From NCBI GenBank assembly GCA_030407315.1, contig JALQPE010001697.1:1-64000 (forward strand): a stretch of 64,000 nucleotides of DNA, in the 5' to 3' direction. A program made the translations under genes and the position numbers. The stretch is from Asparagopsis taxiformis (lineage: Eukaryota > Rhodophyta > Florideophyceae > Bonnemaisoniales > Bonnemaisoniaceae). A model generated the notes under the pieces. The model saw nothing but the letters and a program-made list of their open reading frames with translations, made no database searches and was not told where the DNA came from. Shown in pieces: positions 1 through 64,000 of this stretch (within the stretch, counting starts at the first letter, position 1; every line of letters begins with the position of its first letter).

Positions 1-210
1 GCTACATCCTGAGTAATAGTTCTAGAAACTATCTGCGCTTGCACTCTTGCTGAACGGTACTCAGAGCCATGTACAAACAGCACACAAAGCATTGCATGCT
101 TTCTCGAGCAGTGCCAATGCACTACTAACAGGTCGTGCCAATCATTATATAAGTTGGAAAACTCACGAAGCACTTCATTCCCTCCACCTCGCATTGCGGA
201 AAAAGAGGTA
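1..210. other. flank left of the giant element
   Basis: No gene is recognised here. This is the sequence outside the left end of the element that begins at 211. Its last three bases, GTA at 208-210, are repeated immediately outside the right end at 20988-20990. That match is the basis for calling a 3-bp target site duplication. Confidence 0.4.
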
Positions 211-470
211 GTCTGTGTTTTCGGAAGTGGACGCGGACGTCCAGTCTCTCTAGTACGGGTCCTAGTCGGCCCCGAGATTTACTAGAACAATGAACGTCCG
301 CGTCCAAAAAAAATAAAAATTTTTTGGATGCGGACGTCCACTTTCTCTAGTACATATGGCGGAATACTAGGGCCCGACATCCACTTTCTCTAGTACATAT
401 GGCGGAATACTAGGACCCGACATCCACTTTCTCTAGTACGTTTGGCGGAATACTAGGACCCGACATCCAG
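211..470 (+). repeat. left terminal inverted repeat and subterminal repeats
   Basis: The outer 46 bp (211-256) pair with 20942-20987 in inverted orientation. Inside, about 292-337 is an A/T-centred hairpin whose arms contain ACGTCCGC and GCGGACGT. It is followed by three tandem 43-bp units (333-375, 376-418, 419-461), each with GACRTCCACTTTCTCTAGTA and GGCGGAATACTAGG. Dense GGACGTCC/CTAGTA motifs near an end resemble the subterminal accessory-protein sites of CACTA elements. Confidence 0.7.
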
Positions 471-589
471 TATACAATATATCAGCGAAAACCGGGAGGG
501 AAGAAATTACAGCGGATGGTAAATTCAGGGCCCATATCGGACCGTATTTTATTCTCTCATTTACGAAACTGCTCGTATACAATACGTCT

Positions 590-738
590 CTCTAGAATAG
601 GGAATACATATCTGGTCAGAATAGGAAATAAATACCCGGTTAGAATAGGAAATACGTATCCAGCCAGAATACGGAATATGTATCCAGCCAGAATACGAAA
701 TACGTATCCAGCCAGAATACAAAATACCTGTCAGCATA
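590..738. repeat. 24-bp tandem repeat, about 6 copies
   Basis: Degenerate copies of a 24-bp unit (core AGAATACGGAATATGTATCC) lie head to tail. Because 24 is divisible by three, open frames on both strands read as an 8-residue repeat (for example RIGNTYPA on the plus strand). The frame shows no other protein-like character, so the reading frame is treated as a by-product of the repeat. Confidence 0.6.
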
Positions 739-739
739 T

Positions 740-2115
740 CGTCGATCACCCATCTCCCTCACTATCGCGTTCTCCCTACCATCCGAACGCCATGCACCAC
801 CATCCGCACATACTTCAAGAACCCTCACGACCTAGATTACAAAAAATCCGCTCCTTCCCAATTCCATCCCCGCTTTCCTCGACACCACCCCAGCCCATTA
901 AATCATCAAGACATCAAACACGAACATGGTCAGCAAAATCTTACACCACTTGAAACCCACTCTCACTTCTATCGTATGCCCCAAAATATACACATACCAG
1001 AAACACCTCACAGCTTCATTCCCCATCTTCCTACATCCCTTCTTCACTCTCCTTCAGTCCTGCCGTTCCTGCTTCACCACTCCTGCATCACATACACAAC
1101 ATCAACCCCAACAGTCAGATTCAAAAGCAACGCTTACCACGACAGATATCCTAGAAACTCCCTTACTTACCTCTCCGAGATCCATCTACACACAATACAA
1201 ACCATGATCCAAAAACCTTGCAATGAATAATCAAAGTCAGCAGTCCATATCTTCGCAAAACAAGTCTTGGTGCTCAGTGAAACTTACCTTCTGTCATCAA
1301 CATTCCTGCATCATCTACACAACATCGGAATCAACCACAACAGTCAGACTCAAAACCAACCTTCCCTCGCAGCATACTTTCAAAACTCGCACACTTACCT
1401 TCGCTCCACACAATACACACCATGACTCAATAGGCTTCCAATGAAAAATATCGCATCAACGGAAATAGTCAGACTCAAAACCAACCTTCCCTCGCTGCTT
1501 ACTTTCAAAACTCGCACACTTACCTTACCTGTTCCATCCTGCACACAATAAAAACCATAAATCACGTAATCGTGTAGCCAAGAAAAGTAGTCAGCATTCC
1601 GCATCTTCGCACAACCGGTCTGGGCGCCCAATGTGACTTACCTTCCGTCATCACTATTCCTCCATCACCTACGCAACATCGGAATCAATCGCAACAGTCA
1701 GATTGAAAACCAACGTTTCCCTCGCTACATACCCTGAGAACTCGCAAATGTACCTCTCATCCATCCTACACACAATACAAACCATGATCCAAAAACCTTG
1801 CAATGAATAATAATCATAGTCAGCAGTCCATATCTTCGCAAAGCACATCTTGGCACTCAATGAAACTTACCTTCCGTCATCAACATTCCTGCATCATCTA
1901 CACAACATCGGAATCAACCACAACAGTCAGACTCAAAACCAACCTTCCCTCGCAGCATACTTTCAAAACTTCACGTACCTCTCTTCCATCCTCCGCTCAA
2001 TACACACCATCAGTCAACAGGCTTGCAATGAAAAATATCGCATCAACGGAAATAGTCAGACTCAAAACCCACGCTTCCCTCAACGCATACCCTCGAGGGT
2101 AGAGGATGGAACGAA
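740..2115. repeat. long tandem duplication of about 580 bp, C-rich on plus strand
   Basis: Sequence starting near 1223 (AATCAAAGTCAGCAGTCCAT) recurs near 1810 (ATAGTCAGCAGTCCATATCT) and stays closely similar for nearly 300 bp. Shorter sub-repeats containing CAACAGTCAGACTCAAAACC recur within each copy. On the minus strand the repeats carry several GGTAAGT strings that look like splice donors (near 1279, 1400, 1520, 1635 and 1749). No protein family is recognised on either strand. The span lies between the left end and the transposase. Confidence 0.5.
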
Positions 2116-2116
2116 G

Positions 2117-2154
2117 GTACGTGCGCGAATCTTGATCAAGATTCGCGCACGTAC
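2117..2154. repeat. perfect 38-bp palindrome
   Basis: The half-site GTACGTGCGCGAATCTTGA is followed directly by its exact reverse complement, with no loop. It lies about 600 bp upstream of the transposase start. It could be a regulatory or replication-related hairpin, or the scar of a small inverted-repeat element. Confidence 0.75.
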
Positions 2155-2751
2155 AAAGCAAAGTCGGTCAAAGAATCTCAGTCGGTGATGAGGGCGGAGT
2201 GGAGCCTGCGGCGTCGACCGGACAGCTTTCTGCGTCCGCTTAAGTCTTGCTGTGCATACTCGAAATCATCGCCGGCAGTGAGATTGAGTATGGCCCAAGC
2301 CATGGTCTCTGATTCCCCGAACAATGAGATCCGGATCGAGAACAACGAATATAAACATATAATCATATATATGAGAATCCATTTGCTTTCCTTACATGAT
2401 CCGTGGCATATCCGCTGTAAAGCACATTCAGATTCCACGAAGTTCGGAAATAAAAAAGTTTATTATTACAAATGAATTAATTGAAAATTCATCTCCCAGG
2501 GCAGTCGTTCGTCCTTCCATGCACACGTTGCCAGCACGCAATGTGATGTAACAGTTGGAAATGATTGAACTCTCGGTTAAATTCCACCGTTGGGATGTCA
2601 GCTGGAGTGAGCACAAAACTACTACCCACAAAACTACGAACACGTTACATTCCAAGTCTCGAAAGCACCACAAAAATAAAATTGGTCGCATCTGGACGGC
2701 ACAGTCTCCCCTGTTCAGCTCGCAATCCTCCCTTTTGCGTCAAAACTCGAC

Positions 2752-5700
2752 ATGGAATGCAAGTATGAAGGGTGCTTCTACTACTGCGTAGATGCTTATG
2801 CGCTCGCGCTGCATGAGCGAACGTGTCGCTACCGTTTCAACCCCTCTCCCCAACATTTCAACAACGCTCGTGTCCCTGCCGTCACCCATGAGCCTGCTCG
2901 AAACGGCGACCATGATTCCCCGCAACCCAGCTCCCCAGACCCAGAATCTGGTCGTGCTTCCTCCAGCGACTCACCCTGTGACGCTCCACTGCCACCAACC
3001 TCAACCCCCTCCCGCGCAGACCTCCTCGTGCAATCCCTCGCCGCCAGTCTCACAACCCTCGAGTACAAGGCCGGCGCTGGCCGCGTGAGCGAAGTCATCA
3101 CCATCCTACAAGACCCCGCATTCTCCCTAGAAAAGTTCAACAGCGCCGTTCGCACCGTAGAAGAATGTCGCCACGTTACCGCTTCCATGGTCGAAACACA
3201 TTTCCGCACCGAAGGTTACAAGAGCCACATCATTCCAGACAAAACTGGTAAGTACTCGGCACAGCTGTACCTCCGCGACCCAGTCGACATGCTCCGCAGG
3301 CAGTTAGCACTGGCTAACGACCAAAATACTCTCTTCCACCCCTCCCCACAGACCGCCCCAGACGGCACCGCAATATTTTCTCATCCCCTACACACAGAAT
3401 TCGCGAAAACGCTGCACCAGGTTACTAGACAGCGCGTGCAGCTCTCGGAAGATCCACAGGTCGTATGGGCAGAGGAAAATGATCCCACACCTTCCTCCTT
3501 TGCCGGCCTCCTCCAAGTGTACTCCGACAAGAGCAGCACAAGCCTCAAGAGCTCCGCAATCGTCGCATACCCCATACACGTCACACTGCTCAACTTCTCC
3601 GCCCCCCTCCGTCGCCACTGCATCCGTACCGGCCTCACCATCGTCGGGTATCTTCCGTACATTGTTAACCCTTCGTCCAACGCCTTGTTCGGTGATGAAA
3701 TGCCGACAACCTCTAGTTCTGCTAGTCGCGCTCGCAAAATTGATATTCTTCATAAAGCACTCGAAAAAGTGTTTTCGTCCCTATCCACCGCGTTCTCTTC
3801 CGGGTTCCCCTGCACAGACTCCACTGCAACTGCCCGCCAATGCTTTCCCATCCTAGCCAATTATTGCTGCGACTTTCCAGAGGCCAAAGAGCTGTCATGC
3901 ACTCGCAACAGCACTACCACCACACATCCCTGCCACCGCTGCTACATCCCCGCCACTCAACTTGAATCCAGCGCGCCACACCAGCCCCGCTCCCTCGATG
4001 ATACACGCTCTGCACGCCAAGAGAGCGCTCAGGAGCATACAACTGCTCCGCTCGAAGCTCTCTCCCTCCTCGAACAACACTCTGTCCTCGAATCGACCGC
4101 TCTTTTACCCACCAACAGTCCCCTAGACCCCTACAACATTTTCTCCTTCGAGCCTCTGCACAATCTCCACCTCGGCATCTCAAAGCTCATCAAACAGTGC
4201 ATTGTCCACCGCCTCAGCTCCCCAGACCTCACCACCACCACTGCCTCCCATTCCGGGACACCTCGCACCTTCAAGAAGGTGAAAAAATCCATCCTCGCCG
4301 GCTCAAACAGCATTCTGTCCGCTATCGAACGCGACTACTACATCACCGGTCTTCATGTCGACTTCTCCAAGGGTGAGAAGGGCACCAATTTGAACGGCCT
4401 CTTCACGGAGGACGGCATACGCGGCATGCTCGCAGCCAAAGACTATCACCATGTCGACATGGTGTTCCCTTTCATCGCAGCATTCATTGACACATGCTGT
4501 GACGAAGTAGATACAGCCCCCCTCACTTCCATCTGCACGCAATACTCTGACCTCGTCGCATGGGTCATGAAACGCGGTCGCATCAAGCACTGGACTGCCG
4601 CCGAACTAGAAAGCCTCCAGAACTCCATTTCCTATTTCAAACAATCAATGCTCTCCACCCTCGGCCCATTCCACACCACAGGTCTCAAAACTTTCAAGTT
4701 CCATCTTCTAGACCATCTTCCCGGTGACTTGCAGAGATATGGCGCCCTGGAACACATTGATGCAGGCCCCTACGAACACTCGCATCTTCTGTTCAAACAG
4801 AGTTATAGGAAAACCTCTCGAAGGCGCTCCACAGCCATGGAAGAGACTATTCGCCACATGGAATTCTCCTTGGCCACTCCAACTGGTCACACCCCATCGA
4901 ACACATTGGGAAACGCACGCATGATATCGCCCACAGACGGTGCAGTACTCGTTCGCGACGGATTCACCGTTGCACTGCACGACTTTGCCTCCCTGCTGCC
5001 CGATGCAACCCTCCTCGTTGCAGATATCGACGGACAGCCCGATCCTGCCACTCTTTTGCCTCTGCACAACTCCTCGTTCCCGTCTGGCACCATAACGCTA
5101 TTCCAGCAACTCGGTGACACAGCTGCACAAGCGTTCCTCACCCTCGCTAGACTGCGCGCCACGGCAGAAGGCCCTCCAATACATGACATGGACATTTCCG
5201 TCACCGTGGTAAAGTCCGCCTACGTCATGGGAGGGTACGTCCCAGATGCCGACGACTTTGACCCGCACAGTGGCATGCTTCGCCCCACAAACGTGTCGAG
5301 GCACAAGCAGCAGCGCGTCTTTGCAACTTCATCATTCGGCCCCGCAAAGAGATCGCAGTACTCCTTTGTCGTCATCTCCGGAACTGCCGATGACTACAGA
5401 ACCATATGGGTAGGGCGCGTCCTGGCACTGGTACGCCTGCAGTCTCCAAACCTGTTTCAACCTGTAGAACTCGCTTTCGTTCAGTATATGACCTGCTTTG
5501 CCCCAAAAACCGCTGTGGAAAAATCACTTGGGTGCATTTGTTTAAAGTGGTCCACATGGGACCCGGACAACGGATCCGTTGACAGCAATGACACTGCATC
5601 CCACAGTGCAGGTGGTCCTTGGTTTGACCTCATTCCTGCATCTACTATATCTGGCACCGTGCACATCGTACGAAGTAACTTTCCAGTCAAGCCATTTACG

Positions 5701-5793
5701 AAACAAATGCACTGGTCGGACCACCGTTTCTATCTCAACCGCTTCTACACCAACACTGATTACCAGTTCACAGATGATAATGAAGAAGAATAA
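2752..5793 (+). CDS. CACTA/Plavaka-like (CMC) DDE transposase
   Basis: An intact 1013-residue protein, probably the autonomous transposase of the surrounding element. An ATG at 2752 opens directly into a zinc-finger-like N-terminus with Cys3, Cys8, His and Cys (CKYEGC then HERTC), followed by a Ser/Pro-rich linker. The middle has a D-F-P-E-A block followed by paired cysteines (PCHRCYIP, near residue 405), matching the acidic-Cys block of Plavaka/TNP2 transposases. Next is a DPYNIFSFEPLHNLHLGI segment, where that family has its D-x-LH-x-x-G helix. Near residue 660 it has KFHLLDHLPGDLQRYG and then EHIDAGPYEHSHLLFKQSYR, matching the Plavaka H-x-D/F-K-x-x-Y-R C-terminal motif. The family call rests on motif order. 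It is convergent with the minus-strand gene ending at 5871, leaving 77 bp between them. Confidence 0.75.
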   Translation: MECKYEGCFYYCVDAYALALHERTCRYRFNPSPQHFNNARVPAVTHEPARNGDHDSPQPSSPDPESGRASSSDSPCDAPLPPTSTPSRADLLVQSLAASLTTLEYKAGAGRVSEVITILQDPAFSLEKFNSAVRTVEECRHVTASMVETHFRTEGYKSHIIPDKTGKYSAQLYLRDPVDMLRRQLALANDQNTLFHPSPQTAPDGTAIFSHPLHTEFAKTLHQVTRQRVQLSEDPQVVWAEENDPTPSSFAGLLQVYSDKSSTSLKSSAIVAYPIHVTLLNFSAPLRRHCIRTGLTIVGYLPYIVNPSSNALFGDEMPTTSSSASRARKIDILHKALEKVFSSLSTAFSSGFPCTDSTATARQCFPILANYCCDFPEAKELSCTRNSTTTTHPCHRCYIPATQLESSAPHQPRSLDDTRSARQESAQEHTTAPLEALSLLEQHSVLESTALLPTNSPLDPYNIFSFEPLHNLHLGISKLIKQCIVHRLSSPDLTTTTASHSGTPRTFKKVKKSILAGSNSILSAIERDYYITGLHVDFSKGEKGTNLNGLFTEDGIRGMLAAKDYHHVDMVFPFIAAFIDTCCDEVDTAPLTSICTQYSDLVAWVMKRGRIKHWTAAELESLQNSISYFKQSMLSTLGPFHTTGLKTFKFHLLDHLPGDLQRYGALEHIDAGPYEHSHLLFKQSYRKTSRRRSTAMEETIRHMEFSLATPTGHTPSNTLGNARMISPTDGAVLVRDGFTVALHDFASLLPDATLLVADIDGQPDPATLLPLHNSSFPSGTITLFQQLGDTAAQAFLTLARLRATAEGPPIHDMDISVTVVKSAYVMGGYVPDADDFDPHSGMLRPTNVSRHKQQRVFATSSFGPAKRSQYSFVVISGTADDYRTIWVGRVLALVRLQSPNLFQPVELAFVQYMTCFAPKTAVEKSLGCICLKWSTWDPDNGSVDSNDTASHSAGGPWFDLIPASTISGTVHIVRSNFPVKPFTKQMHWSDHRFYLNRFYTNTDYQFTDDNEEE

Positions 5794-5870
5794 ATCTAAA
5801 TCGCAGCACTCTATTGATAATGTACTACATGATAAGCCTTCTAGTCAACGTCACATTTACTGCACTAATT

Positions 5871-8182
5871 TCAACCATCCTCCATTACGCCAAAACCGTT
5901 ATCAGCAGTGGCTGCATGGCGCCGCTCCATGCCCCCATACTGTGGGGCATTGATTTCGACATTCAGGTTTGCACTCAGGTGTCCAGCATATGGGTCAACG
6001 ACGAAAAGTTCTGCGCCAATTAGTCCTTGCGCAATCACACAATCCATTACAGCACCGAGGTTTGACGTAATATGCGATTGAATCCAATCCTCGGACACTA
6101 GAACAAGTGATGAGCAGCGGTTTACATCATCAACGACATGAACAATTCCAGACCCCTCTCCGCTTTGCCACACTTCAACAGCCTCTCTCGTCACAGTACG
6201 GCTTGCAAACACATGCCGTGACTGTGCACTAGTCCGCTGTTCGCTCTCGACAACGTCCGTTTCTTCCCTTGCTTGCGAGCCTTGGAGACAAGACATGCAG
6301 TACACCACCATACCAACTAATTGCTGAAAAGCTACCCCCACATATTGACTGTACCGCCTTGTAAACTCCTTCTGCCGTGCACCTCCTTTCCCCTTCGGTT
6401 CATCCAAACACTCCACAGTAGTCACTAGCCAAGCATCCAGGCGCGCCAGCGTTAGTATGCTCGTCTCTATGTCCATTACTTGTTCTGGTCGTATCGAATA
6501 ACCCCTGAAGATGTCCAGCACATTCACAGCTACTCGGTTGTTAAACCATGCATCACCATTCACTTCCATTTCGAAGCTGTCAGGAACCATGCCTTTGCTG
6601 TATCGCAGCTCTGAGAACGGTGCCGTTCGCCACCTCCCCATATCCAAATCACCGTTGCTTTCCCGTTTCAAAAGCTTCTCAGACGCTTCGCGCTTTTGAT
6701 CCTCTCGCTCGTCCATCTCAGCTCGCGTCGTCAGCATCGTGCATCTAGACATTAATTTCGTGTACCCCAGCGAACCGAACAATCTGTCCCTCGCATTACG
6801 CTTCCGTGCACTCATCACGTCGGACAGTTTCTGCGTCACCTTCACTTTCAATTCCTTGCTCCCCGCCACAGCCTCTTGACAGCACACACGCTGCTCCTCA
6901 TCGGAAAACACATCACACCACGGACTTTGACGCAGTACGTGTCGCACCAAGTCATTCAGCAGATCACTCTCGTCCCTGTACGAAGGTGTATACCACTGCA
7001 GATTCTTGATGATATAGCCCGGAGGGGTAGCAATATATCCTACACCGTTTTCGCTCCAAAGTGTCCCTTCTACCGGCTCTACCTCGATGGTACGTCCAGT
7101 CCAACGTCTCTGCGTTTGTTCCGCTATAGGGTCCAGCTCCATAGTCTCGTTCTTGCACCACTTTGTCAGGTTTTCCTCAACCGCCCTAAGAACTCCAAGG
7201 TATTTCACAGGAATGGCTTTCTGTATTTTCGACTTACCGCCACCGTGATCACTGATTCTACCTGTTCTCGCAATTGCAGTAAGGCTGGCATTTTCCGCCT
7301 GCAGAGTTTTCACCTTAGCCTCCAACGCAACTATCTCCGTGGTGAGCGCCTTGTTTGCTATGTCCTGGCTAAACACTTTTTTTTCCAGCTCCGCGATCTT
7401 CTTCTTCTGCGCATTGATGCGACCATCGCCATGGTGTTCGATGGATTCTCGGCCATGCTGCCTCTCTCAGCCCTCGCGTACGTCATCCATCTCCATCTCC
7501 CACTCGCCATCGGGATGCATATCGCTATCGGGAATCCTCCATCGACAATAGCCTGACGTCGCGGGGGCGTTACGCGCATATTTGGCACCAATGACAGTCT
7601 GTTGTGACGAGGCCCGCACTCCGGCTGCTCTCTCCCCTCAGTACCACCTGACCGCCGATGATAGTTGGCATCCTGTGAACGTTGCTCAGAAACAACATCC
7701 CTTGCCGCTATCCTCGGGTCCCTGACTGCATTACCTGCTGGGGCTGATGTACTCGGCATAGTTGGCGCAGTGGGGGTCACAGCCTCCAGTGTCTCGGGAA
7801 CCCCCGGCTGGGACTCCGTCTGCAGCACCTCCGCATCTGCCAACCCGGGAGGAACTACCTTTGCCATAGCACTCTGCCGCAATTCCAACATGTTTTGAGC
7901 CACTATCATGTCATCATCATGATGTTCACTGTCCCTGCGAGCACGCTTGCCTCGGTCAAGCCCCATCTCTCTCCGCGCCGTTCCTCCTTCCTCACTTTCT
8001 CGCTGCGGATCCCCAGTTCTGCGCCGGTCCGTCTTGCGACTACCGGACCGCGGTTCAATGCTGCCGGTAGGCCCAGACCGCTTCTTCGCACGGGATTGTC
8101 GGGCACTCGATACAGCAGCTGCTGACCGGGTTTTCTGGAGGCCCGGAGGCTTTGGAGCTTTCTTCGCAATACGCGGCGGCAT
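5871..8182 (-). CDS. unrecognised coiled-coil element protein (frame-broken)
   Basis: Two overlapping minus-strand frames appear to be one gene. The first (8182 to 7358, ATG at 8182) encodes a disordered, Lys/Arg- and Ser-rich N-terminus. The second (7376 to 5871) gives 501 residues that start inside a coiled coil. That coil continues upstream in the second frame (KKKIAELEKKVFSQ), so a frame change or small intron must lie near 7400-7560. In that stretch the second frame also reads an acidic EWEMEMDD segment before one stop. The middle has WCDVFSDEEQ and then RKRNARDRLFGSLGY, a distinctive block I cannot assign. The C-terminal half is globular-looking. By position it may be an accessory DNA-binding partner of the transposase, like TNPA of CACTA elements, but this is inference only. 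Confidence 0.5.
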
Positions 8183-8416
8183 AATGAAGCTTTCCCGGAA
8201 GCGATGGAACGATTGAGTTGCACGAGATACAAAAAAGATTGCTGTATAGTGTCGGTAACCACAACGGTCTGCGATGAACGTTCAGGTCAGGTCAAGTACC
8301 GGAGAATACGCCAACAGCCCAGATTGTATACGGTAGGCAGTCATCAACAGTATTTAATGAGGTACAATTACAGCTGTCGAGCTAGGCCGCGAGCACCCCT
8401 ATGTCCGGAAGACGTC
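8183..8416. promoter_or_regulatory. 5' flank of the coiled-coil gene
   Basis: About 230 bp lie between the ATG at 8182 and the 200-bp hairpin repeat at 8417. The stretch is expected to hold the promoter of the minus-strand gene. No specific box can be supported. Confidence 0.25.
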
Positions 8417-8640
8417 CTGATTTGAATTAAAATTTGGGCTATTCTCAAAAACATGCACATGTGAACATGTTTTTGAGATGGGGGTGTGCCGTACGGCACA
8501 ATCGACCCGCTGAAATCGATGTTTTTTGCAATATTTTTTCTGCCCTGAATTGTAGAATTTCTGGGCTGGACAGCAATGCAACTGAGCTGGACATCCACCG
8601 GGCGTCCATTTCAACTTGGTCGTGTATTTTGCATCTGCAC
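8417..8640 (-). repeat. 200-bp hairpin repeat (TR), inverted copy left of the methyltransferase gene
   Basis: Outer end CTGATTTGAATTAAAATTTG, followed by a stem-loop with arms CTCAAAAACATG and CATGTTTTTGAG, then the perfect palindrome GTGCCGTACGGCAC, and then a segment containing CCAGCCCAGAAATTCTA-like sequence and GGACGTCC-like motifs. It is the mirror of the copy ending at 12541, so the pair brackets the methyltransferase-SET gene as terminal inverted repeats would. Other copies lie at 13671, 14140, 18873 and 19267. Confidence 0.75.
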
Positions 8641-8841
8641 GCATAACAGCATCCAAGCAGTCAGGTTCACTGCTCGGACGAAGTGCACCTGGAGTGTGAA
8701 CGATTGGTTTTTGACAGGCGAGTACTGCTGAATAGGTTTCACCCTGGACTAATGGTGGCTGGACATGCTGCATTATATGATATACTTCAACTCTGGAACG
8801 TAGCTTTATTTGTAGTCGAAATGAAAACATCTTTCGTGACC

Positions 8842-11800
8842 CTAATTCCATGCTCTAAACGCTGTCCCATAATGAACGTAGAGCTCCTGCCCTGGACGGA
8901 TATCGCGGATTGCACGTACTACGATGATCTTCGGATTTTCTAGGTCCTTCGCCTTGAGCTTCTTCCCCGTCGAACCGCTGCTGTAGTTCTCGACAAACTC
9001 GACGTTGGCCATCCGCCTGGTGTCTTCCGCCGGAGTGTCCTCACCTCGCAAATACCGCGGGTCGTTGATGAACTGCGCCGAACAGAACGGAGCCGGAACA
9101 ATCCAAATTGGATGCTCGATGTTTTCGTCGTCCTCCGCTGTTGCATACAGCTTGATGGCATACATCAAGAATGTTTCCTTCGTTATCGCCATGTGACCCT
9201 CTCCGTACGCGAACCTCATCGACTCCTTGCTCATATCAGAGTACACAACAGTTCCGTAGTATGCACATACTTCGTCGCCAACATTAAATGTCTGTTCAGC
9301 GAAGAGCCCTCTTCCTGCATTTGGATGCTTAATCAGCGATGGTCGAACGCTCAATTTTTTCGCAACACAATCGTGTGCCCGCATCACGCGAGGGTTTTCA
9401 GTTTGCAACCAGCGGCGCAGGGAAGGTGGCCAATAATGTACCGGTTTTTCCATGTGCTCGTGCGACGCAATCGACTCTGGGCACAGCTGCCAGAGGTACT
9501 GCCGAATATATTTCGGGAACCTCTGGTACAGGGGAAGGCCAGGTGGGGGTTCGATGATCCTGCGTTCCCTCTGCGTACGCATCGTGACAGAGGGGGACGC
9601 CAAGAACTTCTCAGCACTCTGTTTCGCTTCTGTCGTGACCCTCATGTCAGTGTTGTTTGAAAGAATTACACGTGACATGACTGCACACAGCTTTGGAAGC
9701 GATCGTGCCACACACAATTTGTCCATGTCACTGCCGACGAAAACACGGTGCTCAGGCAAGCTCATAGCTGCTTTTCCCGTTGCGAAAGTGCCAGAGAATG
9801 GATCGACAACAATATCACCAGGCTGTGAATGCTGGCTGATCAACTCCATCATGAGAGCGACGCTCTTCTGCTCTGCACGAACTCTGACCGTAGCACCGGT
9901 TGTGCTCCTTGTTCGCCACACCATCTCATTCGAATCGATGGCGGGCATATTGATGGTGACGTTGCACCACGCCGGGTACGTGCCGTCCATGTATCCGTGG
10001 TTCCTATAGGCCACCATCTCGCTTCCGGTCTTGAACGGAACACCTCGCTTCCAGAAGTGGATAGCGACCTCTGCCATGTTCATGCGTTGGTACCTCTTCC
10101 GCCCCGGCATTTGATAGAGGTGCCCAGGTAATCGGACAAACAACAGAGGTACCTCGTCAACGAAGAAAACTGAATTCCGAACGACGTCCTCCTCCTCCTC
10201 CCCCTCATCCGCACTTTCTTCGCCACTGTGCTGCGATGCTTCGGAGTCCGAATTCATGGACGTAACCTCTTCTTCATCCGACCCGTCATCACTGGCAGCA
10301 TCATCGGTTGGGCCTTCTGACTGCGGTCCTTTGTACGTTTCCAAGTAATGGAACCATTCGTAGAACTGCAAAACGGAGCAGAACACGATGCCGTGGCCAC
10401 CGGGGCGCAACAGCTCGTCAAACACTTCGATGCTAGCCTGCATATCTTCTGCAGTTAGCCTGTCGTACGAAGAGTTGGAATCGTTCCTCTTACGACGAAC
10501 ATTGTAGGGCGGATCAGTCAGAATGAGCTGAACGTTGCCCGTGATGGGCACGTGTTCTCGGCTCTCGTCGGCACTGACCAAATCTTCGAAAGGGACGTCG
10601 TACACCCGGCAATACTGACTCATTTTCGAAAGAAAGTCCTTTGCGAGAGCCTGCCCTTCACTTTCCTGCTCTTCTGTCGCATGGGGTGACGGTGACGGGG
10701 GAGACGGCCCTTGGGCAGTAAGACTGGTCCTCCCAGGCCCAAGTTGAAGCCTGGTTGTGTGTCTTGTCGACGGAACCAAACCTCTCCCTCCTGTGTTGCG
10801 ACGAGTGGGAGTGTCATCAACCGGCTTGGGGACCTTTTCTGCGTCCGCGGCTTGTGGTGCCGGGCGGAGGACAGCCATAACGTCTTCGTCGAGGGTGTCA
10901 AAGTACGCTGGCAGCTTGTCCGGATTTCCGCTTGACAAGTATATTTCCAGCGCCCCCAGCGGTCGGACTCCGGCCAGGTGTACAGGTCCGGGTTGACGAT
11001 AAGAAACTGCAACCGGTCGAAGAACTTCCTCACAAGGTCCCTAAATGCACTGTGCTGCGCACTGGTTCTTGTCTCTACTTTTCCACCATATCCATCAGGA
11101 TGAGATAGGGGAGCTTTGTCGTGGTAGAGATCTAGCTTCTGCTCCATCGGTGCGAATAGACCTTCATCGAGCACGTCAAACCAATGCTCACTGCTGTCGA
11201 AAATGATGTACGGCGCCATCAACTCTTCGAAGCTGGAAAACTTTGCGGCGAAGGCCACATCGGTCCAAGCATGGTATAAAACTTGAACCACGTAACAAGC
11301 TCGATTAGTGCTTTTCCGATGGGCTGGGACGCGTGCGGCTTCGTTCCCCTCTTCGGCCGCGTCGCCTATTCGGCGACGCGGCAGGTTCTTGTTGTGATTT
11401 CGGATGATAGACAACGCTTGGAAATACATCAATACCTCGAACGTTTCCGGTGGAGCAAGAACGAAGGCGCTTGGTTCCCCGCGCTGCGGCGCCTGTAGTG
11501 GCGAAGGAAGCATGTTACATCCAATAAGGAAGGTCTGCGGCACGATCCCAGAAAGGATGCAGTGCTCAACCCATTGCCCGATACGCTCATCCTGTCTTGA
11601 AAACTCGGCAATCGGTAATGCCAGACGAACAATCTGCTTGGCTCGCTCAACGTTCATCTCTGCCATGACGATTTCGGCAACATCCGCCTCGACTCCAGCA
11701 TTCTTCGAACGACCGCTGAAGGCTATGCTGAGTCGACCTTGCAGCGCCAGAAATTGTTCTTCCGTGCCCTGCGCAACCCAAGCGCCAAGGTCCGCGTATG

Positions 11801-12032
11801 TGAAACCTCCCGGCTTGTCCGTCAAGTCTGCGAAACTTGAGTGGGCGAACAAATCCAGCAAGAGGCGGAGGAAGTCTTTGCCAGCGAGAGTAGTTTCGCG
11901 GGCGGCGCGACCTACGTTTCGACGTGTACCCATGTCACTAGAATCCTCCCAAGGGCTAGCGGGTTCGCGCAGAATTGGCACGGTTGCGTCGTCAACGATC
12001 GGATTGCTGTTGCGCCTGCGCTTATTCGTCAT
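8842..12032 (-). CDS. DNA methyltransferase-SET domain fusion (frame-broken)
   Basis: Two overlapping frames. The N-terminal frame (12032 to 10620, ATG at 12032) is helical, with no family recognised. Near residues 55-110 it weakly resembles the region after the ParB domain in the related gene at 59707-63174. The C-terminal frame (about 10990 to 8842) has no ATG at its head, so the two are probably joined by a frame change or small intron near 10940-11000. It carries methyltransferase motif IV DPPYN (about 10502-10516) before motif I VDPFSGT (about 9793-9810), the beta-class order of N6-adenine/N4-cytosine DNA methylases. It ends in a SET domain: GRGLF near 9310, then FINDPRY with ANVEF, then GQELYVHYGT at the C-terminus. 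An acidic insert lies between the methylase motifs. Activities are inferred: DNA methylation plus protein-lysine methylation, in the nucleus. Confidence 0.72.
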
Positions 12033-12338
12033 AATGGAATGAGTGGAAATTCGGTACAGGATGGCGACCGCTCGGCGAGACAGTCAAATTTGACGACGTA
12101 TCTCGTGACGTTTGCACTCTTTCGTGAGGAACACTGGTTGATATCGAACGGAACAGAGTATACGGGTGCACAGCACTGGAAAGGTCTTGAAACCCGTAAC
12201 CGGTGTAGGTAATAAGTTGTGACGGATACGTGGTAGAGAAAAATTTTAAAAAATTTGATTCCCTGCCTTTGAGTGTTGTACTGCACGGCCGCCAGTCACA
12301 TAGGTTGTCACAGGTGCATCACGCTTACCAGGTGAGCG
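12033..12338. promoter_or_regulatory. 5' flank of the methyltransferase-SET gene
   Basis: About 300 bp between the ATG at 12032 and the flanking hairpin repeat. It must contain the minus-strand promoter if the cassette is expressed. No TATA-like or operator sequence can be singled out with confidence. Confidence 0.25.
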
Positions 12339-12542
12339 ACATCCGGACGGCCACTGGACATGGGGATGTCCAGCTCAGATGCATTGCTGGCCAGACCAGA
12401 AATTCTACAATTTCGGGCAGAAAAAATATTGCAAAAAACATCGATTTCGGCGGTCGATTGTGCCGTACGGCACATCCCCATCTCAAAAACATGTTCACAT
12501 GTGCATGTTTTTGAGAATAGCCCAAATTTTAATTCAAATCAG
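12339..12542 (+). repeat. 200-bp hairpin repeat (TR), right of the methyltransferase cassette
   Basis: This direct copy includes GGATGTCCAGCTCAGATGCA, the GTGCCGTACGGCAC palindrome and the CTCAAAAACATG stem-loop, and ends AATTCAAATCAG at 12541. With 8417-8640 it forms an inverted pair enclosing 4.1 kb. The flanking bases (GTC left, GAT right) do not give an obvious target duplication. Confidence 0.7.
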
Positions 12543-12810
12543 GATGCAGATATTCGTCTTCTAGCATTGTCAGAACACATTCGGATAACCACATTTGGAG
12601 AACCTGAGCCCAGAGCTATCGGTTTTGGCGGGAGCTAAGCCATATCTCATATAATCAGTAACTACTTCCCGCCAGCTGAGTGGTGGAACCCCCGCTATTT
12701 CTACCAACGAGACATACGGGGTGTCAACTCGGCAATCGTATATGATTCGGGTGCTAAATTTATTCAAGAGACGAATGGGCTTCGAAAAGGAGCCCAACTA
12801 CGTTTTCTTG
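12543..12810. other. spacer, nothing recognised
   Basis: No reading frame with protein-like character and no repeat shared with the rest of the window was seen here. Confidence 0.4.
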
Positions 12811-13135
12811 TGATCCATGGGTATAGGACTATTCTATTCTTCTCCAGGCTTCCACCATAGCCTCCTCCACCTCCGTTAATGGAAAGAATATCCGAACCGC
12901 ACCTCAACATGTTCTTCTTGTGATCCATGGGTACTGACATCTCACATGTTCTCCAGGCCTCCACCATAGCCTCCTCCACCTCCGTTAATGGAAAGAATAT
13001 TCGAACCGGACCTGAACATGTGTTTCTTCCCATCCATGGGTACTGACATCTCACATGTTCTCAACATGTGAGATGTCAGTACTGGAGAAGTTCTCCAGGC
13101 TTCCTCCGTAGCCACCTCCTCCACCTCCGTCTGTG
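12811..13135 (-). repeat. about 110-bp tandem repeat, Gly-rich when read on minus strand
   Basis: About three copies of a unit containing GATCCATGGGTACTGACATC and CCTCCACCTCCGTTAATGG. On the minus strand the units read as a short glycine-rich repeat (SINGGGGGYGG). Copies differ in frame, so a functional protein is doubtful. The span includes a hairpin at 13040-13082 with 20-bp arms beginning GTACTGACATCTCACATG and a 3-base loop. Confidence 0.5.
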
Positions 13136-13670
13136 GGAATCAACACAACATCACCACTGCGTCTTACCTCACATCCACATCTCTCCGGGATGAAAACGGA
13201 CGGACGACATAGGGTTTGTAGACGTTTAGAATCTTGTTAGAAAAAAGTAAACGAAAGAGAACTTCTCTTTCATTGAATGACATCTCGTCCCTGTCGCAAT
13301 ATGTTCCATTTTCAATTTCTCGGGTTGCACACCCATCATGGGTGATCAAGGCCTGGATCGAACCCTCCGAGGGTCTTCGATGGATAGGACAGATAGTGGA
13401 AGGCTTTTAAGCCTGTGACCAAGCGGCTATTGATTGGTTGGAGGAAGGAAATTACAGAGGAAATATAGCTGAGTACGGTGCTCGCGATAGCTGTTAGGTT
13501 AAAGTGAAATATGTTTTTCGATTATTTTTCGTACGGAAATGCCTTGCAAAAGACGATGCTTTGTCGTTCTCCTGGAGGGAGTCCGTTGCATTGCACTCAA
13601 TTCGAGAGCATCGTCATGAAGGAGAGGATTCTTTCTGCTTGTTAGAATCGGTTTAGAGCAGATAGCTAAT
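13136..13670. other. spacer, nothing recognised
   Basis: A 61-residue minus-strand frame (13164-13349) has no recognisable features. The rest shows no gene or repeat. Confidence 0.35.
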
Positions 13671-14335
13671 GCATTACTGGCCAGCCCAGAAATTGTAGAA
13701 TTTCGGGCAGCAAAAATATTGTAAAAAACCTTGATTTGGGCGGTCGATTGTGCCGTACGGCACACCCCCATCTCAAAAACATGTTCACATGTGCATGTTT
13801 TTGAGAATAGCCCAAATTTTAATTCAAATCAGGGTGTCTAATTTGGCCACAACGGCCCCAGGCACCGGCCGCCGCCCCGAGCGGGGTCATCACTGGCTTC
13901 TGTAAGCACTAACTGTGAGGCTAAATGGCGCCGAAAGATGGGTCGATTCCAGGCTTCAAGCCTAAGTTATGCTAGGGAGAAATCTTCTTCCGTGTTTCAT
14001 AATGGTCCCGCCTTACTCCCTCAACACAAACAATACTCACCCATCACGTTACTCATATTCCGTGCACTTTATATTAGTAGTGAACCCGCCTGCTTAGTTG
14101 CTGCAATGCGTGGATGTAGGCAGCACACGACCAACCTGAAATGGACGTCCGGTGGATGTCCAGCTCAGATGCACTGCTGGCCAGCCCAGAAATTCTAAAA
14201 TTTCGGGCACAAAAAATCTTGCAAAAATCAACGATTTGGGCGGGTCGATTGTGCCGTACGGCACACCCCCATCTCAAAAACATGTTCACATGTGCATGTT
14301 TTTGAGAATAGCCCAAATTTTAACTCAAATCAGGG
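13671..14335 (+). repeat. TR - spacer - TR block left of the ParB-dioxygenase gene
   Basis: A 5'-truncated hairpin repeat (13671-13834) is followed by a spacer starting GGTGTCTAATTTGGCCACAA and then a second, fuller hairpin repeat (about 14120-14335). The same order, with the same spacer sequence, recurs at 18873-19340. The ParB-dioxygenase gene therefore lies between direct repeats of roughly 450-650 bp. Confidence 0.65.
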
Positions 14336-14682
14336 TGTTCCCCGGATAAAGGGGTGCTCGCAGCCGCCCCAAAAGCCGCCTAGCTTGACAGCTGTAATTT
14401 TAACACATTACACATCAAGGACACTGCCTGCTTCACGCCACCTCGTCAGGTTTCGAGAGCCCGACTCGGGCCCGTTCCGAACGGACACTCACATCTCGAT
14501 TGCCTCTCTTGCATTCCAGCGGTCACGATAGGTGTGTACCTAACAAAATTTCGTTTCTATTGTGTTATTATTTCCAGCGATTGGCGTTCACGACCATTCT
14601 TCAACTTAACGTGAAACATACCATCCACATCACTCCAATACGTCAACGTCAACCATCTCTTTTCCTTTCCAACTCAACAACC
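14336..14682 (+). promoter_or_regulatory. 5' flank of the ParB-dioxygenase gene
   Basis: About 350 bp between the hairpin repeat and the chosen start codon. A frame stays open upstream to 14500 but begins with TTG. The ATG at 14683 in an ACCATGG context is a much better eukaryotic start. Confidence 0.35.
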
Positions 14683-17600
14683 ATGGCGGATACGCATTTC
14701 AGCAGTTTGTTTTCAACGGTTTGCGGCGATCAAGTGAGCGCGTCAGCGGAGTCGCGCGGACTCAAGCGCGGCGTCGATGTCAATTTGTTTGCGGACGTGG
14801 ACGGTGCGGCTGTGCATATTGGGACGGCTTCGGTGAGCACTGCTGGTGGCGATGTTGGCCTTCCGCGCACGCTGCACAACCACAAGCTGCCGGAAACCGA
14901 CGAGGCGGACTATATCGTCGTGCGCAACATTGCGACTAAGGACAAGTTCAAGGACCTCCCGTTCCCGTACATGTTTGATGGCGCCGAGGGACCGCCGGAG
15001 ACGATGGGTGGAGCATACGCCGCGGCGTTTTACCCTTGGGATACTCGGATGATGCGCCCCGCTGCGGAGGATGGCCCTAGCGACATTCGTACCCCTGCTG
15101 CAGCGTCAAACTTCAACGCAGCGACGAACCAGGCCAGCTCGGGACGGATGCCCAGTACCGGTCCAGCAGGCGAAATCACTGGTTCGGGGGGTACGAAGCA
15201 TCCAGCACGCTCCATTCCGGTTTCGGGAGGCACGAAGCGCCCTGCTCGCTCTGCGAGACCCTCCAGTGGAGGCACGAAGCACCCTGCTCGCTCCAACGTC
15301 ACCGAAGCTACTACGCAGGACGTAACCGAGGTGGACGACGAACCGGAGGTGGCGGAAAGCATTCGTGAGCAGCAGGGGACGCAAATTACGGTGCCCAAGT
15401 TTGTGACGTCGGATTACGTCGGAGAAGGAGCGACTGTGTTGGTGAGGCAGCTAGTGGAACCGGCCGTGACCCTTCGGGATGTGAAAGAAGACCACGTGGA
15501 GGACCTGCGCAACAATATGTTGGCTGTGGGGTATGTGAGCTCTTCGCGTATCACTGTGACGGTGCTGAGGTCGCAGAACACGCATCTGCCCGCCGACACG
15601 CGTCTGTTCCAGAATGGCAAATTCCATGCCAATGCGAACGTGACCGTGATCGACGGACTGCATCGTCTCAATGCTATGCATAGCATTGCCGATGACTTCA
15701 CGCGCCTCACCCGTATGCACAGAACCAAGCTGCCACAGGACGCAAACCGCTTGCGCTGGGTTACTCAGCCTCTGGATGTGTACTACCTTCGCCGCAAGGA
15801 CGACAGTGATCTTCAGCCTCATGAGATCATCCACAAGAGTGCAGAGTCGAACCATACGACTGGGACGCAACTGACGGAGCGCTCCCTGGTTCGAATCTTG
15901 TCGTCCATCCAGCAGTTCATCCGTACGATTGCTGTTGCAAATAACGTGGAAAACGCTGGCGACTTGCGTGAGTCTGATGTCATCCGAACATTGTTCGAGG
16001 CGCAGTTCATGGGGATGATGAATTCAACGAACACGGCCCGGCGGTGGACGCGTTTGGCTATAGCAACGCTGAAGCATCCTGTTCTCGACGAAGTGTTGCG
16101 TGAGCTGAACAATTCCGAGCGCCGCAACGAGATTGGGATAACGCACCTGGACCACAAGATAGTGCGCGAGTTGCTGGAAGAAAACTTTGTCTTCGTCTTG
16201 CGTGGTCTTTCGGAGTACTTGAACCCTGCTCATGGTGGACGTCCGGATGGACGCTTTGACGTGAACGACTTCTATACATACGTCCGTCGCGTGACTGCAA
16301 TAGCAAATTCTCTGTACGCTGCGTATGGGCGCCCAAAGAGTATTATGCGCAAGTCATTTCTGAGCACAGAGATGGCAATTGGGTCGGTTAAGCAGCCGAA
16401 GGAGTTGCAATGGCATCTCACCAATGCCATTGCAATGTATAGAGGGGACGACCGGAGCAGTGAGGTTCGAATGCGACGGAGAACCACGCGTTTACAGGAT
16501 TTGGAAACGAACTTGAAAGAGTTTTTCAATCCGACATTGAAGAAGAAGACTAAGGCTCGACGCAAACGCCGCCCTTCTGCTGCCAATGTGAGACTCACTC
16601 ACAAGAAGCACGGAATGTCGAACATGAGCCTGCTTCGCATGGCATCCGCCGCCGTTCACAGCGACTGCGCTCGACGGGAAGCACACGCCTCGAGGAAGAA
16701 GAGCCGGTTGCGGTACAACAATCCGCCGGGGAAGAAGAGCAGGCCGTTGTTGATAAACCCACCGATCAACAACGAGCCACTGCTTCCGGTGATGAGGGTG
16801 ACGAAGACTCCGCCCGTTCCCCCGATTCTGCCATTCAGATTGTCCCCCAAGATAACCAAGGTGCTGGCGCGACTCCCTCCAACCAAGAATCTGTCCATAC
16901 CGCTTCGGACGAGGAAGACAAACAGGGTGCAGACGAGGGCCAAGTCGAAAGCAAGGGGGTCCGCGAAGTGACAATTACATTCACTGTTCCGGAAGGATTC
17001 GAAGTTGATGAAGACGGTTACATCGTTCGTGACTCTCCTTCTGAACACGACCTCCTGTTCGACGACCGTATGCCATCTCTTCCTGAAGATTTCGAAGGCA
17101 CACTCGAAGCCGAAGTGCATCATCTGGCGCAGCGTCCTGCGGACATCATCGCGTCGGTGAGGGTTGGCTGTCTGCCCCCGATTGAGCTCAGGTTGTTACT
17201 GGAGAGTGTGGAAATCGATGAAGCGGGCAGGGAGGTGAGATATTTGAAGAAAGTGGCAATGGACCCTGTGTTCGAGGGGCTGCATATTCCGGAAGAACAT
17301 CGGGCTCGTGTGCTATTCGAAATCGATCACGTCTATCCGATGTTCTTCGCAGCGTGGAAGATGGCTGCCAAGGCGATGTGTGAGCCTACATCGACGTTTC
17401 TACCCTCGAGGCTGGACTTCGCTCAGGTTGCGCGAATGTCTGCAAGCTGGAAGGATTCGTATGAGGCCGGCACTGGTATGGCGTACTTCCACAATTGCCG
17501 AACGGAAATCAACGAGCGAGGGTATACGGTGATGCACAATTTCGCGGATGTAAGCTACCTCGATGCGTCGGACAAGTTCCCATTTGACTTGGGTCTCATG

Positions 17601-18614
17601 GAAGAAATTCCTAACCAGGAATTGTTTCGGTACATTTTGGGAACGTGGGAGGGGGAGGAGGTGCACAAGGACCCTGGGAACCGGCAGCTGTGGAGTCCCA
17701 TTGTCAATACAGGGGACGATGAAACAGATGAGAAGAACCGGAATGAGGGGAGGGCTCGCTTCACGTCTACGCGCCACTGCCTGGTTGACTATGCCGAGAA
17801 CGATGAGACGCATATCGACCGGTTCAAGTTTGTGACGCGGCGAGCCCTGCTGGATGTGTGGTTGGGAATCCTTGTCCGGTTGATAGGGCTGGAAGATTGC
17901 GGCTTGCCGGGAGAAAAACTTGTCATGCCGGCATCTGGGGGACGGTTTCTGATAACGGGAAAGGGGTGTCCTCGGCAGGTCCCACACAATGATTTCCCTG
18001 TTCCTCCTCGCGACCGCAAAGATCAACTTCCGGGTTACTTTGTTATTGCCAACGGAGATGACCCATTCCCTATCTGGGTGTGTCCAGGGTCCCACAAGTA
18101 CGTCTTTTCCAAAGCGCTGGAATTAGATATGTACGCCAAGACGATGAAGCTGAGGAAGGTAATCGTTCCGCCACGTTCAGTATTCATCGGTCACGGCCAT
18201 GTACAACATGCCGGGGCAGGGCATGTCGACAGAGTTGTGTCACACACGACAACGAGGTATCACACGTATTTCAGGAATGCGTCGTATCCGATTCCCGACA
18301 ATGTTTCGTTTGGTTTCATCAGGCGGTTGGGATTCGAAGAAGAAGTAATCCCCAATGCTCCGCGCCGGTCTGCCAGGCAAAGTCAACCGGCACCTGTCAG
18401 TGTTCGCCACAAGACGGTTGTTCCCATCCCGGTCAAGAAAGATCGTGGGCCGAGGACAGGGCAGCTCGGACTCCTTCGGGTGAGGAAGGAAAATCCCTCA
18501 ACGGCTGAAGAGAACATCAGGAGAAATTCAACTCCACGGCTGCCGATAGAGCCTGTGCAAGGAGACTCTAGCTATAGCGAAAAAGAAGAGGAAGAACAAT
18601 TTTCCGACAGCTAG
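14683..18614 (+). CDS. ParB-like domain + 2OG-Fe(II) dioxygenase-like protein (frame-broken)
   Basis: The first frame (14683 to 16971) has a low-complexity N-terminus with repeated GGTKHPAR-like units. A ParB/Srx-like domain follows, with catalytic-type motif VIDGLHRLNAM near 15648-15680, and then a helical domain. The second frame ends at 18614 and is open from about 16553, well upstream of the first frame's stop. In the overlap the second frame reads RRRSQRLRSTG and then an acidic linker, matching the linker style of the sister gene at 54934-57614. One protein split by a frame change or short intron near 16550-16650 is therefore likely. The C-terminal domain has H-N-D (17985-17993) and a distal His in VQHAG (18207-18209), the 2-oxoglutarate/Fe(II) facial triad, plus TRYHTYF. 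Its role is inferred: oxidation of nucleic acid or a chromatin protein. Confidence 0.7.
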
Positions 18615-18872
18615 ATACTTCAAGAGCAACTACATTGGTAAACAATTATCTAGAATATAATCATCGCCTTCATCGCTCTCGTTCTATGAACCATTTCTAA
18701 TCAGCTTCCGTATCATGCTCTCAGACTCGTTTTTCCATTGAAATCCACGACGCCTCCCACACATCTCTTGACTAGGCTAGATAGTCTATGCCATAATTAG
18801 AAAAACAATTGGGCCTGAACGTGCTTCATCGCCTATTAGCTTCCGGTAATGGGTGGACGTGCACGATACACG
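18615..18872. other. 3' flank of the ParB-dioxygenase gene
   Basis: A/T-richer spacer between the stop codon and the next hairpin repeat. No gene is seen, and no polyadenylation signal can be assigned with confidence. Confidence 0.3.
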
Positions 18873-19340
18873 ATCAACCTGAAATGGACGTCCGGTGGAT
18901 GTCCAGCTCAGATGCATTGCTGGCCAGCCCAGAAATTCTACAATTTCGGGCAGAAAAAAATATTGCAAAAAACATCGATTTGGGCGGTCGATTGTGCCGT
19001 ACGGCACACCCCCATCTCAAAAACATGTTCACATGTGCATGTTTTTGAGAATAGCCCAAATTTTAATTCAAATCATGGTGTCTAATTTGGCCACAACGGC
19101 CCCAGGAACCGACCGCCGCCCCGAGTGGGGTTGTCACTGGCTTCTGTAAGCACTAACTGTAAGCCAAAATCGCGTCTCACGAAGGGTCGATTTCAGGCTC
19201 AATACGCCAGGGACAGGTCTTGGTCCTTGTTTCATCATGGTCCCGCCCCACTCTCTCACGACCAACCTGAAATGAACGTCCGGTAGATGTCCAGCTCGAT
19301 TGCACTGCTGGCCAGCCCAGAAATTCTAAAATTTCCGAAA
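18873..19340 (+). repeat. TR - spacer - truncated TR block right of the ParB-dioxygenase gene
   Basis: A full hairpin repeat (18873-19076) is followed by GGTGTCTAATTTGGCCACAA and a spacer closely like 13835-13960, then a truncated repeat (19267-19340). The block is a direct duplicate of 13671-14335 with many small differences, so the duplication is not recent. Confidence 0.65.
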
Positions 19341-19660
19341 AATCAATTTGGTGGCCCAGCATCTCCTGTGCCGAAAATTCCCGCACTCACTTCTGATGTA
19401 CTATATCGTAGTAGTAGTAGTCTAGACGTGTTTCGCACTTGTACGCATCAGGGAAGGCTGCACGGAAGGTTGAGACTACGCTACTTGTGTACCGCGTCGT
19501 CTGAAATAGCGAGTAGTGTTTGTTGTATAGTTGTGGAGTATGCGTCTAGTGGTTTGTAAAGCTTGCAGAACGGGATAGGGATGTGGGTGGCCCTATTTTA
19601 TGAATACATGAGTACCAATATTCAGGGTTAACAAAGCGGAAAGGCATAGGCTCATACATG
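19341..19660. other. spacer, nothing recognised
   Basis: Contains a short TAG trinucleotide run near 19410. No gene or shared repeat is seen. Confidence 0.3.
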
Positions 19661-19661
19661 T

Positions 19662-20410
19662 TTGAGATTGCATAGTGGAGAAAATATTTACATCGAAATT
19701 TACATGGAGCTGATGGAGGTTTTAAGGATGAGGTATGAGAGGAAGAAAATTCTTCTGTGGTATGAGGATGTGTTCTGTGGAGGGATGCAGTCTTGGGGTG
19801 GTACAGGGGGAGGTGGAAATGTACGGAGTGCGGGTTTAGATTGGAGTGTGATTCGGAGAGGAGTGCCGACGAGCATATTATGGGGATTGGGGAGACGCTG
19901 CGGGGTGCTGGGGTAGTGAGGGCGGAGGAGGTGTTTAGGTGGGACCGTAGGAGGGTGCGGTTGATGGCGCCGAGAGGAGGGGGTTTTAGGAAAGTGAGGA
20001 GAAAGAGGCGGAAGGGTGTGGCGTCTGTTCTGGCTGTGGTGAGTGGGGATGTGATGGAGAAGAAGGGGGTTATTGTATTTGGGGAGGAAGGGGAGTGGGA
20101 GGAAGGGTGCGAAGTGGGGGGTTGATATGTGTTTCAGAGCGGGGAGGTTTCTGGGGAGACGGCGGGGGAGCAGGAGCGTGGGCCAGTGGTGGTGGTGTAT
20201 ACGGTATCGAAGATGCGGATGGCGTGGGGGCATGGAGCAGCTGAGGGAGGGAGGGGTGGAGCAGGTCGGGTACGGGATGGGGAGTGAGAGGTTTTGGAAG
20301 AGTAAGCTGCAGGGGAAGTTTGTGTAGAGGGCGAAGGAGAGGGGTTGAGGGTAGAGGAGAGAGGGTATTGAAGAACAACACGTTTCAAAGGTGATGGGGG
20401 AGAGCATGGT
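19662..20410. other. strongly G-rich plus-strand stretch
   Basis: The plus strand is very rich in G and A over about 700 bp. As a result a minus-strand frame of 235 residues (20407-19700) reads as Pro/His/Leu low complexity. A plus-strand frame (19793-20125) includes a CTECG...DEHI segment and an Arg/Lys-rich run. It lacks an ATG start and resembles no family I know. Neither frame is called as a gene. Confidence 0.35.
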
Positions 20411-20689
20411 CGAGGAGATAGGGGGTGTTTTTCGCTATTCTGAGGTAGTATGAGGACTGGTTATACGAAATCTGTACGGTAGAGCAGAAAAGTAGGTATG
20501 GAATGGAGGTGTGCACCGTGGAAGCGGGGATAGGTAGCTGAAAATGCGTGCTAGAGTGGTATTGGGGGTGTTTGAGGTACAGTACGGGGGAGGTGAGCAC
20601 CAACAGGAAGGGGGTGTGAGCGAGAGGATGAAAAAATTAAAGACGAAATTGGAGTCGACCGACAAGGAAAAATAGAGTGGTCGCCGTGA

Positions 20690-20987
20690 TGGATGCGGAC
20701 ATCCATGTCGAGCACGGCGGCAGAAATTTCTGGGGTCGAAATTTTTGAATTTCTGAACCGGCGCCCGTCCTAGGTGGACATAGACATGGCGGAAGTCCAT
20801 CCCGAGGGGGACATCCGTGGTACTAGAAACAATGAATGTCGCCCTAGTAATTCTAGACGTACTAGACCGCATGGACGTCCGGTTCTAGGCGGACATCCAA
20901 AAATACTGGAGAACATGGACGTCCGCCTAGTAATACTAGGTGTACTAGAGGTTGTGGACGTCTGCGTCAATTTCCGAGAACACAGAC
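20690..20987 (-). repeat. right terminal inverted repeat and subterminal repeats
   Basis: Read on the minus strand from 20987, it begins GTCTGTGTTCTCGG and is rich in GGACGTCC/GGATGTCC and CTAGTAC motifs (for example near 20870, 20895, 20925 and 20955). It mirrors 211-470. GTA follows at 20988-20990. Confidence 0.7.
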
Positions 20988-21286
20988 GTAACCAAGGCTG
21001 TAATTTCGACTCGCGTAAGAAAACATTAAAGTCCAACACACTTACCGAGAGAATTGAGAAATAATGGAATTTGTATGAAAAATCCACAAAGAGCCAAATT
21101 AGAAAATTTACATATTTTTTGTTTGTAGTTTTCCATTCCTCTTCATTTTAACGTCAAAATAAAGCTTTTCTAAAGCTCGAATTTTCTGTGAGATTTCAGG
21201 ACGTATAGATCAGCACAAGTTCTCAGTTTATTCAAGAGTAAATTTCTAAGCTTCCAAGTCATTTCCTTCCCGGACTGCATCTTCGC

Positions 21287-21720
21287 TCAATACATCGACT
21301 TCCGCCAGGGGTAGATCAGATTCCAGTAAGGGAGAGTCTGAGTCATCTGAAGACTCAGATTTCTCGCCTTGTCGTACTGTACAATTGCTGTCATTCTGCT
21401 CAGCATATTCATCACTGTCATAAATTTGAGATAAACGCCGATAGCGGTCTTCCTCACGCTTGGCATGCTCAGCATATAGTTTGAACTTTTCTGCAGTAAT
21501 GTTTCAAGTTCTTGTCCCGTAAGCATCTCCACGTCAGCAAACCTGAGTCCAATATTCCGGCTTGCAACAGACTTCTTCACTGTACCCCGCACTATTTCAA
21601 TATGATTGAGCTCTGGATGGGCCACAGGAAGAAATAGAGTTTTGATTTCAAAGGAGCCATCTGAAAATTTGCAAGCACCTGTGCTTCGTATTTGCATCCT
21701 TGGTGGCACTTTCTGGTTTC
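21287..21720 (-). pseudogene. Tc1/mariner (IS630-like) DDE transposase relic, C-terminal part
   Basis: A 140-residue minus-strand frame contains LFLPVAHPELNHIEIVRGTV near its start. In the IS630-Tc1-mariner group this is the segment around the last catalytic acidic residue (pattern PxxxPELNxIExxW). The usual Trp is replaced here (VRG). The two upstream catalytic Asp regions are not readable in any frame above 21720, so this is a truncated fragment just outside the giant element. Confidence 0.55.
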
Positions 21721-22740
21721 AGCGAGCAGTTGGCTTCTCAACTTCATGTGACCTCATAAAATTCAAATAAGTTTGTGTTGAAGAGCCACCAAGGGATCCC
21801 TTCTTTGCTGCATTCCCGAGATTGATTTCTGCGCACTGACGTGACTGGCATCCGAATCATATTCTCATCATGCTACAAGAAACTCCCAGTACAGGTTTAA
21901 CTGCCCATATGGGAGAATAGCAGCATGTAGTGGTCCACAAATAAGATTAGATTACAGAGACCAATTTCTTGTCTCTCTCGAATCCTAGATGAACTCCCAA
22001 TCAAAACCTTCCCCCGTCCGTTGCTTACCGTTTGAGGCAGTGGGGATTAATCAACTTGGCAGTACGGTGCTGCTGATGTCATTTTATGCATAGGGAATAT
22101 AAGAATTGGGAAAAATGGTAATACTGATCGTTCACTTGTCTTGACTATTCATAGTATATGTATTTATCATAGCTACATCACGTCCGTACTCCCCAAGATG
22201 CTCCGTGCTCTCCCACAAGAAATTGTGGGCATTCTACTCCAGCCGTTCACGCCATCAGAGCCTTTAACGGCTCTGAGACTTCATCCTGTAGCTATGAAGA
22301 AGATTATGTTAGATTAACAGAATAGTTTTGTTGGAGTAGAAACGGCATCGGCATAGCTTTCTAACAAGAATATAATCGACGAAAATGGACACCGGGAGCC
22401 CTAAATTTTAATTAAAAGTTATTCTCTCGGTAGCTTTGTTGGGCTTTAGTGAGAGATTTCAGTGCTTCCGAAGCAAAATATCTCGAACGCCCAAATGGAA
22501 CCATCTGAAGACTTCTCCAGACTGCACGACACGAGCAATAAATAATCCTTGTTTTCACCGTTCTAAGCGGCAATTTCAAAAGCTTGCATATGCAATGTAC
22601 ATTTATTCAACACCTTTGTGTGGATTTGAAAGTTGTACATCACTGCATCCTCGTGTACAACTCGAGATGCAAACATGCATACGACTCGGCTCTGCAATTT
22701 CACTTGTTTGATGGAGCACGAGTTCGCGAAAAGTCTCAAT
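21721..22740. other. gene-poor stretch
   Basis: No protein-like frame is recognised. It may contain decayed upstream parts of the Tc1/mariner relic. Confidence 0.3.
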
Positions 22741-22744
22741 GACA

Positions 22745-22792
22745 AACTGCGGTTGCCCTCTGCAGCCATGGCTGTAGAGGGCAACCGCAGTT
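22745..22792. repeat. 48-bp near-perfect palindrome
   Basis: Arms of 24 bp beginning AACTGCGGTTGCCCTCT meet at CCATGG with one mismatch and no loop. No gene adjoins it. Confidence 0.7.
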
Positions 22793-24761
22793 GCAACTTT
22801 CATGCAACTTGAACTATGATCCGTGAGCGGCGGTATCAATCGCTGCCCAATTGTGGAAATCACTGATCAAAAATATTTCCATAATAGCGATTTCAAAAAA
22901 TGGCCCATTCGGGGCTAAGCGCGTCTTATCTCCTACACCTGCACTCACCGATTCATCCATCCGTGCCATATCAAATATAGCCTCACCTACCGGCACAAAA
23001 CGCAATCACAATAGTAGCACTTCGTCGACCATCCTGAAACGTATCAACATGGCCCCAAATCCTTCACGCCATTCTAATTTCGTCCGCCTTCTTGCCCCGT
23101 CATTGCGCAATATGGCGTTCACCATCAATGGTTTCAACCGCATCTTGCGAATTGACACAGCATGAGCAATTCTTGGAAAAACCATTGATTTCACTGGTTT
23201 AAACCAGTAGATTTCAATGGAATAGGCGACCAGCATAAAAAATGTAAATTAGAGTGGATGCACCATGCACCGTAGCAGGATACAATAGTGGAAATATGTG
23301 GAAAAACAGAGGACGGCGATAGCCAGGCCGTAAGCCTGGTTCTGTACTCTACTCAGATCTGGTTTGATGTATGGTTCCAGACTTGCGCGTAACCACTTCG
23401 CAGCGGCCGGCCGTGGCTGGAGAATAACCATTGAAATTATAATTTTTTGCGGTGGATTATGTGCAATTTCAAACCAGCAACAGATACAATACGGCGGGTG
23501 GTTGAAACCAGTGCATGGATTGCTTTTGGAGGGAGGATATGCTGGTTTCGAATCCTTCCTTACAGCAAATGTAGTTGGGCACATGAGGTAAATGGGCAGA
23601 TGGAGAAGCTCTAATGGGAGGGTATGAGTAGAACAGATTTTTTATCGTGCATGTGAGCTAGGTGTTGGTAGGATATAATAACTAAACATAGAATATATGC
23701 TGGTGTTCTTGAAATGTGGAACAGTTGTGAAAAGCACAGAAGCTCCTCAATTCTGGGGGCATGAGCAGGTACAGTCGAGAATAAGCAGGATATGTTTGGT
23801 AGCTGCTATTTAAGAATATATAGCGTAGTACTTAGTAGGAGGGTGGTGTTCGTTGAGGATCAGTTCTAAACCTTGGATAGATAATTATGGGAGGAGGGAC
23901 GGATGCCGTAGTAAAACGGTGGTATTGCTTCAACTGCATAGTTACATTGTCGTCTTCTATAGCACTACAACTAGTTCGGAAGGGTAGACATGACGAACAG
24001 GCGTGAGTCAGCGAGGACTCGGTTGGTATAAGTTTATTGTAGCGCACAGAGATGCTCTTGCATGCTCGAGATGTGAGTGATAGCGATAGAGAAGCTCAAA
24101 ATGACCAGGAAAAGGGCTTTGGGAAACAGATTAGCCTGCAAATGCCGGGGACAGTTCTCTGTGAGAGTGATGGAGGGAATGATAGACATGAAACGATAGC
24201 TATGTCTTTGAGTATTAGGAGCAGTATGTTCTGTGCGCTCCACAGGAACAATCTGCACTGTGTGCAGCTCGAAGAGATGGGAAAATGGTGCAAGGGCAGT
24301 ACGTGTCCAAGATGGAGGTTGAGTAATGACGGGGAGCGTGTCCAGTGCATTCAGGAGTTCTTTGTAGATTTGTGAGTGGGGAAAGAACTGGGAGGAGGGG
24401 AGGTATGAAAAGTTTCCGCTTAGAATAAGAGCCTGTTCGACAGAGCAAACTGGAGAGGGGCAGAGAAGGAAAGTGGGAGTGTTTCATCGTTCCATTCCAT
24501 ATGTTTTATACCATGGTTTCGACGAGCTGCGAAGGATAGCAAAATTGCTGTCGGAAGAAGTATCGAAGAGAGCATACACAGGTTCTACATCAATAAGCGC
24601 ACAACGGAAAGATATTTACTCTTCGATAACGGCCCATTCGACACATATCGCTACCAAACATCTACAGTAACTCGATCTGGCAGACATCGATGTCGTCTTC
24701 AAAGTTCTAACCGTGGATAACGAATGACTCGGCGTCTTCTCCACAGTCCGAGTTATATGAT
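22793..24761. other. gene-poor stretch
   Basis: Several 60-110 residue frames occur on both strands, and none shows domain motifs or a credible start context. The segment 23150-23250 has a short inverted arrangement (AACCATTGATTTCACTGG and AAACCAGTAGATTTC). Confidence 0.3.
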
Positions 24762-26247
24762 CTATTCCCAACTATCATCATTGTCCATCAGGTTCTTGAA
24801 TTGGAGTGAGGTCATCCGCAATACGCGCTCCAAGCTATGTTCCCTGGTGTACTGTCCAGGAGTGAGATCTGGCAGTCTAATCCGTGCCATTGAACCACTA
24901 TCTTCAACGTTCTCTGCAACTGGCGGTGAGCTACTTGCTTCAACGTTCTCCCCAGACCATTCATTGCTCATAACGAACTCCATGATCATGTAGCGAAACA
25001 CCAGCGCTACTGAATAAATTGTCTGCAGAGCCATCGGAGAACAACCCAGGAAATCTTCCTTCCTTTGTCCTTGTACGTATGCTACGAGAAAATTGAAAGC
25101 AACTTCAATTATTTTCACCTTTCTGGTCATTGTAGCATCCTTAAGTTCGGCATCTTTCTTCACTTTCATTCCTGAGCATTCGGCAACTTTCACATGATAT
25201 GATAGAGAGAGATGGCATTCCTTACGTGATCGCATGAAATGTGCTGCAGTTGTTTTGTTCTCAGTGCATTCCTGGACACTGCGTCCCATTTTGGTTTCTG
25301 GCACGTTGGATGGAGACATTGTAGATTCTTCCGGGAACTTCAGTTCAATCTTTAGTTTGTTGTAAGACCCTTGCAACTACTCACAACATGTCCAGGGAGA
25401 AAGAAGGAATCTGATACCCTCACGGAATTGACATTTGGACCGATCACTGGCTCTTCGCAAGAATTCTGTCACGTGGCTGTAAAGTTATGATGAAAAAATA
25501 TAGCAACGCCATCATTCCCCTCTAGTGCCTCGGAAGTGCTCGACTTGCGAGTACTCTCCATATATTACCTCGCATACTTCATACATTTCGAGTTTATATA
25601 GCCTTTCCTCAGCCATTGTGGAACGTGTCTGGTTGCAGCCTCCGAGTTCCCACTTCCAGTCTATGTGCAGGGCCTTTCTCGAGTTCAATTGACCCCATAT
25701 AAATCTTCACAGTGCGCAAAGATCTTCACCAAGAAAAAGCGAAGTTGCAATGTGCCAAGCCAAGACCGACCCTCTCGCAAATTACTCTTAGCCATGTTCC
25801 CCCGAAGCCCACACATGATTATGAAAATCAACTTGGAGTAGAAGTTTTCATTCTCCTTTCCACTGGAGACAGCCCTGAAGAATATACAGACAGCCTCCAT
25901 GGTCACAGTAGAAATGTTTTGAACATGGAATACAGCGTCCAATTCTGTTCACAATGTCGGATTGGAGCATTCCACGGAGCGCATTCCACCGCAGCAGACA
26001 GCATCACCCGGATGCTTTCCGAGTAGGCTGGGGAAGGTTCCGCTGTAGCTTCTTCATGAGAAGAGTTCTCTTCTGCTTGGATACCACCTGGTTCCCTCAT
26101 TTGTACTACTGAAGACGATTCAATGTCTCTATTATCATCTGTACGAAAAGAAGTTGAACGTCTGCCGCTGCTTGGCCTTTTCGGTTTCTTGCTCAGTGGA
26201 TCTTGGTTTCGATTGGTGAGTCTGTGACGTATATTAGATCGCTGCAT
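24762..26247 (-). CDS. hypothetical, multi-frame minus-strand locus
   Basis: Three minus-strand frames follow one another: 26247-25903 (basic N-terminus with RKKPKRPSSGRR-like composition), 25942-25685, and 25376-24762 (204 residues ending TSLQFKNLMDNDDSWE). The order and shared strand suggest one gene with introns or a decayed gene. The last frame has a Met/Ala helical part and an acidic C-terminal tail. No family is recognised. Confidence 0.25.
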
Positions 26248-27420
26248 AATGCACCTCGAATCAGTGTGCTATTACCATAGAACCACATCATCGCTGGCAT
26301 CAGATCTCATGTGCAGCGCTGCCGCCGTCCACCCAAGGACCAGACGGACCATTCCGAATCCACTCGGACCACTTATAAGGACCGGGTGGACCTCTTTTTG
26401 GACATTTTGGTCCTATGGCTGGACCACCGTGGTCGTCAATTGGACCACTCAGACCTAGCTGCTATTTGTCTTCGATACGCATGAGTATCCAGGTTCTGAC
26501 TATCGAACATTGTTCCGACATCTCCCAAGGAGGAAACGGGAGCAGATTATCTTCTGCAGACCACAATGTGGTACGCAGCAACGATGGAAAAGTGTAAAAC
26601 CAAACAGCAAATGCTGATGATCATCAAACCGACGTACAAATGGCTTCTTGAAGACTGTTAGGTTCCGCTTGGCAGTACTTATAAACAGGACAGGCAGCAT
26701 TGCTGATCATCAGTTCCTGGAACTCTCCTTCAGAAGAGTCCCGAATGGGAATGGTCACATATCACGCGCGCAAACCGCAGTGAGGTACAAGCTTCGAATC
26801 GCCAGGCGCAAGATCCCTTCGCGAAATCTCAGATGACAAGCGATGCATGGGAGTGGAACCGCGTACACGGGTAAATACCAGCCAAATTTTGGCAGGCAAA
26901 AATTTTTCCTGGCTGGCCCGTCACGGCGGGGGAAATAGTTTGAAACTTTAAAATCAGAAGATTTCTGGAAACTGAATTGTCGGGACGGCAATTGGCCAAG
27001 GAGGGGGCGATGTCATACCATGATTTTGTCTGCCCTGGTGGGGTCGTGTCGACCTCTTATTGGATGACCCCGGTTCGGGAATGACCAATGGAAACAGCGT
27101 CGATCTGTCTCGCAGAAACCGAGGGAGTGGACCCACTGGGACAACTCAAGACCCCACAAGGGGCAAATTTGAACTAAACTGACTCAGCTAACTTTACACT
27201 GTAATACTAACAGTTAGTGATCTGGCCGGCTCCCTCAGTCGCCATAATCAGGGATCTGATTGGTAACCTAAGGATATTTATTCCTATCTGTCTACCTACC
27301 CTAACTGATTACAGTAACTTGGAATAGTATAAAATGCCTCTGGACCAGGCAGAGTGCTTAACCTTCTAGAAGTATACTTCGTTATAACGTAAACTCACGT
27401 GGAATTTACGACTCCACTAA
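26248..27420. other. gene-poor stretch with GGACC-rich patch
   Basis: Around 26335-26460 the motifs GGACC and GGTCC recur about every 15-25 bp on both strands. No credible gene is seen. Confidence 0.3.
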
Positions 27421-28685
27421 ACAGTGTTTGCATTGCTCTTTTCTATCCTTCCAGGACAAATTTGCTTTAGCTATACAGCTCTATGGTTATGTCATTTTGC
27501 TTCATCCATACGCACTCCTGCGTGAGCACCCTCAACCTTCACCCGACATCACCGGAAGGCCATTCGTGGTAACTTCGTCATTGGCGTTGGACGCACGATT
27601 CGCTTACTGTACCACACCTACCTTGCTACCGAGGCTCGGGACACCTGAACAGTGGTTCTGCCGCTTTGCGGATTTTCTACCTACTACAAATTGCTCCACT
27701 GCTGCCTTGTACGATAATGATTTAAACTGTTTCGTTCCAGAAATTTCCATCATCCGGTGAAGCGTGTGGATTTGAGTCTTTTCTCCATCTGGACCTGGTC
27801 CAGATGGAGAAAATACTTAAATCAATGGTCTGGTCCAGAGGATCTCATAAACTTCGTCGCGTAATTAGTTGGAAGTTAATTGATAAACTACCTGTACATC
27901 CGACTACCAGTTCATGGCATATTCATGGATTCTTTCCGGGGTTCAACAAAGTTCTGCTGAATATAAAGTTTGTATTCAGCAGAACTTGGCTCAGCCCAGT
28001 CCGGGTGCTTTTCGTTACTGATTACTCCGATCTCACGAATTACATTCAATGTTAGATTATCCTCGGATTCGCACCTTCGATACCCACTTTTGTTTAAGTA
28101 GTGTGACAGGTGGCCACACTAAAAACTGGTTCTCTGCCATTTTTTCAGATCACAACCTACTAAAGTTTATCCGAAGTTAATCACAACACCAGTGCAAGCC
28201 AGAACATGTAATTTTCAATTACAAATAGTTTAGAGAAATTAAAGTAGGTTTGAATTACTAGGAACTTGGAATAATTATAGTTACAATTATAAGTAGCAAA
28301 GTTCGGGTAACTAAAATCAGGGCTGAATGAGGGGGTTTAAAGACAAGTTGTCATTCGACTCGCCGCCGCCAGCAAGCGCGCGACCTGCTGAGTGCTGGCC
28401 AGGTCAAGGGACAACCTGGCTTTCGAAAACCGGTGATTCCATACTGTATGGTGCCGTTCTTGCAAACTATATCGGGCCACTGCTATTCCACGCTATTTCC
28501 GGACGTTTACAGTGAATAAAATCGCGTTGTCGGACGAATATATGGGCCCTGTAGTTCCTGGTCTGCTATATCAATTTTTACCGGAACAGAAAATTTGAGA
28601 AAAAATCAAAGACGTTTAATCAAGCAGCTAGCATGATATTTAATCTATGCATAATTCAGTTCTTTCAAACGGGCCAAAAACAAAC
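27421..28685. repeat. two short hairpins in a gene-poor stretch
   Basis: 27779-27813 has 17-bp arms beginning TTTTCTCCATCTGGACC around a single central base. 27949-27987 has 15-bp arms AAGTTCTGCTGAATA with a 9-base loop. A 110-residue plus-strand frame at 27428-27760 has no recognisable domain and is not called. Confidence 0.5.
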
Positions 28686-28687
28686 TA

Positions 28688-29232
28688 TCAATTCAGGATT
28701 ACACTAGGGCCAGGTCCTGTAGTCCTTGAGTGGCGATTGGCGCGGGGCACTAGCTTGCCATGGTTGTGGCACCCCTTTCGCGCACTAACCCAAGTTTCCG
28801 GGGCTTCTGGTGTTGTATTCCGCAGCAAACGGAGATTGGATTTCACCTTACACGCGGCCATATTCCTATTTGCGAGGCCTCTGAAGCATTTCAGCTCTAC
28901 ACACTTCACAAACGGGCCCCTTCTGTACTCATATTTCGCATGGACTTGGAAGTAATCCCCTTCGGCCGCACAAGCTGCCTGAAAAGCTTCCACCGAAACA
29001 ACTTGTTCTCCAAATGCAAGAATATAGAAATATCCGATTCGAAACGTAGATTGTTCCGGCCACCGTCGGTAGTGTCAAGGAGTAGGGCTAAACGTACATT
29101 TAGAGTGATTAGATGTATAACATCCAAATCAGAGACACGAAGGCGGCGATTAGGAGCCAAATTTCGAGATACCGTCTCACACGTTGCCACCACACGCTTG
29201 AAGAATGCTAAAACAGCATCGGGGTCAATCAT
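28688..29232 (-). pseudogene. FAR1/WRKY-GCM1-like zinc-finger protein fragment
   Basis: Two overlapping minus-strand frames (29232-28906 and 28993-28688). The second reads EAFQAACAAEGDYFQVHAKY, then KCVELKC and, after a basic stretch, TWVSARKGCHNHGK. This Cys-Cys ... His-x-His arrangement ending in C-H-N-H matches the WRKY-GCM1/FAR1 zinc domain found in Mutator-like transposases and derived factors. The frame change near 28990 and the lack of a following DDE domain indicate a fragment. It lies directly downstream of the Ulp1-like gene on the same strand. Confidence 0.45.
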
Positions 29233-29983
29233 TTGTCATGAACGACATGTACATGTCATTTTCTTCTAAGTATTTCTTTTCCTCGATATATGTAAAAGTC
29301 GTCATGCCGCCAACGGTCAGTGCAAAATGACTGATAGTTGAAATAACGTAATAACCACAGCTATTCACGTCCGCTTGGGTCTTGTAATGTAGCACGTCGG
29401 TCATGTAGCTGGAGTTCATAATTTGCCACGTAGACCCAGTGATGGTATTTAAAACGGAATTCACCACTGATAACATGTCTCCGAAACCTTGTGGCGACTG
29501 TTGAACAAGGTTATCGGCGCAATAGATTCTCTCAGAACTGAAACCTGGGAGCAACGAGTCGTTACTCGACACAACGAGGCACCAATGACGTTCATTGGCC
29601 ATCAGAATTAGTACCGTACGGGTATCACTGCAACGTAGAAGTGGACTGGTACGGTCCACAAGGCCAGACAAGATGTTTTCTCTTAACGTCTTGTCTGCCT
29701 GCGTAGCGGCACTGATGAACTTGACTGATGTCGACGGGGGGACGACCACAGTGCCCAATGGAAAGTCCATTTGTGACAGGGCACCCAATAAGATGTGATC
29801 ATCCATCATGTGATCATTCCTCACTTGAAGTATCCAATCAGGAACGACATCGTTCGCGTTCCGTGCGCTGTCACTACTCTTGAAGATTTTCTCCACGTAT
29901 TGACGGATATATTCGTTCTCCGTGTCGACCCCAAGCGATTGGAGTCGGCGTGTAGTGAGTGACAGCGATGGGGTTCGGGACAT
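29225..29983 (-). CDS. Ulp1-like SUMO/ubiquitin-like cysteine protease (C48)
   Basis: An intact 252-residue frame starting at an ATG (29983). The catalytic order of the C48/Ulp1 fold is visible: His in NERHWCLVV (about residue 131), Asp in YCADNL (about residue 152), then Gln and Cys in TQADVNSCGYYV (about residues 204-211). The length equals a bare catalytic domain. Stand-alone Ulp1 genes are a known cargo of Mutator-like and KDZ-type transposons, and a FAR1-like fragment follows on the same strand. The domain call is secure on motifs. Its role in an element is inference. Confidence 0.75.
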   Translation of the reverse strand: MSRTPSLSLTTRRLQSLGVDTENEYIRQYVEKIFKSSDSARNANDVVPDWILQVRNDHMMDDHILLGALSQMDFPLGTVVVPPSTSVKFISAATQADKTLRENILSGLVDRTSPLLRCSDTRTVLILMANERHWCLVVSSNDSLLPGFSSERIYCADNLVQQSPQGFGDMLSVVNSVLNTITGSTWQIMNSSYMTDVLHYKTQADVNSCGYYVISTISHFALTVGGMTTFTYIEEKKYLEENDMYMSFMTND

Positions 29984-30538
29984 CGTGGTGCGGCGGTAAT
30001 AAATATGATGTAATAGTAGATGTTACATTCTCGCAGCTGCCCCTTTCATGTTGTTCTTCTATAGGACCTGCTCACTCCCTGCATAATCTATGCATGTCTA
30101 TCGAGCTGTTAATCTGCCTCATTACCGTAAAAAGACACATACTGCATTCTCATCGGATATGAACATATCCAACAATAATTGATGTCATGTACATGACCAA
30201 ATACTACTTAATTCTCATTGGACAAGGAGACATCCTATTGATAATTATATCATGTACATTTGGGCAGTAATTTGAACAGCTATCTAGCAAGATAGCCATC
30301 AGATTCTTCAAAATGAGTATACACCTCGATTTTATTCATGATAACTGCTTCTCAATAGCACTGAGTTTCTTTCTTCTGTTTCCACTCAGGACTTCCCAAT
30401 GGGCCTCGAAAGCTTCCACTGCTGTAACCCACTGGGCATCTGACACACTAAATATATCTGTTATATCATCATGGAACGAAAAAACTCACGCATCAGCCGC
30501 TTGTATCGCTGGAACTTGCGTTTATGGCCCGTTTTAGT
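29984..30538. other. gene-poor stretch
   Basis: A/T-rich. Short near-repeats such as ATGTCATGTACATGACC occur around 30180-30260. No gene is seen. Confidence 0.3.
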
Positions 30539-31735
30539 CTATTTTGACTCAGTATACTGATGAAAGATCAATTTTCGCATGTATATGTCGTTTAAAAGAC
30601 GCACTGGGTGGAAACCGTCTGCAGCGCTTCCGTGGCGCCATAATGAGACGAGGCTTGATGCATCCTTCGGTGGTTTTGGAATATATGTTGCCTCCAATAC
30701 TCGGCCCACATATTTAAGTGTATTATATGGCCCAGTATTATCTACTGTAGCCTGATCCGCACTCCCTGATCCAAATTGCGTCGTAGTCCGACCTATGGGA
30801 TTAGATGTATCGTGGCATGTTCTTGCTGGAAACCCAACGGACCCTGCCAAAGTTGGTACACCTCCTCCATTTGTTCTTGTACTATTTTTAGTTTTTCTGC
30901 CCCAGAGTAGTTCAAATCAAGAGAGTAGCATGTTGTATGGAATTTTTCAGTTCATCGATGGCCTCTTGGATACTTATTGCAAGCTGATTATCACATACAG
31001 CTGCTCGGACATTCTCAATTGCAGCACGAACGACATGTCGATTCTTACCTGGTACTGTGATACTGTGTGTACTAGGATCATAACTTAGAAATGGTTTGGG
31101 AGAAGTCCATTTGCCTCTCTTTTCATGCTGTCGTTTGATGAAGATTTGAACTGAGTCACCGACACGTACAGGTGACGTTGAAGTCGATTTAGACCTGAGT
31201 ATTAAATTGAGTTTGCGCTTTGCAATGAGCGTCTCATGGGCAGTACAAAACTCATTCAGGATCTCGACAGGAGTGGAACCAGGCAAGATAGGTCTTTAGT
31301 AACCTTTTGCCAGTTCGTGAGATGAGATGACATCATTTCCGGACAGGTCATTGGATATACGAAAGTTTTGTTGAACTAGAAGATCATCAGTGATAGAGCT
31401 GCAATTATCATTACATTCCTTGAGACGTAGGAATATGTCACGTAGTATCTTATGTGTTGATTCCAGAACTTTTTTGTTGTGAAGACGAGGTGGGAGCGGT
31501 ATAGGGCCAATGTCACATTTTTTGATGTATGATATGAATGAAGAGTTGACAAACGCAGGATCAAATATAACGCCGCCAGGGGGCCAAAATTGTGACCCCC
31601 ACTGTGCCTCAAAAAAATAGCGTGCTTCATTCTAGTGTCATGGACAATTGAACTAGCAAAGTATTTCACACTCGAGTCCATGATATGGAAAACAACATGT
31701 TCATTCAAGAATAAGTGATCAATGCAAACTTTTTC
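30539..31735 (-). pseudogene. retroviral-type integrase relic
   Basis: Reading the minus strand from 31735, DHLFLNEHVVFHIMDSSVKY holds the first catalytic Asp (near 31719). After a frame change, GGVIFDPAF has the second Asp (near 31561). VLESTHKILRDIF has the Glu (near 31462), about 33 residues on, as expected for D,D(35)E. A stop near 31297 interrupts ELAKGY and RPILPGSTPVEI. The C-terminal part (31286-30912) has VGDSVQIFIKRQHEKRGKW and ITVPGKNRHVV, typical of the integrase C-terminal domain of LTR-type elements. A weak frame (30850-30539) may be the tail. No reverse transcriptase is present, so it is a decayed fragment. Confidence 0.65.
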
Positions 31736-32165
31736 ATTAAATGATCTTTTCTAAGAGCTGAAAGAGACTTTGCGGGGTGTGGTGAGGACCGTTCAAGGTC
31801 ATCTGCTCCAGTGATCTCCGGTACTTACTTCCAACCAAGCAAAGATATCGTGTTGCTCAATTCATGCGCGAAGCCTATTAATCTTCCGCAGGCATCCGCT
31901 ACCTCTGTAACATTAAGTTTCCACTAGAAAAACCCTCTCTTACAATCCCTTTCTATGCATAATCCCTTTTTAATGATTCACCCTTTGTTCTACGTATGCA
32001 TTACAATTCTAGATCTTTCTACCCATTACTCGCTACTCTACTCAATACGATTCATTTCCTTGCTCTCTCAGAACCCATTCCCCACTAAGATGGTCCCGAT
32101 GTTGCCCTTCGCTTTGCGGTCCCTTTCACGCTTCCTCATGCGTCGGGGTTTCGCACGCTTATCCT
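31736..32165. other. spacer, nothing recognised
   Basis: No gene is called. The stretch ends at the CACTA-type terminus at 32166. Confidence 0.3.
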
Positions 32166-32720
32166 CACTACTGTGTTGAAAAGGGGGCCTCAGACAGTAC
32201 GGTGAGACAGGGTTTTTTACTGTCTGAGACAGTAAAAAACAGTATGCGGAAAGTTCAAATTAATGCCACACTTGGAGACAGTGATTTGCACTGTCTGGCA
32301 GACAGTACGGAACACAGTCTGCAGATAGTAAACAACACTGTCTCACCGAACTGTCTGAGGCAGTGAATGGAGACAGTGAAAAATAATGATTTATTCAATA
32401 GTTGGATATGATGTAATGTACTGTACTGGGCAGTGTTGGCGGATAGTGTTTTGTATTGGCCAAGGCAACATGGCCGGATAGTGAAATACGTTGCCTGGGA
32501 CAACAGATGAAACAAGCACGGTGCACTGTCCCAGATAGGATGAGCAGAAAGTGCGCGGCCCTGCTGCAGGCAGTACCTGGAGACAGTAATTTTAACTGTC
32601 CTGGGCAGCACCTGGAGACAGTGATTTTCACTGTCCTGGGCAGCACCTGGAGATAGTAAAAGTAGTGTCCAGATATAGTAAATCCAGTGTCTGGGAGTGG
32701 TGGATGAGATGGAGCGTCAT
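32166..32720 (+). mobile_element. CACTA-type left end with ACTGTCTG subterminal repeats
   Basis: It begins CACTACTGTGTTGAAAAG, then GGGGGCCTCAGACAGTAC, followed by many alternating CTGTCTGAGACAGTAAA-type motifs up to about 32700. The end pairs with the inverted copy finishing at 54769 (three mismatches in the outer 43 by eye). CACTA ends plus short subterminal repeats in both orientations are the hallmark of CACTA/EnSpm elements. No transposase lies in 32-55 kb, so any mobilisation would be in trans. Confidence 0.65.
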
Positions 32721-33347
32721 GCTGTGGTGGGCATCTTTTTGGGGTAGAGGGAGGCAGTTCTAGTGCTATGAGGATGGGGAATGGACAGTATCTACGTGGG
32801 AATGAACACAATTGTACGGCTAGGAATTTTTATTTCGTAGTGACTAAGAGCTAGAGAGAGGTACAAGCGGTAGGATAGGTAGCAATCTAAGAGGGTGTAA
32901 TATGGGAACCTTCACTCTGGATTTGTTTATTTGCGCAGGCTACATTGAGAGTAAACTATCCCTATGTTAAAACTGCTACTACAACTAACACTATTCTGAC
33001 GAGTAAAACTAAAACTACTAGAAAAGTCTACAAATCTATCAACTGATTGAGCTGTATGAATAAGCTAGGAAATGAAGAGAAGAAGAAAAAATGATGTTGT
33101 GAAAGGAAACAAGTTGGTGACGTTGAATTGGAGTGGGAAATTGATAGTGACCGGGAGACTAACGTACCTTAACGAATACCATTGCATCCCAAATCTAAAT
33201 ATGTATTCACAGGCAGAGCAGCAAAAATGGAGAAGGAGTGAGAGAGAAAGATGAATGAAAGGAGAATTAGAAAACTCACGGACTAAAAACCTGAGAAAGA
33301 GAAAATGAATATAATACTGGGTTAGTGGCGTGAAATGTGGAGACGTA

Positions 33348-33868
33348 TCATGTACACTGCTCCGGAAGCGTAATTATTGATGCTTTGTTTTCCGATGGAT
33401 ATGGTGATGGAAACAGGGATTTCCAGAATCTGTCGTTTAAGCAGCACTCTGCGGGTGGAAAAGACGTGTAGGAGAACAATAGAGGGATAATTTTGAAACA
33501 GAGCGGTGCGATGGGAGGCCCAGAAAGACGATGAATAGGCTGCGAATTACGCTTGGAAGCACATGATCTGGCAGAACAGGCGCACATTATCGTATGTTCT
33601 ACCTTCTTTTTGGTCTAGAATTACGTCATCACTACAGAAATATAGGAAAACACTAGCATATGGGGCCTACAGGAAAGGGGGAGGGGAAGAGTAAGAAAAT
33701 TGGCGCACTTTCCTGGACGAGGAGTCCGCGCTTCCAGTGATGATGTGGATGGTATATATCGATGAAGTCATTGTATGCTCCGAGCACACTTGGCAGGCAT
33801 TCAAAGCGGGCCACGTGGATGTGGGTGGCTAGGAAACAGCAGTGTCGAAGAATTTTTATTATTTTCAT
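33348..33868 (-). CDS. two small frames conserved in both arms
   Basis: 33868-33653 (71 residues, beginning MKIIKILRHCCFL) and 33587-33348 (79 residues, beginning MCACSARSCASKRNSQP) recur at 52879-53094 and 53162-53428. The first aligns without gaps over its full length apart from one near-indel change. They could be exons of one small gene transcribed away from the ParB-dioxygenase gene, or simply unbroken sequence in a young duplicate. No family is recognised. Confidence 0.3.
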
Positions 33869-34300
33869 GTTGCAAGCGAGCAGTGAGTCTGCATTGCAAT
33901 ATATAAATGTATGCTAATTTAATATATCAGACCGAGTACGATTAAACGAGACATCGTGTTTTCACCTTGTGAATAGGGCCGAGAATATGGTAGAGTATAC
34001 GAGTAGGAAATACGTGTATGAGAAAATCAGATTCAGTATTAGTGCCTAGAGTATCACCGCGTAATAAAAGTAAATGGATACGTCTTGGTCAGGTTTGCGT
34101 TTAGAGAATGCGATACAAGATAACAAAACGATTTTGAGTAGGTCCAGCCCGGATAAAATAGTAATCATTCTGCATAAAGCAATAAGCATAGGACAAAGCA
34201 TTGTGGTGAACCAGTTCATTGGATCGAATGAAAGCCTGGAAAGGTTTCATAACGGTTAAAAGTAGTACTGTATTGAGATAGTAGTCATGTCGTAGAAGTT

Positions 34301-35104
34301 TAGAGTTATATTCTCTGCAACACAACTTTAGGATGTCCAGAGGGCCTGCTCGTTGTGAGGAGTATTGATCAACTGACGAGGGGGAAGAATTTCGAATCTA
34401 CTAGGGTAGGAAGCCAATGAGATTTGGGATGCAAGAAAACTGAATCGCAGTAGTGAATAGGTAGTTGAAAAGAATTCATATTGATGTTCATTGGTGTATT
34501 GTCCATTGGAGCACATTGGAAACCATTTATATGATTACCGTTTAAATAGTCTATGAATCCTTTGCAGCCGAGTACGCCAATAGGAAGAAATTCAAGCAGT
34601 GGCCTGTACGGGAACCGTTTATTTGTGAGTAGCAAAAGTTAGTGTAGAAATGAATTTTTCAGACTTGTAGGAGAGGTGGATCGTAGTAAATGTATAAAAC
34701 TCACGTAGAATCGATTGATAGGAATCAATGGTATGGAAGAAGAAGCGAGGTGGAGAGTGTGGATGAAATAGGTTGTTGGAATATGAATGATAATTGACGT
34801 GGTGAGGTAAACGGGTTCGATTGCATTATATGCGCTAGAGGTACATACCACTAGGTGCAGATTGATGGAAAGAGCTAAACGCTTTGTGAAGGTATTACGA
34901 TCAGTGGAGTCAGAGGTGCTGAGCGGCTGCAGCGTAAGGTTCATCAGAACTGAACGTACGTAGGGGATGTCTTGTCCGGACAGTATATGAGAGGAAGCTG
35001 AGAGACGGGAAGCGCATTCGGAGGTACCACAATTGTGGATTTCATCGTCTACACAACATTTGAACAAAGAACCGATTGAACGAACTGAGATTGCAGGGGT
35101 TACA
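34301..35104. promoter_or_regulatory. 5' flank of the second ParB-dioxygenase gene
   Basis: About 800 bp upstream of the ATG at 35105. It is mostly absent from the right arm. A 179-residue minus-strand frame (35178-34639) overlaps the gene start and shows no domain, so it is not called. Confidence 0.3.
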
Positions 35105-38100
35105 ATGGGAGACAATAGTATCATGAATACTACAGCGGAGAAGAGCAATTCTCCTTCTGGTGAAGAGAAAAGCATCACTATTGCTCAGTACAGCTCTTCT
35201 AAAGTGCAAGTTGATCCTCGCAAAGTGAAGTTTCCGACAGTGACCTCCCGTTTGGTGCGACCGGGTCGTGTAAACGAACTGGCCAGCATTTTCATGGATA
35301 GAGGTTTCTCTACCACTGGAACTATGATTAAAGTCTGCAAAATGGAAGATAACGAAGGAGACGAGTTTTACTGCATCGACGGCTCTCATCGCATAGCTGC
35401 TCTGCAACTATGCCTGGAGAAGTACTCAGGAAAGAACAGGGATTCCTTGGAATTGGTTTGGGTACAACAGTTGATTGCGCCGAACGGGCGTCTAATTTTC
35501 GATGCGCTGGAGGTTCTGAAACTGTCTCTCGAAGCCAATATACAAACTCACGATGTCGCTTCTGTGAGCATTGCCGACAATGTCTGTGCGGTCATAGAGT
35601 TTCTCAGGTTTTCCAACCAGATGGATCTTCCTGTTGTCCGGCTTATTCTATTCTGAAAGAAGTGAGCTATATTCTGCCGTCCGACAGGAACCGTTCGGAG
35701 AACTCGTATAGGCAGTACATCAACATTGCGAAGGGGTTCAATCGCACAGACAGCGTTGCTTTCGTGTACTGGAGCTCTATCCCTAGCGTTTACAATGCTT
35801 TGGATAGGAACAGAGAAATCGAGGATGCAAGAACCGAGGGAAGAGATCCGGACCTTTCTCGAATTGACTCTGCCGATATGTACGGGTGTGTGCTCGATCT
35901 TGTCAATAACGTAATATTCCGCAATGGCACGGACGGACGCGGGACGCGCGATAAGGAGTGGTTCCAGTGGTTTGTGCTCAAGATGACAGCGTCGTGGACA
36001 AGGATGAGGAGGAAGAGAGGACTTGTCAGAAATATCGGAAGCGGAAGCCCGTTCACGATGCGCACTTGTCTACTGGCTCTGTTGGCCATCTATGATATGG
36101 CAGAGGTCGTCCGCAAGTGGTTGAACTCTGCAACGATGGAGGAATTCGTGCGAACGGATTTGGCAGCAGAAAACGCGAAGGAGGTCGGGGATAATGATCA
36201 TCGCATTGGAGAGCGCATTGTATTCATCCTTGTCGACTTTCATGACGACGTGGTAGACAGAAGCAGTCTGAGAACCAAGAACGGGATGTTTACAAACAGT
36301 TTTTACGACAAACTGGAATATGCTACCGGGAAAAAGGCAATGCAGGAGACGAAAGCGGAGGAGGAGAGGGAACGGAATCGCATGAACCCCGGAGAAATAG
36401 AAAAAGCACTTGTTGCTGGCGCCAAAGCAGAAGAGGAAGAAGCACCTACTGCCGCAGAACAGGGAAATAATTCTACAGAGAAGGAAACGGTGGAAACTCC
36501 TGGTCCTGTTCAAGCAGAAGAAGGAGTATCTGCCGAAGCCCAAGTAGAGCAGGAAGTTTCTGCTGTTGTGGAGGAAGAACAGGAAATTACTCCAAATGTG
36601 GTGGCAGAAGAAGTGATTCCTGCTTTCGCAACGAAAGCAATAGAAGAGGAACCTCTGAGCACCCCGAAAGAAGCAGAAGACCGTCCTGCCGCAGAAAAAG
36701 AGGTAGGACAGGAACGTCCTGCTACGCGTCTTGCAGCAGCTGAGAAGAGGGAAGCAGAACGTCTTGCTGTTCTCCAAAAAGAACAGGAACGTCTTTCAGC
36801 TTCAAGGGCAGAGCGGGAAAGGCGTGCCAGGGATAATTCGCCGGGAAGGATTGTCAGAGAAGATCATCCTCAGGGAAGGAAACAAAGCGGCGATACGCAA
36901 AGTCTGGATATCAACTTGGACAATAGTGGTCGCATGGACATAGACACGCCTGGACAACAAGCTGGAGATGCGCAGAACCGCTCTGTGATATTGAAACTTC
37001 GAATCAGGACACCAGAAACTAACAGCACTAGCCTGGCCGAAGTGGACAAGGAGAATTCGGGAAGAAGCAGGAGTTCTGGTGGAAGCGGCGATGAAAACGA
37101 GTCCAGGTTGGATAAGAAGCGAAGAAGGGAAGATACTAGCGCGAAGTTTTCTGAGCCCAATACGCCGGATGACAACATTGAGATTGGGCCTCCCCGGGAA
37201 AAGAAGAGTAGAGTCAATGCAAGAAAACGAACGACTGGAGAAGCACCACTCTTCACTGACGAGCAAGAAAACTCCCTTCCAGACCGCACATTCGCAGAGG
37301 AGATACCTGAGAAGCTGCCTTTATGCGTTCCTTCCAACTCGAGAATGAAGTATTATATCACAGAAGAAGACATTGATACAATCCGGACGGAGATAATGGA
37401 AGCAGCTGCAGGCTACTCTACTTTGGTATGTCCCCTCGGTTCTTGTGAAAGCCAACAATACTTCAGGTACCAGAGAAGAATGATCGACGAGCTTGGCTAC
37501 GTGGTGTTGCAAGACATTTTCAGTTCTACTACAGTGGGAGCAGCTACGCACGAGTTATTCACACAGATGGTCAGCACATTCCAAGGTACTACAAGTGGCT
37601 CAAGTGCAAGTCAGAAGAACCCGTGGAAACCACTTCGACCGAAAGACAGCACTGGTGTATTCAAGACGGACCGGAAAAGCATCTGCGATGACCTTGAGCA
37701 AGAAAGCGCGCGGCAGTACAGGAACAAGCTGATTCTGGAGCTAGGTAAGGCGATTTGTGCGGAGAACCTGAAGCTCGGGTTTGGAAGAGAAGAAGCAGTG
37801 GTCTTTCCAGAAACGGGTCTTCGTCTGATTTTGACCGCAGAAGGTAGTCAGGAGCAACTTATGCATACCGATGTTCCCGTCCGTGAGGGAACTGGAACTG
37901 GTCCTCTCAACTCGCCATCATATTTCATGATGGCTGCTGGTGCGGATGGCTTCATCATTCGTATCGACAAGTTCAGCCATGTGTGCCTAAGTCATCCAGC
38001 GAAAGAAAAGTACCGCGTGCCAGTGACGAACGTGCGCATCCCACCGTATTCCCTGCTTGTATGCCGAACGGACGTGTATCACGGAGGAATGGGATTCGCG

Positions 38101-38223
38101 GAGGGTCGTTCTTCGGTGAGGTACCAGCATCCTATCCGGTCCCATCTATCACTGCGAACTTCCAGGGAGAAGTTGCTACAGCCTCCCTTCAATGTCAACT
38201 ACTGGGAGCGTTTAGATATCTGA
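35105..38223 (+). CDS. ParB-like domain + 2OG-Fe(II) dioxygenase-like protein, second copy (one frame break)
   Basis: The start is taken as the ATG at 35105 (MGDNSIM). Upstream the frame only offers TTG. The first frame carries the ParB-like domain: VTSRLVRPGRVNELASIF and then CIDGSHRIAALQL (35372-35410). Near 35640 the protein moves to the next frame, open to 38223, through one base change or a short intron. It continues YRQYINIAKGF...VYWSSIP, a block shared with the gene at 54934-57614. A long charged Glu/Ala/Lys coiled linker follows, then MKYYITEEDIDTIRTEI, and a C-terminal dioxygenase with H-T-D at 37864-37872 and distal His in DVYHGG (38080-38082). Function is inferred: iron-dependent oxidation of an unknown DNA or chromatin substrate. 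Confidence 0.7.
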
Positions 38224-38439
38224 TGAAATTAGTTCTTAATAGCATTCTATGGCAGGCATCAAGGCCGCCTTCAAGTAAACGATGAAAGTTAGGCTAGTAC
38301 ATGACGTTTGCGTATGTAGACGGGTCAGGAGATATACAATACTCAATTTAATATGAGAAGGGGAGGAAACTATGGCGGGCACTACTAGAATAGAACAAGG
38401 TAATATCGCAGTCGTCTTTGGTTGCAACATTGAGGTGAG

Positions 38440-38735
38440 GAAGGCTTACAGATGATGCAGTTTCGCTGGGGTGCTGACAGCAAAGTCATCGTTACGATGA
38501 CTTTGCTGTAATGATTTGATTTCTTACAGCAAAGTCATCGTAACGATGACTTTGCTGTAAGAAATCAAATCATTACAGCGGCCACAATTTTTTACCGGGT
38601 AAAAAATTCTTGCTGATTTTTTTTACCCGGTAAAATTTTCTCACCACTGTAATCAAACCTTTCCTTACAGCAAAGTCATCGTAACGATGACTTTGCTGTA
38701 AGCATCCGGGTAAACGGCTTCGGCTGTAAGCGGTT
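38440..38735. repeat. nested palindrome cluster 1
   Basis: Three copies of the 37-bp palindrome with half-site TTACAGCAAAGTCATCGT (one variant at about 38475, then 38524-38560 and 38665-38701). They surround a second palindromic layer with ATTACAG ... CTGTAAT ends and TTTTACCCGGTAAAA cores. An outer layer GGCTTACAG ... CTGTAAGC encloses all. Confidence 0.8.
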
Positions 38736-39263
38736 GGGAGTTTCGTCCGTCTCCCACCCTGGGAAGGGTGAGAAGGGAAGTGTGGAGCCGGGAACATCGT
38801 ACAACGATGGTTTGGACGACTGTTGACGGCTGGGGAGCACTCTGCGTCGTGCAAGCCTGGTTTGCGCTGGCTGCACTACCTGGTATTGAACGGTTCTGTG
38901 CGCAAAGTTTACTCATGAAGGAGTTAGGGTGTTGTGTACCACACCAACCATAGTTACTAACATTTGCAGTGTACTCTAGTGATGTAATTATTATTCTAGT
39001 TTCTAGCTATACAATGATATTAAGTAAGTCAGATGTGCACAGAGCATGGTCTAAGCCTAGCACGGTAGAGAAAGATGGAAGAAAGATTGAAGGGTAGGCA
39101 TGCAGAGGTATGAAGGCAGCAGTATGTGAGCTATGGCAGTGGTAAGAAATATTTATGCACCAAAGGGTGGGGTAGAGTGACATTAGAGAGGTGGTGTGTA
39201 GGGGAAGGTAGGTGGAGATGATGAAGGAGGACAACAGAAACGAGAGCGAGGTTGAGACCAACG
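38736..39263. repeat. unit sequence between palindrome clusters 1 and 2
   Basis: Contains CGACTGTTGACGGCTGGGGA and CACTCTGCGTCGTGCAAGCC, mirrored at 47760-47860. A downstream part (39040-39260) is mirrored at 48110-48330. The palindrome clusters therefore belong to a longer dispersed repeat present in both orientations. No gene is recognised. Confidence 0.5.
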
Positions 39264-39580
39264 GCTTACAGATGGAGCAGTTTACCAGGGATGCTTACAG
39301 CAAGTCATCGTACGATGACTTTGCGTAAGGAAAGGTTTCATTACAGTGCCATGATTTCTTTACCCGGTTAAAAAATTCCTGGCTGTAAGAAAACGTTTTC
39401 TACAGCAAAGTCATCGTCGATGACTTTGCTGTCAGGAAACAAAACATTACAGTGGCCATGAATTCTTTACCGGTAAAAAAATTCCTGGCCTCTGTAATGA
39501 AACGTTTCCTTACAGCAAAGTCATCGTAACGATGCTTTGCTGTAAGGACCCTTGGTAACTGCCTGAGCTGTAATTGTCGT
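39264..39580. repeat. nested palindrome cluster 2 (degenerate)
   Basis: Same layers as cluster 1, with several single-base losses inside the 37-bp palindromes (near 39296, 39401 and 39509). It is the most decayed cluster in the window. Confidence 0.7.
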
Positions 39581-39770
39581 AAACGAAAAGTGATGTGGAA
39601 GGTTCGGATTGGTCAACCGCTGAATATCATTACCAGGGTGTATACTAATAGGAATATGTCAGATCTTAAGTTCGCCTATCTTACTCAGCTTACGCAGCAA
39701 AACAGCTTGTCGTTAGATTTCTTCTCTCTTCTCAATCTTCACTTTCGTTTGTCAATCACTCACCAAAGCA

Positions 39771-40422
39771 ATGGCTCAACAATCCCCAACGCTTTCGACC
39801 GCAGGTGCGCTCTGCCAGCCGCCGTGCCGTGACAACGATTCTTCCACTCCTTCTCCCTCTCCTTCTCCTCTCCTTCTCCTTCTTGGCCCCCTGTCCCCAT
39901 GGACGTTGCGAAGCTGCTGCAGCGCTGGACCCAGCTCAGCCCAGCACCTAAGCCCGTCCCCTCCCCCCCTTCCGCTTCCGATCCCGCGGTTGTCCCGACA
40001 ATCGACGCTGGCGTTCCCGCAACTCCGCTTCCGGCTCAATCTGCGAAGCGGCGCCAGCCGTCGAGGGATCTGGTGCTCCTCTGCCCAGCTCGCCTGCTCA
40101 GGACATGATCATCGCGTCCGGCAGCGACTTGGCAGAGGATGCGGAGAAGGTCGATGATCACAACGGCGTGACATCGTATTCCGAACAAGCCTCTCCGCAG
40201 CACAGGCTGGCCTACCCTGGCACAGTGCCATCCGTGGATGTGGACTACGACATAAGTCCGGAGAGCTGCCGAAACATTCCAGCTCTCATTCCCCCTGGAT
40301 GTTTCTCCTCGGCAGCGTGTCCAGGTGGTCAGGCCGCATCGCGTTGAGATTGAAGAAAAAGTTTTCAACTCATGGATTTTCCGTGATCGTCACGCTGTGT
40401 CCGTCGCGAGGTCATTGATCAA
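39771..40422 (+). pseudogene. probable 5' fragment of a ParB-dioxygenase family gene
   Basis: An ATG at 39771 (MAQQSPTLS) opens a Ser/Pro-rich N-terminus that must change frame to reach MIIASGSDLAEDAEKVDDHN (40105) and again to reach VRPHRVEIEEKVFNSWIFRD, followed by RHAVSVARSLIN. The last part resembles the first strand and helix of the ParB-like domains elsewhere in the window (compare FVSIRDVDASHVEALMESI). The frame ends abruptly at the CACTA terminus at 40423. The gene body at 54934 begins abruptly next to a TAGTG terminus, so the two may be halves of one gene, with the ParB core (about 130 codons) missing from both. Confidence 0.4.
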
Positions 40423-40830
40423 CACTACGGTGTTGGGAATGAAAAAAGACAGTAAATTTACTGTCTGAGACAGTAAAAATTACTGTCTGGCCAAGACAGT
40501 GCGCGGAGACAGTAAAATTTACTGTCTGGAAATTTCAGAATACTGCTGCAGCAATAAACTGGCACGAAATCTGGGCAGTACCAAAAACAGTAAAATTTAC
40601 TGTCCAGAACAGTAAATTTTACTGTCCGGAAGTGTTGCCGCCAGACAGTATGTGCAGACAGTACATTTTACTGTCTGAGGCAGTGCATTGTATTGTATTA
40701 CTGCACTGTCTGGGTAAATCTGTAGACAGTAGTGTAGATAGCAAATTGTATTGTCTGCGGGTAGTACCGTGTATTGGTTCACAACACTGTCTCGTGGAGT
40801 GGACTTGAGAGGAAATATGGAGCATAGTGT
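40423..40830 (+). mobile_element. CACTA-type left end inside the ParB-family fragment
   Basis: It begins CACTACGGTGTTG at 40423, then alternates ACAGTAAATTTACTGT and CTGTCTGAGACAG motifs to about 40810. A partner right end could be at 48411, 54769 or 54933. The last would place the insertion inside the interrupted gene. Confidence 0.55.
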
Positions 40831-41680
40831 TGGTGTGAAGGTAAATATTGGAATGGTGTAATGGTGTGTGGTATACGAAGATAGTAATTGTGGTCGAGCT
40901 TTACAGATATTTGTAGGTAGCGAAGTTAGTACGAGGGAGGATAAATGAAAGAGGATAGCAGATCGACCGACCTAGAATGGGATTGAGGTTTCTAGTCTCA
41001 GTGAAGCCTATTCTGCCAATAGAGAATAGAATCATGTTTATGTCAGTTGGGATAGGAGATGACACTATCGATTTTAGTGCGATGACAATTAGAATCGTGC
41101 TGAAGGGCCTGCAATCGCTGAGGAATGTGACGTCATATTCCTCAATTTCCGAACGGAAGTTGGGAATAAATAGGAGTTCACGAATGGGAGCAGCGATGCA
41201 CAAAATTGGTGCAGAAAGAGCTTTTCGAGCTAATCACTGAGGCTTCCGTGAAGGAACTGAAACAGATACGGAAGAGTGTTCCATAGTTGATTACTTTCTC
41301 AATTCGAGAGCTATTTGCGATCATAGTCGCGATGCGCCGAGTGAACCAAAGCGTAAACAGCTGTTATCTCCTCTGGTGCCGTCTCCATGTTGAATCCTGC
41401 GACTTGTACATGTGTGAGAGATGCTGACAATGTGAACATCGCCAGTATGCGAAACAGCCAATTGTCGAGCAGAACGTGTGTTGAGACAGCTGTTCGGAAA
41501 TGGGTTTTTCTGGCGCACAGAAAGGCTGATTGCAAGATTTTCCAAACGCCTCACGCCACAAAACACACGCTTTCAACAATATATCCAACAAAAAATTTCA
41601 TGGATCAAGCCGCCAACCACAATTCATGACAACCAATCATCAGTTCACTCTCGCCAATGTGCAAGTAGCATTAATGCTAG
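40831..41680. other. gene-poor stretch
   Basis: Frames of up to 100 residues on both strands show no motifs. Nothing is called. Confidence 0.3.
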
Positions 41681-41689
41681 TGTGGTCAA

Positions 41690-44600
41690 TTGACCACACT
41701 CGACCGTGGCAAACAAGTATCGCAAGCGGATCGTTATCTCATCGCCTTGCGTAGTTGGCAATCCGCACAGTCCATACGCACGCAATTGATTGACACCAAT
41801 GCGACGCCACACGCGCTTCTGTTCGTCGCTACCACGCTGCATCGTCGCTTCCAAACCGATTGGTTGATGTTCACCGATGACGCACAGCGCATTGACGCCT
41901 TTTGAATCCCGCTTCTCGCGCTCGCGCTCCCCCTTCACCACCTCCGGGCTCTTTTTCTTCGCGCACGCGTGCCACTTTGCGATGGCAAATGTGTGATCGT
42001 CACTGCGCGACTCTAGGTGGCTCGACCTCCGTCGCGTCTTCTCTGAGGAACACGTGCACATTTTTCACGTCATGTCGGCGGTCGTGCTCGAGTTTCGACA
42101 CGCCGAGACACAGCTTTTGCACCGCTTTTGTGCACAAAATGTCCACGTTGTTCTGCAGACCTCCCTGTTTATGCTGGCCATTTTGCATGTCAATCTTCCC
42201 GCCTGTCTCAACCGTGCGGCGTTGCGTAATGCGCGTGCCGTTCTCACTTTTTTGCAAGCCTGGAAGGCCTATTCGAGCGACCCGGCAGTTCTTCCAACTG
42301 TCATTGCAATCCGTTTGTACATGCATCTTTACTGGTCACACCATTAATCTCACACGTGTTATTTCAACGATATGATTACGATGTCACTAGTTACGGAAAG
42401 ATTGATACGTCTGCTCGCTTTCTCACGAGTCAATTCACCCATTTCGGTCTCGTGCCTACTGCCGAAGAGGAGCCTAGCTTTATGGACAAACATTAGGACT
42501 GAAAAATGTATCTAATTCAAGTAAGCTTCCTAGAATTTCACAAGCTATGCTCGATACTAAGCGAGGGGATGGCGATGAGCTCTACACAGTCAACTACGAT
42601 GACCCCCGATGTGGTTCACATTCGTCACAGTACCAGTCGGGGAGACTCCTACCTCTCAGATGGTGTCCCGGTGACTCCAAGACGCCACTGCTTTGTCCAA
42701 TCCTGGTCCTAAGAAGATGACGGGTTACGCTATGTGTGACGTACATGAGTACCATGGAAACGTGAGTGGGAATGGTGATAGTGGGATTACTGGAGTGATG
42801 GGAGATGAGTCTGGGGAGAAATCATACAGTTTCTATACACCTGACGGGTATTGGTGGAATATAATTGAATGGAATGATGTGTGATGTCTGCACCACGTCG
42901 ACCTCCTCTCTCGCCCCAACATCGCGCAGCACTCTCAATGCAACACAGTGTGCATCTTTGTTGGCGTTACATGTGCGCCTAGTTCTTGCATCGCTGCTTC
43001 CCTCACATCATCATCTAACCGTCTGTAACGCAACAACATGCCACCGCATGTCGCTCACAGTCACATATGTATTTCTTAATACGCTTGTTGAAACACGGAA
43101 CGCTCTTATTCACCACAGCGGCAGCTCTACACAAACTAACACTGAAACCAAGATGGAGGCAATATATCGGTGGCATTTCATTACAAATGTACTTTTTCTT
43201 TCTGCTGCTGGTGTGGCCTTGTGTTTGAAACTTGCTTGCAGGTCCTTTCCAACAGCTTAGTGTCGTAACCATTGCAGATGCGTTGCTGCTAGAATCACCC
43301 GGAGAGCTTCAATCAAATGGTTGTTGTGGACTAGTTGCGCTCGTTGTGAATCAATCGCCAGTGCGTGCATCTGTATTTGTGCGTTCGTGTGCGCGCTTAC
43401 TAGATGCGATGCAATGCAATGCTCACGTACACTGTATACTACTGACTTTTACAAATATAGCTTTGTATGAGAAGCGTCGGTATGTATCCGACACCTTACC
43501 ATTGCCTCACTCTGTAAAGCTTCTTTCCCAGTAGCAATTTGTATCGCATTGCACCATGACGCAGGGCAGACTGCGAGTGAAAGCAACGAGTAAACAAACT
43601 TTTCGCTCATCATTCACCACACGCTGTTGTCGTTGAAGTCATAACCATATCCACATCCCATTCTGGAAACTCTTGGAAGACAGACGAGCCCAGTCCACCA
43701 CTGGTGCTTGTAGATGTAGCATTTTTAAGCTGTTCGTTTAGATAGTAAGGGATAGATGGTGTAGTGCGCAACACTAGAGAACAACGCTGTGCAGGACAAC
43801 ATGTTTGTTCGGCGTAAATCGTCATATGTTCCATTTGGACTATTTTGGCAGCTCACATGCATCAACCTGAATATTAAGACTCTGGACTGGCACACTCAAG
43901 TATCTGGATACGCTTGAGCAGTGGCAGGGGCGCAAGAGCCGGTCCAAGTTTTTGTACAAGGCACGTTGACACACTGCATTCACTTGATTGACACCCGAGT
44001 GCAACGACTGGCTCGCTGTCCAGGGATGGGGGACTGCTGCGCAAGTGTTCAATACATCTCAAGATGCAGTTCAAGAATAAACATTTCAACGTTATCCGGC
44101 TCACGGTCTCAGTTGGTCAAGTCATGGATCACAGGGTGTGGTGAAAAACCTCTTTGTTTACATTGTCTCAATAGCGAGGTCGACGATATTGCGACCTCGT
44201 TACTGGGACGGATTGGCATCACCGAGTGTGACAGACTGGAAGATGTGATTGGGCAGGAGCGAGGTGTGTGTGAAGGATAGTAAGAAACAGCGAGGTGGGT
44301 GTGTGGAAGGTGCGAATGGCGTCAAGTGATTGGCACAAGGGAGTTGAGCTCATCTGCGGACAGAGTATGGATGGCATCGTATGCCCGTTGGGACAGCCCG
44401 GGCGGAAGTGATCATGGGAAGCTCGTTTATGTATGTGTGCGGCAGTTGGGATTGGGCGCGACTGGACGGCGAATGTGGTCGAAGAATGGGCGCGGCGACT
44501 ATGGTCATGCTAAGTGGACCAACGCGGTGCGAGTCGAACCAGTTGATATATGAGGGATGTCAAGGCAAGGGGGCATTTAGACGGGCGAAAGGGTGCGTGT
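41690..44600 (+). pseudogene. possible importin-beta family (transportin-3/importin-13-like) gene remnant
   Basis: The frame at 41690-41905 reads QADRYLIALRSWQSAQSIRT, then ATPHALLFVATTLHRRFQTDW. This resembles the first HEAT repeats of transportin-3/importin-13 (pattern ADxWLxxFQ..AW ... FFxAxTLxxKIxxDW). Further helical frames follow with shifts: CVIVTARL near 41990, RNARAVLTFLQAWKAYSSDP near 42240, and Ala/Leu-rich helices to about 43530. The length of about 2.9 kb fits a family of roughly 950-1000 residues. Many stops and frame changes mean either a pseudogene or an intron-broken host gene. The family call is tentative and rests on the N-terminal segment. Confidence 0.35.
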
Positions 44601-44959
44601 GACGCGAGTGGAAGGCGGTGAGGGAATGCATGCATGAATTGAGCGTGTGGGCGGACGAGGATTTGAGAAAACCTAATATGACAGTACATTGCGTGTGTGG
44701 TAGGCGCGTTGAAGTGTTACGGCGCATAAATCATCGGCGCCGATGGCTACGTCACAAACGGTGTAATCACCGCTGTAATCGGCGCCAACAGCATGTTATG
44801 GCTGCAGACGCGACAGAATGTCGACTTCATCCTTAGAATGAAGTACGCTAATTAGCCATTCTGCCCAGCACCAGGTACGAAACTTGGGACTGGGCACGTC
44901 ATTAGAGCTCTAGGGTAGGTAACAGAATATAAACTTATGTGGGAGGACGGGTTTTCAGG

Positions 44960-45360
44960 ACAAGCTGTCGGAACTGTAATTACTGTGTTTTCTTACAGCA
45001 AAGTCATCGTTAAGGCGGATTTGCTTTCTCAGGACAAGCTGTCGGAACTGCTATTCAGTTTTCTTACAGCAAAGGCAGTTTACCCCGGTTGCTTACAGCA
45101 AAGTCATCGTAACGATGACTTTGCTGTAAGAAAACAAAACATTACAGCAAAGTCATCGTAACGATGACTTTGCTGTAAGAAAACAAAACATTACAGCAAA
45201 GTCATCGTAACGATGACTTTGCTGTAAGAAAACAAAACATTACAGCAAAGTCATCGTAACGATGACTTTGCTGTAAGAAAACAAAACATTACAGCAAAGT
45301 CATCGTTACGATGACTTTGCTGTAAGAAACCATGGTAAACCAACTTCTCTGTAAGCATAT
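44960..45360. repeat. nested palindrome cluster 3: five copies at exact 49-bp period
   Basis: The 37-bp palindrome is present at 45093, 45142, 45191, 45240 and 45289 (ending 45325), each separated by the same 12-bp GAAAACAAAACA. Four have central A and the last has central T. Partial copies lie near 44996 and 45064. Confidence 0.9.
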
Positions 45361-45429
45361 GAGAGGGACTGATGTTTCTCACTCGGGAAGAAGAAGGAGA
45401 CGATTTCGGACCTCGCGAAAAAGGCTGCA

Positions 45430-45965
45430 AAGTGGTCTGAAACGGTTGGGGTGGTTCTAGGGAGTACTAAAACTTGTTTTAATTGCACTCAAGCTTTCTC
45501 GCTTGCGTGGAAGGGTTGGTATAATTCATCGATTTTTGGTCATCAGATTCTCACAACTGGAGATGTGATGGTCAAAATGGAACTTTGTCCGAATGATGTG
45601 CAAGTGGTCTGTAAGGGTTGGAGTGGGTCTAGGGAGTACGGAAAAGTGTTCTATGAGTTCGTAAAGCTGCTGGCTTGCGCATTAGGGCTGACAGAATGCA
45701 TCGAGTTTTGGTCACCAGATTCCCACAACTGAAGATGTGATGGCCAAAATTGAACTTTGTCGGAACGAAGTGTAAGTGATCCGTAAGGGCTGGAGTGGCT
45801 CTAGGGAGTACGGAAAAGTGTTTTATGTGTCCGTAAAGCTGTTGAATTGCGTGGTAGGGATTCCAGAATGCATCGACTTTTGGTCACCAGACTCCCACAA
45901 CTGGAGATGTGATAGCCAAAATTGAACTTTGCAAGAACGAAGTGCAAGTGTTCTGGATGCCTTCA
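45430..45965. repeat. about 180-bp tandem repeat, three copies
   Basis: Each unit contains TCTAGGGAGTACGGAAAAGTG (variants), AAGCTGCTGGCTTGCG, AGAATGCATCGA and TTTGGTCACCAGATTC. A fourth, diverged copy lies at 48412-48600, directly next to the CACTA-type right end at 48411. Confidence 0.6.
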
Positions 45966-46829
45966 AGTGGCCTGGAAGCGTACTCTGGACAAGTTTTCGG
46001 ACCTTGAAGAGGCTCAACTGCACAATGCTGATATTGAAATGAAACATTCATATAGTCCATTTTTAACTAGAACTGCTGGAATGGATTGCGTAGCCTATAG
46101 AGGAGCAATGTAGTTATATAATAGAGCTAGAAGCATGCCTCAACAACCTATCTCTCATGCCTCTAGTTCTCCTTCATCATTCCAGTCTTCCTTCCTGTGA
46201 CGCACCGCGCCTCTGGTGTCACTTCACACGCCCCTCCTGTGCATTAAATACCTGTCTACCACTTCCGTATTCTACTCATACCACCACATTCATTTTACCC
46301 CATGCCTACCATCCTATCCTTTACCTTCTGTCCTTCAGTCCTAGGCTAACCTACTTCATAACCATCGATGTAAGGTGAATATCTAGATTCCTACCTACTT
46401 GAGAGTATAGTTTATTATAACGGAAAACGGACGGTTTTGTATAGTCAATGTGCTACACAGCACCAGGAGTAGATTTTGCGCACCGATAATCTATGCTTGA
46501 TATTGGAGAGACCGGCTTCTTGTAGCCTCGGAAAATGTGCAGGTAGTACCTTTCCAGAGGTCCTGGAGGTGTTCACACCAACTCTAGTCCATTTTAACGA
46601 GTTTGAATTTCGACCGCCAGAATCTCTGTCGTGAGAAAATGGTGGTCGAAATTTACCGTGCTGATCTCCCAATACTGAACTTTTTAGGTAGTTCAGCCCG
46701 GGTGAACAAGACACAGATTGCTCTTCAAAGCCGCCCGAAGCCGTCGAAACCATCCTTCCACAATGTTCCCGACTTCAAAATTCCTATCTCACCCTTCCCA
46801 AAGTGAGAGAGGGACCAAGCTCCCAGCCG

Positions 46830-47215
46830 CTTACAGCTGAGGCAGTTTACCAGGGATGCTTACAGCAAAGTCATCGTTACGATGACTTTGCTGTAAGAAA
46901 AGAAAACATTACAGTGGGCGAAGGATTTTACCGGGTGAAAAAATCACCAAGAATTTTTTTACCGGGTAAAAAATCGTGGCTACTGTAATGAAACGTTTTC
47001 TTACAGCAAAGTCATCGTAACGATGACTTTGCTGTAAGAAAAGGAAACATTACAGTAGGCGAAGAATTTTTACCGGGTAAAAAATCACCAAGAATTTTTT
47101 TACCGGGTAAAAAAACGTGCCTGCTGTAATGTTTTCTTTTCTTACAGCAAAGTCATCGTAACGATGACTTTGCTGTCAGCACCCGCGGTAAACTGCCTCA
47201 GCTGTAAGCGGTCTG
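46830..47215. repeat. nested palindrome cluster 4
   Basis: Outer layer GCTTACAGCTGAGGCAGTTT ... CTGCCTCAGCTGTAAGC encloses three 37-bp palindromes (46860, 47001, 47142). Between them lie TTTTTTACCGGGTAAAAAA palindromes within CATTACAGT ... CTGTAATG arms. The outer arms are exact mirror images over about 17 bases. Confidence 0.85.
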
Positions 47216-47889
47216 GCTTCACCCTCTCTCTCATGTCTCTTGTCTTCCTTCATCCCAGCCTATCCCAACCTCCCTTCTATGTCGACTCCGGTGTCACTCC
47301 AGCCGACCCTTCAGTGAGTGCAATCCTTCTCTACCACCGCCATAATCTACTCATACTATCCCCTTCATGTTGCTGCATACCTACCCTCCCATCCTTCCTG
47401 ATTTTCCTACAATCCTAGGCTAGCCTACTTACCAACTATGTTCGTATTGAAGGCAGCTAGATTCCTAGTAACTCAAATCTACAGTCTGCTAAAAAGGGCG
47501 ATTTGGTGTGGTCACTGTGCCACACGGCACCAGGAATAGAATCTGGCCACGGATACTCTATGCTTGATCTCAGAGAGAACAGCTGCGCCAATGCTCCGAA
47601 AATGTGCTGTCAGTACCTTTCCAGACGTCCTGGAGGTGCTCATGCCAGCTCTAGTTCATTTTAGGGAGGTTGAGTTTCGACAATCAGAATTTCACTCTTG
47701 AGGAAATTGTGTTTGAAATTTTGTGCACTCCTCCCGCCGTACCAGGCAGGGCACCCAGCCCAGACTGGGTTAGCACGACGCAGAGTGCTCCCCAACACCG
47801 CTAACAGCCGTCCAAACCATCCCTCTGCCATGTTTTACGGCTTCACAATTCCTTGCTCACCCTTCCCAAGGTGAGGGAGGGACCAAGCT
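47216..47889. repeat. dispersed repeat unit between clusters 4 and 5
   Basis: Sequence after cluster 4 (CTTCCTTCATCCCAGCC..., TACTATCCCC...) recurs after clusters 5 and 7. Sequence before cluster 5 (CACGACGCAGAGTGCTCCCC, CAGCCGTCCAAACCATCC) recurs before other clusters. No gene is seen. Confidence 0.5.
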
Positions 47890-48110
47890 CCCAGCCGCTT
47901 ACAGCTGAGGCAGTTTACCAGGGATGCTTACAGCAAAGTCATCGTTACGATGACTTTGCTGTAAGAAAACGTTTTCATTACAGTGGCCAGGAATTTTTTA
48001 CCCGGTAAAAAAATCATGGCTACTGTAATGAATTGTTTTCTTACAGCAAAGTCATCGTAACGATGACTTTGCTGTAAACATCCCTGGTAAACTGCTCCGT
48101 CTGTAAGCCG
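47890..48110. repeat. nested palindrome cluster 5
   Basis: Two 37-bp palindromes (47928 and about 48040) bracket a TTTTTTACCCGGTAAAAAAA core in CATTACAGTGGCC ... CTACTGTAATG arms, all inside GCTTACAG ... CTGTAAGC. It is the simplest complete example of the nested structure. Confidence 0.85.
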
Positions 48111-48339
48111 TTGGTCTCAACCCTCGATCTCATGTCTGTTGTCCTCCTTCATCATCTCCACATCCCTTCCTGCTAAGCATCACTTCTCTAGTGCCACTCT
48201 ACCAGTCCTTTTCGTGCATGAAATACTTTTCTACCACTGCCATAGTCTACACATACTATTGCCTCTATACTTCTGCATGCCTACGCTTCAATCTTTCTGT
48301 CCCGTGCTAGGCTTAGAGAATATCCTACTTCCTGGAGAT

Positions 48340-48411
48340 CATTGTACAGTGAGGCAGTAAAAAGCACTGTCTCACCGTACTGTCTGAGGCCCCCTTTTCA
48401 ACACCGTAGTG
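48340..48411 (-). mobile_element. CACTA-type right end
   Basis: Read on the minus strand from 48411: CACTACGGTGTTGAAAAG, then GGGGGCCTCAGACAGTAC. It is nearly identical to the 32166 end. Only about 70 bp of element-like sequence is attached before unrelated repeat resumes, so it may be a solo end or the partner of 40423. Confidence 0.5.
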
Positions 48412-49239
48412 TATAAGGGCTGGAGTGGCTCTGGGGAGTACAGAAAGGTGTTTTATCTGTCCGTAAAGCTTCTGGCTTGCGCATTAGGGCTGGCAGAATG
48501 CATCGATTTTTGGTCATCAGATTCTCACAACTGCAGATATGATGAATTTCGGCCATGGCCAAAATTCAACTTTGTCGGAACGACGTAGATTTGGACTGGA
48601 TGCCTCCAAGTGCATGCACTTGAAAGTGCACTTAGTCCAAAAAATTGTCCAGAGTACGCTCCCAGGCGATGGCCTGGAAGTGTACTCTGGACAAGTTTTT
48701 GGACCTGGAAGAGGTTGAATTGCACAATGCTTGTGTTGAAATGAAACATTTATATGGCCCATTCTTTACTTGGACAGCTGAAATCCTATCTACTCGAGAG
48801 TAAAGTATATAAAAACTGGAAACAGACGGTTTTGTATTGTCAATGTGCCACAAGGCACCAAGAGTAGATTTTGCCCTCCGATAATCTATGGTTGATTTCA
48901 GAGAGGATAACCGCGTGCAGTCACAGGACATGTGTTACCAGATCCTTCCCAGAGGTCCTGGAGGTGTTCACACCAACTCCAGCCCACTTTAACGAGTTTG
49001 AATTTCGAAAGTCAGAATCTCTGTCGTGAGAAAATTGAACCATTTCCGACCACGTGGTAGAAATTTCGTACACTCCTCCAACCATACTAGACACAACACC
49101 CAGCTCAAACCGGGTGTAAACAACACAATGTGTTACCTAATGCCGCCTACAGCCGTCCATACCATTCCTATACCCTGTTTCCTGACTTCATAATTCCTTC
49201 CTCACCCTTCCCTAGGTCGGAAAAGGACGGAAGTCCCTG

Positions 49240-49720
49240 CCGCTTACAGCGGAAGCAATTTACCAGGGATGCTTACAGCAAAGTCATCGTTACGATGACT
49301 TTGCTGTAAGAAAATAAATCATTACAGCAGCCATGATTTTTTACCCGGTAAAAAAATTCTTGGCCACTGTAATTGAAACGCTTTCTTACAGCAAAGTCAT
49401 CGTAACGATGACTTTGCTGTAAGAAAATAAATCATTACAGCAGCCACGATTTTTCACCCGGTAAAAATTCTTGCTGATTTTTTACCCGGTAAAATTTCTT
49501 TGGCCACTGCAATGGAAACGTTTCCTTACAGCAAAGTCATCGTTACGATGACTTTGCTGTAAGAAAATAAATCATTACAGCTGCCATGATTTTTTTACCC
49601 GGTGAAAAAATTCTTGGCCACTGTAATGGAAACGCTTTCTTACAGCAAAGTCATCGTAACGATGACTTTGCTGTAAGAATCCCCGGTAAACGGCTTCCGC
49701 TGTAAGGGGCTGAGAGTTCC
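49240..49720. repeat. nested palindrome cluster 6
   Basis: Four 37-bp palindromes (about 49271, 49387, 49526 and 49641) alternate with ATTACAG ... CTGTAAT arms around TTTTACCCGGTAAAA cores. Outer arms GCTTACAGCGGAAGCAATTT and CCGCTGTAAG close the structure. Confidence 0.85.
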
Positions 49721-50130
49721 GTCCCCCTCCCACCTAGGGAAGGGTGAGCAAGGAATTGGGAAGTCAGGAACATGGCTCAGCAGAACGTTTGTACGGCTGT
49801 GAGTGGCTTCCAGGAGCATTCTGTGTCATGTGTTATCTCAGCAACGTCTCTTATAGTCGAACCTCACGGGTTGTCAAGGTCTAAAACTAGTCCCCCCTAC
49901 GGTCTAGCTAGTGAAATCATGTAAAGTTGTAGACTAATACAAAAATGTAGCAATCAATAGGCTTAGTAGCACTAAACTATGACATGAAGGTCAGATGTAT
50001 AGATGAAAATAGAAAGGTGGGCTAAGCGAATAATGTTGAGATGAGAAAGACAGAACTTCATAGCAGGGAACAATAGCATAGGTTTTAATACTTCTCGTAT
50101 GCTATCTATTGCTCCTGTCATACTTTTAAT
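49721..50130. other. spacer related to 57620-57900
   Basis: The inverted sequence of 49850-50130 (for example CTACGGTCTAGCTAGT and CAGGGAACAATAGCATAGG) recurs after the gene ending at 57614. This shows that the pseudogene at 50135-52450 and that gene share their 3' flanks. No gene is seen here. Confidence 0.45.
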
Positions 50131-50134
50131 ATTC

Positions 50135-52450
50135 GACGGTGTGGATGTGGTCCGTGAGGACGTCCTTCTCAGTCTTCAAGTAGATGTGGCCGCGCGTGGG
50201 CAGACCATAGACTAAATTCTGCTCCCACAGGAAGATCTCCTCACCTGAAGCCGACCCCGTAATGGTAAAGGTCACCGCGATCAACTAAGACGGAATAGGG
50301 TGGCACATAAAAGTGGTTAACGGGAACCTTCCACATGTCGGCGTCCGTATGGACCAGGCATACATGACTATAAGGTGCAGCTACTATAAAGAACCCATCG
50401 GATCCGCTCGACATCATGAAATAGGATGGGGATTGGGTAGGTCCGACTCCTCAAAATTGGGATACTCAGAAGTCCGTGTGCCCATCCTGGTCCGCAGCCC
50501 CATCTGTTTTAAGAAGCAGCCGTAATCCTGTCTTCGGGAAAAAGACAGGATCCTCACCCTCCATTCCCAACTTCAAGAAATCCGCACAAACACCAAGAGC
50601 AAGCTCTGCCACCAACTTGTTCCTGTACATATCCAAATTCCCCTCCTCCAGCTTGTCGCACAATTCACACCGCGGCAGGGGGAGTCGCCCACGACCACCA
50701 TCTATGCGGTCCTTCGCAGCACCCACGTTGTGGATGAAATGCCACGGCGAAGGATCAAAACCGGGCTTGGCGAAATCTGGGGGCTCGTCCTGTGGTTTCC
50801 TGTCTTCATAATCAGAATCAGACTGCTGGGAGGGTTTCTGTGGCTTTTCAACCTCCTCAACCAGCTGGAACTGTCGAGAAAAGTGACTGAAGAGGTCATG
50901 CGTCGCGCTACCAGCCGTGGACGACTGCAAGAGGCCTTCCACAACAACCACCCCCATGTTGTCCAGCAACGCCGCTTCACCGCAAAGTACTATTCCACCA
51001 CCGAGTCCTCAGCACCTGGCGATGCAGCTGCCAGGAATGCTGCCGCCTTTATTTCCGCCCGCACCGTCTCTACCGTCGTAATTTCCATGTAGTACTTCAT
51101 CGGGCTACCAGACGCAATTGCGCTGGGGAGAACGGCGGCCACATTCTCATCGACGATACTGTCGGGAATAGGATTTTCATGGGCGTCGTCGAACTGGAGA
51201 ATCGGCTCCCGAGAACGTCCTCTGGAAGCCGACTTGGATTTCTTTGACGACGACTTTGATGAAGTCTCACTGAGCTTCCTCTTTTAAAAGTACCAAATTT
51301 GGTAGAGGGCTCGGGCGTCGCAGAAGCGGTTTCCCAGTTGCGCTTCCCAAGGATGGAGCTTTTACCCGCATCCTTGGGTGCGCTCTCCAGCTCGACGACC
51401 TGAACAGGGCTCGCACCACCCGCCGTCGCTGTTCCACCACGACCGGAACGACTCTCTTTCAGGCAGGTACTCCTTTTGGGCATCACTTTCCCAGAAGTTT
51501 CCACTCCGGACGATGCAGACACGACAGGGGTAGTGGCAGAAACAGAGGCAGCCTCGGAATAGCTGGAAGAATCTAATTGAGGTGGTACTACCTAAATTGG
51601 ATTCTTCAAAGGCAAAGGAATGGAGGATGAAGGGATGGTCAGGGAAATGGAAGGGGAAGGGGAAGGGATGGCGGAATCATGACCACATGTGACTGGGAGC
51701 GCAGCATGTGGGATGTGTGGGTCCACCACGTAAAATTGTTTCCGCATTTACATGTCGCGGTAGCCAGTTACGCGCAGGAGCATTTTCCTGGCGTCCTTTC
51801 AAAACATAGACTTCCGATTGGGAAAGATGTTCTCAAACTTGGAGCCATTGGGAGGGCCTTCCTTGGGATGTAAGTCCGCTCAGAACCCCTTCTTGGGCAC
51901 CATCAGCGCAAAAACTTCGACAACGCGTGAGTGAATGTCGAAGCTCTTGCTCGGGTCACCCACGCTGGGAATGGAGCCATCCAGCATCCTCAACACATCC
52001 GAAACGTTCCAATACTCGGCCACCTCCTTCACGTACCCGAAGATTTCCAACAAACCAGCAATCCATTCCTGCCCAATGGTACCAACCGAGTTCGGTTTCA
52101 GCCCGGCCCACCAACGGCTACAAGTGTAGTACGCCGTCATCTCGAGGTTGACACAATTTTGGACGTCCGGAGCACCCCTAAACGATCCGTTGAACAAAAA
52201 TTTCACCGTACACCCAGCCAGATTCTCCGTCGAAGAGAACTGCACGAACTCTGGCCTGTTCGGAATAGTTTTCTGCAGCCAAATCCGTTTTCAAGAATTG
52301 CTCCATCGTTGCAGACTTCTTCAACCACTAGCCAACGACCTCTGATATTCACTTTGCGAGGTTCAACTTGCACTTCAGACGAACTATACTGGGCAATATT
52401 GATGCATGTCTCGCTTGCTGAAGGAGATTTACTCTTTTCCGCTACTTCTC
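50135..52450 (-). pseudogene. mosaic ParB-dioxygenase family pseudogene
   Basis: Read on the minus strand. The 5' part (52450-52360) matches the start of the gene at 35105 (KSPSASETCINIAQYSSSEV versus its SITIAQYSSSKV), but the ATG is lost and a stop is present. It then jumps to sequence like 36110-36180 of that gene. From about 52260 it switches to sequence like 55110-57614 of the other gene, at high similarity. Several frame breaks occur (near 51880, 51600, 51290 and 51090), and the dioxygenase end (50969-50466 and below) is also shifted. It is an inverted, recombined and broken copy, not a working gene. Confidence 0.75.
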
Positions 52451-52878
52451 CGCTATAGTGCAGAATTATATTTCTCCGCCACTAAATTCAACCATTAAGA
52501 AACCTTTCCTGGCTTTCATTCGATCCAATGAACTGTTTCACCACAATGATTTGTCCTATGCTCATTACTTTATGCACAATGATTGCTATTTCATCCGGGC
52601 TCGACCTACTCAATATCGTTTTGCTATCTTGTATCGCATTCCCTAAACACCATCCTGGCCAAGACGTATCCACTTCCGTTTGTTACGCAGTGATGCTCTA
52701 AGCACTAATACTGAATCTGATTTTCTCATGCACGTAGTTCCTACTCGTATACTCTACCATATTCTCGGCCCTATTCACAAGGTGAAAACACGATGTCTCG
52801 TTGAATCGTACTCGGTGTGATATCTTAAATTAGGATACATTTTTATATTGCAATGCAGACTCACTGCTCGCTTGAAAC

Positions 52879-53428
52879 ATGAAAATTATAAAAATTCTTC
52901 GACACTGCTGTTTCCTAACCGCCACCATCCACGTGGCCCGCTTTGACTGCCTGCCAAGTGTACTCGGAGCATACAATGACGTTATCGATATATACCATCC
53001 ACATCATCACTGGAAGCGCGGACTCCTCGTCCAGGAAAGTGCGCCATTTTTCTTACTCTTCACCTCCGCCTGTCCTGTAGGCCCCATATGCTAGTGTTTT
53101 TCCTATATTTCTGTAGTGATGACGTCATTCTAGACAATAAAAGGCGGTAGAAGATACGATAATGTGCGCCTCCTCTGCCAGATCATGTGCTTCCAAGCGT
53201 AATTCGCAGCCTAGGTATCGTTTTTCTGGGCCTCCCATCGCACCGCTCCGTTTCAAACTCATCCCTCTATTGTTCTCCTACACGTCATTTCCGCCCGTAG
53301 AGTACTACTTAAACGAAAGATTCTGGAAATCCCTGTTTCCATCTTCATATCCGTCGGAAACAAAGCAACAACCCTGGCCGTGGAAGCCGTATAGATCATC
53401 TAAACTGCTTCCAAAGCGTAAGTTTTAG
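52879..53428 (+). CDS. two small frames, right-arm copies
   Basis: 52879-53094 (71 residues) and 53162-53428 (88 residues) match the left-arm frames on the opposite strand. The second diverges after SLFPSSYPSE, where the hairpin insertion enters. No family is recognised; see the left-arm entry for alternatives. Confidence 0.3.
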
Positions 53429-53482
53429 ATCATCAATACGGCTTCCAAGGCCAAAGTTGTTGCTTTGTCTCCGACGGATATG
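53346..53482. repeat. 137-bp imperfect hairpin inserted in the right arm
   Basis: It begins CATATCCGTCGG and ends CCGACGGATATG. Inner arms contain CAAAGCAACAAC and GTTGTTGCTTTG, then GGAAGCCGTAT and ATACGGCTTCC. The left arm has only the left-hand edge of this sequence, so this is a small insertion or a local inverted duplication after the arms split. Confidence 0.6.
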
Positions 53483-54168
53483 AACCATGATGGTACGTTT
53501 CCACAACTCACGCCACTAACCCAGTTTTCTATTCGTTTTCTCTTTCTCAGGTTTCCAGTCGGTGAGTGTTCCACTTCTACTTTCATTTATCTTTCTCTCT
53601 TACCACTTCTCCACTAATTTTCTTTTCTGCCTGTGAGTACATATCTCAATTTGGGATGCAATGGTATTTGTTAAGGTACGTTAGTCTCCTAATCACCATC
53701 AATTTCCCTCTCCAATTCAACGTCACTAACTTGTTTCCTTTCTATACATCATTTTTTCTTCTTCTCTTCATTTCCTAGCTTATTCATGCAGCTCAATCAG
53801 TTGATAGATTTCTAGACTTTTCTAGTAGTTTTAGTTTTACTCGTCGGAATAGTGTTAGTTGTAGTAGCATTTTTAACATAGGGATTGTTTATTCTCAATG
53901 TAGCCTGCGCAAATAAACAAATCCAGAGTGAAGCTTCCCATATCGCACCCTCTTAGATTGCTACCTATCCTACCGCGTATACCTCTCGCTAGCTCATAGT
54001 CACTACGAAATAAAAATTCCTAGCCGTACTATTCTGTCCATTCCCATATGAATACCGTCCATGCCCCATCCTCATAGCGCTAGAACTGCCTTCCTCTACC
54101 CCAGAAAGATGCCCACGACAGCGTGACGCTCCATCTCATCCACCACTCCCAGACACCGAATTTTACTA

Positions 54169-54769
54169 TATCAGGACACTACTTTTACTGTCTCCAGGTG
54201 CTACCCAGGGCAGCACGAAATACTGTCTCCAGGTGCTGCCCAGGACAGCACAAAGTACTATCTCCAGGTGCTGCCCAGGGCAGCACAAAGTACTGTCTAC
54301 AGGTGCTGCCCAGGGCAGCACAAAGTACTGTCTACAGGTGCTGCCCAGGGCAGCACGAAATACTGTCTACAGGTACTGCCCAGGGCAGCAAAAGTACTGT
54401 CTCCAGGTACTGCCCAGGACAGTGAAAATCCAGGTATTGTCCCAGGCAGCGTAACTATCCGGCCATACTGCCTGGCCAATACAAAACACTATCCGCCAAC
54501 ACTGCCCAGTACAGTAAATTACATCATATCCAACTATTGAATAAATCATTAATTTTTACTGTCTCCATTCACTGCCTCAGACAGTACTGTGAGACAGTGT
54601 TTTTTACTGTCTGCAGACAGTGTTCCGTACTGTCTGCCAGACAGTGCAAATCACTGTCTCCAAGTGTGGCATTAATTTTCATTTGCCGCATAGTGATTTT
54701 TACTGTCTCAGACAGTAAAAATCACTGTCTCGCAGTACTGTCTGAGGCCCCCTTTTCAACACCGTAGTG
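54169..54769 (-). mobile_element. CACTA-type right end with subterminal repeats
   Basis: Tandem ACTGTCTCCAGGTGCTGCCC units (about 54180-54420), then paired ACTGTCTG/CAGACAGT motifs, ending GGCCCCCTTTTCAACACCGTAGTG at 54769. It mirrors the 32166 end. The flanking triplets (CCT before 32166, ATG after 54769) do not match. Confidence 0.65.
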
Positions 54770-54933
54770 ATGAATCTTAATTTTACTGTCTCCAGACCGT
54801 GTTCTCGAGTACTGTCTGCAGACAGTGCACTGTCTCCAAGTGTGGCATTAATTTTCTTTTGTGATTTTTACTGTCCGAGAAGTATTTTCACTGTCTCGCA
54901 CCCACTGTCTGAGGTAGTTTCAACACCGTAGTG
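54770..54933 (-). mobile_element. second CACTA-type right end in tandem
   Basis: Contains GAGTACTGTCTGCAGACAGT and ends TTTCAACACCGTAGTG at 54933. It directly abuts the truncated gene that follows. With 40423 it would define a 14.5-kb insertion. Confidence 0.5.
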
Positions 54934-57614
54934 TCATCAATATCCACCGCCTGGGAAAGAAGAAGATCGAGCCGACCGTTCAATACATAAAAGAACGGAA
55001 AGCGCTGAGCTGGATTCGTCCGAGACAGCTCATGCGCTACGTCTCGATCGCGCGAGGGTTCAAGACCATTGAAAGCCCTGCTTTCAAGTACTGGTCGAGC
55101 ATCCCGAACAGGCCGGAGTTCGTGCAGTTCTCTTCGACCGAGGATCTGGCTGGTTGTACGGTGAACTTGTTGTTCAATGGGTCGTTCAGGAGTGCTCCGG
55201 ATGTGCAGAAGTGTTTCATCCTGGAGATGACGGCGCGCTACACTTGTAGCCGTCGGTCGGCCGGGCTGAAACCGTACTCGGTTGGTACCATTGGGCAGGA
55301 ATGGATTGCTGGTTTGTTGGAAATCTTCGGGTACGTGAAGGAGGTGGCCGAGTACTGGAACGTGTCGGATGTGTTGAGGATGCTGGATGGGTCAATTCCC
55401 AGCGTGGGTGACCCGAGCAAGAGCTTCGACATTCGCTCGCGCGTTGTCGAAGTTCTTGCTCAGATGGTCCCCAAGAAGGGGTGCTGGGCAGACTTCCGTC
55501 CCAAGGAAGGCCCCCCCGATGGTTACAGTTACGAAAATATTTTTCCCCGTAAGAAGTCTGTCTTCGGGAAGGACGCCAGGAAAATGCTCCTGCGCGTCAC
55601 TGGGTACCGCGACATGCAAATGCGGAAACGCTTTCACGCGATGTACCCAGACATCCCACATGCTGCGCTCCCAGCCACATGTGGTGATGATGCCCCCATC
55701 CCTTCCTCTTCCAATTCCTTGCCCATCCCTTCATCCTCCATTCCTTTGCCCCCACCACCTCAACTGGAATCTTCCAGCAATTCCGAGGTTGCCCCTGTTC
55801 CTGTCTCTACCCCTGCCGTGTCTGCATCCTCCCCTGCGGTGACCCCGGTCAAGCCGACTGCGCGTGGTCCCCAGGATGGCAGCGAACGCTCTGGTCCAGT
55901 TTCCCACGCCGGGACTGGTACCCCCAACCGTCCTGTCCAAGCCGCGCAGGAGCAGGTCTCACCGGCTTCGCAGCCTGAGCCTGCGACTCCGGCTGCCGAG
56001 CAGCACCCTGCTGCTCCGGCCCCCGCTGTCGAAGCTTCCCGTTCTGCATCTGCTAGCAGTTCGGGAAGCTCCAGCGATGACAGCTTCGTCCCTTCACCAT
56101 CCGGTGGGGTTGGACAGAAGACGGTTGCGAGGATTTCGACGGAGGGCCCTACTCCCGAGAATGTGGTCGAGGGCAGCAGTGCGAAGGGCGGTGCAGATCC
56201 TGACGAAGATGTCATTGAAGTCAGTGATTCTGCACCGCCCGGAGTGGAAACTTCTGGGAGGAAAGTGATGCCCAGAAGGAGTACCCGCCTGCAAGCGAGT
56301 CGTTCCGGTCGTGGTGGAACGGCGGGTGGTGCTGTGGAGGTCGTCGAGCTGGAGAGCGCCCCCGAGGATGCGGGTGAAAACTCCATCCTCGGGAAGCGTA
56401 ACTTGGAAGCCGCTTCTGCGACGCCCGAGCCTTCTACCAAAAAGAGAAGGCTCGGTGAGACTTCATCAAAGTCGTCGTCAAAGAAATCCAAGTCGGCTTC
56501 CCGAGGTCGCTCTCGGGAGCCGGTTCTCCAGTTCGACGACGCCCAGGAGAATCCCATTCCCGACAGCATCGTCGATGAGAATGTGGCCGCCGTTCTCCCC
56601 AGCGCAATTGCGTCTGGCAGCCGGATGAAGTACTATATGGAAAGTACGACGGTGGAGACGGTTCGGGCGGAAATGAGGGCGGCAGCATTCCAGGCAGCTG
56701 CATCGCCGGGTGCTGAGGATACGGTGGTGGACAGGTACTTTGCGGTGAAGAAGGCATTGTTGGAAAACTTGGGGGTTATTGTTATGGAAGGCCTGTTGGC
56801 ATCGTCCACGGCTGGTAATGCGACGCATGAGTTGTTCGGTCACTTCGCTAGGCAGTTCCCGCTGGTTGAGGAGGTTGAAAAACCCTCCCAGCAGTCTGAT
56901 TCTAACGATGACGACAGGGAGCCACAGGACGAGCCGCCAGCTTTCGCAAAGCCCGGCTTCGATCCTTCGCCGTGGCAGTTCATCCACAACGTGGGTGATG
57001 CGAAGGACCGCATGGATGGTGGTCGTGGGCGCCTCTCTCTGCCGCGGCGTGAGTTGTGCGACAAGTTGGAGGAGGGGAATTTGGAGATGTATAAGAACAA
57101 GTTGGTGGCAGAGCTTGCTCTTGGTGTTTGTGCGGAGTTCTTGAAGTTGGGAATGGAGGGTGAGGATCCTGTCTTCTTCCCGAAGACAGGATTGCGGCTG
57201 CTTCTTACAGCAGATGGGGCTGCGGACCAGGATGGGCACACGGACTTCAAGGTAGCGACGAATAGTGTTGGAAGTCCTACCACGTCTCCATCATATTTCA
57301 TGATGTCGAGCGGAGCCGATGGGTTCTCTATAGTAGTTGCCCCTTATAGTCATGTATGCCTGGCCAGTCCGGGCGCCGATATGTGGAAGGTTCCCCCTCT
57401 CATCTTTTGGGTGCCACCCTATTCCGTATTGGTTGGTCGCGGTGACCTTTACCATTACGGGGTCGGCTTCAGCCGAGGAGATCTTCCTGCAGGCGAGAAG
57501 TTAGTCTATGGCCTGCCCACGCGCGGCCACATCTACTTGAAGACGGAGAAGGACGTCCTCACGGACCACATCCACACCGTCGAATATTACAAGTACGATA
57601 GGAGCAATAGATAG
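54934..57614 (+). CDS. dioxygenase-like family gene lacking its ParB domain
   Basis: The frame is open from just after the TAGTG terminus. The first ATG is at 55032 (860 residues from there), but residues before it (NIHRLGKKKIEPTVQYIKER) are clearly coding, so the natural start has been cut away. The N-terminal block RYVSIARGFK...YWSSIP matches the gene at 35105. A long Pro/Ser-rich linker with RRSTRLQASRSGRGG follows, then MKYYMESTTVETVRAEM. The C-terminal domain has H736-T-D738 (GHTDFKV) and distal H808 (DLYHYGVG), consistent with a 2OG-Fe(II) oxygenase. No stop interrupts it, so it may be expressed as a shortened protein, or only recently disabled. Confidence 0.7.
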
Positions 57615-58084
57615 CATATCAGAAGTATTAAAACCTATACTACTGTTCCCTGCTATAAAGTTCTGTCTTTCTCATCTCAACATTGTTACCTTAGCCCATT
57701 TTTCAGTTCTCATCTATACATCTGTCCTTCATCTCATAGTTTAGTGCTACTCAGCAGATTGCTTGCTACTTTTTAATATTAGTCTACAACGTTATATGAT
57801 TTTACTAGCTAGGCCGTAGGGGGAGACTAGTTTCAACCCTTGACAACGCGCAGATTTCGACTACGAGAGCCGTCACTGTGATAAATTATTTGTAGAATTT
57901 TCGTCTATCTTCCCACCTACACTAGGCTACCTATATATATACAGGGTATAACCTGAACAGAGACCACGTGAGGTAAAATACTCCTGAGAGCTGCTCACAG
58001 CCGTACAGACCTTTGCTGAGCAATTTACCCGACTTCAAACTTCGCTTCTTACCTTTACCAGGATGAGAGAAGGACGAAACTCCC
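57615..58084. other. 3' flank, related to 49721-50130
   Basis: Inverted duplicate of the flank of the mosaic pseudogene. Nothing else is recognised. Confidence 0.35.
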
Positions 58085-58440
58085 TGCTGCTTACAGCCGA
58101 AGCCGTTTACCAGGGTTCCTTACAGCAAAGTCATCGTAACGATGACTTTGCTGTAAGGAACCGTTTCCTTGCAGTGGCCGAAGAATTTTTTACCGGGTAA
58201 AAAATCAGCAAGAAATTTTACCGGGTAAAAAATTGTGGCCGCTGTAATGTTTTTCTTTCTTACAGCAAAGTCATCGTTACGATGACTTTGCTGTAAGAAA
58301 ACGTTTCATTACAGCGGCCACAATTTTTTTACCCGGTAAAGAAATCATGGCTGCTGTAATGATTTGTTTTCTTACAGCAAAGTCATCGTAACGATGACTT
58401 TGCTGTCAGCACCCCGCCGGAACTGCCAAAGCTGTAAGCA
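58085..58440. repeat. nested palindrome cluster 7
   Basis: 37-bp palindromes near 58119, 58260 and 58377 alternate with TTTTACCGGGTAAAA cores. Outer arms are GCTTACAGCCGAAGCCGTTT and GCTGTAAGC. Confidence 0.85.
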
Positions 58441-58964
58441 GTCTGGCTTCACCCTCTCCCCCATTTCTCTACTCCGCCTTCAGCATCCCAGCCTCTCTGG
58501 TGACGACTGACGCCTTTCGTTTCCCCCCTCACGCCCCCTCTCGCAATGAAATACTCGTCTATTACCACGATAGGCTACTCGTACTGCCGCCTTAATTTTC
58601 CTCTACACACACCCTCCCATCCGTCTCTTCCGTACTACGATCTTAGGCTATCCTACCTTACGATTATAGTTGTATAGTGAGTAGCTAGAGTCCTACTTAT
58701 TGACGACTATAGTGCACCGGAACCGGCGCCGGTTCCCGCCCGGGCGGGTTGAATATATATTTTATGCCGTGAGGCACAGGTACCATATGGTCGCTGTGGC
58801 TCACGGCACAAGGAGTAGATTTTGCGACCAACAGCCGTCCAAACCATCCTCCCGTGATGTTCCCTACTTCACACTTCGCTTCTCATGTGAGACAGCAGGG
58901 AGTTTCGTCCTTCTCCCATCTTGGTAAAGGTACCTTTACCAAGAAGGGAGAAGGACGAAACTCC
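58441..58964. repeat. dispersed repeat unit between clusters 7 and 8
   Basis: Contains the hairpin at about 58904-58962: GTTTCGTCCTTCTCCC with GGGAGAAGGACGAAAC, centred on GGTAAAGGTACCTTTACC. It also has CCGGCGCCGG-type palindromes near 58720. No gene is seen. Confidence 0.55.
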
Positions 58965-59432
58965 CTGCTGCTTACAGCTGAAGCCGTTTACCAGGGTTCC
59001 TTACAGCAAAGTCATCGTTACGATGACTTTGCTGTAAGAAAACAAATCATTACAGCAGCCACGATTTCTTTACCGGGTAAAAAAATTGTGGCCGCTGTAA
59101 TGAAACGTTTTCTTACAGCAAAGTCATCGTAACGATGACTTTGCTGTAAGGAACCGTTTCCTTGCAGTGGCCAAAGAATTTTTTACCGGGTAAAAAATCA
59201 GCAAGAAATTTTACCGGGTAAAAAATTGTGGCCGCTGTAATGTTTTGCTTTCTTACAGCAAAGTCATCGTTACGATGACTTTGCTGTAAGAAAACGTTTC
59301 ATTACAGCGGCCACAATTTTTTTACCCGGTAAAGAAATCATGGCTGCTGTAATGATTTGTTTTCTTACAGCAAAGTCATCGTAACGATGACTTTGCTGTC
59401 AGCATCCCCGGTAAACGGCCCGCACTGTAATG
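58965..59432. repeat. nested palindrome cluster 8
   Basis: 37-bp palindromes near 59000, 59113, 59253 and 59370 with the same inner layers. The right part of the cluster (59150-59400) is nearly identical to 58155-58410 of cluster 7, implying a recent duplication. Confidence 0.85.
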
Positions 59433-59706
59433 GGGTGACTGCTTCTCCTACATCGCTCTGTTACTGGTGTTCTACATGCTGCGTTGCTACACAATTTCGC
59501 ACTCACATCTTTCTAGTTTCTCTCCCTTTCGTATCCATAGGTATAGCAGTTGAAAAGTGGATAGTTTGCACTCCAGGCCGCAGATGCCTTCCTGCAGTCA
59601 TGTCACGATTGTTGTAGTGTAGTCTATAATATCTAGCGCTCTTGGAAGATGATGCACAGTCTATTGTCTCTGTCAATGCGTGTTTACTCAAATCTATCAA
59701 AGTAGC
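59433..59706. other. 3' flank of the ParB-methyltransferase-SET gene
   Basis: Short spacer with no recognised feature. Confidence 0.3.
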
Positions 59707-62700
59707 TCAGTTAGCTGGCCAATATTTTCTACCATAGTCAGCAAATATCTCCTCATCAGCTTCAACGTCTCTGGTCAGAACGACCTTGACAGCATGGGGA
59801 TTCTTGATATTCGAAGCAAAGTCCGGTTTGTCTATGGCATCGCCTTGTCGAAACTCGGCTGACTGTGTTCGACTCACCTCGGTCGCTTTCTCCGTTCCGT
59901 CAATGACCCGACAATCATTGAGGTAGCTGGTACAATTATAGACCGCTGGAACGAGCCAGACCTTCCGAACAGGTGCACCCCTCCCTATGTACGTGGTTTC
60001 CAATTCCATGTTGTAGTCCTGGAACCTCTGTCCTGTGCACCCAAATCCTTCCGGGCCGTACATCACTGATCTCTGCGGTTCCGAGTCTCGAATCTTCGCA
60101 TAGAAAATCGTCCCGTTGTACCAGCCAATGACCGTCCCCTTCTTCAGTTTCTTCGCCGCGAATACGCCAAACCCACCACCTCTTACCTCCGATTGCGAAA
60201 CATAGACACCGTAGAATGCGGCATCAGCAGCCAGAATCGCGTCCGGGTCTATGCTCCAAAACGAGTGCATGTCCTCGGCCGGCCACTGGTCCATAGGCAC
60301 CCCGCTCAATCTGTGAAGCATAGAACCGTCCTTCTTCATTGACGCAACGAACACAAGCAGATGGTTCGGCAATGCTGTCACAGCAGGTAAACCTTCTGGT
60401 GCATCTGAGATGTGCTTCTGACGAAGCCTTGGAGCTTTTCCTGTGACCGGTACCGACTCGTCCCCAAGAATACTCTCCACCTCACGCTGCAAGATCCCCC
60501 CATATCGCCCGGCTTTCACCTCACTGACGAAAGCATGCAGTATCCACTCCTGCGATGCATCGTGGCACCTTTTTTCCTTCTCACACCCAATGAACCGACG
60601 ATACGTACCATCCCTCAACGTCATACACGCTATGGCTGTGCTGTATGTTCCCGAGAAGAAATCCATCACGATATCGTTCTGCTTCGAAAATCGTTCCAGA
60701 AGCTCACGAAGAGTGGTCAACGCCTTCTGCTCATGGCGCAGTCGGTTGTTCTGCCCATCGTATTGAGCTTCACCAGCCGACAACCTCGGAACGTTGTCAA
60801 TCGCGTTGGTGAACCCAGGGTGCCTCGATATGTCCGGATTGTGCAACCTGTAATCCACCATATCGTATGCAGCCATACCCTTCCCCCGCTTATACGCATG
60901 GATAACGAAATCGTGCATATTATGCAGTGTGCACGTTTTCGTCGATGGATTGGACGTAAAGCTGTGTGGTCGGCGAGATAGCACGACTGGAACACTGTCC
61001 ACAATCATCTTGCCAGGCTCGGCATTTCTGATTGCATCCATCCATGCCACGAGTTGGCGCACGCTGGAATAGATTAGAGCATGACCGCCAGGCCGAAGAA
61101 CTCGAACTATTTCACACGCAACACTCGCCAACTCTTCCGGCTCCAGAATATCGTACTCCGAGTTTTCTCTGCCGCCTTCCCGCCTCGTGTTGAATGGAGG
61201 ATCAGTGAGCACAAGCTGAACACTGTCCTCCAACACGCCATCTTCCAGGAAACTAATTTTGTCCTCCACCTCTTTGGCTACATCAGTGGCGTCACAATTC
61301 ACAGTGTGAATGTAACGCCCCATCACAGCTTCCAGCTTGGTGACATATTCCGGCTTGGATTCCTTTCCGACGTCAACGAGCGGTGCTTCTGTAGGCGATA
61401 CAGTGTCAACCTCCATAGCGTCATCCTCGGCCGCACCTTCTCTTGTTGCTGTTTCGCTAGCAACCGCCGCATTATCGTCCTCTCCACCACCGCGCTCCAG
61501 CCTAGCCTTCTTCCTCTGTGGCTCCAGACTATCCTCTTCTATATCCTCGCTGCCATTGTTTGGCACTGCTGCGGATATTTCCATCTGCGCAGGTGCACCT
61601 TCAAGGATGCCAGGCTCGGGCGTATCCTCAAGACTGTGCAACTCATCCATGGTCAGAGGAAGCTTTCGTTGCTCTCGGGTTCGCAATAACCAAGCCTTCA
61701 GCCTCCTCTGACCATCCAGGGCATGAGACGTGTTCAACTTGGCTCGCATGAACGAGTTCAATCCGAACTTGTCAGGAGTGTCGAAAAGCAAGGCTCGAAG
61801 TCTCTGCATCAGCTGACCACGCTCGGCGAACACATTCACCTCAGTGACACATTGGCGTATCGACAGCAGGAAGGCGCTTGTCAATGATCGCAGCCTTGCA
61901 TCCACAGCCACTGGAAGGTCGGCACAGAACCCGTTTTCACTGTCTACAGTTTTCGGGACAATGGTCAGGTTTTTCCGATGCTCCTCGACCGCGCAGCCAT
62001 CAGACCGATTCGGGAGTGACCTGAAGCAAAGGCTCGCAGGATCGAATACCATGAACGGCCAGCACATCGATTCAACATCCTCATACCCCAACACTCTTGC
62101 CCCGGTATCCCACGCAGCTAACACACGGTCGACAACAAATCCAAGCTGGTTGGCTTGCGCACTGGATGTTGCAATTCCAACCATTCCACCACCACCAATG
62201 GCCCCGGATGTGGCTCTGGCCCGCCTAGATGGCGCACTGCCCATCTCCTTACTGCGAATAGCCAAGATACACTGGCACATCATAACCATCAGCCTCCTGA
62301 ACCGCTTCTGGCTAGCCTGCAAAGAATCTTGCATGTCGGATGTAGCGCCGTCTAGAAAGTACCTGCTCGAAAGCAGTTCGCGGTTCAGTGGAGAGGACAA
62401 TTCTCCGCGGGGTGTCTTGCCAAACATTTCGACGGCACGAGAACTAGTCACCCCCACCTGTTTCGGAAACTCAACCATCCTCGGAGAATCACCCATCTCT
62501 GCATTGAGTCCCCATGCATGACAAAACATTTGCCACAGACGCAAATCAATCGCACTCGAATCTTCTGCTCGGTGATACGGCCGAAGCACAGCCAGGATAG
62601 ACATGCATGAGCTGTACTGCGGTTTACCACTCAGGCTTGAAGCAATTTGGCCGCTTGGATCGCAGGACTTGATCCAGCCCAACACATCGGCCATCCTCAC

Positions 62701-63174
62701 AGACGAAATATGAGCGTACTTGTCCTTTCCTTTTTGGACCCAGTACTCGTCTCTGAGATCAACGGCGATCATCAGATACTCAACAAACATCATGCGCCTT
62801 TGCAGGCCTGCAATGTCGTTGGATGTCGTCGCTCTCACACGGTCCAGCACAACAGCAGTACTGCTGTTGGTGTCCGCCACGATAGACTCTTCTCGCATAG
62901 GAATCGTAACGCCAGGAGGAAAGACGCCCTTCTCCATTCCACGTACAATTGCCATGCAGCGGTGCGCTCCATCCAATATCTCCAGAACGCCTTCTCGAAA
63001 CCTGCCAGTCACGGGATGAGCTGTGTCATAACCGCTGTTGCGAATGCTCTCCATGAGCGCTTCCACATGACTTGCATCAACATCGCGAATCGATACGAAT
63101 TTGCTGACTTGATTGGGGTCGATGAACACCCATCCGTCGTGCTTTTCACCGTGATTGTGGAACGTTCCTTCCAT
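59707..63174 (-). CDS. ParB-like + DNA methyltransferase + SET domain fusion
   Basis: An intact frame of about 1155 residues. The first in-frame ATG is at 63174; the frame extends to a TTG at 63183. Domain order: a ParB-like module at residues about 15-80, with FVSIRDVDASHVEALMESI and then ILDGAHRCMAI (about 62944-62980); a long helical middle; an acidic linker near residue 560; a methyltransferase with motif IV DPPFN (about 61190-61206) before motif I DFFSGTYST (about 60638-60666), the beta-class order; and a C-terminal SET domain with GGGFGVF (about 60160-60182), SYLNDCR and EEIFADYGRKYW. By family knowledge it should bind DNA, methylate adenine N6 or cytosine N4, and methylate a lysine. 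The combination is not one I know as a named protein. It is convergent with 54934-57614. Confidence 0.82.
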   Translation of the reverse strand: MEGTFHNHGEKHDGWVFIDPNQVSKFVSIRDVDASHVEALMESIRNSGYDTAHPVTGRFREGVLEILDGAHRCMAIVRGMEKGVFPPGVTIPMREESIVADTNSSTAVVLDRVRATTSNDIAGLQRRMMFVEYLMIAVDLRDEYWVQKGKDKYAHISSVRMADVLGWIKSCDPSGQIASSLSGKPQYSSCMSILAVLRPYHRAEDSSAIDLRLWQMFCHAWGLNAEMGDSPRMVEFPKQVGVTSSRAVEMFGKTPRGELSSPLNRELLSSRYFLDGATSDMQDSLQASQKRFRRLMVMMCQCILAIRSKEMGSAPSRRARATSGAIGGGGMVGIATSSAQANQLGFVVDRVLAAWDTGARVLGYEDVESMCWPFMVFDPASLCFRSLPNRSDGCAVEEHRKNLTIVPKTVDSENGFCADLPVAVDARLRSLTSAFLLSIRQCVTEVNVFAERGQLMQRLRALLFDTPDKFGLNSFMRAKLNTSHALDGQRRLKAWLLRTREQRKLPLTMDELHSLEDTPEPGILEGAPAQMEISAAVPNNGSEDIEEDSLEPQRKKARLERGGGEDDNAAVASETATREGAAEDDAMEVDTVSPTEAPLVDVGKESKPEYVTKLEAVMGRYIHTVNCDATDVAKEVEDKISFLEDGVLEDSVQLVLTDPPFNTRREGGRENSEYDILEPEELASVACEIVRVLRPGGHALIYSSVRQLVAWMDAIRNAEPGKMIVDSVPVVLSRRPHSFTSNPSTKTCTLHNMHDFVIHAYKRGKGMAAYDMVDYRLHNPDISRHPGFTNAIDNVPRLSAGEAQYDGQNNRLRHEQKALTTLRELLERFSKQNDIVMDFFSGTYSTAIACMTLRDGTYRRFIGCEKEKRCHDASQEWILHAFVSEVKAGRYGGILQREVESILGDESVPVTGKAPRLRQKHISDAPEGLPAVTALPNHLLVFVASMKKDGSMLHRLSGVPMDQWPAEDMHSFWSIDPDAILAADAAFYGVYVSQSEVRGGGFGVFAAKKLKKGTVIGWYNGTIFYAKIRDSEPQRSVMYGPEGFGCTGQRFQDYNMELETTYIGRGAPVRKVWLVPAVYNCTSYLNDCRVIDGTEKATEVSRTQSAEFRQGDAIDKPDFASNIKNPHAVKVVLTRDVEADEEIFADYGRKYWPAN

Positions 63175-63687
63175 GGCGAACAAAGGTAGAGTTTTTAAGA
63201 AAGGGATAGTTGGTTGCTGCTTGACCAGGGTGGCGCAAAGCAGAAGTTGGTTGTTTAAAACAAAGTGTCAGCGAGTGGTAGCACTTCGGTGGCTGTTTCC
63301 TTTCCACCCCTGTCCGAACCTTTACAAGATAACTACATCGACTGTTAGCTCAATAATCAATGTAATACTAAAGTAATACTCAAAATATTTTTCCATGCAA
63401 TTTATTGGGCCCCGTAACATCTCTAAGCGTATCTTTGTAGTCCAATCGTATGCATCCGACATTCACTTCTAGAACGATTATTCACATCAAATTTTATGCT
63501 GCAATCAGTTCATGGCAGACATCATCCACACTGACGTGTCAATTTTGTCAATTGTCCATTCTATTTCTACACCACCTAAACATCTCTTCTGGACCTTTCC
63601 AATCCTCCTAGTATATACTACTCTTTAGCAGAAGGTAACGGTTAGGCTTTCACTAATACAACAATTCTATCCCATAGCTATCCCAAC
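63175..63687. promoter_or_regulatory. divergent intergenic region
   Basis: About 510 bp between the start of the ParB-methyltransferase-SET gene (-) and a plus-strand start at 63688. It is probably a shared divergent promoter. TATATA-like strings occur (near 63613), but no box can be assigned firmly. Confidence 0.35.
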
Positions 63688-64000
63688 ATGCTTCCTCTCG
63701 CTCCAAACGACGTTATAGAAGTTCAATGGGAACTTCGGCCGTTTGGGAGGAAACGAAAAATTGTGTGGTGGTCTGCAATCGTCAAGGAAATTACTCAGGT
63801 CAAGACCGAAACAGACCCATTCCTCCATGCATTGCTCGAATACAAAGCTGAATATGGTTTCGACTCTACCCTTTCTCAAGTCAAGATTTCAGATCGTAAC
63901 GAGCTCGTCGACAAGGATTCCGGAAGGGTTCTCCCGTGGCGAAGTGGTGAGCTTCGCAGTATGGACTCACCTGCATCCCCAGCAGAGAGAGACCCGGACT
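63688..64000 (+). CDS. partial gene with Tudor/Agenet-like N-terminus
   Basis: An ATG at 63688 opens a frame that stays open to the window end (about 104 residues, no stop). It begins MLPLAPNDVIEVQWELRP, then RKIVWWSAIVKEI. The aromatic V-E-V-x-W ... WWxAxV pattern recalls Tudor/Agenet/Chromo-like barrels that read methylated residues. A later acidic and Ser/Pro-rich part (DSPASPAERDPD) looks disordered. The fold assignment is tentative. Its divergent pairing with a methyltransferase-SET gene makes a reader function attractive, but this is inference. Confidence 0.5.
   Translation, partial: MLPLAPNDVIEVQWELRPFGRKRKIVWWSAIVKEITQVKTETDPFLHALLEYKAEYGFDSTLSQVKISDRNELVDKDSGRVLPWRSGELRSMDSPASPAERDPD

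Follow-up and report, generated by a model that had tools for sequence, protein, structure and literature searches.

The question raised by this locus is whether ParB-like, DNA amino-methyltransferase and SET domains are united in one polypeptide, and what role such a protein would have in a eukaryotic genome. As a rule, methylation of DNA and of histones is coupled by separate proteins which read each other's marks, N4CMT being one example. The window analysed is the whole stretch of 64,000 nucleotides (64 kb).

Frame and conservation of the fusion gene

An earlier note had placed three sets of motifs in one unbroken frame at 59707..63174, and this was borne out. LDGAHR, LTDPPF before DFFSGT, GGGFG, YLNDC and DYGRKYW are all present in the ORF P0008, which runs on the minus strand from a first ATG at 63174 to a stop at 59707 (1158 aa when counted from an upstream TTG). 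The gene and its parts are as follows.

59707..63174, minus strand: ParB-like / N6_N4 amino-methyltransferase / SET fusion gene P0008, 1155 aa from ATG
62863..63108, minus strand: ParB-like domain, residues about 26-107, LDGAHR, from PHROG ParB-like families and phage tblastn
61624..62823, minus strand: middle region, residues 121-520, no assigned function, 38% identity to P0010
61351..61623, minus strand: low-complexity linker, residues 521-611, least conserved part (21.5% identity to P0010 over 521-610)
60550..61221, minus strand: permuted (beta-class) N6/N4 amino-methyltransferase, DPPF before FSGT, Pfam E 2.3e-16
59731..60174, minus strand: SET domain with N-D in place of N-H, Pfam E 4.2e-6, above cut-off

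When the window was shuffled 30 times by mononucleotide, the longest stop-free run had a mean of 186 codons and a maximum of 248. P0010, encoded on a separate contig, is 43% identical to P0008 over 99% and has the same domain order in a single frame. A chance frame or mis-joined genes are ruled out by the shuffles together with P0010, and the domain order is no accident because P0010, which is independent, has it too. The identity between the two proteins is 57.6% in the methyltransferase, 55.0% in SET, 40.6% in ParB, 38.3% in the middle region and 21.5% in the linker, so that the enzyme domains are the best kept parts. A near-identical copy of P0008, with 4 differences in 1155 aa, was present on another public contig. 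The three-domain architecture in one frame is firm. The claim that a single protein joins the three domains is thereby upheld, through the Pfam and PHROG matches and the order kept in P0010.

Within the middle region, about 119 columns (roughly residues 288-408) aligned with P0011/P0002 at an hhalign probability of 97%; a middle region common to the methyltransferase-SET and dioxygenase-like proteins was looked for and not found. A search of the viral contigs with P0008 alone gave no relative. The profile of its family, searched against viral and genome contigs, gave hits at 4 viral and 3 genome loci, none of which matched more than one domain. Of the loci L001 to L007, the ORFs of L001, L002 and L005 were examined; L002 and L005 are plain methyltransferases and L001 carries SET proteins. 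The AlphaFold model built from 4 sequences of the methyltransferase-SET family had a mean pLDDT of 37.7, which made it unusable. Rfam and tRNA searches of the window found nothing. A ParB-methyltransferase-SET fusion was not found in the literature by titles and abstract openings among the matches listed, a scope which left most subscription papers outside.

Methyltransferase and SET domains

The profile search of each segment, proposed in the earlier note as a check, supported the methyltransferase and SET parts in Pfam, while the ParB part was matched in PHROG and not in Pfam. N6_N4_Mtase (PF01555) covered residues 655-878 with 60.9 bits against a cut-off of 26.7, and SET (PF00856) covered residues 1004-1151 with 27.6 bits against 22.4. 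Both cut-offs were also passed by P0010, P0011 and P0001; NCBIfam matches fell below the NCBIfam cut-offs.

The DPP[FY] motif ahead of the SAM-binding FxGT is kept in all four aligned proteins. In the PDB profile search the methyltransferase part matched DpnA, CcrM, MboIIA and RsrI, and a single sequence in place of the profile matched DpnA weakly, at E 0.002. Two chains named DNA cytosine-N4 methyltransferase, which we take to be N4CMT, also matched the family profile (E 0.0014 and 0.0017). By tblastn the methyltransferase matched 78 phage and 3882 plasmid records, each below 60% identity; no phage record spans 80% of the whole P0008, and the plasmid query was the methyltransferase segment only. 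The DPPF or DPPY variant of the motif bears on the preference for N6-adenine versus N4-cytosine, and by this rule the DNA methylation predicted for P0008 is likelier to be N6-adenine than N4-cytosine. In the covered part of one report, either base specificity of the PF01555 domain is said to have evolved repeatedly (PMC8885841).

For the SET part the PDB profile search gave EZH2, KMT5A/SETD8 and KMT2, and a single sequence in place of the profile matched KMT5A weakly, at E 0.013. The C-terminal tyrosine of [DH]YG is present in all four proteins, with DYG in three and HYG in P0001; the SET domain of P0011 has no GxG. The canonical SET motif is N-H (N-H-x-C). All four proteins carry N-D in its place, and N-H-x-C was not found; therefore a histone substrate is a guess, and the SET domain of P0008 was assigned to no named family of histone methyltransferases. 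The phage-like contig L001 encodes two tandem SET proteins, both with N-D.

ParB-like domain

ParB is the weakest supported of the three domains. The 127-aa ParB segment matched five PHROG families of ParB-like partition proteins (E 5e-4, 0.027, 0.086, 0.13 and 0.18) as well as an unannotated PHROG family (E 3.5e-7). The best ParB-like E value was 5e-4 for this segment, 0.003 for whole P0008 and 6e-5 for P0010, the last in the same family as the first. Phage tblastn of the segment against 50,697 phage records at an E limit of 1 gave 5 records. The best, at E 4e-5, is a ParB-like protein. Two Leptospira phage LE1 records followed at E 0.05, one annotated as ParB N-terminal domain and the other not, and one Mycobacterium phage gave two matches at E 0.9, to a ParB-like partition protein and a DNA binding protein. 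The segment had no Pfam match and no meaningful PDB match.

R72, the conserved arginine of the ParB/sulfiredoxin superfamily motif DGxHR, is invariant together with D68, G69 and H71 in all five aligned ParB-like segments. A hydrophobic residue followed by DGxHR occurs at 3 sites in the six frames of the window, all at ParB positions, and at 5 sites in 30 shuffled windows. The ParB segments of the fusion-type and dioxygenase-type genes aligned with a local hhalign probability of 88% (E 2.9e-6), the global probability being only 32%, and BLAST of P0003 against P0008 gave E 0.022. PHROG gave no ParB match for P0003 or P0012, and Pfam gave none for P0003. For P0005, P0001/P0002 and P0011, no accompanying ParB was found. 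By sequence, a ParB domain is shared between the methyltransferase-SET and dioxygenase-like genes, a link that is weak in some of these tests.

Neighbouring genes and repeats

The fusion gene stands in the window among related genes and repeats, including a second gene pair at locus A.

8410..19083: locus A, with a copy of one repeat near the end of each of its two genes
8842..12032, minus strand: second methyltransferase-SET gene, without ParB, split over two overlapping frames (P0002, followed by P0001), Pfam methyltransferase E 1e-15, SET E 5.6e-7
14500..18614, plus strand: P0003 with ParB-like motif IDGLHR, then dioxygenase-like P0004 in another frame, divergent from the gene at 8842..12032
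35105..38223, plus strand: ParB-like (IDGSHR) ORF, then dioxygenase-like P0006 in another frame, phrog_1033 E 0.0099
38475..59401: 37-bp palindrome in 24 copies, of which 20 are exact and 4 differ at one position, none inside the listed intact genes
49833..52269, minus strand: inverted copy of P0005, broken into several frames, 85-86% DNA identity
55032..57614, plus strand: dioxygenase-like P0005, convergent with the fusion gene; ParB found neither within it nor immediately upstream
57959..59438: palindrome and inverted-repeat cluster between the convergent 3' ends of P0005 and the fusion gene

P0001 is 24% identical to P0008 (E 2e-49). Two of the three dioxygenase-like genes in the window are preceded by a ParB-like domain. 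In P0012 a ParB-like motif and a dioxygenase-like domain lie in one ORF, and a search with its ParB part hits the ORF ahead of P0006 (E 3e-24). Searches with the dioxygenase-like proteins returned P0012 and P0013 at first and then only P0013. The pattern of 2OG-Fe(II) dioxygenases is HxD...H...R, and the dioxygenase call is based on this pattern, which is invariant in all four dioxygenase-like proteins. These proteins had no match in Pfam (TET/JBP included), PHROG, NCBIfam or PDB sequences, and no relative in phages or viral contigs. Their AlphaFold model was likewise too poor to use (mean pLDDT 34.8).

Three of the neighbouring gene models switch frame, and therefore some are broken copies or assembly errors. 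Introns at the three switches were searched with one simple donor/acceptor pattern at lengths of 40-120 nt. Two switches gave no candidate, and the two candidates at the third were rejected since they would leave 65-69 nt against about 108 expected.

The window holds 50 perfect palindromes with arms of at least 9, of which 47 lie outside the six listed gene stretches, compared to 0-4 in each of ten simulated windows. The 35-base core of the 37-bp palindrome had no exact match in the viral contigs. The repeat of locus A lies inverted at 8410-8647 and 18846-19083 (91% identical), with further copies internally, in the divergent upstream region. A Plavaka transposase is encoded at 2752-5793 (Pfam E 2.8e-24). 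It was the only transposase found when 18 of the 98 ORFs of at least 100 aa were scanned with Pfam, and neither gene pair contained one.

Proposed role and alternatives

The surroundings, with a second methyltransferase-SET locus, dioxygenase-like genes and an abundance of palindromes and transposons, suggest a mobile or selfish function more than the ordinary marking of host chromatin. It is moderately probable that P0008, a real and conserved protein of three domains, belongs to a family of epigenetic genes that are carried on repeats and are probably selfish or mobile, in a eukaryotic host that is probably a fungus; for this reading we infer the enzymatic activities, the targeting, the mobility and the host. 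The ParB-like domain would direct the protein by binding DNA. The bacterial- or phage-type amino-methyltransferase would write 6mA or 4mC on DNA, and SET would methylate a lysine of histones or of a protein encoded by the element. The dioxygenase-like domain of the neighbour, paired with the same kind of ParB, would oxidise marks. The element could thus write marks on its own copies and its partner could remove or change them, by which host silencing would be escaped or shaped.

A host chromatin gene is the first alternative, in which a domesticated ParB-methyltransferase gained SET and serves the host by joining DNA and lysine writing, as rotifer N4CMT does in silencing. The long intact ORF and its near-identical copy on another contig agree with this, and N4CMT, in the part of its report covered, gives an earlier example of a bacterial amino-methyltransferase recruited for chromatin (PMC8885841). 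However, two diverged methyltransferase-SET loci, several dioxygenase-like copies (one broken) and a transposase, all in 64 kb of repeats, make a host gene unlikely.

Quite unlikely is the extended form of the selfish reading, a self-addressed chromatin-writing element. Here the ParB-like domains would recognise the surrounding palindromes, the methyltransferase-SET protein would deposit DNA and lysine methylation and the ParB-dioxygenase would remove or convert it, only on the element's own copies. If true, eukaryotes would have, on a transposon, an equivalent of a modification system coupled to partition-like addressing, in which one polypeptide writes on both DNA and lysine.

SET may instead methylate the element's own proteins or other non-histone lysines. 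The N-D motif favours this, as do the two N-D SET proteins of L001, since phages have, to our knowledge, no chromatin of their own; but the PDB matches listed for the SET part are mostly histone or lysine methyltransferases, and we regard a non-histone target as improbable. The least probable reading, with a slim chance, is a transposon relic with catalytically dead or decaying domains whose long frame survived by accident, which would fit the frame-switched or broken relatives nearby and the N-D motif but is opposed by the methyltransferase motifs in all four proteins and by enzyme domains that are the best conserved at 43% overall identity.

A single polypeptide with a bacterial-type DNA amino-methyltransferase and SET would permit direct tests of the coupling of marks, and of the way in which mobile elements control their own silencing. 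P0008 is also a suggested origin of unusual 6mA or 4mC in the genomes of eukaryotes. Should ParB prove to bind the palindromes, this would be a new means of aiming chromatin enzymes.

Comparison with known systems

DpnA, CcrM, MboIIA, RsrI and the phage and plasmid methylases resemble P0008 in profile and motif order; unlike P0008, no match reaches its other domains. In Bacillus cereus, Bce_0392 is also a ParB fused to an adenine methylase. It differs in being bacterial and is described as a nonspecific nicking enzyme, and SET is absent from the main text of its paper as far as covered (PMC5512222).

SET is carried by DNA transposons in the HarbingerS and MuDR families of Phytophthora (PMC12730594) and is joined to a DNA transposon or transposase in SETMAR (PMC8704517). 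In all three SET goes with a transposon or transposase, and the covered parts of these sources mention no DNA methyltransferase (PMC12730594, PMC8704517). The fungal TET/JBP-carrying DNA transposons (Plavaka, KDZ) bear a dioxygenase thought to counter host DNA methylation, according to the sections covered (Kojima 2025, PMC12730594). They have the Plavaka setting in common with the present window, whereas the window's dioxygenase-like genes gave no TET/JBP match in Pfam. ParB is absent from the main text of that paper, and the parts covered contain no N6/N4 methyltransferase-SET fusion (PMC12730594).

From the portion of its report covered, the bdelloid rotifer N4CMT is, like P0008, a eukaryotic protein with a permuted PF01555 methyltransferase of bacterial type, a fused chromatin domain and a link to transposons (PMC8885841). 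ParB is absent from the main text of that paper. The chromodomain of N4CMT reads histone marks, whereas the SET domain of P0008 would write marks (PMC8885841, in the part covered).

Domain organisation of the fusion protein

The reading frame of the fusion protein P0008 was analysed. The ParB-like, methyltransferase and SET domains had earlier been placed in one unbroken frame; this was borne out by the ORF at 59707-63174 on the minus strand (1155 aa counted from the ATG), and the frame is kept in the relative P0010. A chance frame was ruled out, as the longest open frame in 30 shuffles of the window had 248 codons. P0008 was searched against roughly 5.8 billion protein clusters, subject to limits on length and on shared words; of 7992 candidates scored, three were returned: P0009, the same protein on another contig with 4 differences in 1155; P0010 (1169 aa), with 43% identity over 99%; and P0011 (953 aa), with 31% identity over 46% and listed without ParB. 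Identity between P0008 and P0010 was 57.6% for the methyltransferase, 55.0% for SET, 40.6% for ParB, 38.3% for the middle and 21.5% for the linker. This conservation of the catalytic parts at such a distance argues for selection acting on the intact fusion. The functional claims for P0008 and its neighbours are based on domain homology.

The profile check of each segment succeeded in Pfam for the methyltransferase and SET, and for the ParB-like segment in PHROG only. The N6_N4 DNA methylase domain scored E 2.3e-16, above the curated cut-off (residues 655-878 of the 1158-aa reading). The DPPF/DPPY motif comes first and F[SG]GT follows, an order which marks the predicted enzyme as a permuted amino-methyltransferase. 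Among solved structures, a profile built from four sequences matched DpnA (3e-12), CcrM (7e-8), MboIIA (1e-7) and RsrI (7e-5), together with two chains named DNA cytosine-N4 methyltransferase (0.0014 and 0.0017). DPP[YF] is a pointer to adenine as the target. According to PMC8885841, specificity for adenine versus cytosine is not readable from the methyltransferase domain.

The SET domain also scored above the curated cut-off (Pfam E 4.2e-6, residues 1004-1151 of the 1158-aa reading). The four-sequence profile matched EZH2 (2.6e-5) and the KMT5A/SETD8 and KMT2 SET domains among solved structures, while the best PDB match was only 0.013 when the SET part of P0008 was searched as a single sequence. 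The canonical SET motif is N-H-x-C; all four aligned proteins have N-D-x-R instead and retain the [DH]YG tyrosine, and GxG is missing from P0011. On these grounds P0008 is placed in the SET superfamily, and no named histone methyltransferase family is claimed. The phage-like contig L001 carries two overlapping tandem SET-like genes (10007-10630 and 10617-11264), both encoding N-D, with neighbours resembling PhoH and terminase as judged by eye.

The N-terminal segment of P0008 gave no match in Pfam and no meaningful match in PDB. In isolation it matched five ParB-like partition protein families of PHROG (E 5e-4, 0.027, 0.086, 0.13 and 0.18) and the unannotated phrog_4272 (E 3.5e-7); P0010 matched phrog_1033 (E 6e-5) and phrog_4272 (E 1.6e-6). 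A tblastn search of 50,697 phage records (limit E 1) returned five: Leptospira phage vB_LalZ_80412-LE1 (E 4e-5, annotated ParB-like protein), Leptospira phage LE1 in two records (E 0.05, a ParB N-terminal domain annotated in one only) and one Mycobacterium phage, also in two records (E 0.9, annotated ParB-like partition protein and DNA binding protein). These matches support a distant ParB-like assignment.

Related genes in the window

The following related genes were found.

8842-12032, minus strand: second methyltransferase-SET gene, split over two overlapping frames; P0001, one part of it, is 24% identical to P0008
14500-18614, plus strand: P0003 with ParB-like motif IDGLHR, then P0004 in another frame; divergent from the 8842-12032 gene
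35105-35656, plus strand: ParB-like ORF (IDGSHR) before P0006 in another frame; phrog_1033 match 0.0099
35410-38223, plus strand: P0006, third dioxygenase-like relative, 34% to P0005
55032-57614, plus strand: P0005, dioxygenase-like, convergent with the fusion gene

The second methyltransferase-SET gene showed no ParB. P0004 is related to P0005 (31% over 218 columns, E 2e-16). The Logan protein P0012 joins a ParB-like motif (IDGGHR) and a dioxygenase-like C-terminal domain in a single frame, and its N-terminal part matches the ORF preceding P0006 (E 3e-24). Between the two kinds of gene, the ParB segments were aligned by hhalign with a local probability of 88% (E 2.9e-6) and a global one of only 32%; BLAST of P0003 against P0008 gave E 0.022, and P0003 and P0012 lacked a PHROG ParB match. 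All five aligned segments agree in nine columns, four of which are the D, G, H and R of DGxHR. When all six frames of the window are read, this motif appears three times, always at ParB positions, compared with five times in 30 shuffled windows. The methyltransferase-SET genes and their neighbours thus appear to share a ParB module that has been shuffled between them, and this sharing suggests a single pathway. Three neighbouring gene models switch frame, through decay or assembly error.

In the C-terminal domain of the neighbours, H-x-D, a later H and R are invariant in four of four proteins, a signature typical of Fe(II)/2-oxoglutarate dioxygenases. No confirming match was obtained in Pfam, PHROG, NCBIfam or PDB sequences, and the AlphaFold model (mean pLDDT 34.8) was too poor to use. 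The domain is taken as a likely dioxygenase; any similarity to the TET/JBP enzymes that fungal transposons carry (PMC12730594) is a lead only.

Palindromes and repeats

The window contains 50 perfect palindromes whose arms measure 9 or more, whereas ten windows simulated with a first-order model held 0-4 each. Six listed gene stretches take up 19,527 of the 64,000 bases, and 47 of the 50 palindromes, including all 28 with arms of at least 15, fall outside them. A 37-bp palindrome has 24 copies between 38475 and 59401 (20 exact, 4 with one mismatch; chance expectation none), clustered just past the 3' ends of the P0005 and P0006 genes and of a broken P0005 copy, and its clusters occupy the space separating P0005 from the fusion gene. 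At the locus 8410-19083, which holds the genes at 8842-12032 and 14500-18614, a different repeat is found past the 3' end of each gene and within the upstream region that they share. The core of the 37-bp palindrome is almost invariant and its flanks variable; the palindromes are, as a guess, candidate ParB sites, but this pattern could also have arisen by recent spread or by conversion.

Upstream of P0005, a tandem array (54186-54422) has a 35-bp unit itself containing a 19-bp palindrome. A long inverted repeat in pieces (32162-34266 and 52481-54773, 84-91% identical) lies near the 5' sides of dioxygenase-like genes. The Pfam scan covered 18 of 98 ORFs of at least 100 aa. One transposase was identified.

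2752-5793, plus strand: Plavaka transposase ORF, 1013 aa, Pfam E 2.8e-24

Plavaka is described from fungi by Kojima (PMC12730594), and on that ground alone the host is taken to be probably a fungus. Matches below the cut-off to Ulp1 peptidase (29225-29983, minus strand, E 0.03) and DDE_3 (21287-21709, minus strand, E 0.012) are weak and perhaps mark further transposon remains.

Proposed working and known counterparts

The ParB-like domain would aim the fusion protein, the methyltransferase and SET would write marks, and the dioxygenase-like partner would oxidise. Among the matches listed in the literature searches, assessed by title, opening lines of the abstract and text passages, none joins a ParB-methyltransferase to SET; as far as these show, the addition of SET is what is new. 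The ParB-methylase Bce_0392 (PMC5512222) represents half of the P0008 fusion in bacteria. N4CMT of rotifers, in which a bacterial amino-methyltransferase is combined with a chromodomain, offers a precedent for chromatin use of such enzymes (PMC8885841).
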